From Capnocytophaga bilenii (GTDB taxonomy: Bacteria > Bacteroidota > Bacteroidia > Flavobacteriales > Flavobacteriaceae), in NCBI RefSeq assembly GCF_017565765.1, contig NZ_JAGDYP010000005.1, positions 124,001 to 188,000 on the forward strand: DNA of 64,000 nucleotides, in the 5' to 3' direction. Position numbers and translations under genes: made by a program. Shown here piece after piece: positions 1-64,000 of the stretch (positions are counted from its first letter, which is position 1; each line of letters opens with the position of its first letter). Below the pieces are notes generated by a model. The model had not been told where the DNA came from. It saw only the letters and a list, made by a program, of their open reading frames with translations, and ran no database searches.

Positions 1-451
1 CTTTAGTATTAAGCCAGGTGAGCCTAATACTTACGGGCTAGTGGGCTCTGAAAAGAATGCTATTGCGCCTCATAAACGTATGCTGAGCTCTATGGCGCCT
101 ACGATTGTAGAGGAGAATGGGAAGCTACGAATGGTAATAGGTACACCTGGGGGCTCTACGATTATTACTTCGGTATTGCAGTGTATGCTGAATGTATTTG
201 AGTATGGAATGACGATGCAGGAGTCGGTAAGCCAACCTCGTTTTCATCATCAGTGGCTTCCTGATGATGTGATGTTTGAGCCTAAGGGCTTTGCTCCTGA
301 GGTGATAAGCCAGCTAAAGGCGAAGGGGTATGTAACAAAAGAGGAGAACTTTGTGATTATAGGCAGGGTAGATGCTATTTTGGTGGATAAAGATGGTAAA
401 TTGGAAGGAGGAGCAGACCCACGAGGTGATGATGTGGCAAGGGGATTTTAG
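1..451 (+). CDS. ggt: gamma-glutamyltranspeptidase, C-terminal part (5' end outside window)
   Basis: The frame is open from base 2 to the stop at 449-451, giving about 149 residues of a C-terminus. Visible family motifs are RMLSSMAPTIV and GTPGGSTIITSVLQ, which match the small-subunit region of gamma-glutamyltransferases that binds the gamma-glutamyl group, and the ending GGADPRGDDVARGF, typical of this family. The enzyme cleaves glutathione and other gamma-glutamyl compounds and is normally exported to the periplasm or surface. The catalytic threonine and the signal peptide would lie upstream and are not in the window. A promoter and lipA follow on the same strand, so the gene is probably the end of its own transcript. 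Confidence 0.9.
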   Translation, partial: FSIKPGEPNTYGLVGSEKNAIAPHKRMLSSMAPTIVEENGKLRMVIGTPGGSTIITSVLQCMLNVFEYGMTMQESVSQPRFHHQWLPDDVMFEPKGFAPEVISQLKAKGYVTKEENFVIIGRVDAILVDKDGKLEGGADPRGDDVARGF

Positions 452-472
452 GACTTTTTTTATAGAGAGGTA

Positions 473-502
473 TTGTTAGTTTATAAAAAAGTTGTACTTT
501 TG
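473..502 (+). promoter_or_regulatory. Bacteroidota-type promoter of lipA
   Basis: TTG at 473-475 and TACTTTTG at 495-502 are separated by 19 nt. This fits the Bacteroidota -33/-7 pattern (TTTG/TTG, about 19-20 nt, TAnnTTTG). The lipA ATG lies 31 nt downstream of the -7 element. Confidence 0.6.
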
Positions 503-533
503 TGTCGTTTTTTAAAGATACAACAAATAGAAG

Positions 534-1391
534 ATGAATGTAGAAACTGTTGCTACTAAGCCAGATTGGATACGGGTAAAGCTTCCTACAGGGAAGAAAT
601 ACACCGAATTACGGAATGTAGTAGATAAATATAACTTACATACGATTTGTACTTCGGGCAGCTGCCCTAATATGGGCGAATGCTGGGGTGAGGGTACGGC
701 TACTTTTATGATTCTGGGGAATATATGTACTCGCTCGTGTGGTTTTTGTGGTGTAAAGACGGGACGACCAGAATCACTGGACTGGGAAGAGCCAGAGAAG
801 GTGGCACGCTCTATCAAACTGATGAATATTAAGCACGCTGTACTTACCTCGGTGGACAGAGATGACCTGAAAGATATGGGGAGTATTATATGGGCTGAAA
901 CGGTAAGAGCTGTAAGGCGTATGAATCCGCAGACAACTATGGAGACGCTTATACCTGATTTTCAGGGTGTGGAGCGTAATTTGAACCGTATTTTGGGTGC
1001 AGCTCCTGAGATTATCTCGCACAATATGGAGACGGTGCGCCGCCTTACTCGCGAGGTGCGAATACAAGCGAAATACGACCGCAGCTTGGGTGTGTTGCGC
1101 TACTTGAAAGAGAATGGTGCTAATCGCACTAAATCGGGGATTATGCTGGGCTTAGGCGAAAGGGAAGAGGAGGTAATTGAGACACTTCACGACCTGAAAG
1201 AGGCTAAGGTGGATATTGTAACAATAGGACAATACTTGCAGCCAAGCAAGCGACACTTGCCTGTAAGGGCTTTTGTAACGCCTGACCAGTTTGCTAAATA
1301 TAAGGAGATAGGTATGAGCTTGGGCTTCCGACACGTGGAGAGTGGTGCGCTGGTACGCTCATCATATCGTGCTCATAAGCATGTTTTATAG
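534..1391 (+). CDS. lipA: lipoyl synthase
   Basis: This 285-residue radical-SAM enzyme inserts two sulfur atoms into octanoyl groups on lipoate-dependent enzymes. Both cysteine clusters are visible: [12 protein letters not shown] near residues 39-50 for the auxiliary 4Fe-4S cluster, and CTRSCGFC (CxxxCxxC) near residues 65-72 for the SAM cluster. The C-terminal RSSY motif ([12 protein letters not shown]) is conserved in LipA and ligates the auxiliary cluster. Length matches the family. The ATG at 534 follows a good promoter, and a strong hairpin terminator lies just after the stop. It appears monocistronic and convergent with the Bat operon. Confidence 0.96.
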
Positions 1392-1395
1392 GCAT

Positions 1396-1432
1396 AAAAA
1401 AGCGATAGCTGTTTAGTGGCTATCGCTTTTTT
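1396..1432. terminator. bidirectional terminator between lipA and batA
   Basis: Perfect 14-bp inverted repeat: AAAAAAGCGATAGC at 1396-1409 pairs with GCTATCGCTTTTTT at 1419-1432 around a 9-nt loop. A-run and T-run flanks make it work in both directions, as suits two convergent transcripts. Confidence 0.9.
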
Positions 1433-1453
1433 TGTTTGTAAGGTTCTTATTTA

Positions 1454-2455
1454 TTAGACTTCATTTCTGAATAAAGTATGCTTGAGTAGGAACTCTAATA
1501 GCAGTAATACACCTGCAATAAGTACCCATAATCGGAATTTTTCATCTACTTCGGTGTACTTAAATTCTTCTACTTTGGTAGTTTCCATTTGATTGATTTC
1601 ATCGTAAATTTGTTGTAGTTTTTGGTTATTAGTAGCACGGAAATAGCGTCCGTTGGTGGTTTTTGCTATTTTCTTCATTAGTGGCTCATCAATATCTACT
1701 TGTTGCATTCGGTAAATGATGCTTCCGTCTATATTAAGGGCGTAAGGTGAAAGTGCCATTCCGTTGGTACCGATACCTACGGTATATACCTTGATGCCGT
1801 ATTCAGCAGCGAGTTCGGCTGCCGTTTGAGGGTCTATAAATCCTGTATTATTAACACCATCGGTGAGAAGGATAATGACACGGCTTTTGGCTTTGCTTTC
1901 TTTTAGCCGATTTACGGCAGTGGCTAATCCCATACCGATAGCTGTACCATCTTCTATTTGCCCGTAAGTGAGTTCAGAAAGGGCGTTGAGGATAATGCTT
2001 TTATCGCTAGTTACGGGGGTTTTGGTATAGCTTTCGCCTGCGTAAATTACGAGTCCGATACGGTCATTAGGACGGTCTTTTACGAATTGAGAAGCTACTT
2101 TCTTGAGGGCTTCGAAGCGGTTGGGTTTAAGGTCTTGCGATAGCATACTTGCTGATACGTCAATAGCCATTACTATATCTATGCCTTCGGTTATCTTGGT
2201 TTTTGCACTTTCTGAGCGCGTTTGGGGGCGTGCTAAGGCTATGATTAGTAGGGTTACGGCTATTATCCTGAGCAAGAATAGCAGGTGGTAAAGCTGATTG
2301 TAGAGGCTTTTTGCTCTTTTGAAAGCTACGGTGGAGGAGATGGTAACGCTGGGTTTTGACTTTTTATCCCAAAAGAAATGCCATAATATCATCAATGGCA
2401 GTAGTAATAAAAGCCAAAAGAACTGGGGGTGAGCAAATATAATATTCTTGAACAT
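1454..2455 (-). CDS. batA: BatA-like von Willebrand factor A domain membrane protein
   Basis: 333 residues. Two hydrophobic segments near the N-terminus (about residues 11-27 and 58-76) and one at the C-terminus (about 305-325) bracket a VWA domain. The metal-ion-dependent adhesion site is visible as DVSAS near residue 98, with the threonine of the second motif in TPVTSD and the acidic LLTDG further on. BatA proteins belong to the Bacteroides aerotolerance group, linked to envelope stress and oxygen tolerance. It is the last gene of the moxR-to-batA minus-strand operon, 23 nt after the preceding BatD-like gene, and ends at the bidirectional terminator. Confidence 0.88.
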   Translation of the reverse strand: MFKNIIFAHPQFFWLLLLLPLMILWHFFWDKKSKPSVTISSTVAFKRAKSLYNQLYHLLFLLRIIAVTLLIIALARPQTRSESAKTKITEGIDIVMAIDVSASMLSQDLKPNRFEALKKVASQFVKDRPNDRIGLVIYAGESYTKTPVTSDKSIILNALSELTYGQIEDGTAIGMGLATAVNRLKESKAKSRVIILLTDGVNNTGFIDPQTAAELAAEYGIKVYTVGIGTNGMALSPYALNIDGSIIYRMQQVDIDEPLMKKIAKTTNGRYFRATNNQKLQQIYDEINQMETTKVEEFKYTEVDEKFRLWVLIAGVLLLLEFLLKHTLFRNEV

Positions 2456-2478
2456 TTTAGTAATTCTATATTGATGTA

Positions 2479-4107
2479 TTATTCGGTTTTGAAAACTATT
2501 GAGCCTACTACCCTTTGAGCTATGGCTTCGGCTTGAGGATTATCTACATAAGTAATGAGCAGTTGCTGCAAGGCATTGTTCTCTGTAAAGCTATAAAGTT
2601 CATAAGAGGCTATGAAACTATTTCCTTTTACATCGGGGATTGTCATCTTGCCGTATACTTTTATACCTTTGGCACCTGTAGCGGAGGTGTATTCTTCTTG
2701 CAAGGTAGTAATGTTTTTAGCTCCTGCTTTGTCTAACTGCGAGAGTACGATTTCATTTACCTTCTGAGGGTCTAAAGTAAGCTCTTGTTGCGCTCCTTGT
2801 TGGGCAGTGTTTTGCGTCTCTTTTTTGAATGTAATAATGTTGGTCATTATATACAAAGGAGCATTGAGACTACCCCAATAGAACGTTTGCTGGCTACCTA
2901 TGAGCGACTTGTATTCGGCTACATCTACAATTTGCTTACGGATAAGTACCTCTGGGGTAGTAAGTTCGGTAATAGGATAACCGTAATCACTGGTAACCCA
3001 TTCTTGATTATTTAGTTTTTTATAGTCGTTTAGATAGCTATCTGACAGCTGATTGTAGGCTATTATAAAGAGCGGTATCAGCAGTATAAAGCAAATAGTT
3101 CCTATAACCGCATAACGATTGTGCTTTTTGCGGCGCTCAGCTATTTTTATTATTTCAAGTGTAAAATTATCATTGATAGGCTGCCCCTCTACAACTTCTG
3201 TAGGGATAGCCTCTTTGGTTTTTATCACTACATTCTCAATGGTTTCACGGTCATACTCTGCGTTATTATCAGAGGGCTTACTTTTGGCAAACTTCACTAA
3301 GTCGGCATTTTGTAATACACGCTTTAAGTTGAGAATGGTTTCTTGCGAAAGGTTTAGTTTTCCCTCACTTTGCAGTAGATTGATTTTAGTGAGCAGTTCA
3401 TCGGTAGTACTTTCCTTAGCCAAAATATGCACTTCATCTTCTAAATATTCCTTTACAATATCGGTCAGACGAGTGTAATATTCCTTGTGTTTTGATTCTA
3501 TGAGGTACTTAGAGTTTTGTAACTCTTTGAGGTCTTGAATAGCACGGTCAAAAGGTAAGAGCTTTTTGCGCTTTTCTTCGGGTGAAAGTTTCTTTCTTCG
3601 GAAGACAAAAAAGTATGATAGAAATAATAAGGCAATTATTGCTAAAGCCCCCAACAGCCACCATAACCAAGCCATAGAGTTCGTTGGTTTAGCGACATTT
3701 GTAATAGGTTTTATCTCATACAGAGGCTGTTTAAGGGTATCTATGGCAACAGTGTGCACTTCTATTTGTAAGGAATCAAGATAGTAGTCCTTATCACTAA
3801 TACGCACTCTTTGGCGTGGAATGGTGTATTTTCCTTCGTCAAACTGTGTGAGGTAGTATTCTTTTATAAGTGTATAGCTTGCACCATTGCGGATAGTATC
3901 GGTATCACGTGCTTTTACCATCTCCAATGGCATAAACGTTTGCCCCTCAGGAAATGTAACTACATTCCCATTAGAGTTTTCTACCGATATTTTATAGTGG
4001 ATTTGTTCTCCTATTTTGATATTTTTGGTATTAGTTTCTACCTTTACTTCCTGAGCGTAAAGTATAGGGCAAACTAATAAAAATATACAATACAATAAAT
4101 GCTTCAT
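2479..4107 (-). CDS. BatD-like membrane protein of the Bat operon
   Basis: 542 residues. A signal peptide (MKHLLYCIFLLVCPILYA, then Q) leads into a periplasmic beta-rich region of about 130 residues like the N-terminus of BatD. A transmembrane segment near residues 147-168 ends in FFVFRRKK, followed by a charged helical cytoplasmic region containing YYTRLTDIVKEYLEDEV, which is seen in DUF4381/BatD-type proteins. A second transmembrane segment lies near 331-351, and the C-terminal 190 residues are extracytoplasmic and unassigned. It sits between a DUF58 gene and batA. The Bat role is by context and N-terminal similarity; the C-terminal half is not recognised. Confidence 0.7.
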   Translation of the reverse strand: MKHLLYCIFLLVCPILYAQEVKVETNTKNIKIGEQIHYKISVENSNGNVVTFPEGQTFMPLEMVKARDTDTIRNGASYTLIKEYYLTQFDEGKYTIPRQRVRISDKDYYLDSLQIEVHTVAIDTLKQPLYEIKPITNVAKPTNSMAWLWWLLGALAIIALLFLSYFFVFRRKKLSPEEKRKKLLPFDRAIQDLKELQNSKYLIESKHKEYYTRLTDIVKEYLEDEVHILAKESTTDELLTKINLLQSEGKLNLSQETILNLKRVLQNADLVKFAKSKPSDNNAEYDRETIENVVIKTKEAIPTEVVEGQPINDNFTLEIIKIAERRKKHNRYAVIGTICFILLIPLFIIAYNQLSDSYLNDYKKLNNQEWVTSDYGYPITELTTPEVLIRKQIVDVAEYKSLIGSQQTFYWGSLNAPLYIMTNIITFKKETQNTAQQGAQQELTLDPQKVNEIVLSQLDKAGAKNITTLQEEYTSATGAKGIKVYGKMTIPDVKGNSFIASYELYSFTENNALQQLLITYVDNPQAEAIAQRVVGSIVFKTE

Positions 4108-4167
4108 TTTCTTTATAATCTGTTTTTTTATTGGCAGATAAGCCTACTTTTTTATTGGCTAATTATC

Positions 4168-5031
4168 TTATCGCCTCTTAAAGTAACCTAACAATTTTTG
4201 TGTGTAACTCTCATCATTTCGGCAACTTACAACACCAGCCCCCGATTTCTGCCACAAGCTCTCAAAATAATTCACTGTTTCACGATAATAAGCAGCATAC
4301 TCCTTGCGTACCTGTCCTGAAGCTGTATTTACTCGCATCAACTCTCCTGTTTCGGCATCTTTTACCATTATATAGCCCAAATTAGGCAATTCTACCTCTT
4401 GAGCATCATAAACCCGTACACCCGTAATATCGTGTTTTTTTGCAGCTATCTGTATGGGCTTCTCATAGCCCGTATCCATAAAGTCCGACAACATAAACAC
4501 TATAGCCCGTTTTTTCATCACTCTGCTGAGGAATTGTAAAGCTTCGCCTATATTTGTTTTAAAACTCTTAGGCTGAAATTCTAAAAGCTCTCTTATAATA
4601 CGCAACACGTGTGATTTTCCTTTTTTAGGAGGAATATACAGCTCTATTTGGTCAGAGAAAAGAATTAAGCCTGTCTTATCATTGTTCTGAAGTGCAGAAA
4701 ATGCCAATGTAGCTGCAATTTCGGTGATAATCTCACTTTTAAACTCTTCTTTTGTACCAAAGAGCTCGCTCCCACTTACATCTACCATTAGCATCAATGT
4801 AAGTTCACGTTCCTCCTCAAATACTTTCACAAAAGGCTCGTTGTAGCGCGCAGTTACGTTCCAATCTATATTCCGAATATCATCACCAAACTGATACGGA
4901 CGCACCTCACTAAAGGTCATACCACGCCCTTTGAAAGTAGAGTGATACTCTCCTCCAAAAATATGATCAGAGAGCTTGCGCGTCTTTATCTCTATTTTAC
5001 GTACTTTTTTTAGTAACTCTTTTGTGTCCAA
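4168..5031 (-). CDS. DUF58 domain protein (VWA-like fold)
   Basis: 287 residues. The DUF58 signature VRPYQFGDDIRNIDWNVTAR is clear near residues 44-63, followed by a VWA-like core beginning LMLMVDVSGSELFG (DxSxS metal site). No membrane segments are seen, so it is probably cytoplasmic. DUF58 genes almost always follow moxR. Here a pRiA4b-like gene separates the two, with gaps of 23 and 31 nt, so all are likely co-transcribed. The exact function is unknown; by context it partners the MoxR ATPase as a substrate or adaptor. Confidence 0.88.
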   Translation of the reverse strand: MDTKELLKKVRKIEIKTRKLSDHIFGGEYHSTFKGRGMTFSEVRPYQFGDDIRNIDWNVTARYNEPFVKVFEEERELTLMLMVDVSGSELFGTKEEFKSEIITEIAATLAFSALQNNDKTGLILFSDQIELYIPPKKGKSHVLRIIRELLEFQPKSFKTNIGEALQFLSRVMKKRAIVFMLSDFMDTGYEKPIQIAAKKHDITGVRVYDAQEVELPNLGYIMVKDAETGELMRVNTASGQVRKEYAAYYRETVNYFESLWQKSGAGVVSCRNDESYTQKLLGYFKRR

Positions 5032-5054
5032 AACAAATTATAATACTAATGTTA

Positions 5055-5747
5055 TTACTTTAGTTGCCAATTATAAAACTCATAGTTATTCTGAGCATCG
5101 CTTATGAGGTCTTCATTTATACGTTCAATGTCAAAAGCATCTCTGTCCCAAGGCAATTCATAGCCTATTTCAGTAAGCCACTGTTTATAGTTATTATAAT
5201 CAGCTTTAGGCTTTTTAGTTTCTAATACTTCCAACATTTCATAATACCCCCATATTCCCCCACAATTTTCGGGCGGAGGACATCCTTTACCTTTCAAACA
5301 AACAGGGTATAACAAAGTCTCCTCATCAATAGCTTCTAGCACAACCTTATGCTCCCACGAATCTCCAAAATCATATTCGTAAATAATATAATCTTTTTCT
5401 TTTTTCAAAACATCTGAAAGTAAAGTAGTTTCTGCTTCCTTGTAAATATCTTTTCGCGAATGCATTAATACCGATAGCGGATCGTTAGGGTCAAAATCAT
5501 CATCTTCATCATCAGGAACATACCCCATTTCTTTTCCCATCTCCAAGTCCTCCACAGTTTTTATAAAAAGTCGTTGTTCGTTACGAGAAGATTTATAAAA
5601 CTGATACAAATGAGAATTTTCCCACAAGAAAAGAGACTGTATCACATAATGTAGTGTTTTAAAAGTGAGATTGCTATTCACCTTTACCCGTCTCCAAATA
5701 ATAGGCTTGGAAGAACCATCTAATGTTATTTTTAATGTATAAGCCAT
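5055..5747 (-). CDS. plasmid pRiA4b ORF-3-like protein
   Basis: 230 residues. It has the hallmark features of the pRiA4b ORF-3 family: PIIWRRVKVNSNLTFKTLH near residue 17, YEYDFGDSWEHKV near residue 126, and CPPPENCGGIWGYYEML near residue 161. The family is common on plasmids and chromosomes and has no firmly established function. It lies inside the Bat operon between moxR and the DUF58 gene, in the same direction with gaps of 31 and 23 nt. That place is unusual, since moxR and DUF58 genes are normally adjacent. Confidence 0.85.
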   Translation of the reverse strand: MAYTLKITLDGSSKPIIWRRVKVNSNLTFKTLHYVIQSLFLWENSHLYQFYKSSRNEQRLFIKTVEDLEMGKEMGYVPDDEDDDFDPNDPLSVLMHSRKDIYKEAETTLLSDVLKKEKDYIIYEYDFGDSWEHKVVLEAIDEETLLYPVCLKGKGCPPPENCGGIWGYYEMLEVLETKKPKADYNNYKQWLTEIGYELPWDRDAFDIERINEDLISDAQNNYEFYNWQLK

Positions 5748-5778
5748 TCCTATAATGTTAATTGTTAATGATTAACGG

Positions 5779-6780
5779 CTATGGTACTTCAATTGTATTT
5801 ACTATTTTATGGATAAGTTCTACCGAAGTGATATTTTCAGCTTCTGCTTCATAAGTAATACCAATACGATGACGTAATACATCAAATACTACAGCACGTA
5901 CATCTTCAGGAATCACGTATCCACGCCTTTTGATAAAAGCATAACATTTAGCAGCCATAGCCAAGTTGATAGTACCACGAGGTGAAGCCCCAAAGTTAAT
6001 AAGAGGTTTAAGGTCTGCCAAATTATATTTTTCAGGATAACGTGTAGCAAAAACAATCTCTAAGATATATTTTTCAATCTTCTCATCCATATACACTTCT
6101 CTTACCGCAGCTTGTGCCGATAATATTTGCTCCAAGCTCACTGTCTGATTCACTACCGCATAAGAATTACTAAGGTTATCCCTCATAATTTGCTGTTCTT
6201 CGTCCAGTTTAGGGTAATCTATCACCGTTTTCAGCATAAAACGGTCTACCTGAGCTTCGGGTAGGGGATAAGTTCCCTCCTGTTCTACAGGGTTTTGAGT
6301 AGCCATTACCATAAAAGGAGTATCAAGTTTAAAAGTAGAGTCTCCAATGGTTACTTGGCGTTCCTGCATAGCTTCCAACAAAGCAGATTGTACTTTAGCA
6401 GGAGCTCGATTTATCTCATCTGCCAATACAAAGTTAGCAAAAATAGGACCTTTCTTTATAGAAAACTCATTCTGTTTAATGTTATAAGTCATTGTACCAA
6501 TCACATCGGCAGGCAACAAATCAGGAGTAAACTGAATTCTGCTAAATGACCCGTGTACCGATTTTGCAAGCGTATTGATAGAGAGCGTTTTAGCCAATCC
6601 AGGCACCCCTTCTAAAAGAATATGTCCTTTACCTAAAAGCCCAATGAGCAATGCGTTTACCATATGTTTTTGCCCAACAATAACTTTATTCATTTCGGCA
6701 GTAAGTACATCTATAAATGCACTTTCTTTCTCAATCTTTTCGTTTATCTTGCTGATATCTACTGCAGTTCTTTGTTCCAT
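5779..6780 (-). CDS. MoxR family AAA+ ATPase
   Basis: 333 residues. Walker A GVPGLAKT lies near residues 59-66 and Walker B VLADEINRAP near 117-126, followed by sensor-like ATQNPVEQEGTYPLPEAQ, all diagnostic of MoxR. These ATPases act as chaperones for metal insertion or assembly and pair with VWA proteins. It is the first gene of the minus-strand operon and is served by a good promoter about 55 nt upstream. The ATG at 6780 is followed by a short, variable N-terminus as is usual. Confidence 0.95.
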   Translation of the reverse strand: MEQRTAVDISKINEKIEKESAFIDVLTAEMNKVIVGQKHMVNALLIGLLGKGHILLEGVPGLAKTLSINTLAKSVHGSFSRIQFTPDLLPADVIGTMTYNIKQNEFSIKKGPIFANFVLADEINRAPAKVQSALLEAMQERQVTIGDSTFKLDTPFMVMATQNPVEQEGTYPLPEAQVDRFMLKTVIDYPKLDEEQQIMRDNLSNSYAVVNQTVSLEQILSAQAAVREVYMDEKIEKYILEIVFATRYPEKYNLADLKPLINFGASPRGTINLAMAAKCYAFIKRRGYVIPEDVRAVVFDVLRHRIGITYEAEAENITSVELIHKIVNTIEVP

Positions 6781-6834
6781 ATATTAATTATTTTTTTCAA
6801 TATTTTCATTGTACAAATATTATGCCGCACACTG

Positions 6835-6863
6835 CAAAAGTACAAAATAATTTTAATCTACAA
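6835..6863 (-). promoter_or_regulatory. Promoter of the moxR-bat operon
   Basis: On the minus strand TACTTTTG (6842-6835) is preceded by TTG (6863-6861) with an 18-nt spacer, which fits the Bacteroidota -33/-7 pattern. It lies about 55 nt upstream of the moxR start. Confidence 0.55.
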
Positions 6864-6869
6864 AAACAA

Positions 6870-6899
6870 AATAACGCAGAGCTATTACTCTGCGTTATT
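6870..6899 (-). terminator. Terminator of the tRNA cluster
   Basis: Perfect 12-bp stem AATAACGCAGAG/CTCTGCGTTATT (6870-6881 and 6888-6899) with a 6-nt loop. On the minus strand it is followed by a T-rich tail, 39 nt after the tRNA-Arg 3' end. Confidence 0.8.
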
Positions 6900-6938
6900 C
6901 TGAACATAAATTTTAATACAAAATGAAACAAATTCTCG

Positions 6939-7012
6939 TGATCACGACAGGATTCGAACCTGTGACCGTCTGCTTAGAAGGCAGATGCTCTATCCAGCTG
7001 AGCTACGTGACC
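6939..7012 (-). tRNA. tRNA-Arg (anticodon TCT)
   Basis: A cloverleaf can be drawn by eye. Acceptor GGTCACG pairs with CGTGATC (one G-T), followed by discriminator A. The anticodon stem TCTGC/GCAGA encloses loop CTTCTAA, giving anticodon TCT, and the T-arm is ACAGG-TTCGAAT-CCTGT. The 3' CCA is not encoded. It is the last of three tRNAs transcribed together. Confidence 0.93.
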
Positions 7013-7082
7013 CCCTATACTCCAAAAAAAATATTCCAATAATGCAACTCATCAAGAAACATTAATGAAATATTATTTTTAG

Positions 7083-7157
7083 TCGGGGCGGCAGGATTCG
7101 AACCTGCGACCTCCTGGTCCCAAACCAGGCGCGATGACCGGACTACGCTACGCCCCG
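7083..7157 (-). tRNA. tRNA-Pro (anticodon TGG)
   Basis: Acceptor CGGGGCG pairs with CGCCCCG, discriminator A. The anticodon stem CCTGG/CCAGG encloses a loop with TGG, and the T-arm is GCAGG-TTCGAAT-CCTGC. No CCA is encoded. It is the middle tRNA of the cluster. Confidence 0.94.
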
Positions 7158-7187
7158 AATAATTAACAGCCTTTTTATAAAAAGATG

Positions 7188-7271
7188 CGGAGAGACTGGG
7201 ACTCGAACCCAGGCGACGGTTACCCGCCGACAGATTAGCAATCTGCTCCGTTACCACTCCGGCACCTCTCC
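7188..7271 (-). tRNA. tRNA-Ser (anticodon GCT)
   Basis: This 84-nt tRNA has the long variable arm of class II tRNAs. Acceptor GGAGAGG pairs with TCTCTCC (one G-T), discriminator G. The anticodon stem GCAGA/TCTGT encloses loop TTGCTAA, giving anticodon GCT. It is the first of three tRNAs and lies 41 nt downstream of a good promoter. Confidence 0.94.
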
Positions 7272-7312
7272 CACTATATGTTTAAGAACTTGTTTTGTCT
7301 CATTTGCGGTTG

Positions 7313-7343
7313 CAAAGGTACTACTTTTTTCATTACCTGCAAA
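7313..7343 (-). promoter_or_regulatory. Promoter of the tRNA-Ser/Pro/Arg cluster
   Basis: On the minus strand TACCTTTG (7320-7313) is preceded by TTTG (7343-7340) with a 19-nt spacer. Both elements match the Bacteroidota consensus, and the start would lie just upstream of tRNA-Ser. Confidence 0.7.
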
Positions 7344-7439
7344 TTTTTTAGCAACTTTTTTTCTTATTTTTTTATCTATTTTTATTAACTATCTATCTAT
7401 TAGATATTTATATATAATATTTTTTTCTATCCACTCCTG

Positions 7440-9623
7440 TTAATTAGCCATTTCACTGATAAATTTTAAACGATATATCCGCAATTCATCGTCTTCGTAA
7501 TCGCCTGCAAACTCTTTTGAGGCAAGTGATATTTTATCGCTCTCAGCCTCCATAAAATATTCGTGTAACTCTTCTTGCTGCTCTTCATCAAAAATCTCAT
7601 TCACCCAATAATCTATATTTAGCTTTGTACCACTATATACTATCTGTTCCATTTCCTTTAAAAATTCGTCCATTTCCAATCCCTTAGCTTGTGCAATATC
7701 AGGCAAGGGCAGTTTCCTATCTATATTCTGAATAATGAACAATTTTAGTGAAGAGTTAGAACCTGTAGTTTTCACTATCAAATCCTCAGCACGCACTATC
7801 TCATTCTCTTCCACATAGCGTGCTATAAGTTTAACAAACTCACCACCATATTTTTTAGCCTTACCTTCTCCTATTCCGTGTACATTAGTAAGCTCCTGAA
7901 TAGTAATAGGATATTTCAATGCCATATCTTCCAACGAAGGGTCTTGAAACACTACAAACGGCGGTACCCCTTTTTGTTTAGCTACTTTCTTACGCAAATC
8001 CTTTAGCATCTCAAGTAGCACTGGGTCTGCTACCGAAACAGTATTGTTATTACTCTCATCAGGTTCTTCCTCAAAAGTATGGTCTTCAGTCATCATAAAA
8101 GAAGGTACCTCTACTAAAAATTCTTTACCCTTATCAGTAATAAACATAACACCATAGGTTTCAATATCTTTACGGATAAGCCCATTTACCATTACCTGTC
8201 GCAATAGTGCCATCCAATAAGCATCATCTTTATCTTTACCTATTCCAAAAAACTCTTGTTCATCAATGCGATGAGCCTTAATCAATGCACTAACCTTACC
8301 AATAAGAGTGTTTACTATCTCCTTAGCTTTAAATTTCTGCTTAGTAGCAATAATTACATTTAGTAATTTCACTACATCATCTTTTGCCTCTTTCTTTTCT
8401 TTGGGGAAGCGAACATTGTCGTCCATATCGGCACCCTCGCCATTCACTTCGTCAAATTCTTCGCCAAAGTAATGTAAAATAAACTTGCGGCGTGAGCTTG
8501 AAGTTTCAGCATATGCCACAATATCTTGCAGTAATGCCTGACCTATTTCCTGTTCGGCAATAGGCTTGCCTATCATAAATTTTTCTAATTTCTCTACATC
8601 TTTATACGAATAGAAAGCCAAGCAATGACCTTCGCCACCATCACGCCCTGCGCGTCCTGTTTCTTGATAGTAACTTTCTATACTTTTAGGAATGTCGTGG
8701 TGTATTACAAAGCGCACATCAGGTTTATCAATCCCCATACCAAAAGCAATGGTAGCCACTACTACATCCACTTCTTCCATCAAGAACATATCCTGATGTT
8801 TAGCACGTGTTTTGGCATCTAATCCAGCGTGATACGGAACTGCCGAAATACCATTTACTTGCAGAGTTTGCGTTAGCTCCTCTACCTTTTTTCTACTTAA
8901 ACAGTAAATAATCCCCGATTTTTTTGGATTTTGTTTTACAAAACGAATAATATCAGCATCTACATTTTTAGTTTTGGGGCGTACCTCGTAATACAAATTA
9001 GGACGGTTGAATGATGATTTAAAAACATTTGCATCAGTCATTGCCAAGTTTTTCAATATATCTTCTTGCACTTTAGGCGTTGCAGTTGCTGTAAGGGCTA
9101 CTATGGGTATATTAGTACCCAATCGTTCTATAATAGTTTTTATATTGCGATATTCAGGCCTGAAATCGTGCCCCCATTCCGAAATACAATGCGCCTCATC
9201 AACAGCCACAAATGAAATAGGTACTGTCTTCAAAAAATTAGCATATTCTTCTTTTATAAGCGATTCAGGAGCTACGTATAGTAGTTTCGTTTTCCCATTG
9301 CTAATATCTTCCATTACCTCACGTATCTCATTTTTAGTGAGCGATGAGTTAAGCACGTGAGCAATACTATCCGTTGATGAAATACCTCTCATAGCATCTA
9401 CCTGATTCTTCATCAATGCTATAAGTGGCGAAATAACAATAGCGGTACCCTCTAACACCAATGCAGGTAGTTGGTAACATAATGATTTACCACCCCCTGT
9501 AGGCATAATCACAAAAGTATTTTCTTTGTTAATTACGCTGGTAATAATTTCTTCCTGGTGCCCTTTAAACGATTCAAAACCAAAATAATGTTTTAGAGCA
9601 CTATGTAAATCATCTTTTGTCAT
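7440..9623 (-). CDS. recQ: RecQ family ATP-dependent DNA helicase
   Basis: 727 residues. Superfamily 2 helicase motifs: MPTGGGKSLCYQ (motif I, near residue 40), VDEAHCISEWGHDFRPEY (motif II, DEAH), ALTATATP (III), and YYQETGRAGRDG (VI, near residue 320). An HRDC-like domain lies near 540-620 and a helix-turn-helix tail at the C-terminus. RecQ unwinds 3'-5' in recombination and fork repair. The segment after RRKFILHYFGEEF, where E. coli RecQ has four zinc cysteines, has no cysteine here and is acidic instead. A good promoter lies 52 nt upstream, and the gene follows the tRNA cluster region. Confidence 0.95.
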   Translation of the reverse strand: MTKDDLHSALKHYFGFESFKGHQEEIITSVINKENTFVIMPTGGGKSLCYQLPALVLEGTAIVISPLIALMKNQVDAMRGISSTDSIAHVLNSSLTKNEIREVMEDISNGKTKLLYVAPESLIKEEYANFLKTVPISFVAVDEAHCISEWGHDFRPEYRNIKTIIERLGTNIPIVALTATATPKVQEDILKNLAMTDANVFKSSFNRPNLYYEVRPKTKNVDADIIRFVKQNPKKSGIIYCLSRKKVEELTQTLQVNGISAVPYHAGLDAKTRAKHQDMFLMEEVDVVVATIAFGMGIDKPDVRFVIHHDIPKSIESYYQETGRAGRDGGEGHCLAFYSYKDVEKLEKFMIGKPIAEQEIGQALLQDIVAYAETSSSRRKFILHYFGEEFDEVNGEGADMDDNVRFPKEKKEAKDDVVKLLNVIIATKQKFKAKEIVNTLIGKVSALIKAHRIDEQEFFGIGKDKDDAYWMALLRQVMVNGLIRKDIETYGVMFITDKGKEFLVEVPSFMMTEDHTFEEEPDESNNNTVSVADPVLLEMLKDLRKKVAKQKGVPPFVVFQDPSLEDMALKYPITIQELTNVHGIGEGKAKKYGGEFVKLIARYVEENEIVRAEDLIVKTTGSNSSLKLFIIQNIDRKLPLPDIAQAKGLEMDEFLKEMEQIVYSGTKLNIDYWVNEIFDEEQQEELHEYFMEAESDKISLASKEFAGDYEDDELRIYRLKFISEMAN

Positions 9624-9674
9624 TTTATATCTAAATTCTTATGTTGTGTTTTTTCCTCTTCAACAATTATTTTA

Positions 9675-9705
9675 CAAATATACAACTTTTTCTTGATAAC
9701 GCAAA
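9675..9705 (-). promoter_or_regulatory. Promoter of recQ
   Basis: On the minus strand TATATTTG (9682-9675) is preceded by TTTG (9705-9702) with a 19-nt spacer, matching the Bacteroidota -33/-7 pattern. Confidence 0.65.
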
Positions 9706-9721
9706 AAATATTTTTACTATT

Positions 9722-10309
9722 TTATTTCTTTATTTTTTTATCTTTCAAATGAGCCGCTATCAGCTCCAATTCCTCATACCATTGGCTGCCAAATTTCCTT
9801 ATAAGTGCCTCTTTTACAAACTTGTAGATAGGCACTTGCAATTCTTTCCCCAAAGTGCAGGCATCATCGCATATAGGGTGCCAGCGGTGGTAATTAGCAG
9901 CTGTGAATGAGGTGTATTCTTGTAATCTTATAGGGTATAAATGGCAGGATATAGGTTTTTTCCAACCGATTTTCTTATCGTTATAGGCTTGTTCTATAGC
10001 ACATAGTGCCCAACCTTTTTCATTTCTAATCACATAAGCACATTCACCCCCGTTTATCAGTGGAGTTTCCCATTCACCATCACTACCTTTTATATAAACA
10101 CCTTGAGCATCAATAGCGGCACGCCCTTCTTCTGTAAGATATGGTGCTACGGCAGGATATATTTGTTCCATTATTTCCAACTCATTCTCATCCACTGGGG
10201 CACCTGCATCGCCTTCTATACAACAAGCACCTTTACAAGCATTTAGGTTGCATACAAAATCATTTTCAATAATATCTTCTGAAATAATTGTATCTGCTAT
10301 CTGTATCAT
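9722..10309 (-). CDS. DUF3109 family protein (cysteine-rich)
   Basis: 195 residues. The N-terminal CNLNACKGACCIEGDAGAPV has four cysteines (residues 19-29) followed by the acidic stretch VDENEL. Further cysteines occur in GGECAYV, WALCAIEQA, and ISCHLYPIR. This pattern matches DUF3109, a Bacteroidota family related to the cysteine-rich YkgJ-type putative metal or Fe-S binding proteins. The biochemical role is unknown. It lies 13 nt after recR on the minus strand and is probably translated from the recR transcript. Confidence 0.8.
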   Translation of the reverse strand: MIQIADTIISEDIIENDFVCNLNACKGACCIEGDAGAPVDENELEIMEQIYPAVAPYLTEEGRAAIDAQGVYIKGSDGEWETPLINGGECAYVIRNEKGWALCAIEQAYNDKKIGWKKPISCHLYPIRLQEYTSFTAANYHRWHPICDDACTLGKELQVPIYKFVKEALIRKFGSQWYEELELIAAHLKDKKIKK

Positions 10310-10321
10310 CTTTGTGTTCTT

Positions 10322-10942
10322 TTAATTTGAGATTATAGCTTTTTCAAATGGAATGCGTTGTGCAATACTTCTCCCCAAAGTAACCTCATCGGTATATTCC
10401 AATTCACCTCCCACTGCTATACCACGAGCAATGGTCGAAATGGTAATGGGGTAAGCCTCTATTTGTTTGTAAATATAAAAATTAGTCGTATCGCCCTCCA
10501 AAGTATTGCTAAGGGCAAATATAAGCTCTGTTACAGAGCCGCTTTTTACTTTTTCTACAAGTGAAGCGATATGCAGGTCTGACGGCGAAATACCATCAAT
10601 AGGAGATATTTTTCCTCCCAGCACGTGGTATTGTCCAAAAAACTGATGGGTATTTTCAATAGCCATTACATCGCGAAAGTCCTCCACTACACATATAACC
10701 CCTGTATTACGAACAGGGTTGGCACATATCTCACATAGTTCTGCATCAGAGAGGTTATGGCAATTTTGGCAATACTGTATATGTGTACGCAAAGCCAACA
10801 AAGCCTCTGCCAATTGCAATGTTTGTTCTTCGGGCTGTTTCAGCAAATGCAAAGCCAAACGCAACGCAGTGCGCTTACCAATACTTGGAAGCTGTGAAAT
10901 TTCATACACAGCATTTTCCAACAGTTTTGATGAAAAATCCAA
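10322..10942 (-). CDS. recR: recombination mediator protein RecR
   Basis: 206 residues. N-terminal helix-hairpin-helix ([17 protein letters not shown]), then a C4 zinc finger ([16 protein letters not shown], residues 58-73), and a Toprim domain starting [15 protein letters not shown]. RecR works with RecF/RecO to load RecA on gapped DNA. The family length is about 200 residues, so it is full-length. It starts 8 nt after the phosphatase gene and is followed by the DUF3109 gene. Confidence 0.96.
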
Positions 10943-10949
10943 AACGTCT

Positions 10950-11414
10950 TTATTTAGAAGTTAATTTATGAGCTATTTTCTCACACGAATCATTGATAAG
11001 GTTATAAACATTTTCAAAATCCTTTTCCTCACCATAGTAGGGGTCGGGAATTTCGTGACGAGTCATTCCGTTAAGCGCATCTGCTAAAAAATAAACTTTT
11101 CGCAATTCAGTTTCTTTTCTCGCCATCTTGATGATATTTTTGTAATTAAACTTATCCATTACAAAAATGTAATCAAAATTAGCAAAGTCGTTTACTGTGA
11201 ATTGTCGTCCTCTTAATATTGAAATATCTATACCGTGTTTTTTTGCTGAAGCTATAGATCGCTCGTCCGGAGGAGTACCAATGTGGTAATCTGATGTTCC
11301 TGCTGAATCTACCTCAAAACGATCGGCGGGTAGCTTGCTCCTCAATACTCCTTCTGCTAAAGGTGAACGACAGATATTCCCTAAGCAAACCATCAGTATT
11401 TTAGTTTTTTTCAT
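10950..11414 (-). CDS. low-molecular-weight protein tyrosine phosphatase
   Basis: 154 residues. The P-loop CLGNICRS (CX5RS) near residues 10-17 holds the nucleophilic cysteine and arginine, and the acid residue is visible in the IPDPYYG motif near residue 120. The family dephosphorylates phosphotyrosine in bacterial capsule or signalling proteins. It sits between nadD and recR in a compact minus-strand run, with gaps of 35 and 7 nt. Its target is not evident, since no tyrosine kinase is in the window. Confidence 0.93.
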
Positions 11415-11449
11415 TTTTTATTTAAATTTTTTCCGTGTTTTTATCTTTT

Positions 11450-12034
11450 TTATAAATATAATCCTGTTTTATCTATATATTCCCATACTTTTTCGGGTAA
11501 TAAGGGGCGTACATTATGTCTTGCTTTTATTTCATTTCGTATAAAAGTAGCCGATAGTTCTATAATGGGTGCCTCAATACGATTTATATGAGGGTGTGCC
11601 TGTAATTCTGCTGGCACAATCTCTTCTGAAATGCGGGGGTATACGTAAATGGGGTAGTTTTCTAATATAAATTCGTAATTTTTCCACTTATGAAAACTTT
11701 TCAGGTTGTCCTCTCCCATTATCAGTGCAAAACTTATATGAGGGTATTTTTCCTCTAAATAAGCCAATGTATTAATTGTATAATTAGGCTGTGGTAAATG
11801 AAATTCTATGTTCGAAGCCCGTAGCCCCTGATAGTTAGCTAATGCTAAATTTACCATTTCCAGCCGCAAATAATTATCCAATAGTGATTGTTTTTCTTTA
11901 AAAGGGTTCTGTGGCGTTACCACCAGCCACAGTTCATTCATTGTGCTGTGTTCCAATAAATGATTCGCAATGATAAGGTGTCCAATATGTATTGGGTTAA
12001 ATGAGCCAAAAAATAAACCTACTTGTTTTTTCAT
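11450..12034 (-). CDS. nadD: nicotinate-nucleotide adenylyltransferase
   Basis: 194 residues. The nucleotidyltransferase motif GSFNPIHIGHLIIA near residues 10-23 (GxFxPxHxGH) and the C-terminal ISATFIR-type motif (LSATFIRNEI) are present. It makes deamido-NAD from nicotinate mononucleotide and ATP. Its start overlaps the stop of gmk by 4 nt, so the two are translationally coupled. Confidence 0.95.
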   Translation of the reverse strand: MKKQVGLFFGSFNPIHIGHLIIANHLLEHSTMNELWLVVTPQNPFKEKQSLLDNYLRLEMVNLALANYQGLRASNIEFHLPQPNYTINTLAYLEEKYPHISFALIMGEDNLKSFHKWKNYEFILENYPIYVYPRISEEIVPAELQAHPHINRIEAPIIELSATFIRNEIKARHNVRPLLPEKVWEYIDKTGLYL

Positions 12035-12612
12035 CGGTTGATAAATTCGGTTACAATACGTTCTGCCTCATCTAAAGCTTTTTGCAAACCATCATTTTTA
12101 ATGATCACATCAAACTGATGAGCGGCTGCTAATTCCTGTTCAGCTTTGGCTAATCGCATCGCTATTTTTTCATCGCTTTCAGTATTGCGTGCTCGCAATC
12201 GTTCTTCAAGTACTGCAATACTAGGAGGCTGTATAAAAATAGCAAGTGTTTGCTTCGGAAATTGTTTTTTTATTCGCAATCCTCCTGCCACATCTATGTC
12301 AAACACTATGTTTTTGCCCATAGACCATAGGCGTTCTACTTCTTCTTTTAGAGTGCCGTAATAAAAATCTTTATATACTTCTTCCCATTCCAAAAAGTCG
12401 TTATCGGCTATGCGTTTTTTAAAAGTTTCTGCTGAAAGGAAGTAATATTCCTTGCCGTGCTGCTCTTCGCCACGGGGGGTACGAGAAGTCGCCGAAATAG
12501 AAAATGCTAAGTTTAGCGGTTTTATTGCCAATAGATGTTTTACGATAGTAGTTTTACCACTCCCCGAAGGAGCTGAAAAAATAATAAGTTTATTCATTTT
12601 TTTCACCTTCAT
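12031..12612 (-). CDS. gmk: guanylate kinase
   Basis: 193 residues if translation starts at 12612; an internal ATG at 12597 (MNKLII) gives 188 residues and fits the family better. P-loop SAPSGSGKTT, the GMP-binding segment SRTPRGEEQHGKEYYF, and FDIDVAGG are all diagnostic. It phosphorylates GMP to GDP. It lies between yicC (7-nt gap) and nadD (4-nt overlap) in one operon. Confidence 0.95.
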   Translation of the reverse strand: MKVKKMNKLIIFSAPSGSGKTTIVKHLLAIKPLNLAFSISATSRTPRGEEQHGKEYYFLSAETFKKRIADNDFLEWEEVYKDFYYGTLKEEVERLWSMGKNIVFDIDVAGGLRIKKQFPKQTLAIFIQPPSIAVLEERLRARNTESDEKIAMRLAKAEQELAAAHQFDVIIKNDGLQKALDEAERIVTEFINR

Positions 12613-12619
12613 TTATTCA

Positions 12620-13474
12620 TTACAATACATTCAGTACTTGTTCTTTTATTTTTTCTAATTCGTCTTTCATTTGCACAACCAATTGTTGCATTGGTGCAAA
12701 ATTTGCTTTAGAGCCTAAGGTATTAATTTCACGACCTATTTCCTGACTGATAAAACCAAGCTTACGACCATTAGAGTCTTCAGAATGTAATGTTTCCAAA
12801 AAATAATCTAAATGTTTTTTCAATCGTATTTTTTCTTCAGTAATATCCAATTTTTCTAAGTAGAAAATTAGTTCCTGTTCAAATCTATTAGCATCTACAT
12901 TTTGTATTTCAGCTACAGCTTTTTCTAAACGTTCACGTATCAATGCCAAACGTTCACTATCTAAGGCTTCTACTTGTTGCAAATATTGGTTGATATTTGC
13001 TATACGCAATATAAAGTCTTTTTCCAATACTTTGCCCTCTTGAGTACGAAATTTTTCTAACTCATTCACTGCCAAATATATATGCTGAACAATTGCCTCC
13101 AGCTCTTCTTCTGAAATGGTATCTTGTGAGGTTTGTAGTGCATCGGGCATACGCACTGCCATTTTCAGTAGTTCAACGCGGTCTCCATCTACAATTGAGC
13201 GCATTTGTTCAATATATGATTTTACAATATTTTCATTAATCTTGGAAGGGGTTTGGGTTCCTATATTTTCTACAAAGATACTGAAATCTATTTTGCCGCG
13301 AAGTAGTCGTTCGGCTATAAGTTTCCTAAAATCGAGTTCTTTTTCGCGGTATAGTAGTGGAATACGGGTATTGATATCAATACTCTTGCTGTTTAGTGAT
13401 TTTATTTCTATACTTATATGTTTGTCGGTAAGTGAAATAACACTTTTCCCAAACCCTGTCATTGATTGTATCAT
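12620..13474 (-). CDS. yicC: YicC family endoribonuclease-like protein
   Basis: 284 residues. The N-terminal MIQSMTGFG and IEIKSLNSKSID, and the C-terminal EDSNGRKLGFISQEIGREINT are hallmarks of YicC. Family members in other bacteria act as RNases. The gene starts a run yicC-gmk-nadD; the yicC-gmk pairing is common across bacteria. A promoter with both elements lies immediately upstream. Confidence 0.93.
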   Translation of the reverse strand: MIQSMTGFGKSVISLTDKHISIEIKSLNSKSIDINTRIPLLYREKELDFRKLIAERLLRGKIDFSIFVENIGTQTPSKINENIVKSYIEQMRSIVDGDRVELLKMAVRMPDALQTSQDTISEEELEAIVQHIYLAVNELEKFRTQEGKVLEKDFILRIANINQYLQQVEALDSERLALIRERLEKAVAEIQNVDANRFEQELIFYLEKLDITEEKIRLKKHLDYFLETLHSEDSNGRKLGFISQEIGREINTLGSKANFAPMQQLVVQMKDELEKIKEQVLNVL

Positions 13475-13495
13475 AGCCTTTTATAAAAATGAGTG

Positions 13496-13525
13496 CAAAT
13501 ATACAAAATAATTAGTAATTAACAA
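13496..13525 (-). promoter_or_regulatory. Promoter of the yicC-gmk-nadD operon
   Basis: On the minus strand TATATTTG (13503-13496) is preceded by TTG (13525-13523) with a 19-nt spacer, 22 nt upstream of the yicC start. Confidence 0.65.
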
Positions 13526-13604
13526 CTTTATTTTTTTTGAATATTTTTTTACGTGAGCCTTATAGGCAATTTATCCTTCGTTAAGGTTCATTTATAGTAG
13601 TGAA

Positions 13605-13666
13605 GCTGTCCAGAAAGTCTTTAAAAGTGCAATTACACCACCACTTTACAAAACTTTTCGGACAGC
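13605..13666. terminator. Long interrupted hairpin, terminator or repeat element
   Basis: Arms GCTGTCC (13605-13611) and GGACAGC (13660-13666) pair. Inside them AAAGT pairs with ACTTT and AAAGTG (13624-13629) with CACTTT (13642-13647). It lies downstream of idi in the gap between idi and yicC. A very similar left half (GCTGTCTAAAAAGTCTTTAA) recurs at 24241, and a related stem forms the dnaE terminator at 45859. It is either a terminator family or the remnant of insertion-sequence ends. Confidence 0.5.
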
Positions 13667-13692
13667 CACGTATAGGAAGATTCTCTATCTTA

Positions 13693-14220
13693 TTATAATT
13701 TTTCCTTTAAAAATAACTTATCATAGAATTGTGCAAAAATGATTTTAAACCATTCTGTATAAAATGTTGGATTCTTTTCTATATCTTTTTTGATGTTTTC
13801 AGGAGTTTCCCAACGCCAAGCGGCTACTTCTTCTTCATTTATGGCAGGGACATCATTATAATATCCTATTAAGATATGGTCAAGCTCGTGTTCTGTAAGT
13901 CCGTTATCAAAAGGGGCTTTGTATATAAAGGTTAGTACATCAGTCAATTCAGTAGTAAACCCCATTTCTTCTTGTAGTCGGCGTTTACCTGCAGCAACAG
14001 TAGTTTCGCCCGCTCGCTGGTGGCTGCAACAGGTATTCGTCCATAGGGTAGGGGAGTGGTACTTGTGAGCAGCGCGTTGTTGTAACATTACTTCACCTTT
14101 ATCGTTGAGCACAAATACCGAAAAAGCCCTATGTAGCACTGCCTTTTGGTGTGCCTCAAGTTTGGGCATCAGCCCTATAGCGTTGTCTTGCTCATCTACT
14201 AATATTACGTGCTCTTCCAT
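13693..14220 (-). CDS. idi: isopentenyl-diphosphate delta-isomerase, type 1
   Basis: 175 residues with a Nudix-like fold. Visible are LHRAFSVFVLND, the active-site cysteine region LWTNTCCSHQRAGE near residues 62-75, and the Nudix-like RRLQEEMGF. It interconverts isopentenyl and dimethylallyl diphosphate, the starters of isoprenoid synthesis. The upstream gap is filled by a 16-bp tandem repeat and I see no clear promoter in it, so idi may be read from the DUF192 transcript. Confidence 0.94.
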   Translation of the reverse strand: MEEHVILVDEQDNAIGLMPKLEAHQKAVLHRAFSVFVLNDKGEVMLQQRAAHKYHSPTLWTNTCCSHQRAGETTVAAGKRRLQEEMGFTTELTDVLTFIYKAPFDNGLTEHELDHILIGYYNDVPAINEEEVAAWRWETPENIKKDIEKNPTFYTEWFKIIFAQFYDKLFLKEKL

Positions 14221-14223
14221 TAT

Positions 14224-14406
14224 TTTCTAATTTTCTAATTTGCTAATTCTCTAATTTGCTAATTCTCTAATTTGCTAATTCTCTAATTTGCTAATTCTCT
14301 AATTTACTAATTCTCTAATTTACTAATTCCCTAATTTCCTAATTCTCTAATTTCCTAATTCTCTAATTTCCTAATTCTCTAATTTCCTAATTCTCTAATT
14401 TCCTAA
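14224..14406. repeat. AT-rich tandem repeat, 16-bp period (8-bp half-unit)
   Basis: About eleven copies of CTAATTTGCTAATTCT and close variants (G to A to C at position 8) fill the gap between idi and the DUF192 gene. The array runs into the 3' end of the DUF192 gene, so it encodes that protein's last residues (IRKLEN) and its stop codon. Nothing else is seen in the gap. Copy number probably varies between strains. Confidence 0.9.
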
Positions 14407-14905
14407 TTTCTATCCGGTCTCCTTTTTCTATACCCCATTTATCAGCCAATCCTCCATTAATTTCCAATACATACATTGCTGGAGCTTCTGAAGGCAATGA
14501 GGTTTCGTCATAAGGGCGCGCATTTTTAGCAATGCTTACCACTTTTTTGCTTTTATCTACATAGATAATATCTAATGGAATTTCTGTATTTTTCATATAG
14601 AAAGAGCGAGGTGCTTCATTTTCAAAAACAAACCACATTCCTTGTAGTGGTTCCATAGAAGAGCGGTACATCAACCCTACAGCGCGTTGCTCTTCGGTAG
14701 TAGCCATTTGTACATCTATTTTTTGCAACAGACTATCTTTTTTGTATATATAGGCTTCGGCATCTATTCTAAATACTAAGTCCTCTGGTGTAATTTCTAT
14801 CACTTTTTCTTTTTCTGTAAAAAAATAAGGCAATAAGGCAGCTACAACAGCCAAGCCTACTAATGCTAACGCTAATAATACGAAGTGTTTTCTAAAAAAG
14901 TTCAT
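14387..14905 (-). CDS. DUF192 family exported protein
   Basis: 172 residues. An N-terminal hydrophobic segment (about residues 9-28) is a signal anchor. The DUF192 core has MATTEEQRAVGLMYR, GMWFVFENEAPRSFYMKNT, and PLDIIYVD. The function of the family is unknown; it is usually periplasmic. The gene lies 44 nt after lgt on the same strand. Its C-terminus (IRKLEN) is written in the tandem repeat that follows, so the natural end of the gene may have been reshaped by repeat growth. Confidence 0.87.
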   Translation of the reverse strand: MNFFRKHFVLLALALVGLAVVAALLPYFFTEKEKVIEITPEDLVFRIDAEAYIYKKDSLLQKIDVQMATTEEQRAVGLMYRSSMEPLQGMWFVFENEAPRSFYMKNTEIPLDIIYVDKSKKVVSIAKNARPYDETSLPSEAPAMYVLEINGGLADKWGIEKGDRIEIRKLEN

Positions 14906-14949
14906 TTTTACTAATTTTGAATTTTGAATGTGAATTATGATAAGCCTAT

Positions 14950-15882
14950 CTAAGCCTTAACTTTCCTAAATAATAAGTAACAACCCGCAATAATAAAGGG
15001 TATGCTGAGCCATTGTCCTGTAGAAAGTATCCCCAAAGTGTTTTCAAAACCTCCCTGACTCTCTTTTACGAACTCTACCAAGAAACGTATTGTCCAAAGC
15101 AGTACCAAGAAAAGTCCGAAGATGAAATAAGGTTGGTTGCGTTTATCTGTTTTCCAATACACGTACCACAGCACCCAAAATAAGCAGAAATAACCAAAAG
15201 CTTCATACAGCTGGGCTGGGTGTTGATAAGGTATCATTGCCAATACATCGGCGTAACGAGGGTCGTCTGTAATAAGTCGGTAAGCCTCCTGAGGGTCAGT
15301 TTGCTGAGTAATTTCCATCGCTTTGCGGGGTGATATAATACCGCTTTGCACAAATTTCACTCCCAGTGGGTAATCGCTTGAAACTTCTTTACCATTAATT
15401 TCTGAATTGAAAAAATTACCAAAACGTACAAACATTCCTCCAATAGTAATCGGTATAACGACCCTATCCAATATCCACGAAAAGCTAATATCTTTATACC
15501 TACGCACATACCACCACATTGCAATAATAATCCCCACTGCTGCCCCGTGACTGGCTAATCCTGAAAAGCCTGTAAATTCCCAGCCTCCTTCAGCTTTTAC
15601 CTTTATAGGTAAGAAGATTTCTATAATATGATGCCTGAAATAATCCCAATTATAGAAAAAACAATCTCCCAAACGAGCTCCTACCAGCGTAGCTACAGCT
15701 GTGTAAACAAAAAGGGAGTCTAATTGTTGCAAGGTTTTTCCTTCATTGAGGTATATTTTCTTGGTGAGATACCAGCCCAAGCTAAAGGCTATAATAAACA
15801 TCAGGCTGTAATAACGAAGATGAAACCCTCCAATACTTGCAAGGATTTCATTAGAGTTCCATATAAAATTTAAAACAATCAT
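14950..15882 (-). CDS. lgt: prolipoprotein diacylglyceryl transferase
   Basis: 310 residues with about seven hydrophobic segments. The Lgt signature GGMFVRFGNFFNSEINGKE near residues 147-165 (conserved RxGNFxNxE) and PAQLYEAFGYF near residue 222 are present. It transfers diacylglycerol from phosphatidylglycerol to the cysteine of prolipoproteins in the inner membrane. It has its own promoter with both elements, and the DUF192 gene follows. Confidence 0.96.
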   Translation of the reverse strand: MIVLNFIWNSNEILASIGGFHLRYYSLMFIIAFSLGWYLTKKIYLNEGKTLQQLDSLFVYTAVATLVGARLGDCFFYNWDYFRHHIIEIFLPIKVKAEGGWEFTGFSGLASHGAAVGIIIAMWWYVRRYKDISFSWILDRVVIPITIGGMFVRFGNFFNSEINGKEVSSDYPLGVKFVQSGIISPRKAMEITQQTDPQEAYRLITDDPRYADVLAMIPYQHPAQLYEAFGYFCLFWVLWYVYWKTDKRNQPYFIFGLFLVLLWTIRFLVEFVKESQGGFENTLGILSTGQWLSIPFIIAGCYLLFRKVKA

Positions 15883-15901
15883 CTATAAATTACTTTAATT
15901 G

Positions 15902-15932
15902 CAAAAGTACAACTTTTTAATAAATAAACAAA
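15902..15932 (-). promoter_or_regulatory. Promoter of lgt
   Basis: On the minus strand TACTTTTG (15909-15902) is preceded by TTTG (15932-15929) with a 19-nt spacer, 20 nt upstream of the lgt start. Confidence 0.7.
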
Positions 15933-15941
15933 CTTATTTTT

Positions 15942-17231
15942 TTAAATTTTACTATTAAGAATAAGTTGCGCCAATCGCTTTGTAAGTGCACGCCTACTAT
16001 AATGTTCTATACCTATAGGAGTTACCTTTAGTAGCCCCTCTTTATATTGCTTATAATAAGTTTTCAGTATTGTTTTTAAGCGTTCCTTTCCATTATAATC
16101 CACAAAAAACCCTGTCTGGGTTTCCGTCAGTATAGGAATTACATCCCATTCCTTAGGCCCCATAGCTATAATAGGTCGCCCCGATACTATATATTCAAAC
16201 AGTTTTCCCGCTATAATGCCTCGTGTGTCTTCCGAATCTATTTCAATAAGCAATAATACTTGTGATTGTTTTTGCAAGCTAATAGCTTCCATATGAGTGA
16301 TATAACCCATATTTTTGTAGTAAGCTGTTAAGCCTCTCTGGTGCAATTCTTCTTCAATTTCCTCACTTACTTTTCCTGCAAAACAAAGCTGAAAATCATC
16401 TTTAAAACCTTCCTCTTCTATTAGCAATTCTTCCAAAACCTCCCATAATATCTTAGGATTTCTATCTGATAATAAAGAACCTATGTGCGAAAGTAAAAAT
16501 TTATCAGATAGGGGAGGGGTATCATTATGTTCCTCGTCATAGCCATTAGTAATCACTTCTACCTGTTTATTGGTAAGACTCTTAAAATCTCTTTGGGTTT
16601 TAAAGCTTGTTACAAGCACTAAATCAGCTGTTTGTAGTACCTCTTTCTCCCAATAATGTTGCCTCTTATCAGCCCAGTGGGTAAGTAGTAAATCTTTGTA
16701 ATAGCCAATAGTCGTCCATGGGTCGCGAAAATCACTAATCCATTTCAAATTCGGGAATTGTTTTTTGAGATGATATCCTATCAAATGCACACTATGAGGG
16801 GGCGAAGTTGTTATAATAGTATCAATACCATTATTTTTTATATAAGAAGTAAGATAACGTACTGAAGGCTTTACCCAAAACTTACGCGCATCAGGAATAA
16901 ACAAGTTACCGCGTACCCATAATAACAACTTGTCCAATAAAGACACCTGCTTGCGTGGTATAATTCCGGCACTTATTTTCTTTGTTTTCTTCTTAGAAAA
17001 AAGCGAAGCTAATTTGTAAGGTTCCCATATGGGATGTTTTATGATTTCTATATCTGTGGGCAAATCGTTTCCTATTTCATTATCTATTATCGGATAAGTA
17101 GGATTTTCAGGTACATATACAATAGGCTCAATACCAAAATCTCGCAAATACTTTACAAATTTCAACCAGCGCTGTACACCAGGACCTCCTGCAGGTGCCC
17201 AATAATAAGTAATAATAAGTACCTTTTTCAT
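15942..17231 (-). CDS. glycosyltransferase, GT4-like
   Basis: 429 residues. The N-terminal TYYWAPAGGPGVQRWLKFVK near residue 8 carries the glycine-rich acceptor-side loop of GT-B enzymes. The C-terminal half shows a donor-site pattern: LLSHIGSLLSDRNP, then LIEIDSEDTRGIIAGKLFEY with the ExxxxxxxxKxxE arrangement (GIIAGKLFEYIVSGRPI). No membrane helices are seen, so it is cytoplasmic or peripheral and likely builds a surface polysaccharide or glycolipid. The donor and acceptor cannot be told from the sequence. It stands alone after mnmA. Confidence 0.82.
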   Translation of the reverse strand: MKKVLIITYYWAPAGGPGVQRWLKFVKYLRDFGIEPIVYVPENPTYPIIDNEIGNDLPTDIEIIKHPIWEPYKLASLFSKKKTKKISAGIIPRKQVSLLDKLLLWVRGNLFIPDARKFWVKPSVRYLTSYIKNNGIDTIITTSPPHSVHLIGYHLKKQFPNLKWISDFRDPWTTIGYYKDLLLTHWADKRQHYWEKEVLQTADLVLVTSFKTQRDFKSLTNKQVEVITNGYDEEHNDTPPLSDKFLLSHIGSLLSDRNPKILWEVLEELLIEEEGFKDDFQLCFAGKVSEEIEEELHQRGLTAYYKNMGYITHMEAISLQKQSQVLLLIEIDSEDTRGIIAGKLFEYIVSGRPIIAMGPKEWDVIPILTETQTGFFVDYNGKERLKTILKTYYKQYKEGLLKVTPIGIEHYSRRALTKRLAQLILNSKI

Positions 17232-17287
17232 TCCTGTATTTTACATAATATATATTATAGACATTTGTGGAAGGAACTTTTTATAAG

Positions 17288-18493
17288 CTATGATATCACG
17301 CCACTGCCTATTAATTCGTCTCCTATATACCACACGGCAAACTGTCCTTCTGTTATAGCACTTTGCATAGTTTCAAATTCTATATACAACTTTTCTGCAC
17401 CTTGATATAAAACTGCTCGTTGTAAAGGCTGACGATAACGAATACGTACCAGCACATCTTTTCGTTCGCCTACTGCCAATTGCAAGTCTGGGCGTACCCA
17501 ATGCTCATCTGCCTTTTCTATACTCAAAGCCTTTCGGTATAAGCCTCTATGCAAATGTCCTTGCCCTACATAAATAATATTCTTTTCAATATCTGTTTCT
17601 ATTACAAATAAAGGCTCTTTTGTCCCTCCTACATTCAGTCCCTTGCGTTGTCCTTTGGTGAAGTAATGAGCTCCTTGGTGCATCCCTACTTTTTTACCAT
17701 CTTTTGGTTGATATGCAAATCGTTGTGATAAGTATTCCAACTCATCGTCATAACTCTCAAAGGTTCTTGTTACATCATAGTCCGTATAACCTTGCCATTC
17801 GTTCGGGATTTCAATAATATCTCCTTGTCGGGGCTGTAATTTTTGCTGTAAAAACTCTGGCAAACGTACCTTCCCCACAAAACAAAGTCCTTGCGAATCT
17901 TTCTTTTCAGCTGTTACAAGTTCTTGTTCCTTTGCAATAGCTCTTACTTCCTGTTTTTGTAAATCTCCTATCGGAAATAATGCCTTGCTAAGCTGCTCCT
18001 GGGATAACTGACATAAAAAATACGATTGGTCTTTATTATCATCTCTGCCTGATAGCAATCGGTAGATTGTTTTTCCGTCCACTTCTACAGTTTCTTTGCG
18101 GCAATAATGTCCTGTAGCCACATAGTCAGCACCCAAACTAAGTGCCAACTTCATAAATACATCAAACTTTATTTCTCTATTGCACAACACATCAGGATTG
18201 GGAGTTCTGCCGTGTTCGTATTCGTTAAACATATAATCTACCACACGCGCTTTGTACTCCTTGCTCATATCCACAGTTTGAAATGGAATACCTAATTTTT
18301 CAGCTACCAAAAGCGCATCGTTACTATCTTCCAGCCAAGGACATTCGTCTGAAATTGTAACACTATCATCGTGCCAATTCTTCATAAAGAGCCCTATCAC
18401 TTCATAACCTTGTTCTTTTAGCAGATAAGCAGCTACACTACTATCCACCCCTCCACTTAATCCTACTACTACTCTTTTCATTTTATGTTTCAT
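17288..18493 (-). CDS. mnmA: tRNA-specific 2-thiouridylase MnmA
   Basis: 401 residues. PP-loop [16 protein letters not shown] near residues 10-25, catalytic cysteines in [11 protein letters not shown] (near residue 103) and [10 protein letters not shown] (near residue 205), and the ATGHY motif. It thiolates U34 in tRNAs for Lys, Glu and Gln. The chosen ATG overlaps the gldG stop (ATGA); an ATG four codons later (18481) is an alternative. The pairing with gldG suggests translational coupling. Confidence 0.95.
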
Positions 18494-20175
18494 TTTATGT
18501 TTTTCCTCTTATAAATATATATTACCGAAAACGTTACTAACAACAAAGCTATCAGCGGATAAGCCAATACTTTCACCCGCCACGCAGTAAGTTCTTCGGT
18601 TACTTTTTCTTTATTCAGTAATGCCAATTGCACTTTTTTATTGCGCAATACCAAAAAGTCAGTATCGTCCATCAAATAGTTCAATGTATTTTGCAAAAAA
18701 GCCTTATTGTCATAAAACTTCTGTGTCCATTTGTCCAATCCCAATTCTAATGGCATATGGCTCTGCCCATCTATATCATTCTTAATAATATCACCATCAG
18801 CTACCACAGCCATTTTGGTAGGAACACTCTTTTCTGCTTTTTCCTTTACCTGTTCTGTCGGGCGTATTCTATCCTTGTATGCCGAATTGAACTCTCCTTC
18901 CAATAGCACTGCCAGTGGTATATTACCTCCTTTATAGGCATTTTTATCCATCTTGTCAGGTGATATTTGCATCGTAATCTCACGGGGCGTACCATCTGCT
19001 TTTGAAATAGGCGAACTGCGCAATAGTACTGTTTTCTTTACTCCGTTTCGCAAAGTATCTATGCTATTAGCAAATTGTAATCGTACAGCATCTAAGTGAT
19101 TGTTAATAAGGTGATTGTTATCTGATAACACTAAGGGCGAATACACCCACGGCAAAGGCATATAACGAGTCGCCGACCCCTCGCCCGTTGCTACCATTAT
19201 TTCAGAAAAATACAAATCGTTTATCAGTGTGTAGTTAATGCGAAAACCATATTGGAAAAACATATCTGTAAGGTTCAAATCCACAGGCATTGCCATTGCT
19301 TTTCCACCCATTTTATACAAATCGTCCAACGATATATCCACATTATCAACCAGCCATAGCACTCGCCCACCTTGCATTATATATTGGTCTATTACCTGTT
19401 TTTCTATGTCTGTAAAAGGTTTTGTTGGTTTAGCTACCAATAGCACATCAAAAGGTTTAAGCTCTTGCAAAGTTTTCTGGGCATTCGTAGCTACCGAATC
19501 AAGTGTAAAAGGAGCTATAAAGTAATAATCACGAGCTGTTTTCAAAAAATCAGCTATATATATATCATCAAGCGTACCATTGCTTTTCAATACAGCTATT
19601 TTTTTCTTCTTTTCCAATATCATCTTGTTCAGCGCATCGGTAAAGTTATATTCCAATCGTTGCACCGAATTTTGTACTCGTTCTTGGTCATTTGCCCCCA
19701 ATTTATTCACAAATAAGGGCACTCGCTCGCTCTTTTTGCCATCACTTATCATTGCCCAAGGAAAAATGTAAGCTACCGATGATTTTCCTGCCTCTGTTTG
19801 TGCTATTTGTAGCGGCGTGAGCCCATAGCTCATCATTTCTTGCAGTACTTTATTGGTATCCTCCTCCCCTTTCATAGGGTTAATATAATTGATGATAAGA
19901 TGGCTATTTTGTGCTGCATATTCGTCTAAGAGCTGCATCGTTTCCATCTGTAGTTTCCTAAACTCTGTAGGAATATCTCCGTTTAGTAATACATCTATTT
20001 GTAAGGGGTAATTTATTTTAGCAAGCGTTTGGAGTGTTACTTCCGATAAGGTATAACGTTTATCTTGTGTGAGGTCTATACGCATATGCCACTGCTGCGC
20101 CATTATGTTTATCAGCCATAAAATTAAGAGAGCACCCCCTACCCTACTGGCTGTGTGATTTAGTATCTTTTTCAT
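18490..20175 (-). CDS. gldG: gliding motility ABC transporter substrate-binding protein GldG
   Basis: 561 residues. A transmembrane anchor near residues 13-27 and a second at the C-terminus (about 535-553) flank a large extracytoplasmic region. Matching features are [13 protein letters not shown] near residue 35, [17 protein letters not shown], and [15 protein letters not shown] ([11 protein letters not shown]). GldG works with GldF and the ATPase GldA in the ABC transporter needed for flavobacterial gliding. gldA is not in the window. Its start overlaps gldF by 4 nt. Confidence 0.92.
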
Positions 20176-20897
20176 CGTTTGTAAGCTTTAAGAGATAAGG
20201 TTGTTATATAATTGAAAAACAAGATAATAGATATAAAATACACAAGGTTTTTCGTATCCAATACTCCCCTACTAATAGCGTCAAAATGAGGCTGAAATCC
20301 AAAACCATTATAGCTATAACCATCAGGTGCTATAAAAGCGATAAGCTGGTCAAGCCCAAAGAACAAGAAAAAACACAAAAAAGCTGCCAATACAAACGAT
20401 ATAATCTGGTTACTACTTACCGATGAAGCCCATAGCCCCACAGCAGCAAAAGTAGCTACCAGCAAAAACAAGGCAATATAAGAACCTACAATACCCGCTA
20501 TATCCAAATTCCCTGTGGTATTACCCAATACCCACAGCATATAAACGTATATTACAGAAGGTAAAAGAATGACAAATAGCAAAAATAGTATGCCCAAATA
20601 CTTCCCCAATACTATGTGCCATACACTAATAGGTTTAGTAAATAGCAAGGTAAGCATTCCACTTCTTTTTTCTTCCGAGATACTCCTCATTGTGAGTGCG
20701 GGTACTAAAAATACAAATACCCACGATGAGAGCTTAAAAAAAGGTAATAAATCAGCAAATCCTGCGTTGAAGATGTTGTAATCTGTTTTAAAAACAGTAA
20801 GAAAGAGACCATTGAGTAGTATAAACAAACTTATAATGGTAAATCCTATAGGAGATGTAAAAAAATAACGAATCTCTTTTTTAAATAGTGCGTACAT
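20172..20897 (-). CDS. gldF: gliding motility ABC transporter permease GldF
   Basis: 241 residues from the ATG at 20897 (MYALFKKEIRYFF), which gives the usual GldF N-terminus. An upstream in-frame ATG at 20945 would run into the alanine dehydrogenase gene and is unlikely. There are about six membrane segments, with the cytoplasmic loop RSISEEKRSGMLTLLFTKPI typical of ABC-2 permeases. It forms the membrane part of the GldAFG exporter. The gene follows ald by 2 nt and overlaps gldG by 4 nt. Confidence 0.92.
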   Translation of the reverse strand: MYALFKKEIRYFFTSPIGFTIISLFILLNGLFLTVFKTDYNIFNAGFADLLPFFKLSSWVFVFLVPALTMRSISEEKRSGMLTLLFTKPISVWHIVLGKYLGILFLLFVILLPSVIYVYMLWVLGNTTGNLDIAGIVGSYIALFLLVATFAAVGLWASSVSSNQIISFVLAAFLCFFLFFGLDQLIAFIAPDGYSYNGFGFQPHFDAISRGVLDTKNLVYFISIILFFNYITTLSLKAYKR

Positions 20898-20899
20898 TT

Positions 20900-22075
20900 T
20901 TAAAGAAACAATAAGTGTAATGGCTTGCAAGGAAGCCCAAACCATTCCGAAATACTAATATTCGTAAGAATACCGTGATAAGAATAAAGCCCATTCCTAA
21001 AGCCTTTATCTATCTGAAGCATATTTTCTATACCTCCTTCCTCCCCTATTTTCAGTAAGTAAGAAGTAAGTAAGTTACTAAGCGATAAAGATGCCGTACG
21101 GGCATAACGCGAAGGTAAGTTAGGCACACCGTAATGCACCACATTATGCAGTACAAAAGTAGGTTCTGCAAAAGTCGTAAGCCTACTGGTTTCTACACAC
21201 CCTCCCATTGCAATACAAGCATCTACAATTACCGAACCGCGCTTCATCAGTTGTACCATATCTTCCGTAATTACAATGGGCGACCTGCATTCGCCCATCA
21301 CTGCCCCTATCACTACATTACAGCGCATCAAGGCTTTGCGCAGTAGTTTAGGTTGCATTGTCGATGTATATACAGAAATAGGTAATCGTTCTCTCAAAGC
21401 TCGCAAAGCCGTAAGCGAACGCCCAAAAATCTTTACATTCGCCCCCAAGCCTATAGCAGCTTTAGCTGCAGATTCAGTTACACTATTAGCACCCAAAAGC
21501 ACCACTTCTATAGGCGGAACTCCTGTGATATTGCCAAACAACCACTTTCCGTTCTCAGCTACCAATTCCGCTGCCGTAAGTACTGAAGCCACCCCCACTA
21601 TTTCGTCTATTGACTGGCTCACAGGGGTATTGCCTTCATCATCTTGTATATATTCAAAGGCTAAAGCTGTGATATGTTTATCGATAAGCGTTTCAAAATA
21701 TGCCTTGTCTTGGGTATTAAGTTGCAATGCCGAGATTAGCACACTATTAGGACGAAAATAAACCAATTCCTCCTGAGAAGGTGGCGTTATTTTTAGCACT
21801 ATAGGGCAAGCAAAAACCTCTTCATTACTGTAAACTATTTCAGCCCCCACCTCACTATATTCTATGTCTTTAAAGTTAGCCCCCTCACCAGCACCCGTTT
21901 CTATAACCAATTGGTGTCCATTGGCAACAAGCACAGCCACATCATCGGGCGATAAGCATATACGGTGCTCCTGATAAGTATGCTCCTTAGGAATACCTAT
22001 CCGCAAAGCACTTTGCTGAGTAGCGATAGCCAATCGCTCTTCTTGTGGTATAAGTTGTGTTAATTGATGTTTCAT
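20900..22075 (-). CDS. ald: alanine dehydrogenase
   Basis: 391 residues. N-terminal IGIPKEHTYQEHRICLSPDD (residues 28-47), the Rossmann-region VVLLGANSVTESAAKAAIGLG near residue 190, and GSVIVDACIAMGGCVETSR further on match the alanine dehydrogenase/PNT family. It deaminates L-alanine to pyruvate with NAD. The typical GAGEGANFKD lysine-loop motif is present. The last base of dnaA and the first base of this gene overlap by 1 nt, so ald follows dnaA closely, an unusual neighbour for the replication initiator. Confidence 0.88.
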   Translation of the reverse strand: MKHQLTQLIPQEERLAIATQQSALRIGIPKEHTYQEHRICLSPDDVAVLVANGHQLVIETGAGEGANFKDIEYSEVGAEIVYSNEEVFACPIVLKITPPSQEELVYFRPNSVLISALQLNTQDKAYFETLIDKHITALAFEYIQDDEGNTPVSQSIDEIVGVASVLTAAELVAENGKWLFGNITGVPPIEVVLLGANSVTESAAKAAIGLGANVKIFGRSLTALRALRERLPISVYTSTMQPKLLRKALMRCNVVIGAVMGECRSPIVITEDMVQLMKRGSVIVDACIAMGGCVETSRLTTFAEPTFVLHNVVHYGVPNLPSRYARTASLSLSNLLTSYLLKIGEEGGIENMLQIDKGFRNGLYSYHGILTNISISEWFGLPCKPLHLLFL

Positions 22076-23490
22076 CAGTCGGAAAATTTAGTTTCCAAAT
22101 CGCTCACATATTTTTTAAACTCACGGTCTGTTTCTATAAGGTTTTCCACCGTTTTGCAAGCGTATAATACTGTGGCATGGTCGCGCTGCCCTATTTGGCT
22201 ACCAATGGTCGACAAAGAATTTTTGGTGTATTTCTTAGAAAAATACATCGCCAGCTGCCTCGCTTGCACCACATTGCGTTTGCGCGTTTTAGAGTGTAGT
22301 TCATCTATCTCCAAATTGAAATAATCAACAATGATTTTTTGTATATGATCTATCGTCAAATCATTCTTTTTATTCTTTACCGATTTTTCTATAATACTTT
22401 GGGCAAGCTCTATAGAGTATTCTTTGCGGTTAAACGCTGCTTGAGCAATAAGCGAGTTGCTCACCCCTTCCAGTTCACGTATGTTAGTACGTATATTTTC
22501 AGCCAAATAAGCAATAATATCATCACTCACATTAGCCCCATCATTGTAGAATTTGTTCTTTAAGATTTGATAACGCATATCATAGTCAGGAGCTTGCAAT
22601 TCAGCAGGTAACCCCCATTTAAAGCGAGATAACAAGCGTTGCTCTATATCAAATAAATCAACAGGAGCTTTGTCCGAGGTAAGAACTATCTGTTTATTGT
22701 TTTGTTGCAAATGATTGAATATATGAAAGAAAGCATCTTGCGTTTTCACTTTGCCCGAAAGAAACTGAATATCATCTACTATTAGTACATCTATAAGTTG
22801 ATAAAAATGAATAAAATCATTCAGCGAGCTCCTTTCTTTATCTTTTGAAGCACTAATAAATTGTTGGGTAAATTTCTCTGCAGATACGTACAACACCTTC
22901 TTATGAGGAAACTTCTCTTTGATATCCACCCCTATAGCGTGTACCAAATGTGTTTTTCCCAAACCTACGCCTCCAAAAATAAAAAGCGGATTAAATGCCG
23001 TACCTCCTGGTTTATTAGCTACAGCCATACCTGCCGAACGCGCCAATCGGTTAGAGGTGCCCTCTACAAAATTATCAAAGTTTTGATGCAAGTTCAGCTG
23101 AGGGTCTATCGTAATTTCGCGTATACCAGGTATCACAAAAGGATTCCTCATCTCAGGGTTTTTCCCTTCAATGGGCATATTCACATTCTGTTTGGGCAAT
23201 TCAGGACGATTAATGCTTGGCAATTGCTCCCTGCTCACAGGAGTATCTATAATATATACCAAGCGAGCCCCTTCCCCAAGAGCACGTTTCATAGCCGAAC
23301 CGATAAGAGAAAGATAATTCTCTTCCAGCCACTCCATTATATACATACTCTTTACCTTTATCTTCAGCTTATTACCATCTAAGTCAATAGGCTCTATAGG
23401 AGCAAACCACGTGTTAAATGGTTGCTCATCTATATTGTCTTTTATAAATTCCAGACAGTTATTCCATACTTTTTTAGCTGCTTCTTCCAT
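22075..23490 (-). CDS. dnaA: chromosomal replication initiator protein DnaA
   Basis: 471 residues. Domain I begins VWNNCLEFIKDNI; AAA+ domain with Walker A FGGVGLGKTHLVHA near residues 172-185, Walker B VLIVDDIQFL near 234, and sensor motif LLSRFKWGL. Domain IV has the DnaA signature with IGQRDHATVLYACKTV near residue 438. It binds DnaA boxes and opens oriC. One DnaA box candidate lies upstream at 23598; I see no cluster of boxes, so the origin is probably not here. ald follows directly. Confidence 0.97.
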   Translation of the reverse strand: MEEAAKKVWNNCLEFIKDNIDEQPFNTWFAPIEPIDLDGNKLKIKVKSMYIMEWLEENYLSLIGSAMKRALGEGARLVYIIDTPVSREQLPSINRPELPKQNVNMPIEGKNPEMRNPFVIPGIREITIDPQLNLHQNFDNFVEGTSNRLARSAGMAVANKPGGTAFNPLFIFGGVGLGKTHLVHAIGVDIKEKFPHKKVLYVSAEKFTQQFISASKDKERSSLNDFIHFYQLIDVLIVDDIQFLSGKVKTQDAFFHIFNHLQQNNKQIVLTSDKAPVDLFDIEQRLLSRFKWGLPAELQAPDYDMRYQILKNKFYNDGANVSDDIIAYLAENIRTNIRELEGVSNSLIAQAAFNRKEYSIELAQSIIEKSVKNKKNDLTIDHIQKIIVDYFNLEIDELHSKTRKRNVVQARQLAMYFSKKYTKNSLSTIGSQIGQRDHATVLYACKTVENLIETDREFKKYVSDLETKFSD

Positions 23491-23597
23491 AAAATAGGTA
23501 TTCTTTTTGAGCTTCTTAGCACCCTAATATTTTGATTATTAGATTTTTTTACTAATTTTGCCCCTATAAATAGTGTTGTTATTTCAGTCAGCAAAAT

Positions 23598-23606
23598 TGT
23601 GAATAA
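23598..23606 (-). promoter_or_regulatory. Single candidate DnaA box upstream of dnaA
   Basis: The minus strand reads TTATTCACA, one change from the consensus TTATCCACA, 108 nt upstream of the dnaA start. A lone box in this place would suit autoregulation of dnaA. In AT-rich DNA such a match can occur by chance. Confidence 0.35.
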
Positions 23607-23703
23607 TTTTTGAATAAAAAAAATATTTAACACTTGTTTTTATACTTTCTTTTTCGTATGAGGTCGCTATTTATAATGAATCGTATTTTTTATCTATCTA
23701 TAT

Positions 23704-24123
23704 ATGAACAACTTATATTTTGACTATGCTTTGCGCACCCGCTATGCCGAAACCGACCAAATGGGCGTGGTGTATTACGGTAATTACCCTCAGTATTTAG
23801 AAATTGGGCGTGTAGAATGGCTCCGTTCCATCGGCTTTACTTACAAAACTATGGAAGAAGAAGGCATCATTATGCCCGTAGTATCCCTACAAATCCAATA
23901 CAAAAAACCAGCTCTTTACGATGAGCTTATCACAATTCGTACAATACTGAAAAATATGCCCTCCTCAAAAATAGAATTTGATTACGAACTTTTCAACGAA
24001 AAAGGCGAGCTTTTATCTACAGCCAATACTATCTTAGTATTCGTAAACGCCCAAACTTGGCGACCTACACGCTGCCCCGATAAAATATTAGACCTCATCA
24101 AAATTAAAAGTGAAAATCAATAA
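23704..24123 (+). CDS. acyl-CoA thioesterase, YbgC/4HBT family
   Basis: 139 residues with a hot-dog fold. The catalytic-site motif is visible as RYAETDQMGVVYYGNYPQYL near residues 14-33, where the aspartate of TDQMG is the family nucleophile or base, followed by EIGRVEWLRSIG. The typical C-terminal region FVNAQTWRPTRCP is also present. It hydrolyses acyl-CoA thioesters; the natural chain length is unknown. The gene is divergent from dnaA and stands alone. Confidence 0.9.
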   Translation: MNNLYFDYALRTRYAETDQMGVVYYGNYPQYLEIGRVEWLRSIGFTYKTMEEEGIIMPVVSLQIQYKKPALYDELITIRTILKNMPSSKIEFDYELFNEKGELLSTANTILVFVNAQTWRPTRCPDKILDLIKIKSENQ

Positions 24124-24445
24124 CTTATCACTGCACCACATACCACACACTTTGGCAAACTCCAAGAGTTTGCCAAAGTTAAATACAACACATCAATCAG
24201 ATTCTACCAAATAAAATCAAACTTTATCCACCAAACAGAGGCTGTCTAAAAAGTCTTTAATAGTAATACTTCGGCATCTCCCCCCCTTTTGAAAGGGGGG
24301 AAGGGGGGAATGTTAATAACTCCAAGAGTTTGCCAAAGTTAATTACTCTGATAATCAATCTCTTTCATTCACATTGCAGGGGCGATTGGCAAATCGCCCT
24401 CACAAAAAAAGATTGGTACAAATAGTGCCGCTGTTTAATTTAAAA
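24124..24445. other. Intergenic region of nested repeats, no gene
   Basis: This 322-nt gap holds no credible gene. In order it contains a perfect ACTTTGGCAAACTC hairpin (24149-24179), a GGCTGTCTAAAAAGTCTTTAA stretch like that at 13605, a C-run/G-run hairpin (about 24280-24308), a second exact 23-bp copy of the hairpin's right part (24318-24340), and a small stem GGGCGATT/AATCGCCC near 24381-24400. It separates two convergent genes, so some of these stems probably stop transcription. Confidence 0.7.
24149..24179. repeat. Palindrome of the ACTTTGCCAAAG family, likely terminator
   Basis: A perfect 14-bp stem ACTTTGGCAAACTC/GAGTTTGCCAAAGT with a 3-nt loop, 25 nt after the thioesterase stop. The right part is repeated exactly at 24318-24340. 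Confidence 0.75.
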
Positions 24446-25273
24446 TTAACGGTAATTCTTTATCAAATTCTTTACCAATAACACTACTTTAGGCATCGCT
24501 ATAGTAGCAGCATTTAGCACCTCTTCGTGTGAAATGTCAGGAGATATTTCAGGTCCTCCCAAATCAGTAATTACCGAGAGAGCGCATACCTCCATCTGTT
24601 GGTGGCGTGCTACAATCACTTCAGGCACAGTACTCATACCTACAGCGTCACCACCCAATGCACGTACCATACCGTATTCAGCAGGCGTTTCAAACGAAGG
24701 ACCCTGTAAACCTACATACACCCCTTTTTGTACTTTGATGTTGTTCTCTTTGGCAATCTTTTCCAATTCAGCTATCATCGCCAAATCATAAGGCTTGCTC
24801 ATATCTGGAAAGCGCACCCCAAAGTGGTCTAAATTCTTACCTCTCAAAGGATGTTCAGGAAACATATTAATATGATCCCTGATAATCATCACGTCCCCTA
24901 TTGAAAAATTAGGATTTACCCCCCCCGAAGCATTAGAAAGTATCAAACGTTTAATACCCAACTGACGAAATACTCTTATAGGAAAAGTAACCTCTTGCAT
25001 AGAGTAACCCTCGTAGTAATGCACACGCCCAGCCATCATCAGCACATACCTATTCTCAATCTTGCCATAAATCAGTTTCCCTTTGTGCCCCTCTACAGTC
25101 GATTTAGGAAAGTTAGGAATATTCTGATATTTAATTTCTGATATCACCTCTACTTCATCTTCCAACTTACTAAGCCCAGAACCCAAAATAATAGCAAATT
25201 CAGGAGTATGCTCCGGAATATACGACTGTATAATACGAGCCGTTTCATTAATTTTATCGTAATACTGTTGCAT
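24446..25273 (-). CDS. purine nucleoside phosphorylase
   Basis: 275 residues. The phosphate-binding ILGSGLSKLEDEV near residue 29, the HKGKLIYG motif, the RVHYYEGYSMQEVTFPIRV stretch, the LSNASGGVNP motif near residue 113, and GPSFETPAEYGMVRALGGD near residue 191 identify a type I trimeric purine nucleoside phosphorylase for inosine, guanosine or xanthosine. It belongs to purine salvage. It lies 56 nt after the M48 lipoprotein gene on the same strand. Confidence 0.93.
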   Translation of the reverse strand: MQQYYDKINETARIIQSYIPEHTPEFAIILGSGLSKLEDEVEVISEIKYQNIPNFPKSTVEGHKGKLIYGKIENRYVLMMAGRVHYYEGYSMQEVTFPIRVFRQLGIKRLILSNASGGVNPNFSIGDVMIIRDHINMFPEHPLRGKNLDHFGVRFPDMSKPYDLAMIAELEKIAKENNIKVQKGVYVGLQGPSFETPAEYGMVRALGGDAVGMSTVPEVIVARHQQMEVCALSVITDLGGPEISPDISHEEVLNAATIAMPKVVLLVKNLIKNYR

Positions 25274-25329
25274 AACTTTTATTATATCAATATGTTATTT
25301 GTCAATTTATAAACGTGCTTACTCGCCAA

Positions 25330-26151
25330 TTATTTAAAACTTGTTACACCAAATTTAGCCGCTTCAGCCCTTGCTTTAGGTACTAAGCTTGTCAAATTCT
25401 TAATGCGAGATTCATTAGAAGGGTGAGTACTCAACAACGCAGAACTCGAACCACCACCACTTTTAGCACTCATACGTTTCCACAATTCAGGAGCTTCCGA
25501 TGGGTCATAGCCCGCAATTGCCATAATTTGAATACCTATTGCATCTGCTTCCGTTTCATTAGAACGACTAAAAGGCAACATCACACCCAAATTAGAACCT
25601 AAACCATAAGCAAGCATAAACTGCTCAGTATATTTAGCATAGTCGCTAGATTGTAAAGCAATTGCCCCAGCATAAGCTCCTATTTGTTGCAAGGTAGAAG
25701 CACTCATACGTTGCGCCCCGTGGTCAGCCAAAGCGTGCGCCACCTCGTGCCCCATTACTACCGCCAGTCCCGTTTCGCTTTGGGTAATAGGCAAAATCCC
25801 CGTATAAACCACAATTTTACCACCAGGCATACACCACGCATTCACTTCAGGACTATCCACCAAGTGGTATTCCCAGCGATAATCATCTAAATAATGAGGA
25901 TAACCATTGGTATCAAGCCATAGTTTAGCCGCTTTAGCAATACGTTCACCCACACGCTTCACCATTGCTGCGTCTTTTGTATTACTAATAACCTTATTTT
26001 CGTTTAAAAAAGTAGAATACTGACTAAATGCCATTGGAAAAACCTTACTATTAGGCATAAAATTCAATGTACTTTTACCCGTAAAAGGATTAGTTTTACA
26101 AGCCGATAGTATAAGCAAAGATGTAATAATAATAATTATTTTTTTCATCAT
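25330..26151 (-). CDS. M48 family metallopeptidase lipoprotein
   Basis: 273 residues. The signal peptide ends in a lipobox (LILSAC, cysteine about residue 18), so it is a lipoprotein. The zinc-protease motif HEVAHALADHG (HExxH) lies near residue 135 and the third zinc ligand in NETEADAIG near residue 197. These are related to Oma1/LoiP-like periplasmic proteases. A -7 element (minus-strand TATCTTTG, 26183-26176) lies 25 nt upstream, without a clear -33 partner. The second M of the N-terminal MM could also be the start. Confidence 0.93.
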   Translation of the reverse strand: MMKKIIIIITSLLILSACKTNPFTGKSTLNFMPNSKVFPMAFSQYSTFLNENKVISNTKDAAMVKRVGERIAKAAKLWLDTNGYPHYLDDYRWEYHLVDSPEVNAWCMPGGKIVVYTGILPITQSETGLAVVMGHEVAHALADHGAQRMSASTLQQIGAYAGAIALQSSDYAKYTEQFMLAYGLGSNLGVMLPFSRSNETEADAIGIQIMAIAGYDPSEAPELWKRMSAKSGGGSSSALLSTHPSNESRIKNLTSLVPKARAEAAKFGVTSFK

Positions 26152-26295
26152 TAATTGTTATCTATATTTTGAGGGCAAAGATACAAAATAATTTTGAATT
26201 CTAAATTCTAAATTCTGAAATTTTTGTTAATTATTTACTCCATTCATCTCCCGATATCTTCTCCCTTAGCTCCCTCCTATTCACCTCATAGCTTC

Positions 26296-26402
26296 AGCGA
26301 AGGAAAGTCGGCGAGCTGGCACAGCCGAGTATGTGACGAAGGATAAGCGAAGGATAAGCGAAGGAAAGTCCGCGAGCTGGCGCAGCGGAGTATGTGACGA
26401 AG
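26296..26402. repeat. 46-bp imperfect direct repeat, two copies
   Basis: Copy 1 (26296-26341) and copy 2 (26357-26402) both start AGCGAAGGAAAGTC and end TATGTGACGAAG, with few differences (GGCGAG/CGCGAG, CACAGCC/CGCAGCG). Between them lie GATAAGCGAAG units that resemble the 11-bp repeat at 50351. The block is clearly GC-richer than the surrounding gap. Confidence 0.75.
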
Positions 26403-26446
26403 ACCTACTCTCTCCCCTTACCTTAAAATTAAAATTTATCAAAATT

Positions 26447-26478
26447 TTTGGCTGTTACAAAAATAATTATTACATTTG
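26447..26478 (+). promoter_or_regulatory. Promoter of the TPR protein gene
   Basis: TTTG at 26447-26450 and TACATTTG at 26471-26478 are separated by 20 nt, fitting the Bacteroidota -33/-7 pattern. The ATG at 26524 is 45 nt downstream. Confidence 0.65.
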
Positions 26479-26523
26479 CCACGTCAAAAGAAAAACAGCA
26501 TTAAAATTTTAACAAAGAACCAT

Positions 26524-27786
26524 ATGAAAAAATTATTCGTAATGGCTGCAGCTCTCTTGGTATCAGTAACAGCTGTAGCTCAAAAAAAGGAACTAAAAGA
26601 GATTGAAAAACAAATCAGTAAAGGCGACCTTAACGGTGCTAAAGAAGCCCTAAAAGCTCTGAAAAATGGCGTAGAAGGTACTGAATTTGCTGCTCAATAC
26701 TACTTTTTAGAAGGTAAAACAAACTTAGAGTTTGCAAAAAAAAATATTAGTACTTTGCCCTCTCTACAAGCTACTGTAGATGCCTTCAACAAAGTAAAAG
26801 AGTTAGAAAAAAACGGCAAACAAAAATATACCTCACAAATCTCATCTCTCACCGATGAAGCTGCCGAAATAGCCTACAAAAAAGGCTTTGAAGACTATAG
26901 CGAACACAAAAACTACAAAAATGCAGCTATTGCCTTTGAGCAATTTTATCGCCTAAAAAACGACACCGTTTTCCTATACAATGCAGCAACTTCAGCTTAT
27001 CAAGATAAAGACCTTGGCAAAGCAGTAAAACTTTTTGAAGAACTCAAAAATATTGGCTATGATGGTGCCGAAACTCTATTTTTAGCAACCAATAAACAAA
27101 CTAAAAAAGAGGAAACTTTCACCGATAAAAACCAACGCGATTTGATGATTAAAGCGGGTACTCACGAAAAACCTCGTACCGAAAGAACTCCATCTAAACG
27201 TGCCGATATTGTCAAATATATAGGAGCTATTTACGTAGAACAAGGTAAAAACGACCAAGCTATAAAAGCTTTTGAAGATGCCCGAAAAATGTATCCAAAA
27301 GATGCCAATATCATCTTGCAAGAAGCTTACATATACCACCAGTTAGACAACAAAGAAAAGTTCAAAGAACTGATGCAAGAAGCTATCCGTTTAGAGCCTA
27401 ATAATGCCGATTTGCACTTCAATATTGGTGTTATCAATATGCAACAAGATAACATTGCTGAAGCTCGTAAATCTTTTGAACAAGCTCTAAAATTAAAACC
27501 AAGCTATGCCGAAGCTGCTATCAACATTTCAACTTCTTACATCAATGAAGGAAATGCACTTATTTCACAAATGAACGCTTTAGGCAATACCAAAGCCGAC
27601 ACCGCTAAATTTGACGAATTAAGAGAACTAAAAGACAATTTGTTCAAAAAAAGTGCAAGTGTATTAGAGGATTTTATCAAAGCTAATGGTAATAATACCA
27701 ATATATTAGAACAGTTGAAGAATATTTATGCAGCCTTGAGCGATACTGCCAACTTCCAACGTGTTAAAAAATTATTAGGAGAATAA
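26524..27786 (+). CDS. exported tetratricopeptide-repeat protein
   Basis: 420 residues from the ATG at 26524. Reading from an upstream ATG at 26476 would begin inside the promoter and put 16 residues before the signal peptide, so it is rejected. The signal peptide (MKKLFVMAAALLVSVTAVAQ) is followed by several TPR-like helix pairs, best seen in YIGAIYVEQGKNDQAIKAF, ADLHFNIGVINMQQDNI, and ARKSFEQALKLKPSYAEAAI. It is predicted to be periplasmic and to act by protein-protein contact; its partner is unknown. A palindromic terminator follows. Confidence 0.87.
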   Translation: MKKLFVMAAALLVSVTAVAQKKELKEIEKQISKGDLNGAKEALKALKNGVEGTEFAAQYYFLEGKTNLEFAKKNISTLPSLQATVDAFNKVKELEKNGKQKYTSQISSLTDEAAEIAYKKGFEDYSEHKNYKNAAIAFEQFYRLKNDTVFLYNAATSAYQDKDLGKAVKLFEELKNIGYDGAETLFLATNKQTKKEETFTDKNQRDLMIKAGTHEKPRTERTPSKRADIVKYIGAIYVEQGKNDQAIKAFEDARKMYPKDANIILQEAYIYHQLDNKEKFKELMQEAIRLEPNNADLHFNIGVINMQQDNIAEARKSFEQALKLKPSYAEAAINISTSYINEGNALISQMNALGNTKADTAKFDELRELKDNLFKKSASVLEDFIKANGNNTNILEQLKNIYAALSDTANFQRVKKLLGE

Positions 27787-27812
27787 TCAATACTTGATTT
27801 ATCTATAACCCC

Positions 27813-27855
27813 AACTTTGCCAAAGATGCACCCAATAGTGAGCTTTGGCAAAGTT
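27813..27855. repeat. Palindrome of the ACTTTGCCAAAG family
   Basis: A perfect 13-bp stem AACTTTGCCAAAG (27813-27825)/CTTTGGCAAAGTT (27843-27855) with a 17-nt loop lies between the TPR gene and truA. It is probably a terminator, though the T-run is short. Confidence 0.7.
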
Positions 27856-27875
27856 TCATTAATTACCCAAGTAAA

Positions 27876-28628
27876 GTGCGTTATTTTATAGAATTTTCAT
27901 ATAACGGTAAAGCCTATCACGGGTGGCAACGACAACCAAAGGCTATTACAGTACAAGAAGTGTTAGAAAATGCGCTATCTACCCTACTACGCGAAACGGT
28001 GAGCGTAGTGGCTGCTGGGCGCACCGATAGCGGCGTACACGCCGCACAAATGTTTGCTCACTTCAATACCGAACTACCTATCTCAGAACTATTGGTACAT
28101 AAACTAAACGCTTTTTTGCCTAAAGATATCGCTGTAAAAGCTATTTATAAAGTACAGCCTCAAGCACACGCTCGGTTTGATGCTCTTAAGCGTACTTATC
28201 ATTACCATATAGCTACAGAAAAGGAGGTTTTTCTCTATGATTACGCTATGCAACTTACACTTCCACTGAACGTAGCTACAATGAATGAAGCTTGTCAAAT
28301 ACTACTTGACCATACAGATTTTGAATGCTTTTCTAAAACCCATACTGATGTAAAAACATTTCTTTGCAATATTTACGAGGCTCATTGGCAACAAGCCTCC
28401 CAAGAGCTCATTTTTACAATCTCGGCAAATCGTTTTTTGCGCAATATGGTACGGGCTATAGTAGGAACCCTTATAAATGTAGGATTAGAAAAACTTTCAC
28501 TTACTGGTTTTGAGAATATTATCCTAAGCAAGAAACGTAGTAACGCAGGAGCTTCTGTGCCTGCCTGCGGACTTTTCCTTACTGAAATTATTTATGAACC
28601 TTCTATATTTTTAGAAAAAGTGAGATAA
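27876..28628 (+). CDS. truA: tRNA pseudouridine synthase A
   Basis: 250 residues with a GTG start at 27876 that yields the family N-terminus RYFIEFSYNGKAYHGWQRQP. The catalytic aspartate is in AAGRTDSGVHAAQMFAHF near residue 51, and LRNMVRAIVGTLINVG near residue 189 is conserved. It makes pseudouridine at positions 38-40 of tRNA anticodon arms. The start is 20 nt after the palindrome behind the TPR gene. Confidence 0.95.
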   Translation: MRYFIEFSYNGKAYHGWQRQPKAITVQEVLENALSTLLRETVSVVAAGRTDSGVHAAQMFAHFNTELPISELLVHKLNAFLPKDIAVKAIYKVQPQAHARFDALKRTYHYHIATEKEVFLYDYAMQLTLPLNVATMNEACQILLDHTDFECFSKTHTDVKTFLCNIYEAHWQQASQELIFTISANRFLRNMVRAIVGTLINVGLEKLSLTGFENIILSKKRSNAGASVPACGLFLTEIIYEPSIFLEKVR

Positions 28629-28632
28629 GTAT

Positions 28633-28663
28633 TGCAACATTCAATATAAATGTTTATCTTTGC
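28633..28663 (+). promoter_or_regulatory. Promoter of the small TPR membrane protein gene
   Basis: TTG at 28633-28635 and TATCTTTG at 28656-28663 are separated by 20 nt; the ATG follows at 28692. Confidence 0.65.
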
Positions 28664-28691
28664 AAACTTTTAATTGAGAAACTAACAAAAA

Positions 28692-29216
28692 ATGAAATAT
28701 TTACAACACCGATACGTAAAGATAATTGTAGCAGCTTTAATTGTTTTATGGGCTGTATATCAGTTTGTTCAAGGAAAAATAGGCAATGGTATTGCCCTAA
28801 CACTCTTAGCCGTATTTCCAGTTTTGCTCTATTTTCGCAATGAATTTTTATTGCTCACCTTTTTGCGATTGCGTAAGCAAGATATGGAAGGTATGGAAAA
28901 ATGGTTAGGAAAGATAGTACATCCTGAAACTGCTTTATTGCGCAAACAACAAGGGTATTACAACTATATGTACGGCATTATCTATTCACGTAAAAACCTT
29001 ACTCAAGCTGAAAAGTATTTCCGTAAAGCCTTACAATTAGGGCTTACTATGGATTATGATGTTGCGATGACAAAACTAAGCCTTGCAGGCATAATGATAC
29101 AAAAGCGCAAAAAACGTGAAGCCCAAGAGCTCCTCGCCGATGCTAAAAAACTTGACAAACAAAATATGATGACAGAACACATCAAAATGATGCAACAACA
29201 ACTGAAGAAGATTTAA
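28692..29216 (+). CDS. membrane protein with TPR-like tail, unknown function
   Basis: 174 residues. Two hydrophobic segments (about residues 9-24 and 30-47) are followed by a cytoplasmic helical region with one clear TPR-like pair (YMYGIIYSRKNLTQAEKYF and RKALQLGLTMDYDVA) and a basic, lysine-rich end. I do not recognise a named family. It is a single-gene transcript with its own promoter and terminator. Confidence 0.75.
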   Translation: MKYLQHRYVKIIVAALIVLWAVYQFVQGKIGNGIALTLLAVFPVLLYFRNEFLLLTFLRLRKQDMEGMEKWLGKIVHPETALLRKQQGYYNYMYGIIYSRKNLTQAEKYFRKALQLGLTMDYDVAMTKLSLAGIMIQKRKKREAQELLADAKKLDKQNMMTEHIKMMQQQLKKI

Positions 29217-29220
29217 AGTG

Positions 29221-29256
29221 AAAAAGCTGCCTTTGTAAATTTAGAGCAGCTTTTTT
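29221..29256 (+). terminator. Rho-independent terminator
   Basis: Stem AAAAAGCTGC (29221-29230)/GCAGCTTTTT (29246-29255) with a 15-nt loop and a T-run, directly after the small TPR membrane protein gene. Confidence 0.85.
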
Positions 29257-29316
29257 ATTACAGCATTTTTTATCATTAACCATTTGCTATTAATCATTAT
29301 TAAAAAACATTCATCA

Positions 29317-29835
29317 ATGAATAAAAAAATAATTATCTTTGCTTTTTTGATAGCAATATTTACTATAGCTTGTAATGATGGTGATTTGGAAGTAGAAACG
29401 ATTTCATTTGAAAATAATGATGTGCTTTCTTGTAAGGCTAATGATACTACAGCTACTTTTTTATTTAAAGTAAATCAAAAACAAGCACTTATACTTACAC
29501 TCCCTACCAACGTATTAGAAAACAAAGCTAAAACCATTACAGGAGCTATTCCTAGTAGTTATAAGGTAGTTTATCGCACCTATTCTGATAATGTAAGTAG
29601 TAGTTATTTTTGTAGCGACTACCCTCCTGCACAGCCTACAGTAGTAAGCGAGGTACAGGCTACTGGGGGAACGGTATCTATCACTACACAAGCTATTTAC
29701 GATGAAAATACACACCAGTTACTGCGCTATGATCACCTTATCCGCATTTCCGATTTGGTGTTGGTAAATAGCAAAGGTAATAAATTAGTAGATTCTAACT
29801 TTATTTTTGGTACCTATCAAACAAATCGCCGCTAA
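29317..29835 (+). CDS. putative lipoprotein of unknown function
   Basis: 172 residues from the ATG at 29317, which gives a proper lipoprotein signal peptide (MNKKIIIFAFLIAIFTIAC, lipobox cysteine about residue 19). An upstream in-frame start at 29284 would add 11 residues before the signal and is less likely. The mature part is beta-rich with no motif I recognise. It lies 34 nt before dnaX on the same strand. Confidence 0.7.
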   Translation: MNKKIIIFAFLIAIFTIACNDGDLEVETISFENNDVLSCKANDTTATFLFKVNQKQALILTLPTNVLENKAKTITGAIPSSYKVVYRTYSDNVSSSYFCSDYPPAQPTVVSEVQATGGTVSITTQAIYDENTHQLLRYDHLIRISDLVLVNSKGNKLVDSNFIFGTYQTNRR

Positions 29836-29869
29836 AAATAGGCAATTATAACTTTATATTTTGTAGATA

Positions 29870-31572
29870 ATGAATCAGTTTATAGTATCAGCTCGCAAAT
29901 ACCGTCCACAATCTTTCCGCGATGTCGTGGGGCAGCAAGCTATTACCAATACCCTACAGAATGCCATTGAGAATAACCATTTGGCACAAGCATTGCTTTT
30001 TACGGGACCTCGTGGTGTTGGAAAGACTACTTGTGCTCGTATTTTAGCTAAAAAAATAAACGAACAAACATCAGGCGAAACTAATGATGACGACTTTGCC
30101 TTCAACGTATTCGAGCTGGATGCGGCTTCAAATAATAGTGTAGATGATATTCGTAATCTTATAGACCAAGTACGTATTCCACCACAAGTGGGCAAATATA
30201 AAGTATATATTATAGATGAGGTACATATGCTTTCCAATCAGGCATTTAATGCCTTTTTGAAGACATTAGAAGAGCCTCCAAAGCACGCTATCTTTATCTT
30301 GGCTACTACCGAAAAGCATAAAATTATCCCCACTATATTGTCGCGTTGTCAAATATTCGACTTCAAGCGTATCACACTAAATGACACTCGTGAATACTTA
30401 AAATATATAGCTGAACAACAAGGTATTACTGCTGAAGATGAGGCTTTACAAATCATCGCTCAAAAAGCCGATGGAGCTATGCGTGATGCACTCTCTATTT
30501 TTGATCGTGTAGTGAGCTTTTCAGGAAATCATATCAGTAGACAGGCTACTTCAGAAATTCTGAATGTACTTGATTATGAAACTTATTTCAAAGTAACCGA
30601 CCTTATCATAAACAACAAACTGCCAGAGTTACTTCTATCTTTTAATGATATTATTGCACAAGGATTTGATGGAAATCACTTTATAGCAGGATTGGCGAGC
30701 CATTTTAGAGATTTAATGGTATGTAAAAACCCTGCAACTATTCAGCTAATGGAGGTAGGTGAAGAAACACAAAAAAAATATAGCGAACAAAGTGCTCGTG
30801 CTACAGTACCTTTCCTAATGGAGGCTATCAATATTGCCAATGATACCGACTTGAAGTATCGTACCAGCAAAAACCAGCGTTTGTTAGTAGAAATCGCTCT
30901 AATGCAGCTCGCTTCTTTAACCTTTGAAGGTGATAAAAAAAAAATGATGGACGCTTCATAATTCCCGCTTATATATACAATGGGCAAACACCACCAACTC
31001 CTGTTACAAAAGAACAAGTACAAGTTACTGCCCAGCAGGCTACTACACCACAATTTACTACCACCAATGCTGTAGCACCCAATATACCTACTATTAGCAA
31101 AGCACAGCGTTCTAATGTAGTATCAGGTTTATCTATTAAAAGTGTATTTTTAAAGAGTGAACACCAGAAAAATACACAAGAAGTGGTAATAGACCCCAAT
31201 TCACTACCACGTGAACCATTTAGCGAAGAAAGTTTTTATAAACATTGGGAGGCTTACCAGCAAGATTTACTGAATAAGGGCGAACGTATACAAGCTTCAA
31301 TTCTGAAAATAGCTCAATTACACCTCGAAGGAACGGTTATAAAATTAGAAGTATCTACAGAAGCTGCTAAAAATGAGATTTTAACGATGGAAACACATTT
31401 ATTAGGGTACCTTCATAGATTGTTAAGAAATTACGATTTGCGATTAGAAATAGATGTAAATGAAGAATTAGCAAAAAAAATACTGATAACCCCAGAGGAA
31501 AAATATAGTAAATTATTAGAGGAAAATCCTAATTTACAATTATTTAGGAATGTTTTTTCACTAAGCATATGA
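29870..31572 (+). CDS. dnaX: DNA polymerase III subunits gamma/tau, split by a -1 frameshift
   Basis: The gene occupies two frames. Frame 1 (29870-30961, 363 residues) has the clamp-loader core: Walker A GPRGVGKTTCARI near residue 45, YIIDEVHML, and the SRC motif (TILSRCQIFDF). It stops at TAA 30959-30961 soon after a run of ten A residues (30935-30944). Frame 2, one base back, is open through the run and continues KNDGRFIIPAYIYNGQ to the stop at 31570-31572, giving a full tau of about 567 residues. The IIPA stretch and the C-terminal domain suit flavobacterial tau. Either slippage makes both gamma-like and tau forms, as in Thermus, or the run has a mutation or base-call error. The usual four-cysteine zinc module after the P-loop is absent. 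Confidence 0.88.
30935..30944 (+). promoter_or_regulatory. Putative slippage site in dnaX (A10 run)
   Basis: Ten consecutive A residues precede TGATGG. Reading zero frame gives KKKMMDAS and stop; a -1 shift, or one A added by the RNA polymerase, joins the tau C-terminal frame without a stop between. No clear stimulatory hairpin was found after it, which favours transcriptional slippage over ribosomal frameshifting. Confidence 0.55.
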
Positions 31573-31680
31573 ATCAAGAGTTCCAATTAATTCTGTCTAT
31601 AAATACATTTTTTATTACTTTTTATAGAGCAAGTCTTTAGTTTCTTAAATTTTAATACTTTTCTTAATCTATTATATATT

Positions 31681-32673
31681 ATGGCAACTAATAAAAATGC
31701 ACAATTACGGTATAATATATTAGATGAGTGTTTTAGCAATCCTTATAAGAAGTTTTTTATAGAGGATTTGATAGCAATTTGTTCTGAAAAGCTTTCTGAA
31801 CACTATGGCGAAGAAGTAACAGTATCACGCCGCACTATATTAGGTGATATTGCTTTTATGGAAAGTGCCGATGGTTTTGAGGCTCCTATTGAACGAATTA
31901 AGGAGGGAAAAAGAGTTTTTTTTCGTTATGAAGAGGCCGATTTTTCTATATTGAAAAAGGAACTCTCTTCTTCAGATAAAGAAATACTCAATGAGGTGGT
32001 CTCACTCTTTGCACGTTTAAAAAATATAAAAAACTTTGAGTGGGTAGAAAATCTAAAAACTAAAATACAAACCCTTATAGACGTTGATTTTAAGGAGCAA
32101 ATTATAGACTTTCAGGATAATAATTTTTTGGCAGGATTAGAACATCTTAATTCTCTATATCATTATATAGTTAACCAACAGGGGTTGAGTGTTACCTACA
32201 AACCTTTTACGGAAGATATTAAAAAAGCAACTATTTCTCCTTATTATCTAAAGCAATACAATAATCGTTGGTTTTTGTTTGGGTATAACCATGAAGCTGA
32301 TAGACTTGAAAATCTTGCATTGGATAGGATAGTGACTATAGAACCTAAAAACATAACTTATAAAGAAAGTAAAATTAATTTTGAAGAATATTTTGATGAT
32401 ATTATAGGAGTTACTAACTTTGCCGACAAAGAGGTAGAGGAAATAGTGTTGGAACTAAGTAACAATATTATTCCTTATATAGCCACTAAGCCCTTGCATA
32501 GTTCGCAAAAACTAAAAGGTAACATACTAAAAATAAAGGTAAAAATTAATTATGAATTAGAGAGTTTGATACTTTCATATGCTGAAAACATAAAAGTAAT
32601 AAGCCCTCTATCACTAAAAAATAGTATAAAAGAGAGGTTGCAGAAGTCTGTAAACCAGTATGATACAAAATAA
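31681..32673 (+). CDS. WYL-domain transcriptional regulator
   Basis: 330 residues. The N-terminal part (about 1-75) is a winged helix-turn-helix with FIEDLIAICSEKL and VSRRTILGDIAFM. The middle (about 155-240) is a WYL domain: GLSVTYKPF, ISPYYLKQYNNRWFLFGYN, and LALDRIVTIEP. WYL regulators sense nucleic-acid or nucleotide ligands and often control phage-defence loci. It is the first gene of the accessory island, 108 nt after dnaX, and reads toward the retron RNA. It probably controls the palindromic site at 32694. Base composition is AT-richer than dnaX. Confidence 0.85.
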   Translation: MATNKNAQLRYNILDECFSNPYKKFFIEDLIAICSEKLSEHYGEEVTVSRRTILGDIAFMESADGFEAPIERIKEGKRVFFRYEEADFSILKKELSSSDKEILNEVVSLFARLKNIKNFEWVENLKTKIQTLIDVDFKEQIIDFQDNNFLAGLEHLNSLYHYIVNQQGLSVTYKPFTEDIKKATISPYYLKQYNNRWFLFGYNHEADRLENLALDRIVTIEPKNITYKESKINFEEYFDDIIGVTNFADKEVEEIVLELSNNIIPYIATKPLHSSQKLKGNILKIKVKINYELESLILSYAENIKVISPLSLKNSIKERLQKSVNQYDTK

Positions 32674-32693
32674 ATAGAAAAATAATCACATTA

Positions 32694-32731
32694 GTGCAAA
32701 TAGGTTGCACACGTTGGTTATACTTTTGCAC
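32694..32731 (+). promoter_or_regulatory. Operator-like palindrome and repeated half-site before the retron RNA
   Basis: GTGCAA (32694-32699) and TTGCAC (32705-32710) form an inverted repeat with a 5-nt spacer. A third half-site TTGCAC (32726-32731) lies 21 bp after the second, two helical turns, and overlaps the -7 element. The placement suits binding by the adjacent WYL regulator; this is an inference. Confidence 0.5.
32721..32728 (+). promoter_or_regulatory. -7 element of the retron transcript
   Basis: TACTTTTG matches TAnnTTTG exactly. The -33 position (about 32698-32701) lacks TTG, so transcription may need an activator or may be weak. The expected start near 32735 is just before the a1 repeat of the retron RNA. 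Confidence 0.55.
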
Positions 32732-32752
32732 CGTCAAAACAAAAGTTCTTTG

Positions 32753-32993
32753 AAAAACACCTGCAAGTATTGACTTTTAGGATTGCTGGATAGACCGTTT
32801 ATTTTCGCGAGTAAACGGAATATCAGATCGGCAATTGGCTCAGATTTTTTCTGAGTATATGGTTACTTTGGATGATCAATTGATGATATAATTATTTATT
32901 TTATATCATTTTTTTCATATTAATCACCTTTTTAAAACCTTCACTAATTTTTATTATTGCATAAACAAAGAGAATAACAAGTCAGGTGTTTTT
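32753..32993 (+). ncRNA. Putative retron non-coding RNA (msr-msd)
   Basis: A perfect 11-bp inverted repeat bounds the region: a1 AAAAACACCTG (32753-32763) and a2 CAGGTGTTTTT (32983-32993), the layout of retron RNAs. Inside, the msr-like part has a three-tier stem (ATTGC 32782-32786/GCAAT 32831-32835; GATA 32789-32792/TATC 32821-32824; CCGTTTA 32795-32801/TAAACGG 32812-32818) and a second hairpin CTCAGA/TCTGAG (32839-32855, T5 loop). The msd-like part is a long interrupted hairpin at 32861-32939 with arms GGTT/AACC, GG/CC, TGAT/ATCA, AAT/ATT, and a 9-bp tip stem ATGATATAA/TTATATCAT. It lies 29 nt before the RT gene. Exact msDNA ends and the branching G are not fixed. Confidence 0.78.
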
Positions 32994-33022
32994 TTTGAGA
33001 ACTTATCTAATTATCTAAAAAG

Positions 33023-34324
33023 ATGACTACTTTTACTAACGAAGAATTAAAGGACATAGCAGAAAAAGGAGATGAACTTATCATAGAGAAATTTGCATCA
33101 TTAAACAGCTATAAGGATATATTAGAAATGTTCAATATTGCACAAGTAATTCTTTATGGTGAGAAAGCTACTCTTTTCAAATTAGAAGACCTTATCTTCT
33201 ATGCAAGCCTTAATTTTTCTGAAAAGGATAGGTACTTTACCTTTACTATCAAGAAGAAGTCAGGCGGAGAGCGTATTATCAATGCTCCTTGTGAGGAACT
33301 AAAGGGTTTATTGCAGTGTTTTAACTATATATTGCAAGTACTCTTTACACCCCACATTAAGGCTATGGGGTTTGTACGCGAGCGCTCGGTAGTTAGCAAT
33401 GCACAACTGCATACTAACAAAAACTATGTATACAATATTGATTTGAAAGATTTCTTTCACTCATTTGGTCGCCAATGGGTGAAATGGGTATTAATGCAGG
33501 AGCCTTTCAACCTATCAGGAGAGCGTGAGCCACTGGCTTTTTGGTTAGCATCTTTATGTACACATTCTCTCGAAATAGAAGGTAGTACAAAAATAGTGTT
33601 GCCGCAAGGGGCTCCCACCTCACCTACCCTTACCAATATACTTTGCTATCCGTTAGACAAAAAACTCAATGGTTTGGCAAAGCGTTTTGGGGCTACTTAC
33701 TCTCGGTATGCTGACGATATTACTTTTTCATCAAACAAGAGTATCTTTAAGAACGAAGTATTCTTAAAGGAATTGGAGCGCATTGTAAAAAGTCAGAAAC
33801 TGACTATCAATGAGAAGAAGACTCGTTTGCAAAAAAAAGAGTATCGACAAGAGGTAACAGGACTTATTGTAAACGAAAAAGTAAATACCTATCGACACTA
33901 TGTAAAACAATTGCGTATGTGGTTGTACTATATTGAAAAATATGGTATGGAGAAAGCAGAAGCTTTTTTTAGAAGAGACTATATCAAAGAAAAAGGGCAT
34001 ATAAAATGGAAGGAAAACCCAATGAAGAATGTGCTACAAGGTAAACTTCTTTATCTAAAAATGGTAAAAGGAGCAGAAGATGCTACTTATCTGAATTTGG
34101 TACAGCGTTTTGACCGTGCTTTTGGTTTTGATGTAGAAGCCATACTAAAAATATGGGAAGAAAAGGGAATAGCAGCAGCTGAAGGTTTGTATTATAATAG
34201 TAAACCCAACAGACTTATAAAATATAAAAAAGCAGACTTTCACTATATACTTTCGGAAGAAGAAATAGCTGAACTGCGTACAAACTACCCTGAGCTTTTT
34301 ATGGAAGAAGGATTTTTACAATAA
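33023..34324 (+). CDS. retron-type reverse transcriptase
   Basis: 433 residues. RT motifs in order: GGERIINAPCEELK (near 91), the retron NAxxH motif in SNAQLHTNKNYV (near 124-135), YNIDLKDFFHSFG (catalytic aspartate), LPQGAPTSPTLTNIL, YSRYADDITFSS (YADD catalytic pair near 231-234), and VTGLIVNEKVN (the VTG motif that retron RTs use for their RNA). The C-terminal 130 residues are helical and basic. It should copy part of the upstream RNA into a branched cDNA. It heads a run of five same-strand genes ending at dnaE. No group II intron maturase domain is seen. Confidence 0.93.
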   Translation: MTTFTNEELKDIAEKGDELIIEKFASLNSYKDILEMFNIAQVILYGEKATLFKLEDLIFYASLNFSEKDRYFTFTIKKKSGGERIINAPCEELKGLLQCFNYILQVLFTPHIKAMGFVRERSVVSNAQLHTNKNYVYNIDLKDFFHSFGRQWVKWVLMQEPFNLSGEREPLAFWLASLCTHSLEIEGSTKIVLPQGAPTSPTLTNILCYPLDKKLNGLAKRFGATYSRYADDITFSSNKSIFKNEVFLKELERIVKSQKLTINEKKTRLQKKEYRQEVTGLIVNEKVNTYRHYVKQLRMWLYYIEKYGMEKAEAFFRRDYIKEKGHIKWKENPMKNVLQGKLLYLKMVKGAEDATYLNLVQRFDRAFGFDVEAILKIWEEKGIAAAEGLYYNSKPNRLIKYKKADFHYILSEEEIAELRTNYPELFMEEGFLQ

Positions 34325-34363
34325 AGTCATTCTTTTTTAAATATTTTGTGTAAAAACTTGATT

Positions 34364-35695
34364 ATGACAGGAAATAAGTATAACTTTGCTCACAAATTAT
34401 TAAGTAGTAGCAGGGTAACCCCCGAACAAAAAAAGAGGATATTAGAACTCATTGCTCAAGAACGCAATGAGGATATAGTGCTGCTTGAGAATAGAATAGG
34501 GAACTTGGAGAAAAAGAAAGCAGCTGCTATTGTTGAGGAGATTAAAATTGCAGGAAAGAAGGAAGAAAAAGTAGAAGTTGAAAATGCTTTACCTAAAAAT
34601 TATATAAATCCTTTTGGAGGAAAAAGTTTATCTAAATTTTTGTTAGCCTACAATCAGGACCCTTTGCTTAAATACACTTGTCATGAAGTTAGTAATAGTT
34701 TCACTATTGATGATAAAGATTATAATTTTATAGATTATATAAAAGAAATAGCAAAAACAGATGTCTATACTGTTAGAGTGCATCAACAATTATTACAAAA
34801 AAGATTTGAAGAATTACTTTATGAGGTAGATAAGAGTGGGAACAAAAGGACAAATGAAAAAAAGAAAAAATACTTTATTAGTAATAATATAGAAACACTT
34901 ATTTTAGTATATCTTACAGGTAAAAATTCTGAAGGGGAAAAAAAAGAATGGAGTTCCGATAATATAGAGATGAACTGGGCAAATAAGGAATTATTAGATT
35001 GGTCTGATAAAAATCTTAATTGTATTCCCCATCCCAATAACACTTTAAAAGAGAAGCAAAAGGTTTTTTTTAAACTAAAAAAACCTTTTACATCAAAGTT
35101 AAATGGTAAAAATATACGAGATTTTTCTGATTTGGTAATTCATTTTAAAAATTTATTTCATATTCGTTCAGGTAATTCTTTAAAAGACCTTTTAGAATAT
35201 AGAAATAAAACTAAATGGGGAAAAAATATTGATTTTATCTTTAGTAATTTTAGAACAGACATAGAACTTTTTACAGATGTAGATAAGTTATTACAAATAT
35301 ATGATAAAATATTACATATTAGTACAGAAGAACTAATAAAAACAGATGGATATGCCTTAAAAGAAAATGAAAAACATAAAATTATCTTATCTTTTTATGA
35401 AGATAGGGAACAAGTTTATTTTGTGATTCATCATATCCATCCTCATTACCCTTTTTATGGGAAAAGTTCTAATAACGCCATTGAAAGAATAGGGGTTTCT
35501 CAAACAAATCTTATTAACAAGATTAATGGGATAGCTAATTTATATATACAGGCAGATTTTAATGAAGAGAATAAGAGTTATGAAATTAATTTGTGGGATG
35601 GAGAATGGAAAGATCAAAAATATGTTCCTAAAGAACGTGAAAAAAAAGAAGTTGCCCAAATAAATGGGGTTAAATATATATTAAGATTAAAATGA
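34364..35695 (+). CDS. unknown protein of the retron operon, possibly a degenerate sensor kinase
   Basis: 443 residues from the ATG at 34364, 39 nt after the RT stop; a TTG at 34346 is an in-frame alternative. The N-terminus (about 1-75) is a charged coiled-coil-like region. The middle has HFKNLFHIRSGNSLKDLL near residue 260. The last 140 residues (VDKLLQIYDKIL, IILSFYEDREQVYFVIHH, then IERIGVSQTNL and YEINLW) have the order of elements of a GHKL/HATPase domain but lack its N-box asparagine and glycine motifs. I propose a decayed kinase because the next gene has a receiver domain; this is weak. The DNA is strikingly AT-rich. It overlaps the next start (ATGA). Confidence 0.6.
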   Translation: MTGNKYNFAHKLLSSSRVTPEQKKRILELIAQERNEDIVLLENRIGNLEKKKAAAIVEEIKIAGKKEEKVEVENALPKNYINPFGGKSLSKFLLAYNQDPLLKYTCHEVSNSFTIDDKDYNFIDYIKEIAKTDVYTVRVHQQLLQKRFEELLYEVDKSGNKRTNEKKKKYFISNNIETLILVYLTGKNSEGEKKEWSSDNIEMNWANKELLDWSDKNLNCIPHPNNTLKEKQKVFFKLKKPFTSKLNGKNIRDFSDLVIHFKNLFHIRSGNSLKDLLEYRNKTKWGKNIDFIFSNFRTDIELFTDVDKLLQIYDKILHISTEELIKTDGYALKENEKHKIILSFYEDREQVYFVIHHIHPHYPFYGKSSNNAIERIGVSQTNLINKINGIANLYIQADFNEENKSYEINLWDGEWKDQKYVPKEREKKEVAQINGVKYILRLK

Positions 35696-37773
35696 TGATA
35701 TATCTTATAGATGAACAAATAAATAGACAAATAGAATATGGTTGGACAAAGGAACGTTTTGTCCAATATAATACTATTGTAAAAACTATCCATAAAAAAG
35801 AAGAGTTTTCAGAAGATATTTTAAATAAAGGGGATATCATTTTTTTACACGAGTCTTTTCCTGATGAAAATATTAAGAATCAAATTTATGATTATTGGCG
35901 TGAAGAAAAAAAAATTTCAATAGGAGTGTTTAGTGGGAGTAAAAATGAGCGAAAAAGGAGAGAAGGTAGAATTGATTTACCAGTAAGTGTTTTTTATAGT
36001 AATTTAGCTATTTTTTTATTGAAAATAAAAGGAGGTACATTAAATATCAATTATCTTTTGTACGGAGAGTCTCCAGAACTTGAAAAGGCTTTATATGATG
36101 AATTAAATATAAGAAATAGGAATAATACTGGTGATAGCATAAAATCTAATTGTCAGAATTTAATATTTTTCACAAGTGAAGATTATATTAATAATCCTTT
36201 TGATAATCCTTTTGAAATAACTTTGTACGGACAGGAGGGTAGTTTTTCAGATGAACGTTTGCATAATATTCTTACAAAAGAATTAAACGGAAAAAGATGT
36301 GATAATGTCTTTATTCCTTTGTGTTTTGGAAACTCATTGTCAGATTATAATGGCTTACGATTGGCTAGTCATATACGTTGTACTGAAACGCCTATTCAAT
36401 TAAGTAATATTTATATCTATGGTTTTGTTGGCTATGAGAAGTTATTAGCACATCCTTGTTTTAATATTCTGAAAACTAAAAATGTAAAACTTATAGACTA
36501 TTCAGTAGAGGCTATCCAAAAAATTGATAAAGATGAACTACTATCTTCATTAGAAAAAAGTGATTTACCTAACGAGATAAAAAAGTTAGCACTTGTTTCT
36601 CCGAAAGACAACCATAGTATTACTAATGAGTGGGCAGTCTATCGATGGGCTACAACTATTAATACTAATGACGATGATATAGAAATAATAGCTAAAAATA
36701 TAGAAAATAGTTTGTATTTCAAGTATCTTAAAACTATTTATCCTATTACTAAGAGTAAAGAATTATCGTCTATCAAAATAGAAAAAAATAATAAGAACCC
36801 TAAAATATTATATATTGATGATGAAGCAGAAAAAGGATGGAATGAAATTTTTGCTACCATACTTTATGACAATAATGAGTTGAATTATATCTCGTTAGAC
36901 ATAGACTATAAAACTTTATCAAAGAACGAAATAATTAGCTCATCTATACAGAAAATAAAAGAAGATAATACGGATATTGTGATTCTTGATTTTCGCCTGC
37001 ATAGTAGTGATTTCTCTAAAAATGTTCCTATTCAAGAAGTTACAAGCGTACAAATATTAAAAGCTATTAAGGAGTATAATGCAGGTATACAAGTGATAAT
37101 CTTTTCAGCTACCAACAAGATTTGGAACTTACAAACCTTAGAAAGTTCAGGTGCAGACGGTTTTATCATTAAAGAAGCTCCTGAAAATAGTGTTGACCCT
37201 AATTTTACACAAGATACTATAAATAACTTTCAGAAAGTAATGGAGAAAAGTATACGTATGACTTTTCTTAAAGAAGCTTATAGTATTATGAACGAAATTA
37301 AAATATATTTGGAGAAAAAAGGATCCAATAAAAAAGAAAATGAATTAAAAAATGAAATTATACTTCAGTTAGAGACTGCTTTTGAGTGTTTGAAAAAGAC
37401 AGAAAGTAATAACTATTTTAAGCTATCATATATTTCTTTATTTAAAATTATTGAACTCATAACTATCTTTTATGTAGAAGGAAGATTCTTAAAAAAAGGA
37501 AAAAATATTACTCCTATTGAATGGTATAATGAGAAAAAAGAATGTTTTGAAGAGTATAAAGATGATAAAGATATTTCTACAAAGTCTAAGATAATCTATA
37601 TATATAACCATTTAGGAGGAGATGTAAAAAATATATTTTCAGAGATAAGTACTATTTGCGAAAAAAGGAATAATATAATTCACCCTGAATCTATAAGAAA
37701 ACAAAATATTGTAGAAGAACAAGAAAATATAATGTTATTAAATACTATATATACTATCATCAAAGTAATTTAA
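35692..37773 (+). CDS. receiver-domain protein with C-terminal HEPN-like domain
   Basis: 693 residues, new to me as an architecture. Residues 372-500 are a complete phospho-receiver: D376/D377 in YIDDE, phospho-acceptor D433 in VILDFRLH, S472 in IIFSATN, K494 in FIIKEAP. Residues 1-100 look like a decayed copy (MIYLIDEQ and GW, as in YIDDEAEKGW), and about 200-275 a second receiver-like segment without active-site residues. The last 150 residues are helical and end in CEKRNNIIHPES: R659 and H664 form the RNxxxH motif of HEPN ribonucleases, after a FKIIELITIFYV helix usual for that fold. I infer a phosphorylation-gated RNase. It overlaps the preceding gene and lies 3 nt before the helicase gene. 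Confidence 0.72.
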   Translation: MMIYLIDEQINRQIEYGWTKERFVQYNTIVKTIHKKEEFSEDILNKGDIIFLHESFPDENIKNQIYDYWREEKKISIGVFSGSKNERKRREGRIDLPVSVFYSNLAIFLLKIKGGTLNINYLLYGESPELEKALYDELNIRNRNNTGDSIKSNCQNLIFFTSEDYINNPFDNPFEITLYGQEGSFSDERLHNILTKELNGKRCDNVFIPLCFGNSLSDYNGLRLASHIRCTETPIQLSNIYIYGFVGYEKLLAHPCFNILKTKNVKLIDYSVEAIQKIDKDELLSSLEKSDLPNEIKKLALVSPKDNHSITNEWAVYRWATTINTNDDDIEIIAKNIENSLYFKYLKTIYPITKSKELSSIKIEKNNKNPKILYIDDEAEKGWNEIFATILYDNNELNYISLDIDYKTLSKNEIISSSIQKIKEDNTDIVILDFRLHSSDFSKNVPIQEVTSVQILKAIKEYNAGIQVIIFSATNKIWNLQTLESSGADGFIIKEAPENSVDPNFTQDTINNFQKVMEKSIRMTFLKEAYSIMNEIKIYLEKKGSNKKENELKNEIILQLETAFECLKKTESNNYFKLSYISLFKIIELITIFYVEGRFLKKGKNITPIEWYNEKKECFEEYKDDKDISTKSKIIYIYNHLGGDVKNIFSEISTICEKRNNIIHPESIRKQNIVEEQENIMLLNTIYTIIKVI

Positions 37774-37776
37774 ACT

Positions 37777-39855
37777 ATGCCTACCATTTTTGACCATTTT
37801 CAGAACCTTACTCTTACCAATGACCAGCATAATGCATTGGAAAAGATAACTGAGTTTCTCAACTCGGATGCTAAAATATTTATCCTAAAAGGATATGCGG
37901 GTAGTGGTAAAACTACCTTACTAAAAGGATTAGTAAGATACCTAAACGAAGAAAAAAAAAGGTGCCAAGTAATGGCACCAACAGGTCGTGCGGCTAAGAT
38001 TTTAAGGAAGAAAGTGGGACAAGGGGCAACGATTCATAAAAGTATTTATGCTCTTGAAGATATAATTTTAGGAGAAGATAATTGTTATTTTTTAGCTCCT
38101 CTTAGATCTTTGATGGGAGAAGAAGGATATATCTTTATTATAGATGAAGCATCTATGGTTTCTAATATGGAAAATAAAAATGAAAATCTTAAGTTTGGTA
38201 CAGATATACTTTTAGAAGATTTGATTACTTATACTCGTGTGAGAGAGGCTAATAATAAAGTTATTTTTGTAGGCGACCCTGCTCAATTACCCCCTGTAGG
38301 AGAAGCTATTTCTCAGGCTTTAAATCCTACTTTCTTTGAAAATATGGGCTTAAAACCTATACAAGCTGAAATGACTAAAGTAGTACGACAAGATAATAAT
38401 CTTATTCTTGAAAATGCTACAAAAATTCGTGCTCTTTTAGCACAAGAAAAGCGAACAGAACTGAGGTTTGACTATGACCATACTTTTGTTAAATTAGGGA
38501 TTGAAGAAATAGCAGATAAATATGTAAATATGTATCCTATACCTCACTTATCTCAAAGTGTAATCATAGCGCAATCTAATACACAATGCTTACATTACAA
38601 CCAAAATATACGTTCTAAAATTTTCCCTAATAGCCCCAATGTAGTGCCTGGTGATATATTACTTATTAACCAAAATAACTACAATAAACAAGTGGAATTG
38701 TTTAATGGAGATATGGTAAAGGTACTTGAAGTTGAAGATAAATTAACAGTACGTAGTAATATTCCTGTTTTTGAAGAGGGAATAAAAAAAACTATAACTC
38801 TTGCATTTAGAAAAGTAAAAGTGATTCCTGAAGAAAGTGATATTATTATAGAGTGTTATATTATTGATACCTTACTAAATTCTAAAGAAAGAGCTTTAAC
38901 ACCTATAGAATTAAAAGCACTTTATATTGATTTTAAAATACGTTTCACGGAAAAATATAGAAATCTGTATAAAGTTGGCTCTCGAGAATTTAAAGAACTT
39001 CTCAAAACAGACCCTTTTTTCAATGCTTTACGTGTAAAGTATGGTTATGCTATCACTTGTCATAAAGCTCAAGGAGGCGAGTGGGATACAGTCTTTGTAG
39101 ATTACTCTGGACGCGTTGGGCTTAACAATGATGCCTTACGTTGGAGCTATACTGCGACTACTCGTGCAGTAAATAAATGTTATGCAGCGAATGCACCTCA
39201 TATCACTTGTTTTTCTTCTTTTCAGATAGGACAAATAGGGGCTGTTGCTAAAATGCCTAAGGAAACGATTAGTATAGAAAATATTCCTTTATCCCCTTTT
39301 CATACTGAGGGGCAACATCGGGCTAAAAGTTTAAAATATTGGGAAATTGTAGCTAATTTGGAAACCACTCCTTATAAGGTAGAAAGAGTAGAAAGTAAAG
39401 GTGATTATCAAGAACGTTACATAATTAGTAATGGAGGGGAAATAGATGCTTTCGATGTTTTTCATACGGGAGCAGGAGTTTTTAAAGATTTTAAACCTTT
39501 ACACTGCAATGCTACAGCTTGGCAAGTTGAGGTATTAATATTGCTCAATAAACCTAATACTGATATTACTTTTGATATAGATTACGCACCTTCTACTCCT
39601 CTGTTTGAGAAACTTTACAGACTAATGCAGTCGGCTTGTGAAGATGCTGAGGTTACTATTACCAATATAGAAGAAAGATCTAAAGACTATTATGTGCTTT
39701 ATTATTTGAAAACTGATAATGGTAAAGGCGCATACATACAGTTTTATTTCAACAACAAAGAACAACTCACAAGAGCTATACCTAAATCAATGAATGGTGT
39801 AAATGACCAAAAATTACAACTATTAATCCAAAAACTAAAAGAATATGTCCTTTAA
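37777..39855 (+). CDS. superfamily 1 DNA helicase, RecD/Pif1-like
   Basis: 692 residues. Motif I GYAGSGKTT (39-47), VMAPTGRAAKIL (Ia), IFIIDEASMVS (II), FVGDPAQLPPVG (III), VVRQDN, and YGYAITCHKAQGGEWDTVFV (V/UvrD_C_2-like) with YTATTRA (VI) are all intact. This suits an ATP-dependent 5'-3' helicase of the RecD2/Dda type. The last 180 residues are not a known helicase part and may bind a partner. It lies 3 nt after the receiver gene, and its 3' end overlaps the next gene by 11 nt. It may act on msDNA, phage DNA or stalled forks. Confidence 0.85.
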   Translation: MPTIFDHFQNLTLTNDQHNALEKITEFLNSDAKIFILKGYAGSGKTTLLKGLVRYLNEEKKRCQVMAPTGRAAKILRKKVGQGATIHKSIYALEDIILGEDNCYFLAPLRSLMGEEGYIFIIDEASMVSNMENKNENLKFGTDILLEDLITYTRVREANNKVIFVGDPAQLPPVGEAISQALNPTFFENMGLKPIQAEMTKVVRQDNNLILENATKIRALLAQEKRTELRFDYDHTFVKLGIEEIADKYVNMYPIPHLSQSVIIAQSNTQCLHYNQNIRSKIFPNSPNVVPGDILLINQNNYNKQVELFNGDMVKVLEVEDKLTVRSNIPVFEEGIKKTITLAFRKVKVIPEESDIIIECYIIDTLLNSKERALTPIELKALYIDFKIRFTEKYRNLYKVGSREFKELLKTDPFFNALRVKYGYAITCHKAQGGEWDTVFVDYSGRVGLNNDALRWSYTATTRAVNKCYAANAPHITCFSSFQIGQIGAVAKMPKETISIENIPLSPFHTEGQHRAKSLKYWEIVANLETTPYKVERVESKGDYQERYIISNGGEIDAFDVFHTGAGVFKDFKPLHCNATAWQVEVLILLNKPNTDITFDIDYAPSTPLFEKLYRLMQSACEDAEVTITNIEERSKDYYVLYYLKTDNGKGAYIQFYFNNKEQLTRAIPKSMNGVNDQKLQLLIQKLKEYVL

Positions 39856-41347
39856 CCAAGTAAAAGAACTTCGTAAGCAAGGAAAACTAGATGAAGCTTT
39901 TCAAATGGCTTTGACTGAACACAACGAAGCTCCTCTTGATATTTATAGAAAGAGAGCTTTGGGATGGGTGTATTATGAGTATGCTAAAAAAGCTGCTGAA
40001 GAAAACAATTTAAACGCTTTTTTAACCAATGTACAAAATCTCAAAAACATACAGTTTCCTCCGGAAGAAGTAATGATTTTTGACAATTTACTTTGGCAGT
40101 ATGTCAAAATGTTTTCAGCTCTTCGTAAACAAGGAAATATAAATTATCAACAAGCTAATTTATTATTTGATAGCCTAAAAGGTATCTATTTCACTCTTCC
40201 ATCAGAGGCTTTTTCTGCTTTGATAGAGCAATTACATAAAACCTATAAAAATTCATATCAATACATAGAAGCAATTAAAAATTGCTTAAATTTCTTACGC
40301 CCTGAGGACTTTGAACCTAAAGAGTATAATGGTAGACAGATTATGCCTTTAGCAGAACAAGTATATACTGTATACAGTAGGAAAGTTCTACAAGGAGATC
40401 CTATACCCAATGAATTTGGAATTATAAGTTATAAACTTAACAAAGAACATATCAGTAAATTTTTACCTATCTTAGCACAATGGATAGAGACACACGCTAA
40501 TTACACTTTTCTACCATACTTCAAAACTAAAATGGAGTTAGAGCTACTTTCAGATAAAGAAGAAACCTTTAATACATTCTTGCCTTTTGCAAAAAAGAAA
40601 CAAAATGATTTTTGGGTATGGCAACTGATGAGTGAAATAATGACTAATAAAGAAGTATCATTTGCTTGCTTGTGTAAGGCTTTAAGTTTGGGAGGTAAAG
40701 AAGAATTTTTAGGAAAACTTCGTGTAAGTTTTACTAAAGAACTTATCAATAGGGAGTTATTCAATGAAGCGCGTACTGAAATAGAGATAGTTCTAAAAGA
40801 AAAACAAGAAAATAATAAAAAAGTACCTTACGAGATACAACAATGGCAACAAGAACATTGGTATGCACAAGCAAAGCCTTTAAAAAACAACTTTATCTTA
40901 TATAACCAACACAAAGGACAGTCTGAGGCTTTGTTATACCAAGATATATCTGAAGATATTGTAGTTATAACAAGTGTGAATGATGAGAAGAAAATTGCAA
41001 ATTTTATAAAAGATACTTTTAAAAATGGTTCCTTTAAATATGACAGAATCCTTAAATCACCTAAGAAAGGAGATGTGTTAAAAGTAAGATTAGAAATTTT
41101 TGATGAGGCTAAAAAAGCGTATAAACTCTTGTCTGCTCAAAAAGGGAATGAAGCTGATTGTGAAGCTATAAAAGCTGTTGAAGGACAGCTTAGGATTATT
41201 CCATCAGGGGCTGGTTTTGTAGGAGGTGTTTTTGTTTCTAAAAACCTCATCGAAAAAAATCAATGGAAAAACAATCAAATAATAAAAGCTAAAGCCATTC
41301 TTTCGTTTGATAAGAATAAAGACAAATGGGGATGGGCTGTAATTTAG
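39845..41347 (+). CDS. TPR-like protein with C-terminal OB-like domain, unknown function
   Basis: 500 residues. The N-terminus (FNQVKELRKQGKLDEAFQMA, then YRKRALGWVYYEYAKKA) is TPR-like, and helical repeats continue to about residue 330. The C-terminal 55 residues (IIPSGAGFVGGVFVSKNLI, then AILSFDKNKDKWGWAVI) resemble a small cold-shock or OB domain that could bind RNA or single-stranded DNA. It overlaps the helicase gene by 11 nt, so the two products likely work together. Its stop is only 6 nt before the dnaE start. I do not recognise a named function. Confidence 0.65.
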   Translation: MSFNQVKELRKQGKLDEAFQMALTEHNEAPLDIYRKRALGWVYYEYAKKAAEENNLNAFLTNVQNLKNIQFPPEEVMIFDNLLWQYVKMFSALRKQGNINYQQANLLFDSLKGIYFTLPSEAFSALIEQLHKTYKNSYQYIEAIKNCLNFLRPEDFEPKEYNGRQIMPLAEQVYTVYSRKVLQGDPIPNEFGIISYKLNKEHISKFLPILAQWIETHANYTFLPYFKTKMELELLSDKEETFNTFLPFAKKKQNDFWVWQLMSEIMTNKEVSFACLCKALSLGGKEEFLGKLRVSFTKELINRELFNEARTEIEIVLKEKQENNKKVPYEIQQWQQEHWYAQAKPLKNNFILYNQHKGQSEALLYQDISEDIVVITSVNDEKKIANFIKDTFKNGSFKYDRILKSPKKGDVLKVRLEIFDEAKKAYKLLSAQKGNEADCEAIKAVEGQLRIIPSGAGFVGGVFVSKNLIEKNQWKNNQIIKAKAILSFDKNKDKWGWAVI

Positions 41348-41353
41348 AAAAAA

Positions 41354-44300
41354 ATGTACTTAATATTCGATACCGAAACTACGGGCTTGCCTCGTAATTA
41401 TAAAGCACCAATTACCGATAGTGCCAATTGGCCTCGTGCCGTGCAGATAGCGTGGCAGTTGCACGACCAGTGGGGTAACCTTATAGAACATCAAGACTTC
41501 TTAATTGCCCCTGATGGTTTTGATATACCTTATGATGCCGAAAAAGTACATGGCATCTCTACTAAATTAGCCGAAACGCAGGGGGTGCCTATTGCTGAGG
41601 TTTTTGCAGCCTTCAATCAAGCACTAAGTAAAACCCAATATGTGGTGGGGCAAAACATTGGCTTCGATATTAATATTATGGGAGCTGAGTTCTATCGTTA
41701 TGGAGTGGAAAGTCCGCTTACTACGATGCCCGTGTTAGATACTTGTACAGAGACGACTGCCAACCTCTGCCAAATAGCAGGGGGAAAAGGAGGGCGCTAT
41801 AAGTTACCTACCCTTACCGAGTTACATTCTTTTCTATTCGGCATACCTTTTTCAGAAGCGCATAATGCCACTGCCGATGTTGAGGCTACCGCACGCTGTT
41901 TCTTTGAACTTATAAGGCGTGGCGATGGCTTTGCTGCTGGTACTTTCACCCCCGATTATCTGCGAGAGTTTCAATCACATCACAAAGCCCCCATTCAGCC
42001 TATAGGCTTACAACACGTAAATCTCAAAGATGCTTCAGAGGCACTGCGCAGCAAAGGTGACTCCCCCGAAATAATCGCTTCCGAAGAAGAGGTGGCACTG
42101 CTACAAACAGCTGCTTTTGCACACCTACATAATCACACCCAATACTCTATTTTACAGTCTACTACAGCCATAAGTGATTTGGTAAAAATTACAGCCCAAG
42201 AGAAAATGCCCGCTGTAGCTCTCACCGATAGCGGTAATATGATGGCTGCTTTCCTCTTCGTGCAAGAAGTACAAAAACACAATAAAGAGGCAGAGTCTAA
42301 AAACAAAGAAGCTGAAGAAAAAGGAGAGACTCCTACCGAGACCATTGTCAAACCCATTATAGGCTGTGAGTTCAATATTTGTGAAAATCACTTAGATAGA
42401 AGCCATCAAGATAATGGTTACCAAGTCGTTATATTAGCTAAAAACAAAGAAGGCTATCAAAATCTTATCAAAATGGCTTCAATAGCTTCTACAAAGGGAT
42501 TTTATTACGTTCCTCGTATTGATAAGGCAATTGTAGCTGAGTATAAAAACGATTTGATAGTACTTTCAGGTGGTATTAATGGCGAAATTCCTTCCAAAAT
42601 ACTCAATATAGGTACTAAGCAAGCTGAAGAAGCCCTATTGTGGTGGAAAGACCTCTTTGGTGAAGATTTTTATTTAGAAGTAATGCGACACGGGCAGCAG
42701 GAAGAAGACCATATAAACAACGTATTGGTAGAATTCTCCAAAAAACACCAAGTAAAGTTAGTTGCCACCAACAATACTTTCTACATTCATAAAAAAGATG
42801 CCAGTGCCCACGATATTTTGTTATGTGTGAAAGACGGCGAGAAGCAGAAAACCCCTATAGGTCTCGGACGTGGTTATCGCTTCGGTATGCCTAATGACGA
42901 ATATTACTTCAAAACAAGTGCCGAGATGAAGGCACTTTTCAAAGATATACCGCAAGCCATACTCAATATTCAAGAAATTCTCGACAAGGTAACACCCTAT
43001 GGTTTGGCACGCGATATACTCTTGCCTAAATTTGATATTCCCGAACCTTTTCAGGTGGCTGACGACCCCACAGGTAAGAAAGGTGAAAATAATTATCTAC
43101 GCCATTTAACCTACGAAGGGGCTAAACGCAAATATCCTGAAATTACCGATGAAATACGCGAGCGATTAGATTTTGAACTTTCTATTATTGAAAAAACAGG
43201 CTACCCTGGTTATTTTTTGATAGTACAAGATTTTATTGCAGCAGCCCGCAAAATGGGCGTTTCGGTAGGCCCCGGTCGTGGGTCGGCAGCAGGGTCGGCA
43301 GTAGCTTATTGTTTGGATATTACCAATATGGATCCCATAAAGTACGACCTGCTGTTTGAGCGTTTCCTCAATCCAGACCGTGTGTCGATGCCCGATATCG
43401 ATATAGATTTTGAAGATTCTGGTAGGCAAGATGTCATTAACTACGTAATTGATAAATACGGCGAGAGCCAAGTAGCACGTATCATCACTTATGGTAAGAT
43501 GGCTGCCAAATCAGCTATTAAAGATACTGCCCGCGTATTAGATGTGCCGCTGCAAGAATCAAACCGATTAGCAGCTTTAGTCCCCTCTAAACCACCCGGA
43601 CTTTCATTGAAAAAACTTTTCAAATGGAATGACAAAGAGCTACGCGAAAAGGTACGCAGCGAAGAGCTTCCTAAAGTAGACGAACTCAAACAACTCTTGG
43701 CAGGCGAAGGCGATGTAGAGAGCAACCAAACTATTCAGCAAGCAAATATTATTGAAGGCTCAGTGCGCAACACCGGTATTCACGCCTGTGGGGTGATTAT
43801 AACCCCCGATGATATTACCAATTTTGTGCCTGTTGCCTTAGCCAAAGATTCCGACCTATTCGTTACCCAGTTCGATAACTCGGTAGTAGAAAGTGCTGGT
43901 TTGCTGAAAATGGACTTTTTAGGGCTCAGTACCCTTACCCTCATCAAAGATACCATTGAAAATATCAAGCAAAGACACGGCATCGAGCTTAATGCTGAAG
44001 CCTTTCCCTTAGATGATAAAAAAACATACGAACTCTTTCAGCGAGGCGAAACAGTAGGTATATTCCAATACGAGTCCACAGGTATGCAAAAATATATGCG
44101 CGAGCTTAAGCCCACTGTTTTTGCCGATTTGATAGCAATGAATGCCCTCTATCGTCCAGGACCTTTAGAATACATACCAAGTTTTATCCGCCGTAAGCAT
44201 GGTATCGAACCTATAGAATACGATTTGCCCGATATGAAAGAGTATCTGGAAGAAACCTATGGTATTACTGTATATCAGGAGCAGGTAATGTTGCTATCGC

Positions 44301-45823
44301 AGAAGTTAGCTGGCTTTACCAAAGGCGAAGCCGATATGCTCCGTAAGGCAATGGGTAAAAAGCAAATAGCCGTGCTGGAAAAGATGAAACCTAAATTCAT
44401 CACACAAGCATCAGAACGCGGGCACGATAGTAAGAAATTAGATAAAATATGGGCAGACTGGGAGAAGTTTGCTGCCTATGCCTTCAACAAATCGCACTCC
44501 ACCTGCTATGCGTGGGTAGGCTATCAAACGGCTTATCTCAAAGCCAACTATCCTGCCGAGTATATGGCTGCCGTACTTTCTAACAATATGGGCGACATCA
44601 AAACGATTACTTTTTTCCTTGAAGAATGTCATCGTATGGGCGTAAAGGTATTACCTCCTGATGTAAATGAATCGTTATATAAATTCGCTGTCAACAAAAA
44701 TGGCGATATACGCTTTGGTATGGGTGCCGTAAAAGGAGTAGGAAAAGCTGCTGTAGATACGATTGTAGAAAACCGACAAGAACGCCCCTATAGCTCCATT
44801 TTTGACTTGGCTAAGCGTGTAGATTATAAGAATATCAACAAAAAAGCCTTTGAGAGTATCGCTTTAGCTGGAGGTTTTGATTCTTTTGCCAATAGCCACC
44901 GCGCTCAGTACTTTTATGCCGAAGCTGATGGTATACCCTTTATAGAAAAAGCCATACGTTTTGGTAATAAATATCAAGAAAGTAAGAACTCTGCTCAGAT
45001 GAGTTTGTTTGGAGGAATAGACGAAGCCGAAATACCCGAACCTACCCTACCCAAGTGCGAGTCGTGGGGCAATATAGAGCAGCTACGCCGCGAAAAAGAA
45101 GTTGTAGGTATCTATATTTCAGGACACCCCTTAGATGATTTTAAGCATACAATACGCTATTTTTGCAATATAGGCTTGGCACAACTCCAAAGTCTTACCC
45201 CCTTCATAGGACGCGAAATCAGCGTGGCAGGAATGGTAACTGAAGTGCAACACCGCACCAGCAAAAATGGTAAAGGCTTCGGTTTTTTCACCCTTGAGGA
45301 TTATGACGGCTCTTATGAATTTAGAATCTTTGATAAAGATTACTTAGAGTACCAACGCTATATGGTGCCCAGTGCGTTTTTGTATATCAAGTTTAGAGTT
45401 GTAGAAGGCTATATCAATAAAGAAACCCAGCAACGAGGTGAACCTCGTATGCAGTTTGTGCAAGTAATGCAGTTGCCCGATGTACTTTCTCAACTCTCTA
45501 AAAAGATAACCTTACATCTCAATATACAAGATATAACCCCCGATTTGGTACAAAACTACAAAAAACTGATAGATAAACACAAAGGTAACCAGTCTATTTA
45601 CTTTATGGTACATAGCAATACCGAGAATATCCACCTAAATATGGAAAATGCAGCCTTAAAAGTAGCAATAACCAAAGATTTTTTAGGTGATTTAGACAAT
45701 TTTATGGTTACTTATAACCTCAACGACCTCCGTTTAGAGCCAAAAACAACTACTGAAGTAAAAGAAGATTCCCAAGACGAAGACGAAGAATCTATTGAAG
45801 AAATGACACTATTAGATGATTAA
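41354..45823 (+). CDS. dnaE: DNA polymerase III alpha subunit with fused proofreading exonuclease
   Basis: 1489 residues. An N-terminal DEDDh exonuclease (about 1-200) has all three motifs: FDTETTG (D6, E8), GQNIGFDINIMG, and HNATADVEAT. Next come a PHP domain (FAHLHNHTQYSIL near residue 256), the polymerase core with the catalytic MPDIDIDFED near residue 680, a helix-hairpin-helix region, and a C-terminal OB domain (ISVAGMVTEVQHRTSKNGKG). It is thus the replicative polymerase carrying its own proofreader, unlike E. coli, where DnaQ is separate. No promoter is visible in front, and it starts 6 nt after the accessory operon. A charged KEAESKNKEAEEKGE insertion lies in the PHP region. Confidence 0.95.
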   Translation: MYLIFDTETTGLPRNYKAPITDSANWPRAVQIAWQLHDQWGNLIEHQDFLIAPDGFDIPYDAEKVHGISTKLAETQGVPIAEVFAAFNQALSKTQYVVGQNIGFDINIMGAEFYRYGVESPLTTMPVLDTCTETTANLCQIAGGKGGRYKLPTLTELHSFLFGIPFSEAHNATADVEATARCFFELIRRGDGFAAGTFTPDYLREFQSHHKAPIQPIGLQHVNLKDASEALRSKGDSPEIIASEEEVALLQTAAFAHLHNHTQYSILQSTTAISDLVKITAQEKMPAVALTDSGNMMAAFLFVQEVQKHNKEAESKNKEAEEKGETPTETIVKPIIGCEFNICENHLDRSHQDNGYQVVILAKNKEGYQNLIKMASIASTKGFYYVPRIDKAIVAEYKNDLIVLSGGINGEIPSKILNIGTKQAEEALLWWKDLFGEDFYLEVMRHGQQEEDHINNVLVEFSKKHQVKLVATNNTFYIHKKDASAHDILLCVKDGEKQKTPIGLGRGYRFGMPNDEYYFKTSAEMKALFKDIPQAILNIQEILDKVTPYGLARDILLPKFDIPEPFQVADDPTGKKGENNYLRHLTYEGAKRKYPEITDEIRERLDFELSIIEKTGYPGYFLIVQDFIAAARKMGVSVGPGRGSAAGSAVAYCLDITNMDPIKYDLLFERFLNPDRVSMPDIDIDFEDSGRQDVINYVIDKYGESQVARIITYGKMAAKSAIKDTARVLDVPLQESNRLAALVPSKPPGLSLKKLFKWNDKELREKVRSEELPKVDELKQLLAGEGDVESNQTIQQANIIEGSVRNTGIHACGVIITPDDITNFVPVALAKDSDLFVTQFDNSVVESAGLLKMDFLGLSTLTLIKDTIENIKQRHGIELNAEAFPLDDKKTYELFQRGETVGIFQYESTGMQKYMRELKPTVFADLIAMNALYRPGPLEYIPSFIRRKHGIEPIEYDLPDMKEYLEETYGITVYQEQVMLLSQKLAGFTKGEADMLRKAMGKKQIAVLEKMKPKFITQASERGHDSKKLDKIWADWEKFAAYAFNKSHSTCYAWVGYQTAYLKANYPAEYMAAVLSNNMGDIKTITFFLEECHRMGVKVLPPDVNESLYKFAVNKNGDIRFGMGAVKGVGKAAVDTIVENRQERPYSSIFDLAKRVDYKNINKKAFESIALAGGFDSFANSHRAQYFYAEADGIPFIEKAIRFGNKYQESKNSAQMSLFGGIDEAEIPEPTLPKCESWGNIEQLRREKEVVGIYISGHPLDDFKHTIRYFCNIGLAQLQSLTPFIGREISVAGMVTEVQHRTSKNGKGFGFFTLEDYDGSYEFRIFDKDYLEYQRYMVPSAFLYIKFRVVEGYINKETQQRGEPRMQFVQVMQLPDVLSQLSKKITLHLNIQDITPDLVQNYKKLIDKHKGNQSIYFMVHSNTENIHLNMENAALKVAITKDFLGDLDNFMVTYNLNDLRLEPKTTTEVKEDSQDEDEESIEEMTLLDD

Positions 45824-45858
45824 CTAATGTAATTATCTCATCATTTGTATAAAAAAAT

Positions 45859-45902
45859 GGGCTATCCAAAAGTTAAAAAAAACTTTTTGGGTAGCCCTTT
45901 TC
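45859..45902 (+). terminator. Terminator of dnaE
   Basis: GGGCTATCCAAAAGTT (45859-45874) pairs with AACTTTTTGGGTAGCCC (45881-45897) with one bulge and an A-rich loop, followed by TTTTC. A strong rho-independent terminator. Confidence 0.85.
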
Positions 45903-45945
45903 TATAGATTAAACAATAAAAAAATCTTTTTTTATTTCTATTTCT

Positions 45946-45976
45946 TTTGTTTTTTTCGTTATTATTTCTATCTTTG
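45946..45976 (+). promoter_or_regulatory. Promoter of the DeoR-type regulator gene
   Basis: TTTG at 45946-45949 and TATCTTTG at 45969-45976 are separated by 19 nt, 32 nt upstream of the ATG. Confidence 0.65.
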
Positions 45977-46008
45977 CGCCGAAATTAATAATTCTCAAAA
46001 CGATATGT

Positions 46009-46773
46009 ATGAAAGTGCTAAATGAACGCCAAGCAAAGATTCTAGAAAGTTTAGAAACTAAAAGATACATCAGCGTTAGTGAGCTGAGTGATAGACTTAA
46101 AGTATCGGTTGTAACCATTAGAAAAGACCTCACTCTTTTAGAAGAGGAAGGTTATTTGCATCGCACTCACGGAGGTGCAAGCAAACAAATGCGCTACGTT
46201 TTTGACCAAACGGTTAGTGAAAAAGAAACACTAAATGTAGAGGAAAAAAGCCGTATTATTACAAAGGCTTTAGATTATATCAAAGAGAATGAGTTTATCA
46301 TTCTATCATCGGGCTCTACAGCACACTTATTGGCTCAAAAACTCTTCGGGCTGCGCAACCTTACCGTACTTACTCCTTCGTTGCGTGTAGCTCTAGAGGT
46401 ATGCAAAAACCCCAATGTCAATACTATTCACTTAGGGGGGGAAGTACGTAAAAACTCAACCTCAACAGTAGGTGTATTAGCAGAAGAAACTCTTAATAAT
46501 TTTTCCTGCACTACCCTATTCTTAGGTATTGAAGGCATCGACTTAGACTATGGTCTAAGCTCTACCAACGTAGGTGAAGCACACCTAAATCGCAAAATGA
46601 TTGAACGGGTAGATAAAACTATCGTCCTTGCCGACTCTTCAAAGATACACAAGCGCGGCTTTGGATTTATCTGTTATGTAGAAAAAATAGATATGCTTAT
46701 AACAGATAACAATGCCGACCCTGAATTTGTAGATGAATTAGAAAAACGTGGCATAGAAGTAATATTAGTATGA
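46009..46773 (+). CDS. DeoR/GlpR family transcriptional regulator
   Basis: 254 residues. The N-terminal winged helix has the DeoR signature YISVSELSDRLKVSVVTIRK and LEEEGYLHRTHGGA near residues 19-60. The rest is a sugar-phosphate-binding domain of the ISOCOT fold (IILSSGSTAHLLAQ, LADSSKI). It likely represses a sugar-use operon when its phosphosugar is low, but no sugar operon is adjacent. Genes downstream (arsC and a beta-barrel protein) overlap by 4 nt each, so all three form an operon. Confidence 0.9.
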   Translation: MKVLNERQAKILESLETKRYISVSELSDRLKVSVVTIRKDLTLLEEEGYLHRTHGGASKQMRYVFDQTVSEKETLNVEEKSRIITKALDYIKENEFIILSSGSTAHLLAQKLFGLRNLTVLTPSLRVALEVCKNPNVNTIHLGGEVRKNSTSTVGVLAEETLNNFSCTTLFLGIEGIDLDYGLSSTNVGEAHLNRKMIERVDKTIVLADSSKIHKRGFGFICYVEKIDMLITDNNADPEFVDELEKRGIEVILV

Positions 46774-47120
46774 TAAAAATTTACCATAACCCTAAATGTT
46801 CTAAATCGCGCTGTGGTTTAGACCTGCTAAAAGCCTCAGGCAAAGAATATGAGGTAGTAAATTACCTAAAAGAAGGCTTCACTGCCGAAGAATTAAAAGC
46901 CTTACTTGCCAAACTGCATATAGCACCCATAGATTTGGTTCGTACCAAAGAAGCTATTTGGCAAGAGCTCTTTGCCGAAAAACAACTTACCGATGAGGAA
47001 ATTATTGACGCTATGGTGCAATATCCTAAGCTAGTAGAACGCCCTATAGTAGTAAATGGCAACTCTGCTGTAATTGGAAGACCTACTGAAAAAATTGAAG
47101 AAATTATAAATAAACAATGA
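46770..47120 (+). CDS. arsC: ArsC-family arsenate reductase-like protein
   Basis: 116 residues with a thioredoxin-like fold. The N-terminal YHNPKCSKSRCGLDLL carries the active-site cysteine of the glutaredoxin-coupled ArsC group, and the C-terminal LVERPIVVNGNSAVIGRP matches the family (arginine in RPI). It may reduce arsenate, but many Bacteroidota copies are outside ars operons and are of unknown role. It overlaps the regulator and the beta-barrel gene by 4 nt each, and no arsenite pump is nearby. Confidence 0.85.
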   Translation: MIKIYHNPKCSKSRCGLDLLKASGKEYEVVNYLKEGFTAEELKALLAKLHIAPIDLVRTKEAIWQELFAEKQLTDEEIIDAMVQYPKLVERPIVVNGNSAVIGRPTEKIEEIINKQ

Positions 47121-47992
47121 AAAAAATTTTACTATCAGTTGTAGCCTTTTTAGGAGCAGCAACTATTTATGCGCAAAAAACGTATGTATCAGTAAGTGGA
47201 GGCTATGGCTTCCCGTCCAGCCAAAAAGTATTAGGTAAAGATGCCTCCGATCCTAACACTATTACTGATTTAAAAGGTAGCTATGGCGAAGGGCTACAAG
47301 CTCAATTACGCGGTGGTTATTACTTCTATAACAACTTAGCTGTCGAGCTCGCTTTAGGTTACTTACACGGTAATAACGTACAAACCAATAAGAATAAAAT
47401 CATAGATATGAAAGCTCACGGGCGTGCGTTTGGTGCTTCGTTGTCATTGGTATATGATATTACCGATAACCTTTACGTACGCGCTGGAGCTGTAACCAAA
47501 ATAGGTGGAAAAACAACTGTAAAAACCAGCCTAAATGCCAATTTACCGATGAATATGTTTGTCCCATTAGCACCTCCTAATGCTGTTATTGGCTTAAATA
47601 CTGAGTTTGAGAGCAGTTTCCACGGCAAAATGCCTTTTGGTTTTATAGGAGGAGTAGGCTATCGTTTCGAGCTAACTAAAAACGTATCTCTATTTGTCGA
47701 AGGTGAGTACTTAAATATCAATGTACCTCGTAAGGAATCAAAATTAGAAAACTTCAAAGCCTCACAGACTATAGGGGGTATAAACAGAACTATAAGTGTA
47801 GATGAGTTTAAAAACTACGTAAGATTACTACAAGCCCTACCTGCTGGCAATGAAAGATTGGCTGCCTATAAGCAATTGGCTAACCAAATGGCACCTCTTT
47901 TAGAAAGTTCTTATGATTGGGAAGGAAAAGGTGCCCCCGATGCTCCTTACTCATCTATCGGACTGAATGTAGGTATCACCTATCGCTTTTAA
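47117..47992 (+). CDS. outer-membrane beta-barrel protein
   Basis: 291 residues. The signal peptide MKKILLSVVAFLGAATIYAQ is followed by alternating hydrophobic strands ending in the outer-membrane consensus (ISIGLNVGITYRF-like, last residue F). Strands such as NNLAVELALGYLHG and LYVRAGAVTKIGGK support an 8-strand OmpA/OmpW-like barrel. No specific function is apparent. It starts 4 nt inside the arsC gene and ends at a terminator shared with the convergent asd gene. Confidence 0.8.
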   Translation: MKKILLSVVAFLGAATIYAQKTYVSVSGGYGFPSSQKVLGKDASDPNTITDLKGSYGEGLQAQLRGGYYFYNNLAVELALGYLHGNNVQTNKNKIIDMKAHGRAFGASLSLVYDITDNLYVRAGAVTKIGGKTTVKTSLNANLPMNMFVPLAPPNAVIGLNTEFESSFHGKMPFGFIGGVGYRFELTKNVSLFVEGEYLNINVPRKESKLENFKASQTIGGINRTISVDEFKNYVRLLQALPAGNERLAAYKQLANQMAPLLESSYDWEGKGAPDAPYSSIGLNVGITYRF

Positions 47993-48011
47993 GTGATAAA
48001 GATAAGAAAAT

Positions 48012-48044
48012 AAAAAGCTGCCTTTTAATCGGGCAGCTTTTTTT
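48012..48044. terminator. Bidirectional terminator between the barrel protein gene and asd
   Basis: AAAAAGCTGCC (48012-48022) pairs with GGCAGCTTTTT (48032-48042) around a 9-nt loop; T-runs on both strands fit convergent genes. Confidence 0.85.
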
Positions 48045-48062
48045 ATTACCTAAAAACAAGTA

Positions 48063-49052
48063 TTATAACAATTTATGCGCTATTAAGTACTCCGCTATTT
48101 GGATAGTATTAGTAGCTGCACCTTTGCGAAGGTTATCTGCTACTACCCATAAGTTGAGTGTATTAGGTTGCGACTCATCGCGGCGAATACGCCCCACAAA
48201 TACATCGTCTTTTCCGTGAGCATATAGCGGCATAGGGTAAGTATTCGTATCGGTATTGTCTTGCACCTTTATACCTGCCGATTGTGCCAAAAGTGTACGT
48301 ACTTCATTGATATCAAAATCGGTTTTAAGCTCTACATTCACTGCTTCACTGTGTCCGCCCACTACAGGGATACGTACCGCTGTAGCCGTAACAGCAATAC
48401 TATCATCACGCAAAATTTTCTTTGTTTCGCGTACCAATTTCATTTCTTCTTTAGTATAGCCGTTATCTTCAAACACATCACAATGAGGAATCGCATTGCG
48501 GTGTATTTGGTAATGGTAAGCCATTTCGCCTTTTTCGCCCTTATATTCGTTTTCCAGCTGGCGCACTGCCTTTACACCTGTCCCTGTAATAGATTGGTAA
48601 GTAGAAACCACAATACGCTTAATGCCGTATTTTTTTTGTAAAGGTGCTAAAGCCATCAGCATTTGGATAGTAGAGCAATTAGGATTAGCGATAATTTTAT
48701 CGTCTTTAGTAAGCACATCAGCATTGATTTCAGGAATAACGAGTTTTTTAGTCTCGTCCATACGCCATGCCGATGAATTATCTACCACTGTAGTACCTAC
48801 TTGAGCAAATTTAGGAGCCCATTCCTTAGATACACTTGCTCCTGCCGAGAAAAGTGCTACATCGGGCTTGAGTGATACGGCTTGTTGTAATCCTATCACA
48901 GTATATTCAGTACCTTGAAAGGTAATTTTTTTTCCTACTGATTTTTCTGAAGCTACAGGTATCAACTCTGTAACGGGAAATTTGTGTTCTGCAAGTACTT
49001 CGAGCATCACATTGCCCACCATACCCGTAACACCTACTACTGCTACTCTCAT
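48063..49052 (-). CDS. asd: aspartate-semialdehyde dehydrogenase
   Basis: 329 residues. N-terminal nucleotide site VVGVTGMVGNVMLEVL, catalytic cysteine in IIANPNCSTIQ near residue 128, STYQSITGTG, and the histidine region VGGHSEAVNVE near residue 233 are all diagnostic. It makes aspartate semialdehyde, a branch point for lysine/diaminopimelate, threonine and methionine. It lies 21 nt after the trans-sulfuration gene, a sensible partner in methionine synthesis. Confidence 0.96.
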   Translation of the reverse strand: MRVAVVGVTGMVGNVMLEVLAEHKFPVTELIPVASEKSVGKKITFQGTEYTVIGLQQAVSLKPDVALFSAGASVSKEWAPKFAQVGTTVVDNSSAWRMDETKKLVIPEINADVLTKDDKIIANPNCSTIQMLMALAPLQKKYGIKRIVVSTYQSITGTGVKAVRQLENEYKGEKGEMAYHYQIHRNAIPHCDVFEDNGYTKEEMKLVRETKKILRDDSIAVTATAVRIPVVGGHSEAVNVELKTDFDINEVRTLLAQSAGIKVQDNTDTNTYPMPLYAHGKDDVFVGRIRRDESQPNTLNLWVVADNLRKGAATNTIQIAEYLIAHKLL

Positions 49053-49073
49053 TATTATATGTTTTTTAGTTAA

Positions 49074-50213
49074 TTATTTTTCTAACGCTTGCTTAAAGTC
49101 TGCTATTAGGTCATCAGCATCTTCCAGTCCCACTGCCACACGTATAAGCGTACGAGTAACCCCTCGAGCTACTTTTTCTTCCTCAGGAAACTCTGTATGG
49201 GTAAGCGTGCTTGGGTGTGTCACCAAAGTTTCTACCCCTCCCAAGCTAACTGCAAATAAAGCTATTTTTAGACTCTCAAAAAACGACTTTGCCTTTGCCT
49301 CGCTTTTTACAGTGAATGAAAATACAGCACCTCCCCCACTCGCTTGCTTTTCGTGTATTGCTTTACCTTTATTGTCATTTTCAGTAGGGTAATACACTTT
49401 CACTACTTCAGGGTGAGTTTTAAGAAATGCCAAGAGTTTTAGCGTGTTCTCTTGTGCTTTTTCTACGCGTAATTTTAAGGTTTTCATACTTCTTAGCAAC
49501 AACCAGCTATCAAAAGGAGAGACCAATGCTCCCAAAGCCACTTGGGCAAAGCGTATTTTCTCTGCCAAACCTTCATCGTTCACCACCGCAGCCCCTGCAA
49601 TAATATCGTTATGACCGCCTATATACTTAGTAGCACTGTGTAATACAATATCAGCTCCCAATTCCAAAGGACGTTGTAGTACAGGCGACATAAATGTATT
49701 ATCCACAATCGTAAGCAAATTGTGTTTTTTAGCAATAGCCACAACCCCTACTATATCAGTAACATCCAATAGTGGGTTTGAAGGTGATTCTATAAAGATA
49801 GCTTTCGTATTAGGTTTTACCGCAGCTTCCACTTTAGCCAAATCGGTGGTATCAACAAAAGTAGATTCAAAACCAAATTGATTGAAAATATCGTGCATAA
49901 TGCGGTAAGTACCCCCATAAATATCTAAGCCGAAAACGAAGTGGTCGCCAGCTTTAAACATCGTAAATACAGAACTCGTAGCCGCCATACCCGAAGAAAA
50001 TCCAAAACCGTATTTTCCGCTTTCCAATTTTGCAATAAGCGTTTCAAAATCCTTACGAGTAGGGCTTGATACCCTGCTGTATTCAAATTCCTGCTCTACT
50101 CCAAACTCCTTGATAGGAAAAGTAGTAGCAAAATTAACTGTGCTCCCCCAATTCTCACTAGTAGGGTTATTAGTATGCCTTACACCGTGAATTGCTTTCG
50201 TTTCAAACTTCAT
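49074..50213 (-). CDS. PLP-dependent trans-sulfuration enzyme (cystathionine gamma-synthase/lyase-like)
   Basis: 379 residues from the ATG at 50213 (MKFETKAIHG), which is the usual family start; an upstream ATG at 50321 adds 36 residues with no family match and lies in a repeat-rich gap. The PLP lysine is in VLHSATKYIGGHNDIIAG near residue 196; YSRVSSPTRKDFE and FGFSSGMAATSSVF are also conserved. It could act as cystathionine gamma-synthase or lyase, or O-acetylhomoserine sulfhydrylase. asd follows by 21 nt, which favours methionine biosynthesis. A -7 element (minus TACCTTTG, 50250-50243) lies upstream. Confidence 0.85.
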   Translation of the reverse strand: MKFETKAIHGVRHTNNPTSENWGSTVNFATTFPIKEFGVEQEFEYSRVSSPTRKDFETLIAKLESGKYGFGFSSGMAATSSVFTMFKAGDHFVFGLDIYGGTYRIMHDIFNQFGFESTFVDTTDLAKVEAAVKPNTKAIFIESPSNPLLDVTDIVGVVAIAKKHNLLTIVDNTFMSPVLQRPLELGADIVLHSATKYIGGHNDIIAGAAVVNDEGLAEKIRFAQVALGALVSPFDSWLLLRSMKTLKLRVEKAQENTLKLLAFLKTHPEVVKVYYPTENDNKGKAIHEKQASGGGAVFSFTVKSEAKAKSFFESLKIALFAVSLGGVETLVTHPSTLTHTEFPEEEKVARGVTRTLIRVAVGLEDADDLIADFKQALEK

Positions 50214-50350
50214 ATAGTAAATAATATTCGTTATTAATGGCACAAAGGTACAAAATAATTTTGAATTACGAATTCTCAATTGCGAATTTTGTTCTTCCGC
50301 CAATTCCACCCACCAATTCAAAATTCAGAATTCAAAATTCAGAATTCTTC

Positions 50351-50418
50351 CCAGCGAACCTTGAGCGAAGGTTGAGCGAAGGTTGAGCGAAGGATAAGCG
50401 AAGGTTGAGCGAAGGATA
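50351..50418. repeat. Tandem repeat, 11-bp unit GAGCGAAGGTT
   Basis: About six units of GAGCGAAGGTT or AAGCGAAGGAT in a row. The same units occur between the 46-bp repeats at 26342-26365. GC-rich relative to the gap. Confidence 0.8.
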
Positions 50419-50476
50419 AATAAATTACCCCAAACTTTAAGCCTATACAGCGTTACACAAAAAATACCCTTTTTTC

Positions 50477-50507
50477 TTTGATAATATAAAAAAACACCCT
50501 ACTTTTG
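50477..50507 (+). promoter_or_regulatory. Promoter of pepE
   Basis: TTTG at 50477-50480 and TACTTTTG at 50500-50507 with a 19-nt spacer, 26 nt upstream of the ATG. Confidence 0.7.
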
Positions 50508-50533
50508 TCAGCTGTTTTTAATGTACTATCGTT

Positions 50534-51226
50534 ATGAAAAAACTTTTATTAGCAAGCACTTCCACTGTTTATGGAGGCACTTATTTATCTTATTTGCAAG
50601 ATGAATTAATCAATTTTTTTGAAGGTATAAACCAAATCATATTTATCCCCTATGCACGCCCCAGCGGCATCAGCCACGATGAATATACTGCCATAGCCCA
50701 CAAGGCTTTTAAAAAAATAGGAAAAGAAATTATAGGGCTCCACACCTTTGCAAATCCAGCAGAAACCCTACGTAATGCCCAAGCTATCTTTACAGGCGGT
50801 GGCAATACATTTCTATTAGTTACCCAATTATATCAGCAACAGCTCATAGCACCCTTGCGAGAAGCCGTGCTAAATGGTTGCCCCTATATGGGCAGTAGTG
50901 CAGGTACTAATATCGCAGGAGTAACAATGCAAACTACCAACGATATGCCTATCATCTACCCCCCTAGTTTCAACACTTTAGGGCTTGTGCCTTTCAACAT
51001 CAATCCGCATTATATAGACCCCGACCCACATAGCAAGCACCAAGGAGAAACTCGCGAAACCCGCATAAAAGAGTTTCTAAATTTTAACAATATACCCGTT
51101 GTAGGCTTGCGCGAAGGAAGCTGGATTCGGGTGGAAGGTGAATCCATCAGCCTAAAAGGCGAACTCACAGCGCGCATTTTTACCCCCAATACAGCCCCTT
51201 ACGAATCTCACGAAATTAAATTTTAA
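50534..51226 (+). CDS. pepE: dipeptidase E (Asp-specific, S51 family)
   Basis: 230 residues. The serine nucleophile sits in MGSSAGTNIAG near residue 120, and the histidine in FNINPHYIDPDP near residue 160; IIFIPYARP and FTGGGNTFLL are typical of S51 peptidases. It hydrolyses dipeptides with N-terminal aspartate. The gene has its own promoter; tex follows 18 nt later. Confidence 0.92.
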   Translation: MKKLLLASTSTVYGGTYLSYLQDELINFFEGINQIIFIPYARPSGISHDEYTAIAHKAFKKIGKEIIGLHTFANPAETLRNAQAIFTGGGNTFLLVTQLYQQQLIAPLREAVLNGCPYMGSSAGTNIAGVTMQTTNDMPIIYPPSFNTLGLVPFNINPHYIDPDPHSKHQGETRETRIKEFLNFNNIPVVGLREGSWIRVEGESISLKGELTARIFTPNTAPYESHEIKF

Positions 51227-51244
51227 CCTTATAACTATATTATT

Positions 51245-53368
51245 TTGACAAACATTCAATTTATAAAAAGCAAAACACAACTCACCGAAAAATCTATTGA
51301 AAACACTCTGTTGCTACTTGCCGAAGGCTGCACCATACCCTTTATTGCTCGCTATAGAAAAGACCATACTCAGAATTTAGACGAAGTAGCGATTGAACAA
51401 ATAGCTAAAGCCCAAAGTGAGTACGACAATATCCTAAAACGAAAAGAAACCATATTATCCTCTATAGAAGAACAAGGTAAGCTCACCGATGACCTTCGCA
51501 AGCGTATAGAAGACTCTTTTGAACTCAATGAATTGGAAGACCTTTACTTGCCTTACAAGAAAAAACGAAAAACCAAAGCCGATGTAGCTAAAGAAAAGGG
51601 ATTGGAACCACTCGCCAAACAAATAATGAGCCAGCGAGTAAATAATCTTGAACTATTAGCTGCCAAATACCTATCCGATAAAGTAACTACCGAAGAAGAA
51701 GCACTACAAGGGGCATCGGATATAATAGCCGAATGGATAAATGAAAATACCTATGTGCGCCGCAGTTTACGAAGAATATTTCAGCGAAAAGCTGCCGTAA
51801 TTACCGAAGTACAAAAAGATAAAGCCAATGAGGAGGAGGCACAAAAATACGAGCAGTATTTTGAATGGGACGAGCCACTCAGCAAAGCCCCTTCACATCG
51901 CTTATTGGCAATGTTGCGCGCTGAGAAAGAAGGTTTTATCAAGATGAAAGTACAGGTAGCTCCTGAAGATACTTTGCCTTTTATAGAAGATAACCTCATT
52001 AAAAGTGAAGGCGAAACTGCCAATTTCTTGAGAAAAACCATAAAAGATAGCTACAAACGATTATTAGAGCCTTCCATTTCTAACGAAATATTGCAAGAAG
52101 CTAAAAATAAAGCTGATGAGAAAGCAATAAGTGTATTTTCTGAAAACTTATCACAGCTGTTATTGGCTTCGCCACTGGGAGAAAAACGCATTATAGCTAT
52201 TGACCCAGGATACCGCACAGGGTGCAAAGTGGTATGCTTAGACGAGAAAGGCGACCTACTGCAGCACGATGTGATTTATCCACACCCTCCACAACAAAAC
52301 ACTGCCGAAGCGGCTAAAAAGCTACAAACAATGGTAAGCAAACACGCCATTGAAGCTATTAGTATAGGCAATGGAACTGCTTCGCGCGAAACCGAAAGCT
52401 TTGTAAAGAATATTCGTTTTGCTACCCCTGTAGATGTGTTTGTAGTGAGCGAGGCGGGTGCCTCAGTTTATTCAGCATCTAAAATAGCCCGTGATGAATT
52501 TCCCGATTACGATGTAACAGTACGAGGCGCAGTATCTATAGGCAGACGCTTAGCCGACCCTTTGGCTGAATTAGTAAAAATAGACCCCAAATCAATAGGA
52601 GTAGGACAATATCAGCACGATGTAAATCAATCGCTACTGAAAGACGAACTAGATGCTACGGTAATACGTTGCGTAAACAAAGTAGGCGTAAACCTAAATA
52701 CTGCGAGCAAGTCGTTATTGAGTTACGTGTCGGGGATAGGCGAAAAGATGGCAGAAAACATCGTAAATTATCGTTCTACCAACGGAGCCTTTAACAAGCG
52801 TGAAGAGCTGAAGAAAGTACCTCGACTTGGAGATAAAGTATATCAGCAAGCGGTAGCTTTTTTGCGAGTGCACAACCCCAAAAATCCGTTAGACAATTCG
52901 GCAGTACACCCTGAAGCCTATCCCATAGTAAAACAGATGGCTAAAGACATAGGTATTTCGGTAGAAAAGCTAATAGCCAACAAACAAGCCATTGCAAATA
53001 TCAACATAAAAAACTACCAAACCGATACGGCAGGAGAATTGTATCTAAAAGATGTACTAAAAGAATTAGAAAAACCAGGACTTGACCCACGCGAGAAAGC
53101 CAAAGTATTTGAGTTTGACCCCAATGTAAAAACCTTTGACGACCTACGCGAGGGAATGATACTAAACGGCATCGTAAACAACATTACTGCTTTTGGTTGT
53201 TTTGTAGATATAGGTATCAAAGAAAGTGGATTAGTGCATATTTCGCAACTAAAAGACGATTATATTACCGATGTGAATGAGGTAGTAAAGTTACATCAGC
53301 AAGTACAAGTAAAGGTGGTAGCCCTTGATAGTGTGCGCAAAAGGATTTCACTGAGTATGATAATCTGA
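51245..53368 (+). CDS. tex: Tex family RNA-binding protein
   Basis: 707 residues with a TTG start at 51245; no better ATG lies upstream in frame. Domains: helical N-terminus beginning EGCTIPFIARYRKD, YqgF-like region ALDPGYRTG-type (IIAIDPGYRTGCKVVCLD near 320), helix-hairpin-helix ASKSLLSYVSGIGEKMAENIV near 485, and an S1 domain at the C-terminus (GMILNGIVNNITAFGCFVDIG). Tex homologues help transcription and RNA handling. pyrH follows after its own promoter. Confidence 0.94.
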   Translation: MTNIQFIKSKTQLTEKSIENTLLLLAEGCTIPFIARYRKDHTQNLDEVAIEQIAKAQSEYDNILKRKETILSSIEEQGKLTDDLRKRIEDSFELNELEDLYLPYKKKRKTKADVAKEKGLEPLAKQIMSQRVNNLELLAAKYLSDKVTTEEEALQGASDIIAEWINENTYVRRSLRRIFQRKAAVITEVQKDKANEEEAQKYEQYFEWDEPLSKAPSHRLLAMLRAEKEGFIKMKVQVAPEDTLPFIEDNLIKSEGETANFLRKTIKDSYKRLLEPSISNEILQEAKNKADEKAISVFSENLSQLLLASPLGEKRIIAIDPGYRTGCKVVCLDEKGDLLQHDVIYPHPPQQNTAEAAKKLQTMVSKHAIEAISIGNGTASRETESFVKNIRFATPVDVFVVSEAGASVYSASKIARDEFPDYDVTVRGAVSIGRRLADPLAELVKIDPKSIGVGQYQHDVNQSLLKDELDATVIRCVNKVGVNLNTASKSLLSYVSGIGEKMAENIVNYRSTNGAFNKREELKKVPRLGDKVYQQAVAFLRVHNPKNPLDNSAVHPEAYPIVKQMAKDIGISVEKLIANKQAIANINIKNYQTDTAGELYLKDVLKELEKPGLDPREKAKVFEFDPNVKTFDDLREGMILNGIVNNITAFGCFVDIGIKESGLVHISQLKDDYITDVNEVVKLHQQVQVKVVALDSVRKRISLSMII

Positions 53369-53395
53369 CACTTCAAAAAAAACTTTTGTTAATTA

Positions 53396-53427
53396 TTTGG
53401 TAGTTCTGATAAAAATAAGTACTTTTG
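53396..53427 (+). promoter_or_regulatory. Promoter of pyrH
   Basis: TTTG at 53396-53399 and TACTTTTG at 53420-53427 with a 20-nt spacer, 37 nt upstream of the pyrH ATG. Confidence 0.7.
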
Positions 53428-53464
53428 TAAAATTTTAATGATTAACAAAATTATTTCTATAACT

Positions 53465-54172
53465 ATGAAATATAAAAGGATTTTACTCAAGCTCAGCGGG
53501 GAAGCCCTTATGGGAAGTCGCCAGTACGGGATAGACTCTGCTCGTTTAAAGGAGTATGCTACTGAAATTAAAGAGGTAGTAAAACAAGGTGTAGAAGTAG
53601 CTATAGTGATTGGTGGCGGCAATATTTTTCGAGGAGTAGCAGGGGCTAGCAATGGTATGGATAGAGTGCAAGGCGACTATATGGGTATGCTCGCTACGGT
53701 TATTAACTCACTAGCTCTGCAAAGTGCTTTGGAAGACGAAGGTATCTTTACCCGCTTACAAACAGCTATCAAGATGGAATCTATAGCAGAGCCGTTTATC
53801 AAACGCCGTGCAGTACGCCACTTAGAGAAAGGACGTGTGGTTATTTTTGGAGCAGGTACTGGCAATCCTTACTTTACAACCGACTCGGCAGCAGTACTTC
53901 GCGCTATTGAAATCAATGCTGATGTAATTCTTAAAGGCACTCGTGTAGATGGTATCTATACAGCTGACCCTGAGAAAGATCCTAATGCAGTAAAATTCAA
54001 TAACATTTCTTTCAATGAATGTATTGACAAAAACTTGAAAATAATGGATATGACTGCTTTTACCCTTAGCCAAGAGAACCATTTGCCTATTATTGTATTT
54101 GATATGAACAAAAAAGGCAATCTCGCTAAAGTAGTAGCAGGGGAAAATGTAGGAACCGTAGTTAATGATTAA
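53465..54172 (+). CDS. pyrH: UMP kinase
   Basis: 235 residues from the ATG at 53465 ([17 protein letters not shown]), the standard family start; an ATG at 53438 would add nine residues. Visible are [19 protein letters not shown], and [16 protein letters not shown]. It phosphorylates UMP for pyrimidine nucleotide synthesis. The last codons and stop (VVND, TAA) are the first unit of an ATTAATGG-type repeat that continues into the gap. Confidence 0.96.
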
Positions 54173-54206
54173 TGGTTAATGGTTAATGATTAATGGTTAA
54201 TGATTA
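54164..54206. repeat. 7-bp tandem repeat (TTAATGR) starting at the pyrH stop codon
   Basis: Six units of TTAATGG or TTAATGA run from the pyrH C-terminal codons into the gap. The same heptamer forms the larger array at 55083-55180. Confidence 0.8.
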
Positions 54207-54219
54207 GATTTTGATATAA

Positions 54220-54269
54220 ACTTTGCCAAAGTTTATAATTGCTTGTTGTGCTACGACCTTTGGCAAAGT
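54220..54269. repeat. Palindrome of the ACTTTGCCAAAG family
   Basis: ACTTTGCCAAAG (54220-54231) pairs perfectly with CTTTGGCAAAGT (54258-54269). The loop contains TTGTGCTACGACC. The reverse complement of this block closely matches the block at 57352-57400, so these are two inverted copies of one element. Confidence 0.75.
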
Positions 54270-54358
54270 GTAGTGATAAGTAACTCGGAGCCCCTTATAA
54301 AACTCCAAACCCTATGAGTTTCTCATCATTCTCTAACAACTAACAACAAATAAACAAT

Positions 54359-55078
54359 ATGTTAAAAGACATTTTAGATTTTAGAAGGGCGGTGCGTTAT
54401 TACGCTCCTACGCCTATTAGTGAAGAGAAGGTGCGGGAGTGCCTTAAATTGGCTACTCTGGCTCCTACCACCTATAATATGCAGTTGTATGAAGTATATC
54501 ACATCACCGATAAGGAACTACTCAAAAAACTGGGACACGCTTGCCTTGACCAGCAAACGGCTACTACAGCACAGCAAATGGTAGTATTCGTTACCCGACA
54601 GGACAAACACCGTCTGCACGCCAAGAAGGTTTTAGAGTTTGAACGCGGTAATATACAGCGCAATAGTCCGCCAGAGAAACAAGCCAAGCGCATCAAGGAA
54701 CAAGAGAAGTTTTACAACCAGCTGATGCCTTTTCTCTTTAGCAGGTGTTTTGGTCTTTTGGGTCTTTTGCGCAAGACTTTTGGGGTAGTTAGCAGTTGGT
54801 TTCACCCTATGATGCAACTCGTTTCTGAAAGTGATATGCGGGTGAATGTACACAAGAGTTGCGGATTGGTAGCGCAAACCTTTATGCTGGCAATGGCAGA
54901 AGCAGGCTATGACACCTGTCCTATAGAAGGCTTTGATAGCCGACGCGTAAAAAAGATATTACACCTGCCTTATGGAGCAGAAGTGAATATGCTCGTATCT
55001 TGCGGACTGCGTGAAGATCAAGGCATTCGGGGAGAACGTTTTAGGCTTCCTTTTGAAGAAATATACAAGAAGAAATAA
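54359..55078 (+). CDS. nitroreductase family protein
   Basis: 239 residues. The N-terminus DFRRAVRYYAPTPISEEKV and LATLAPTTYNMQLYEVYHI is typical of FMN-dependent nitroreductases, as are GLVAQTFMLAMAEAGYDTCPIEGFD and LVSCGLREDQGIRGERFRLP. It probably reduces quinones, nitro compounds or a flavin-linked substrate with NAD(P)H. It is flanked by two repeat arrays and stands alone. Confidence 0.87.
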   Translation: MLKDILDFRRAVRYYAPTPISEEKVRECLKLATLAPTTYNMQLYEVYHITDKELLKKLGHACLDQQTATTAQQMVVFVTRQDKHRLHAKKVLEFERGNIQRNSPPEKQAKRIKEQEKFYNQLMPFLFSRCFGLLGLLRKTFGVVSSWFHPMMQLVSESDMRVNVHKSCGLVAQTFMLAMAEAGYDTCPIEGFDSRRVKKILHLPYGAEVNMLVSCGLREDQGIRGERFRLPFEEIYKKK

Positions 55079-55082
55079 GAAC

Positions 55083-55180
55083 AATGATTAATGGTTAATG
55101 ATTAATGGTTAATGATTAATGATTAATGGTTGATGATTAATGGTTAATGGTTAATGGTTAATGGTTAATGATTAAAATGA
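55083..55180. repeat. AT-rich 7-bp tandem repeat, about 13 units
   Basis: Units of TTAATGG and TTAATGA fill the gap between the nitroreductase gene and the small membrane protein pair, in the same pattern as the short array at 54164. All heptamers contain TAA, so stop codons recur in all frames. Confidence 0.85.
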
Positions 55181-55183
55181 TTA

Positions 55184-55387
55184 ATGAAAGTATTATTCAA
55201 TTGGTGTTGTGAAGTAATGCAATCATTGGCAAATTTCACAGGGTTTACCTATAAAGAAGTGAATGCTATTGTCTTTATTTTTCTAATGCCTATGGTAGAT
55301 ATTGCTCTTTTGCTACTTTTTGTAGTTAAATACGTGCAATACAGAGAGAAAAAGCGCTTTATTAAACAATTAAAAGCACAATGCTAA
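55184..55387 (+). CDS. small membrane protein A of a paralogous pair
   Basis: 67 residues with one long hydrophobic segment (about residues 24-47) and a basic tail. The core FTGFTYKEVNAIVFIFLMP is closely like the next gene (FGTTYEAVNIYLFVIIQP), so the two are paralogues. It overlaps gene B by 7 nt. I do not recognise the family. It could be a holin-like or lipid-interacting peptide, or a subunit of a larger membrane complex; nothing decides this. Confidence 0.6.
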   Translation: MKVLFNWCCEVMQSLANFTGFTYKEVNAIVFIFLMPMVDIALLLLFVVKYVQYREKKRFIKQLKAQC

Positions 55388-55614
55388 TGGAACAAAATCT
55401 ATTACATAGATGTTTTGACCTTGCAGTGGAAGGCTTGTATTTATTAGCAGATTCTTTTGGAACTACTTATGAAGCAGTGAACATCTATTTGTTTGTGATT
55501 ATACAACCATTATTGACAATTTTATTGATTGTGGCTATTTTCTTCTTTCATAAGAAGAATAATAACCTACAAATGAAAATAGAAAAGTTACTATCAAACA
55601 AAACTAATTCCTAA
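55381..55614 (+). CDS. small membrane protein B of a paralogous pair
   Basis: 77 residues with one hydrophobic segment (about residues 34-57), then a basic end. It shares with gene A the pattern TxEAVNxxxFxxxxPxxxxxLL. Its start lies inside the end of gene A (7-nt overlap), which suggests translational coupling. frr follows 32 nt later. Confidence 0.6.
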   Translation: MLMEQNLLHRCFDLAVEGLYLLADSFGTTYEAVNIYLFVIIQPLLTILLIVAIFFFHKKNNNLQMKIEKLLSNKTNS

Positions 55615-55646
55615 TAACTAACATTTAATAAATAAAAACAAATACA

Positions 55647-56201
55647 ATGAACGAAGAAATTAATATTATCTTAGACAGTACATCAGAAGCGATGCAAGAA
55701 GCATTGCAACACTTGGATAAAGCATTGGGCAATATTCGTGCAGGCAAAGCAAGTCCGCAAATGGTAAGCAGTGTAATGGTAGATTATTACGGAGCACAAA
55801 CACCTCTAAGCCAAGTTGCTAACGTATCAGCTCCTGATTCTCGTACCATCTCTATTCAGCCTTGGGAAAAGAAGATGATTCAGCCTATTGAAAAAGCTAT
55901 CCAGATAGCCAACTTAGGTTTTAACCCTATGAACAACGGCGAAATGGTGATTATCACTGTCCCACCGCTTACTGAAGAACGCCGCCGTGAATTGGTAAAA
56001 CAAGCTAAAGGAGAAGGGGAAGATGCTAAAATAAGTGTGCGAAATGCCCGACAAGAAGCAAATAAGGAGATAAAAAAAGTAGAAACTTCTGACGATATCA
56101 AGAAAGATGCTGAAGAGCGTGTACAAAAACTTACTGATAAATACATCAAAAAAGTAGAAGAAGTATTGGCTACTAAAGAAGCTGAAATATTGAAAGTTTA
56201 A
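55647..56201 (+). CDS. frr: ribosome recycling factor
   Basis: 184 residues. IRAGKASPQMVSSVMVDYYG (near residues 33-52), SPDSRTISIQPW-type ISIQPWEKKM, and the C-terminal VQKLTDKYIKKVEEVLATK are diagnostic. It splits post-termination ribosomes together with EF-G. It precedes prfB by 33 nt, a sensible translation-termination pair. Confidence 0.96.
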   Translation: MNEEINIILDSTSEAMQEALQHLDKALGNIRAGKASPQMVSSVMVDYYGAQTPLSQVANVSAPDSRTISIQPWEKKMIQPIEKAIQIANLGFNPMNNGEMVIITVPPLTEERRRELVKQAKGEGEDAKISVRNARQEANKEIKKVETSDDIKKDAEERVQKLTDKYIKKVEEVLATKEAEILKV

Positions 56202-56234
56202 TTTAGGTAAGAAATAAGAGTTAAGAATTAAAAA

Positions 56235-57342
56235 ATGACAAACACCGAACAAGTAAAGGATTTAGTGAATCGCCTGGGTGCGTTAAGGAGGTATCTTTGA
56301 CATAGATGCCAAACGCATTGAAATAAGTAACGAAGAAGAAAAGACTTTTGCACCTAACTTTTGGGACAATGCTAAAGAAGCAGAAAAAGTAATGCGTGAG
56401 CTTCGCACTAAAAAAAAATGGGTAGAAGACTACGAGGAAGCCGAAAGTCTTACCTCGGATGTAGAAGTACTACTTGATTTTTTTAAAGAAGGAGAAGCCA
56501 CAGCCGAAGAGATAGATCAGCAATACACCCAAGCCCTACACGCTATTGAGGCTTTGGAGTTCCGCAATATGCTTTCAGATGAGGGAGATGCTATGAGTGC
56601 TGTATTGCAAATTACAGCAGGAGCTGGTGGTACTGAAAGTTGCGACTGGGCTTCAATGCTCTTGCGTATGTATACAATGTGGTGCAACAACCAGAAATAC
56701 AAGGTAAAAACACTGAACTTTCAAGAGGGCGATGTGGCTGGTATTAAAACAGTTACTATTGAAATTGAAGGTGAATATGCTTTTGGCTACCTCAAAGGAG
56801 AGAATGGGGTACATAGGTTGGTACGTATTTCACCCTTTGATAGCAATGCCAAACGCCATACCTCATTTGCCTCGGTATATGTATATCCGCTGGCAGATGA
56901 CACTATTGAAATAGAAATCAACCCTGCAGATATTACCTTTGAGACGATGCGCTCAAGTGGGGCTGGCGGACAGAATGTAAACAAAGTAGAGACCGCAGTG
57001 CGCTTGCGTCACCACCCCACAGGTATTATTATTGAGAACTCCGAAACCCGCAGTCAGCTTGATAATAAAAACAAGGCATTGCAGTTGCTCAAATCGCAGT
57101 TGTATGAAATAGAGCTAAAAAAGCGTCAAGCCAAACGCGATGAAATAGAGGCAGGCAAAATGAAGATAGAATGGGGTTCGCAAATACGCAACTATGTGAT
57201 GCACCCTTACAAACTCGTAAAGGATGTACGTACTAATTACGAATCTACCGATGTAGATAGCGTAATGAATGGTGAGCTCGATGAATTCTTGAAAGCCTAC
57301 CTGATGCTTATGGGCACAAGTCGCACGGGCGATACTGATTAA
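56235..57342 (+). CDS. prfB: peptide chain release factor 2 with programmed +1 frameshift
   Basis: About 368 residues made from two frames. Zero frame starts ATG at 56235 and reads [15 protein letters not shown]... to an in-frame TGA at 56298. The +1 frame continues [10 protein letters not shown] to 57342. An internal Shine-Dalgarno AGGAGG (56286-56291), then TAT CTT TGAC, is the classic RF2 autoregulatory slip site. The tripeptide motif SPF and GGQ motif [11 protein letters not shown] confirm RF2, which reads TGA and TAA. The shift senses low RF2 levels. frr lies just upstream. Confidence 0.96.
56286..56300 (+). promoter_or_regulatory. RF2 programmed frameshift site
   Basis: AGGAGG, TAT, CTT, TGA, with C as the next base: a Shine-Dalgarno element 3 nt before the slippery CTT-TGA. 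It matches the known bacterial prfB frameshift element. Confidence 0.95.
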
Positions 57343-57351
57343 TAAAATATA

Positions 57352-57406
57352 ACTTTGCCAAAGGTTGTAGCACAACAGGCTATAAAAACTTTGGCAAAGT
57401 ATTTTT
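57352..57406 (+). terminator. Palindrome of the ACTTTGCCAAAG family, acting as terminator of prfB
   Basis: ACTTTGCCAAAG (57352-57363) pairs with CTTTGGCAAAGT (57389-57400), and ATTTTTT follows. It is an inverted copy of the 54220-54269 block. Confidence 0.75.
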
Positions 57407-57515
57407 TAATAATGCATCTATTTATGTACACCTATTTTACCGATAAATACAATTTAAAAATCATTTATTCCCATCAAGGGTATGGCATTCCATACGATTA
57501 TACAGAGGAATACCT

Positions 57516-58271
57516 GTGGAATTATTTTTTATGGATAAGGATATAAAATCATTTGATGATTTTTTGCCTTTTGCTGATACTGTAAAAAGTATAAATTTTT
57601 TGAGGTGCACTTTAGATGATGTATATTCGTTGGCAGAAGCTCATTTGCCTTCTTTGAGGAGTTTAGATATAGGAGATTTTGAAACAGATAGTTTAAAAGA
57701 TGTATGTTTACCTTTTTTACGGGAGTTGGTATTGCCTTATTCGGTTAATAGTTTGAAAGGAGCTTATATTCCTTTGCTTGAGAAATTGGATGCTGAACAT
57801 TTTAAAGAAATAGATGTTACATTGCCCAAGCTCAAAAAATTACATATAAAGTTGAAAGGTTTTGATTTTTCTTCATTTAAAAATACTCCTAATTTGCGAG
57901 AATTGTATGCAGTTCATACTTATTATGATGACCCGCAAACTTTTGATGGCTTGGAGGTATGCAAAAAATTAAAATATATTGAGATGCTATCTTGTCCTTT
58001 TAAAAACTTTCTTCCGTTTAGTAAATTGAAGTCTCTTGAGCATTTAAATGTAAGTTATGACTCCAAAATAGAAAGTTTAGAAGGCTTAGAGCAATTGCCA
58101 AATCTAAAAGAGCTCTGTTTGTTTGACAATGATTTTATCAAAGAAATAGATGATATATCGCTTATTAAGAATTTAAAAAGATTAGAAATAGAAAAACATA
58201 AGGTTGCAAAAATAATAGATGAAATAAGAAAACGAGATATTGCACTTTGGATAATACCAGATGAAAGTTGA
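57516..58271 (+). CDS. leucine-rich-repeat protein, possibly frameshifted at its N-terminus
   Basis: 251 residues as drawn. Repeats of about 22 residues are seen, such as LPSLRSLDIGDFE, LPFLRELVLPYSV, LPKLKKLHIKLKG, and LEGLEQLPNLKELCLFDND. No signal peptide, so it is likely cytoplasmic. In another frame just upstream (about 57424-57546) a conserved-looking protein stretch (YTDKYNLKIIYSHQGYG-like, ending YTEEYLWNYF) runs into the T-run at 57522-57527; it would join this frame by a 1-base slip. So the gene may be a frameshifted or mis-called version of a longer one. The next LRR gene starts 3 nt after the stop. Confidence 0.65.
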   Translation: MELFFMDKDIKSFDDFLPFADTVKSINFLRCTLDDVYSLAEAHLPSLRSLDIGDFETDSLKDVCLPFLRELVLPYSVNSLKGAYIPLLEKLDAEHFKEIDVTLPKLKKLHIKLKGFDFSSFKNTPNLRELYAVHTYYDDPQTFDGLEVCKKLKYIEMLSCPFKNFLPFSKLKSLEHLNVSYDSKIESLEGLEQLPNLKELCLFDNDFIKEIDDISLIKNLKRLEIEKHKVAKIIDEIRKRDIALWIIPDES

Positions 58272-58273
58272 TA

Positions 58274-59257
58274 ATGAACAAAGAAATTAAATTTTATTCA
58301 GATTATGATGGAAATAATCTCGCTTTATTAGAGATAAATAATGCGAGTGATGAAACTATTTTACAACTAAAAGAAATAGAGAATCATATTATTAGGCTTC
58401 GTTTTGAAGCACCTCCTAAATCTGAGAAGTTACAAGTGCTATCAGAGGTACTGGCAAAACCTCATAAATCGGTGTTTATATTGCAATTGCTAAGAGAAAA
58501 TAATCAAGAGGCTTGGATAAATATAGAGGATTTTAAAAGTGTATGGAATGTAGAACAAGTGTTTATTAACAATAGAGATTGGGGATTTGATTCGCTCAAA
58601 GGTATTGAGTATTTTCAAAACCTAAAAGAATTAGTTTTGGTACTTCGGTATGATAAAAATCTAAGTCTTACACCTTTGGAATCTTGCCATAAATTGGAAA
58701 AGATTAACTTAGAACTTCCTCTAACAAAAAAACAACATCAAGAGTTATCGATGTTGCAATCATTAAAGAAAATGAATGTGAGAGGCTTACAAACAGATTT
58801 ACTTCAAGCAATGCCCGCTATGGAGTTTTTGGAAGTGCAAGGGCTACAAAGCACAGACCTCGACAAGAAGATGCCTAATTTGAAAGAATTGTTGCTATTC
58901 AATAGCAATAAGTTAGAAGACATCAGTTTTATTTCGAGGTTAATATATTTAGAAAGTTTATCATTTTGGGGAGCTAATAAAATTGCTAGACTCCCTTCAC
59001 TTGTCGAACTAAAACAACTTACCTATCTTTCGTTGATGAATATGAAAGAACTCACTGATATTTTCAGTATCAAAGAGGTGAAGCAACTGCGCCATTTACG
59101 TATTGCTACCAATTCGTTTAGATTAGGAGATTTGTCTTGGCTTGTTCCTGAAGTATTCCCTTTTTTGGAAAGTATTACAGTAAAACTCAAAACGATGAAA
59201 GAAACGAGAAACTTTTTGGAAAGATTTCCTGAGATAGGAAAGATACAATACAATTAG
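58274..59257 (+). CDS. leucine-rich-repeat protein
   Basis: 327 residues from the ATG at 58274 (MNKEIKFYSDYDGNN); a TTG two codons earlier is an alternative. Repeats with the L..L.L pattern include FQNLKELVLVLRY, LQSLKKMNVRGL, MPNLKELLLFNSNKLEDI, and LKQLTYLSLMNMKELTDI. It is cytoplasmic by lack of signal. It directly follows another LRR gene, probably in the same operon; such tandem LRR or immunity-like genes are common in Bacteroidota, but no toxin partner is seen. Function unknown. Confidence 0.75.
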   Translation: MNKEIKFYSDYDGNNLALLEINNASDETILQLKEIENHIIRLRFEAPPKSEKLQVLSEVLAKPHKSVFILQLLRENNQEAWINIEDFKSVWNVEQVFINNRDWGFDSLKGIEYFQNLKELVLVLRYDKNLSLTPLESCHKLEKINLELPLTKKQHQELSMLQSLKKMNVRGLQTDLLQAMPAMEFLEVQGLQSTDLDKKMPNLKELLLFNSNKLEDISFISRLIYLESLSFWGANKIARLPSLVELKQLTYLSLMNMKELTDIFSIKEVKQLRHLRIATNSFRLGDLSWLVPEVFPFLESITVKLKTMKETRNFLERFPEIGKIQYN

Positions 59258-59464
59258 ATTAAAAGAGATACAACGATTAAAACTATTTTAGTGATGTTAT
59301 ATGGAGTTTGTTTTTGGTTGTTGAACAAGAATAAAGACAATGTTTTATTAGACAATAGTGGAATAGAGAAGAGTTAGAATGTAATATAAAGAAGAGTTAA
59401 TAATGGAAGCAGATAATTATATCCTCTCAATGATAAAAAAGTAGATAATGTGATATATTAAAAT

Positions 59465-61189
59465 ATGAGCGATAAAATAGTAGTTTATCAGGTGCTGACG
59501 AGGCTTTTTGGGAATACTAATACTACCAATAAAGCGTGGGGTACTAAGGAAGAAAATGGAGTAGGAAAATTCTCAGATTTTACTGAGAAGGCTCTATTAG
59601 AAATAAAAAAATTAGGAGCTACACATATATGGTTTACAGGGGTATTACATCACGCTCTCACTACTGATTATACAGCTTATGGCATCTGTAATGACTTTCC
59701 GGCGGTAGTAAAAGGACGTGCGGGCTCTCCTTATGCCATTAAGGATTACTACACTGTAAACCCTGACCTTGCTGACAATCCTGCAGAACGTTTGGAGGAG
59801 TGGGAAGCCCTTATTGCACGTACACACCAATGCGGATTGAAAGTGATTATGGATATAGTGCCTAACCACGTGGCACGCCGTTATGAGAGCATTGCTAAAC
59901 CTGAGGAAGTACGCGGTTTTGGTGAAGATGATGATGTTTCGGTAACTTATGCTGTAAACAATAATTTCTATTACAACCCCAACGAGGCTTTTCAGTTGCC
60001 AGAGGGTATTTATGGCGAGTATCACGAGTTTCCTGCTAAATGGACAGGCAATGGGGCGCGTGCTTCTCAGCCCGATCGCAATGATTGGTATGAAACTGTA
60101 AAGCTCAACTACGGGGTACGCCCTGATGGCACTAAAGACTTCCCTACTCTACCTGCTGGTTTTGAAAATGAAGCTACAGAGATACATTACCACTTTTGGC
60201 AAAACCAAATAGTACCTGATACTTGGCAAAAGTTTAAAGATATTGCTTTGTATTGGCTCGAGAAAGGCGTAGATGGTTTCCGTTATGATATGGCTGAAAT
60301 GGTGCCTGTGGAGTTTTGGAGCTATCTCAATTCGGCTATTAAGCATCATAAACCAGAAGCTTTTTTGTTGGCTGAGGTGTATAACCCTAATGAATATCGC
60401 CCTTACTTACATTTAGGGAAGATGGATTACCTCTACGACAAAGTACAGCTATATGATACACTACGAGCTATCGTTAGCTACGGACATACCACTGATACCC
60501 TTGCCCCTATACAACACAACCTGTCTGATATTTCAGACCGTATGTTGCATTTTTTAGAAAACCACGATGAGCAACGTATAGCCTCACCAGAATTTGCGGG
60601 CTATGCCGAAAAGGCTAAACCTGCAATGGTAGTTTCTACCCTTATCAGCGAGTCGCCGGTGATGGTATATTTCGGTCAGGAAGTGGGTGAGCGAGCGGCA
60701 GAATGGGCAGGTTTTGGCAGTCCGTCTCGCACCTCTATTTTTGATTATATAGGCGTACCTGCCCACCAGCGCTGGGTGAATAATAAACGCTTTGACGGGG
60801 GACAGCTTTCGGAGGCTGAACGGGCTTTGCGAGATTTCTATCAGCGATTACTGAACCTAAAGGTAAATGGAGCTTATACCGACTTGCACGCTTATAACCG
60901 CGAGCATACTGCCTATTACAACGACAAAGTGTATAGTTTTGCAAGAGGCTATGAGGAAGAACAATGGGTGATAGTGAGCAATTTTAGTCCGTATGAAAGC
61001 TATGGTTTTGATTTGCAGTTGCCTGCTTATTTATTAGGCAGTTGGTTCTTGAATGACGGCAGTTACCCTCTAACAGAAGCACTCTACAGCACAAAAGAAA
61101 CTATGCTATATATAGAAAATGGTAAAGGACATATGCGTGTGGATATAGCCCCTTTAGAGTCATTGATATTTAAGCGCATTAATCATTAA
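59465..61189 (+). CDS. alpha-amylase family glycoside hydrolase (GH13)
   Basis: 574 residues. GH13 conserved regions: VIMDIVPNHVAR (region I), GFRYDMAEMVPVEFW (region II with the nucleophile aspartate), FLLAEVYNP (region III with the acid glutamate), and FLENHDEQRIA (region IV). No signal peptide, so it is cytoplasmic or not exported by the Sec route. It may act on glycogen or maltodextrins. The upstream 207-nt gap holds no gene, and the next gene follows 5 nt after the stop. Confidence 0.92.
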   Translation: MSDKIVVYQVLTRLFGNTNTTNKAWGTKEENGVGKFSDFTEKALLEIKKLGATHIWFTGVLHHALTTDYTAYGICNDFPAVVKGRAGSPYAIKDYYTVNPDLADNPAERLEEWEALIARTHQCGLKVIMDIVPNHVARRYESIAKPEEVRGFGEDDDVSVTYAVNNNFYYNPNEAFQLPEGIYGEYHEFPAKWTGNGARASQPDRNDWYETVKLNYGVRPDGTKDFPTLPAGFENEATEIHYHFWQNQIVPDTWQKFKDIALYWLEKGVDGFRYDMAEMVPVEFWSYLNSAIKHHKPEAFLLAEVYNPNEYRPYLHLGKMDYLYDKVQLYDTLRAIVSYGHTTDTLAPIQHNLSDISDRMLHFLENHDEQRIASPEFAGYAEKAKPAMVVSTLISESPVMVYFGQEVGERAAEWAGFGSPSRTSIFDYIGVPAHQRWVNNKRFDGGQLSEAERALRDFYQRLLNLKVNGAYTDLHAYNREHTAYYNDKVYSFARGYEEEQWVIVSNFSPYESYGFDLQLPAYLLGSWFLNDGSYPLTEALYSTKETMLYIENGKGHMRVDIAPLESLIFKRINH

Positions 61190-61194
61190 ACATT

Positions 61195-61962
61195 ATGAAT
61201 ATACATTTTATCGTAGCTCCTAGCACTCATCTGCGTCCGCTGATGAAAGAGCTTAGCAATAAGCATCATATTACTACCCTCCCTGAAGAAATGACAAGCA
61301 ACACTGATTGTGTGGTGGTAGATCCTCACCTTTCGGAACACCACCCCGATTTGCTACAAGCACAACAATTGGGGCTAAAACTCCTATCGCCTGCTGAATT
61401 TTTATATGAATACTTCAAAGACAAAACCCGTGTAGTAATAGCAGGTGAAAAAGGTAGGCAAGAAGTTTTAGCGCGTGTGCTGCACACTATGGCGTTCTAC
61501 AACAAACCTTTAAGCTACTGCTTGCAACAGCCCATAATAGGGCAACAAGTACATTTAGAGGATACCGAATTTGTACTTATAGAAGCTGATGCCCAAAGTG
61601 CTGCCCTGCGACCTATTGTAGCCCTCATTACAGATATTGCCACTACGGATAGTCGTGATACTTACAATGCTTTTATCAGTGCAATTACCAAAGGAGGTAT
61701 CTTAATTTACAACGAAGAAGATACTACCCTTAGCAGTATAGTAGAAGCCAACGAAAATCCTATTAGGAAAATGGAATACCATACACCTGATTTTGAGACA
61801 CATAATGATGAAATATACCTTATTACGCCAGAGGGCGACCTTCCTTTAGGAAAACTTAGTGTGGCATCGGTAGGTTATATAGAAGCTGCTAAGTGGGTAT
61901 GCCAAAATATGGCTATTGATGAAGCTGATTTTTACGAAGCTATGGCAGATTATCATCTATAA
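61195..61962 (+). CDS. Mur-ligase-like protein lacking the ATP site (likely pseudoenzyme)
   Basis: 255 residues. The order of elements follows MurC/Mpl: an N-terminal Rossmann-like start IHFIVAPSTHL, then HHPDLLQAQQLGLKLLSPAEFLYEYF, then the position of the P-loop, VVIAGEKGRQEVLARVL (residues 80-96), then LRPIVALITDIATTD near 140-155. In active ligases the P-loop reads GTHGKTT; here it reads GEKGRQE (84-90), so ATP binding is doubtful. The C-terminal amino-acid-binding domain is missing. It follows the GH13 gene by 5 nt. It may be an inactive regulator or a decayed peptidoglycan-recycling enzyme. Confidence 0.65.
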   Translation: MNIHFIVAPSTHLRPLMKELSNKHHITTLPEEMTSNTDCVVVDPHLSEHHPDLLQAQQLGLKLLSPAEFLYEYFKDKTRVVIAGEKGRQEVLARVLHTMAFYNKPLSYCLQQPIIGQQVHLEDTEFVLIEADAQSAALRPIVALITDIATTDSRDTYNAFISAITKGGILIYNEEDTTLSSIVEANENPIRKMEYHTPDFETHNDEIYLITPEGDLPLGKLSVASVGYIEAAKWVCQNMAIDEADFYEAMADYHL

Positions 61963-61973
61963 AAAAATCATTT

Positions 61974-62816
61974 ATGAAAAAACTTTCTTTTACACCTATG
62001 GCACCGCAGTGGATTGCGTTCCCTGCTTATACTGAATTTACGATAGGCTGGCGTATGGGTGCTGGCGAAGGTTATAAATGGGAGTTTTGGGACTGGTATG
62101 AGACCCTTACCTCAGCACAACAAAAAGAGTACCAAGCACTTTTTCCGTATCCTTGTTTTTGGCATTACAACAGATGGGAAGAGGATGACCAAGATATAGA
62201 TGACGAGGAGGATTATTACTACGAAGGAATTCCAGTTTGGCAACCTAAAGGTGCTTATAAATATTCTAAAGCGACCTTTATCAATTCGGCAAAGAAGCCC
62301 AAGTTTGTTTTCTTTTGGAAGCCCAATGCAGAGGTGGTGAATGAATCTTGTTTTTCGCAATGGCAACCCTCACCTTTTTGTGTAGATGGTGATGAGTATT
62401 ACTGTGCTGAGCAGTATATGATGGCTGAAAAAGCTCGGTTATTTGGTGATGAAGAGGTGGAGAAAGAAATAATGAACACTTCCGACCCTAAACTGATGAA
62501 AGCCTTGGGAAGGAAAGTGCGCAACTTTGACCCTCAGGTATGGGACAAAGCCAAATATAGTATTGTGCTCAATGGGAATTATTACAAATTCACTCAGAAT
62601 AAGGAAATGATGGACTTTTTACTCTCTACTAATGATAAAATATTAGTAGAAGCAAGTCCGATGGATACTATTTGGGGAATAGGCTTAGGCAAAGAAAATG
62701 AGAAAGCACAGAATATAGCTATGTGGCGTGGCAAGAACTTGTTGGGTTTTGCGCTAATGGAAGTAAGAGACGAGATTAGAAAGGTATATCAGAATGTACA
62801 TTTACTAAATAAATAG
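61974..62816 (+). CDS. NADAR (YbiA-like) domain protein
   Basis: 280 residues. The C-terminal 180 residues match the NADAR family: YYCAEQYMMAEKARLFGD near residue 140, MKALGRKVRNFDPQVWD, IVLNGNYYKFTQNKEM, LVEASPMDTIWGIGL, and NLLGFALMEVRDEI. NADAR proteins remove ADP-ribose from nucleic-acid or nucleotide substrates. The N-terminal 95 residues are specific to this protein and rich in aromatic residues (WDWYETLTSAQQKEYQ). It follows the Mur-like gene by 11 nt. Family role in defence or repair is only inferred. Confidence 0.87.
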   Translation: MKKLSFTPMAPQWIAFPAYTEFTIGWRMGAGEGYKWEFWDWYETLTSAQQKEYQALFPYPCFWHYNRWEEDDQDIDDEEDYYYEGIPVWQPKGAYKYSKATFINSAKKPKFVFFWKPNAEVVNESCFSQWQPSPFCVDGDEYYCAEQYMMAEKARLFGDEEVEKEIMNTSDPKLMKALGRKVRNFDPQVWDKAKYSIVLNGNYYKFTQNKEMMDFLLSTNDKILVEASPMDTIWGIGLGKENEKAQNIAMWRGKNLLGFALMEVRDEIRKVYQNVHLLNK

Positions 62817-62818
62817 GA

Positions 62819-63226
62819 ATGAATAAACTCAAAATCAATGTAGTTACACTAAAAGAAGACGAATACCTCATTCGCGATAGTATTCGTTTTGAAAATTTTA
62901 GTTATCTACAGCTTCTCATTGACTACGAGGATATAGCTACTTATCCTGATTTTGAAGATATGCTAATAGTCCCCAGTGAATTATGCAAAAGTAGCTTACA
63001 AACTGGTGAATATCTATTGTTTACTTGTGCTTGTGGCGTTGCTGATGATGGGGGATGGAGTAAAATTAAGGTAACACATTCAGAAGCTATTGTTCAATGG
63101 GATTTTTTGAGAGGAAAACCTTATTGTTTTAAATTCTCTAAAGAAAATTACTTAAAAGAAATTCAAATTATCAACAAAAAAAGCTATACTTTCATTCCTA
63201 AAGAGATTATTTTTCCTGAAATTTAA
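62819..63226 (+). CDS. hypothetical protein
   Basis: 135 residues. I do not recognise a family. It contains a cysteine pair in FTCACGVADDGGW near residue 63 and looks like a mixed alpha/beta cytoplasmic protein. It starts 2 nt after the NADAR gene stop and probably shares its transcript. Confidence 0.6.
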   Translation: MNKLKINVVTLKEDEYLIRDSIRFENFSYLQLLIDYEDIATYPDFEDMLIVPSELCKSSLQTGEYLLFTCACGVADDGGWSKIKVTHSEAIVQWDFLRGKPYCFKFSKENYLKEIQIINKKSYTFIPKEIIFPEI

Positions 63227-63276
63227 TTTTTAAGAAACAATAAGTTAGAAGTGATATATAACCAAAAAGCAAAAAA

Positions 63277-63594
63277 ATGAACGAACGATACGAAAACATC
63301 AGTAAAATGAATGATATCCTCTTGCGATTGGAGGGTATCCTTACCAATGCTGAAGCCCTATTGGAAGAATGGAAGGCTATACAGCCCGAATATGAGGCTT
63401 TAGAGGCTTATTATGACAGCGAACAATGGCGCGAAGATTATTTTGATAGCAATGACGGAAAAATACCAGATGAGGTACCACAATGGGTACTCACCCAAGA
63501 TGCTATCTTTGATGCTATAGGTACTCAGTTTGATATTGCTGATAGCTTCCAGCCGTTATTAGACCGCATCAATAGTAGAAAATGGAAGGAATAA
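63277..63594 (+). CDS. DUF4298 family protein
   Basis: 105 residues, acidic and helical. MNDILLRLEGILTNAEALL, YEALEAYYDSEQWREDYF, and DEVPQWVLTQDAIFDAIG match DUF4298, a small family of unknown function found in many bacteria. It lies 50 nt after the hypothetical gene in the same direction. Confidence 0.82.
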   Translation: MNERYENISKMNDILLRLEGILTNAEALLEEWKAIQPEYEALEAYYDSEQWREDYFDSNDGKIPDEVPQWVLTQDAIFDAIGTQFDIADSFQPLLDRINSRKWKE

Positions 63595-63640
63595 CAAATA
63601 AATAAGAACATTCAATAAAACTAAAATTAATAATTACTTT

Positions 63641-64000
63641 ATGCTAAAGAAAAATCTATTCTTATGGCTCTTTACCTTTGCCATAACTCTCGGTACTTTC
63701 GCTCAAAGTTATGAGTGGAAAGAAGCACAAAGTGGAGGTTATAGTTACAAATACGTAACTAACGACCCTACCAATGCAAGGTTCTATACTCTTAAAAACG
63801 GGCTTACTGTTATACTAAGCCCTATTAAAAAAGAACCTCGTATACAGTGTTATATAGCTGTAAAAGCAGGTAGCAAAACCGACCCCGCTACCAATACAGG
63901 GCTTGCCCACTATCTTGAGCATATGCTCTTTAAAGGAACTGACAGATACGGCTCATTAGATTGGGAAAAAGAGCAAAAAGAACTTGAAAAAATTGACGCC
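63641..64000 (+). CDS. M16 family zinc peptidase, N-terminal part (3' end outside window)
   Basis: About 120 residues from the ATG at 63641. A signal peptide ([17 protein letters not shown]) is followed by [14 protein letters not shown] and the inverse zinc motif HYLEH (HxxEH) in [14 protein letters not shown]. The rest of the protein is outside the window. It is an exported M16 metallopeptidase. Confidence 0.93.

Follow-up and report, generated by a model that had tools for sequence, protein, structure and literature searches.

A candidate retron family, mostly of Bacteroidota, that pairs its reverse transcriptase with a short HEPN-like protein or with a kinase-like and a receiver-HEPN-like protein

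Retrons hold a toxic effector in a complex of reverse transcriptase (RT) and msDNA, according to a published account (PMC12548924). What such an RT would do beside a histidine kinase-like protein, a receiver protein and a helicase is the question raised by positions 31681-41347 of a stretch of Capnocytophaga bilenii DNA (the window, 64,000 nucleotides in a 2.73-Mb genome; G000:C16). A preliminary description read this locus as a defence island in which the RT-msDNA complex senses phage, a phosphorelay-like step activates a HEPN RNase and the helicase handles DNA ends. Here, we compared the locus with its relatives and found that it probably belongs to a mostly Bacteroidota family of retrons whose killing component would be a HEPN-type RNase.

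The ORF list and coordinates gave six genes, all on the + strand, together with one noncoding RNA:

31681..32673, + strand: WYL-domain regulator (WYL + WCX; Pfam WYL 46.7 bits, WCX 27.9 bits)
32745..33000, + strand: predicted msr-msd noncoding RNA of the retron, the msDNA template (folding, covariation)
32753..32763, + strand: a1 arm of the inverted repeat, AAAAACACCTG (11 nt)
about 32781-32836 and 32838-32856, + strand: two msr stem-loops, the conserved helices 3 and 4 (folding, covariation)
32983..32993, + strand: a2 arm of the inverted repeat, CAGGTGTTTTT, 29 nt 5' of the RT start codon
33023..34324, + strand: retron RT by family, 433 aa, with NAxxH, YADD and VTG (RVT_1 77 bits; PADLOC up to 329 bits)
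34364..35695, + strand: HK, a histidine-kinase-like predicted pseudokinase, 443 aa (HisKin-conflict, PF22561, 165 bits)
35692..37773, + strand: REC-HEPN, 693 aa (iREC, PF22563, 82 bits; Response_reg match below the cut-off)
37777..39855, + strand: HEL, a RecD/Pif1-like SF1 helicase with a C-terminal TBP-TOTE domain (PDC-M16A 753 (752.7) bits; TBP-TOTE 93 bits, AAA_30 93 bits; UvrD_C_2)
39845..41347, + strand: TPR/S1 protein (DUF7017, S1CSD-TOTE-1/2; PDC-M16B 527 (526.7) bits; DUF7017 130 bits)

The genes, their order and their single direction from WYL through TPR/S1 were as first described, and so was the tight packing of the last four, in which neighbours overlap or lie 3 nt apart. An alternative TTG start of HK is possible at 34346. 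The locus was also more AT-rich than its surroundings, as had been judged by eye: over 31-41 kb, the 1-kb bins had a G+C of 26-36%, compared with 34-37% directly upstream and 39-44% directly downstream. PADLOC models matched the RT, the WYL protein, the helicase (PDC-M16A) and the product of the last gene (PDC-M16B), and no PADLOC model matched HK or REC-HEPN at E 1.

The RT motifs NAxxH, YADD and VTG were all present, and no Pfam domain besides RVT_1 was found above the cut-off in the 433-aa protein. We searched the PDB with a profile of five RTs of the group. The top 12 matches scored 109-185 bits, ten of them named as retron and two only as RNA-directed DNA polymerase, with Ec67 at 185 bits, Ec86 at 135, Ec78 at 117 and Kva2 at 115. 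Another retron RT, Eco8, reached 56 bits in the same search. A non-retron RT was ruled out by this profile, in which group II intron RTs scored at most 52 bits and DRT2 34 bits. The best-scoring PADLOC RT models were those of types XI, XII and I-C. In a tree with reference RTs, from which L015 and L065 were left out, the 82 family rows were compatible with one clade (AU 0.64; the likelihood was higher when they were held together), which is not proof of one clade because several reference branches are very long. On the evidence of these profile matches, the enzyme is a retron RT.

The RNA upstream of the RT bears out the same identity. The proposed 11-bp inverted repeat was confirmed, and the a1/a2 pair with the RNA that it encloses spans 241 nt, arms counted. 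A perfect repeat of at least 11 nt occurred at the same position in 40 of 80 loci, against 1.65 expected from dinucleotide shuffles, and one of at least 10 nt in 49 of 80, against 4.75 expected; the repeat is thereby ruled out as a product of chance. The 80 loci were those with the full 500 nt upstream (the window, L011, L012, L013, L015 and 75 of L021-L100; L013 and L025 are one contig). The RNA at 32745..33000 had a minimum free energy of -63.2 kcal/mol (z -4.5). A perfect repeat of 9 nt or more was present in 57 loci; we aligned the RNAs of 24 of them, and 18 of 24 consensus pairs showed compensatory changes, with a covariation score of 0.474 compared with 0.219 when shuffled and 0.08-0.17 when the partners were slid. 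In helices 1 and 2 (a1/a2), which are favoured by the selection of RNAs for a perfect repeat, 9 of 12 pairs changed on both sides; the same count, 9 of 12, was obtained for the msr stem-loops (helices 3 and 4), which lie outside the selection criterion. No Rfam family matched the RNA, and the scan gave only sub-threshold matches to unrelated families. Judged by its covariation, the RNA is an msr-msd.

Which genes belong with this RT can be read from its relatives. We scanned genome contigs with a profile of the RT alignment and took the best 80 RT loci (more exist), in which counts are not all independent because near-copies are included. Seventy-seven of them had at least 900 nt after the RT. 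HK and REC-HEPN followed the RT in 42 of these 77, with HK fused to the RT in 11, and a single small protein with an RN...H motif, labelled HEPN1 in this analysis, followed in 33. The two modules never occurred together (0/77), and only L064 and L083 had neither. Two of the assignments were made by inspection: L081 was set to HEPN1 by hand because its ORF overlaps the end of the RT by more than 60 nt, and the HK of L073, which starts just past the automated position limit, was present and is counted, giving HK in 42/42. The RT and the next ORF on the same strand were separated by at most 60 nt in 81 of the 82 loci having one. The RT tree requires at least 12 changes of module. Of 73 related loci in which 1.5 kb or more precede the RT, 54 had a WYL gene in the 2.6 kb before it, divergent in 35 and on the same strand as the RT in 19.

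The gene-neighbourhood search that had been suggested supported the central part of the operon. In addition to the RT-HK fusions (L015 encodes RT and HisKin-conflict as a single 671-aa protein), the complete order WYL, RT, HK, REC-HEPN, HEL and TPR/S1 was found in C. canis (L014/L095). Two Chryseobacterium plasmids (L011, L012) carry the complete window type, with the receiver protein split into two genes, and the order RT-HK-REC-HEPN recurs in many other Bacteroidota. The expectation that all four genes after the RT are kept in order held in part: the RT/HK/REC-HEPN unit recurs, but relatives exchange the middle module, and some have the helicase pair while others lack it. We conclude from gene order that RT, HK and REC-HEPN are a conserved unit. 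The RT was found at E 1e-70 in 7 of 395 evenly sampled genomes of the phylum; two of the seven had HK or HK/REC (the window included), two had HEPN1, one was cut by the contig end, and the remaining two encoded longer RT proteins (532 and 580 aa) with neither module. Cyanobacterial sets of RT, HEPN-like and WYL genes were considered as family members and rejected; they were not counted because their RTs group with fused RTs of other kinds. A REC-HEPN-like gene was also seen without an RT (L016).

The location of the cassette is a different matter. In the window the locus is flanked by dnaX and dnaE, and it had been described as inserted between them. In none of the 19 other Capnocytophaga genomes did the search detect a dnaX 1.5 kb or less from the start region of dnaE; when one contig held both genes, contig positions put them 46 kb to 2.4 Mb from each other. 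The C. canis cassette lies on a contig that lacks dnaX and dnaE alike. The location thus differs between species, and insertion into a standing dnaX-dnaE pair is not supported. A phage-borne origin was also unsupported: a pattern-based scan of viral contigs with the REC-HEPN alignment confirmed no relative, and the best RT match in phage records was from a faecal phage contig, 40% identical. A scan of genome contigs with the single REC-HEPN protein likewise confirmed no relative. Other defence genes adjoin the plasmid copies.

The kinase-like protein matches Pfam HisKin-conflict, and the predicted structure of its C-terminus has the catalytic (ATP) domain fold of histidine kinases. We aligned the HK of the window with 30 of 31 others (L029, 695 aa, was left out). 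H107 was invariant (31/31) in an LK-x-[TC]-H-like context. At the position of the G1-box Asp (357), however, there was H in 21 members, Q in 8 and D in 2. The N-box, placed by eye on the alignment and the structure model, showed no conserved Asn: position 318 was N in 4/31, position 319 in 2/31, and N was absent from the eight commonest residues shown at position 315. When HK was compared with an active kinase in hhalign, there was no match. A tblastn search of plasmid records with HK likewise gave no match, although Pfam finds the Chryseobacterium plasmid HK. The alignment and the model suggest that HK has the ATP-domain fold without the ATP-binding residues, which makes a classical phosphorelay unlikely.

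REC-HEPN, in contrast to HK, has an intact receiver. Its domains are a receiver-like N-terminal part in the predicted model (about 1-143), iREC (183-268) and a receiver (368-526), and the two-component residues (acidic pair, phospho-Asp, T/S and Lys) were kept in all 40 aligned proteins (the window and 39 of 44). In the model the C-terminus is helical and carries R659 and H664 of an RNxxxH motif, which fits the HEPN Rx4-6H motif; both residues were invariant (40/40), in agreement with the earlier reading of a receiver protein that ends in a HEPN motif. Pfam HEPN models matched weakly, in 1 of 40 rows at E 0.002, and another single row matched RE_Eco47II (E 0.0002). A fold search with the REC-HEPN model was filled by matches to receivers and did not reach the C-terminal part. 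In HEPN1, the R and H were present in 27/27 aligned proteins (27 of 35), one subgroup having Rx3H (RNQNHR) instead of Rx4H, and none of the 27 matched a HEPN model at E 0.01. Profile comparison of the two HEPN-like families gave only 2.4% probability (E 0.019). The HEPN assignment is a motif call.

The last two genes behave differently from the unit that precedes them. Among the best 80 RT loci, 67 had at least 4.5 kb downstream, and HEL and TPR/S1 followed the effector in 31 of these (HK/REC loci, 17 of 37; HEPN1 loci, 14 of 30). The effector-to-helicase gap was at most 90 nt in 32 of 38 loci, and the HEL and TPR genes overlapped in 27 of 34. The RT-linked helicases did not form one clade (AU p 2e-46, 35 rows versus 12, the smaller set including two helicases that lie close to an RT but not in the operon order). 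Pairs were also found with no RT in the surrounding stretch (L132, L135, L136), a tally that excludes L134, whose contig ends about 1 kb upstream, and L137, in which upstream bases are masked. We read the pair as an optional, separately mobile partner that would have been recruited repeatedly, because it follows both effector types at the same place. Inclusion of helicase and TPR genes in the island was thus right as to adjacency and overlap, but they appear to be an add-on, the complete pair being missing in 36 of 67 loci. Bacteria of this family commonly encode a shorter helicase relative of about 480 aa, and one is present elsewhere in this genome (C15).

How would these parts work together? 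The explanation that we find fairly probable is a lock on the HEPN RNase made of pseudokinase and receiver and set by the RT-msDNA complex. The RT would make msDNA and hold HK in the RT-msDNA complex, and HK, instead of acting as an enzyme, would provide a docking platform. REC-HEPN would dock there through its intact receiver, which would keep the HEPN part inactive. The trigger may be a phage product that disturbs the msDNA, or a change in receiver phosphorylation through another phosphate source; the triggered receiver would be released or re-dimerise, and a pair of HEPN parts would then cut RNA (the target may be tRNA, as it is for type IX retrons), so that growth stops. The short HEPN-like version may reach the same outcome through direct contact. 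WYL probably regulates the operon, and HEL and TPR/S1, an optional and probably co-transcribed addition, may act on phage nucleic acid. We infer the lock from the RT-HK fusions, the mutual exclusion of the modules and the precedent of the type IX retron Kva2, in which a HEPN tRNase is locked in the RT-msDNA complex, as stated in a preprint (PMC13405049). We put at about an even chance the wider proposal of a modular retron family whose HEPN RNase is under the control of the msDNA complex, directly or via a captured, catalytically dead HK/receiver pair, with modules exchanged at least a dozen times, a covarying msr-msd, usually a WYL gene, and a TOTE helicase/TPR pair recruited repeatedly.

The main competitor for the role of HK is a true phosphorelay, in which a divergent but active HK would pass phosphate from H107 to D433 of REC-HEPN once RT-msDNA senses phage. 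It would account for the invariant H107 and its context (31/31), the catalytic-domain fold and the receiver residues kept in 40/40. It is nevertheless unlikely, since the N-box Asn, at the position placed by eye, is unconserved and 29 of 31 members have another residue in place of the G1-box Asp. The phosphorelay step is therefore unsupported in the form first proposed, and we favour the pseudokinase lock, under which the kept receiver residues would need a phosphate donor from another source. Alternatively, the C-terminus of REC-HEPN may be a non-catalytic HEPN antitoxin or adaptor, with HK or the helicase as the effector. Non-catalytic HEPN partners exist, and HEPN models match the C-terminus weakly. 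We consider this improbable, because R659 and H664 are invariant in 40/40 and the only other module also has RN...H.

Two further alternatives concern the boundaries of the system. HEL and TPR/S1 may be an independent defence system (PDC-M16) beside the retron, with one system comprising only WYL, RNA, RT, HK and REC-HEPN. This is a serious possibility, if not the one toward which we lean: PADLOC lists the pair on its own, three pairs stand without an RT, the complete pair is missing in 20 of 37 HK/REC and 16 of 30 HEPN1 loci, and the RT-linked helicases are not one clade. Against full independence, the pair occupies the same place after both effector types, with the short gaps and overlaps given above. 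Unrelated defence genes gathered by chance in an AT-rich island would fit the low G+C, the sporadic occurrence of the RT family (7/395 at E 1e-70) and the defence genes next to the plasmid copies. Such a chance assembly is hardly credible given the RT-HK fusions, an order kept across bacterial families and the finding that 75 of 77 loci have one or the other of two modules that exclude each other, and for RT, HK and REC-HEPN we judge it already refuted.

If the proposal of a modular family is true, two-component parts would gate a retron. Since members of one RT family would have a direct HEPN-like effector in some loci and a two-component-like intermediate in others, its natural swaps could tell the sensing part from the killing part. 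The locus would also be a test case for how a receiver domain can be linked to an RNase when no active kinase is present. The family is a probable defence system of Bacteroidota from rumen, other gut samples, fish and the environment, and it adds retron RNAs and RTs from this phylum, in which, to our knowledge, few retrons have been studied experimentally.

Among known systems, a type IX retron (retron-Kva2: RT, msDNA, HEPN and winged helix) resembles the locus in having a HEPN RNase effector, here predicted, and a further partner protein, according to the preprint (PMC13405049). The RT here, however, prefers type XI/XII/I-C models (RT-Protease_XI 329 bits versus RT_IX 145 bits). The further partner is a winged helix protein in Kva2, whereas here it is WYL, encoded directly 5' of the RNA, and the effector gene here lies after the RT and encodes a small protein or HK and REC-HEPN. 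The preprint finds no canonical RNxxxH for type IX (PMC13405049), whereas the motif here is canonical. Types XI (RT-protease), XII (RT-TIR) and I-C (RT-Toprim) are the nearest RT relatives by PADLOC score, but their models are single-gene RT-effector fusions; here the HEPN-like genes are separate, and fusions to HK occur in some loci. By RT scores and gene content, the locus is neither type IX nor type XI, XII or I-C.

The remaining proteins have relatives outside retrons. HK and REC-HEPN belong by Pfam to HisKin-conflict and iREC (PF22561, PF22563), and parts of this type were reportedly described by Burroughs and Aravind in 2020; in this locus they come with a retron RT and its msr-msd. HEL and TPR/S1 are the same helicase/partner pair as the PADLOC candidate PDC-M16, or TOTE conflict helicase and S1 proteins, with TBP-TOTE and S1CSD-TOTE domains; here the pair trails a retron operon, whereas elsewhere it also stands without an RT. 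Among the papers listed by a full-text literature search, none described a retron with HisKin, receiver and HEPN parts in its title or the beginning of its abstract, and the passages of PMC7159879, PMC12548924 and PMC8934634 matched by the search terms do not mention one; an earlier description may nevertheless exist. HisKin-conflict, iREC, TOTE and PDC-M16 are already named families, and their tie to a retron is the apparent new element.

Relatives of the retron operon vary in the genes that follow the RT. Pontibacter arcticus (L079, 11184-14632) has an 869-aa TmtA-like HATPase protein between the RT gene and the gene for HEPN1, the single small RN...H protein. The histidine-kinase-like gene of Maribacter ulvicola (L029, 11143-13227) encodes 695 aa, ~300 more than related proteins of this type, and likely includes an additional domain.

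A receiver/HEPN-motif protein was also found at a locus, L016 (G137), with no RT within its 18.7-kb stretch:

8829-11422, receiver/HEPN-motif protein with iREC and Response_reg domains and an RNTVAH motif

It is preceded by a 243-aa protein and a 1181-aa protein of unknown kind. This locus is possibly a non-retron use of the same effector as in the retron operon.

Three cyanobacterial plasmids harbor further RT sets:

L182 (Geminocystis plasmid), 4935-8975, RT, RNxxSH-motif protein and ATPase/WYL-like protein
L185 (Picosynechococcus pAQ5), 4944-9018, RT, RNxxSH-motif protein and ATPase/WYL-like protein
L186 (Nostoc HK-01 plasmid4), 4905-9268, retron-like RT fusion and partner

The RTs of L182 and L185 were placed among fused RTs of other kinds, and the third protein in both sets is an ATPase fused with a domain judged by eye to be WYL-like. 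Against the HEPN1 profile, the RNxxSH-motif protein of L182 scored 54.9 bits, and that of L185 gave no match. In L186, the retron-like RT is joined to a domain that by eye looks like AAA+ (McrB-like), followed by a 696-aa partner; this fusion may be a further RT-effector type, unlisted so far.

On the two Chryseobacterium plasmids (L011, L012), the genes 5' of the retron operon encode a methyltransferase, a restriction specificity subunit, an HTH protein, a PIN-domain protein and a DEAD/DEAH helicase, and this set is a plasmid-borne defence island. Two other Capnocytophaga genomes (L152 in G002, L154 in G007) carry a distant WYL-domain gene immediately before dnaE, whose products share 25-27% identity with the window's WYL protein.

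Beside the retron locus lies the end of dnaX:

window 30935-31572, dnaX end and alternate tau-tail frame

The dnaX product is 363 aa, with a stop soon past an A10 run; the 211-aa tau-tail frame is open but in a different frame from dnaX. All 13 parsed Capnocytophaga dnaX loci (13 of 20, the window among them) have the A10 run and an alternate frame of 197-215 aa. This arrangement looks like programmed slippage, a known feature of dnaX in other organisms.
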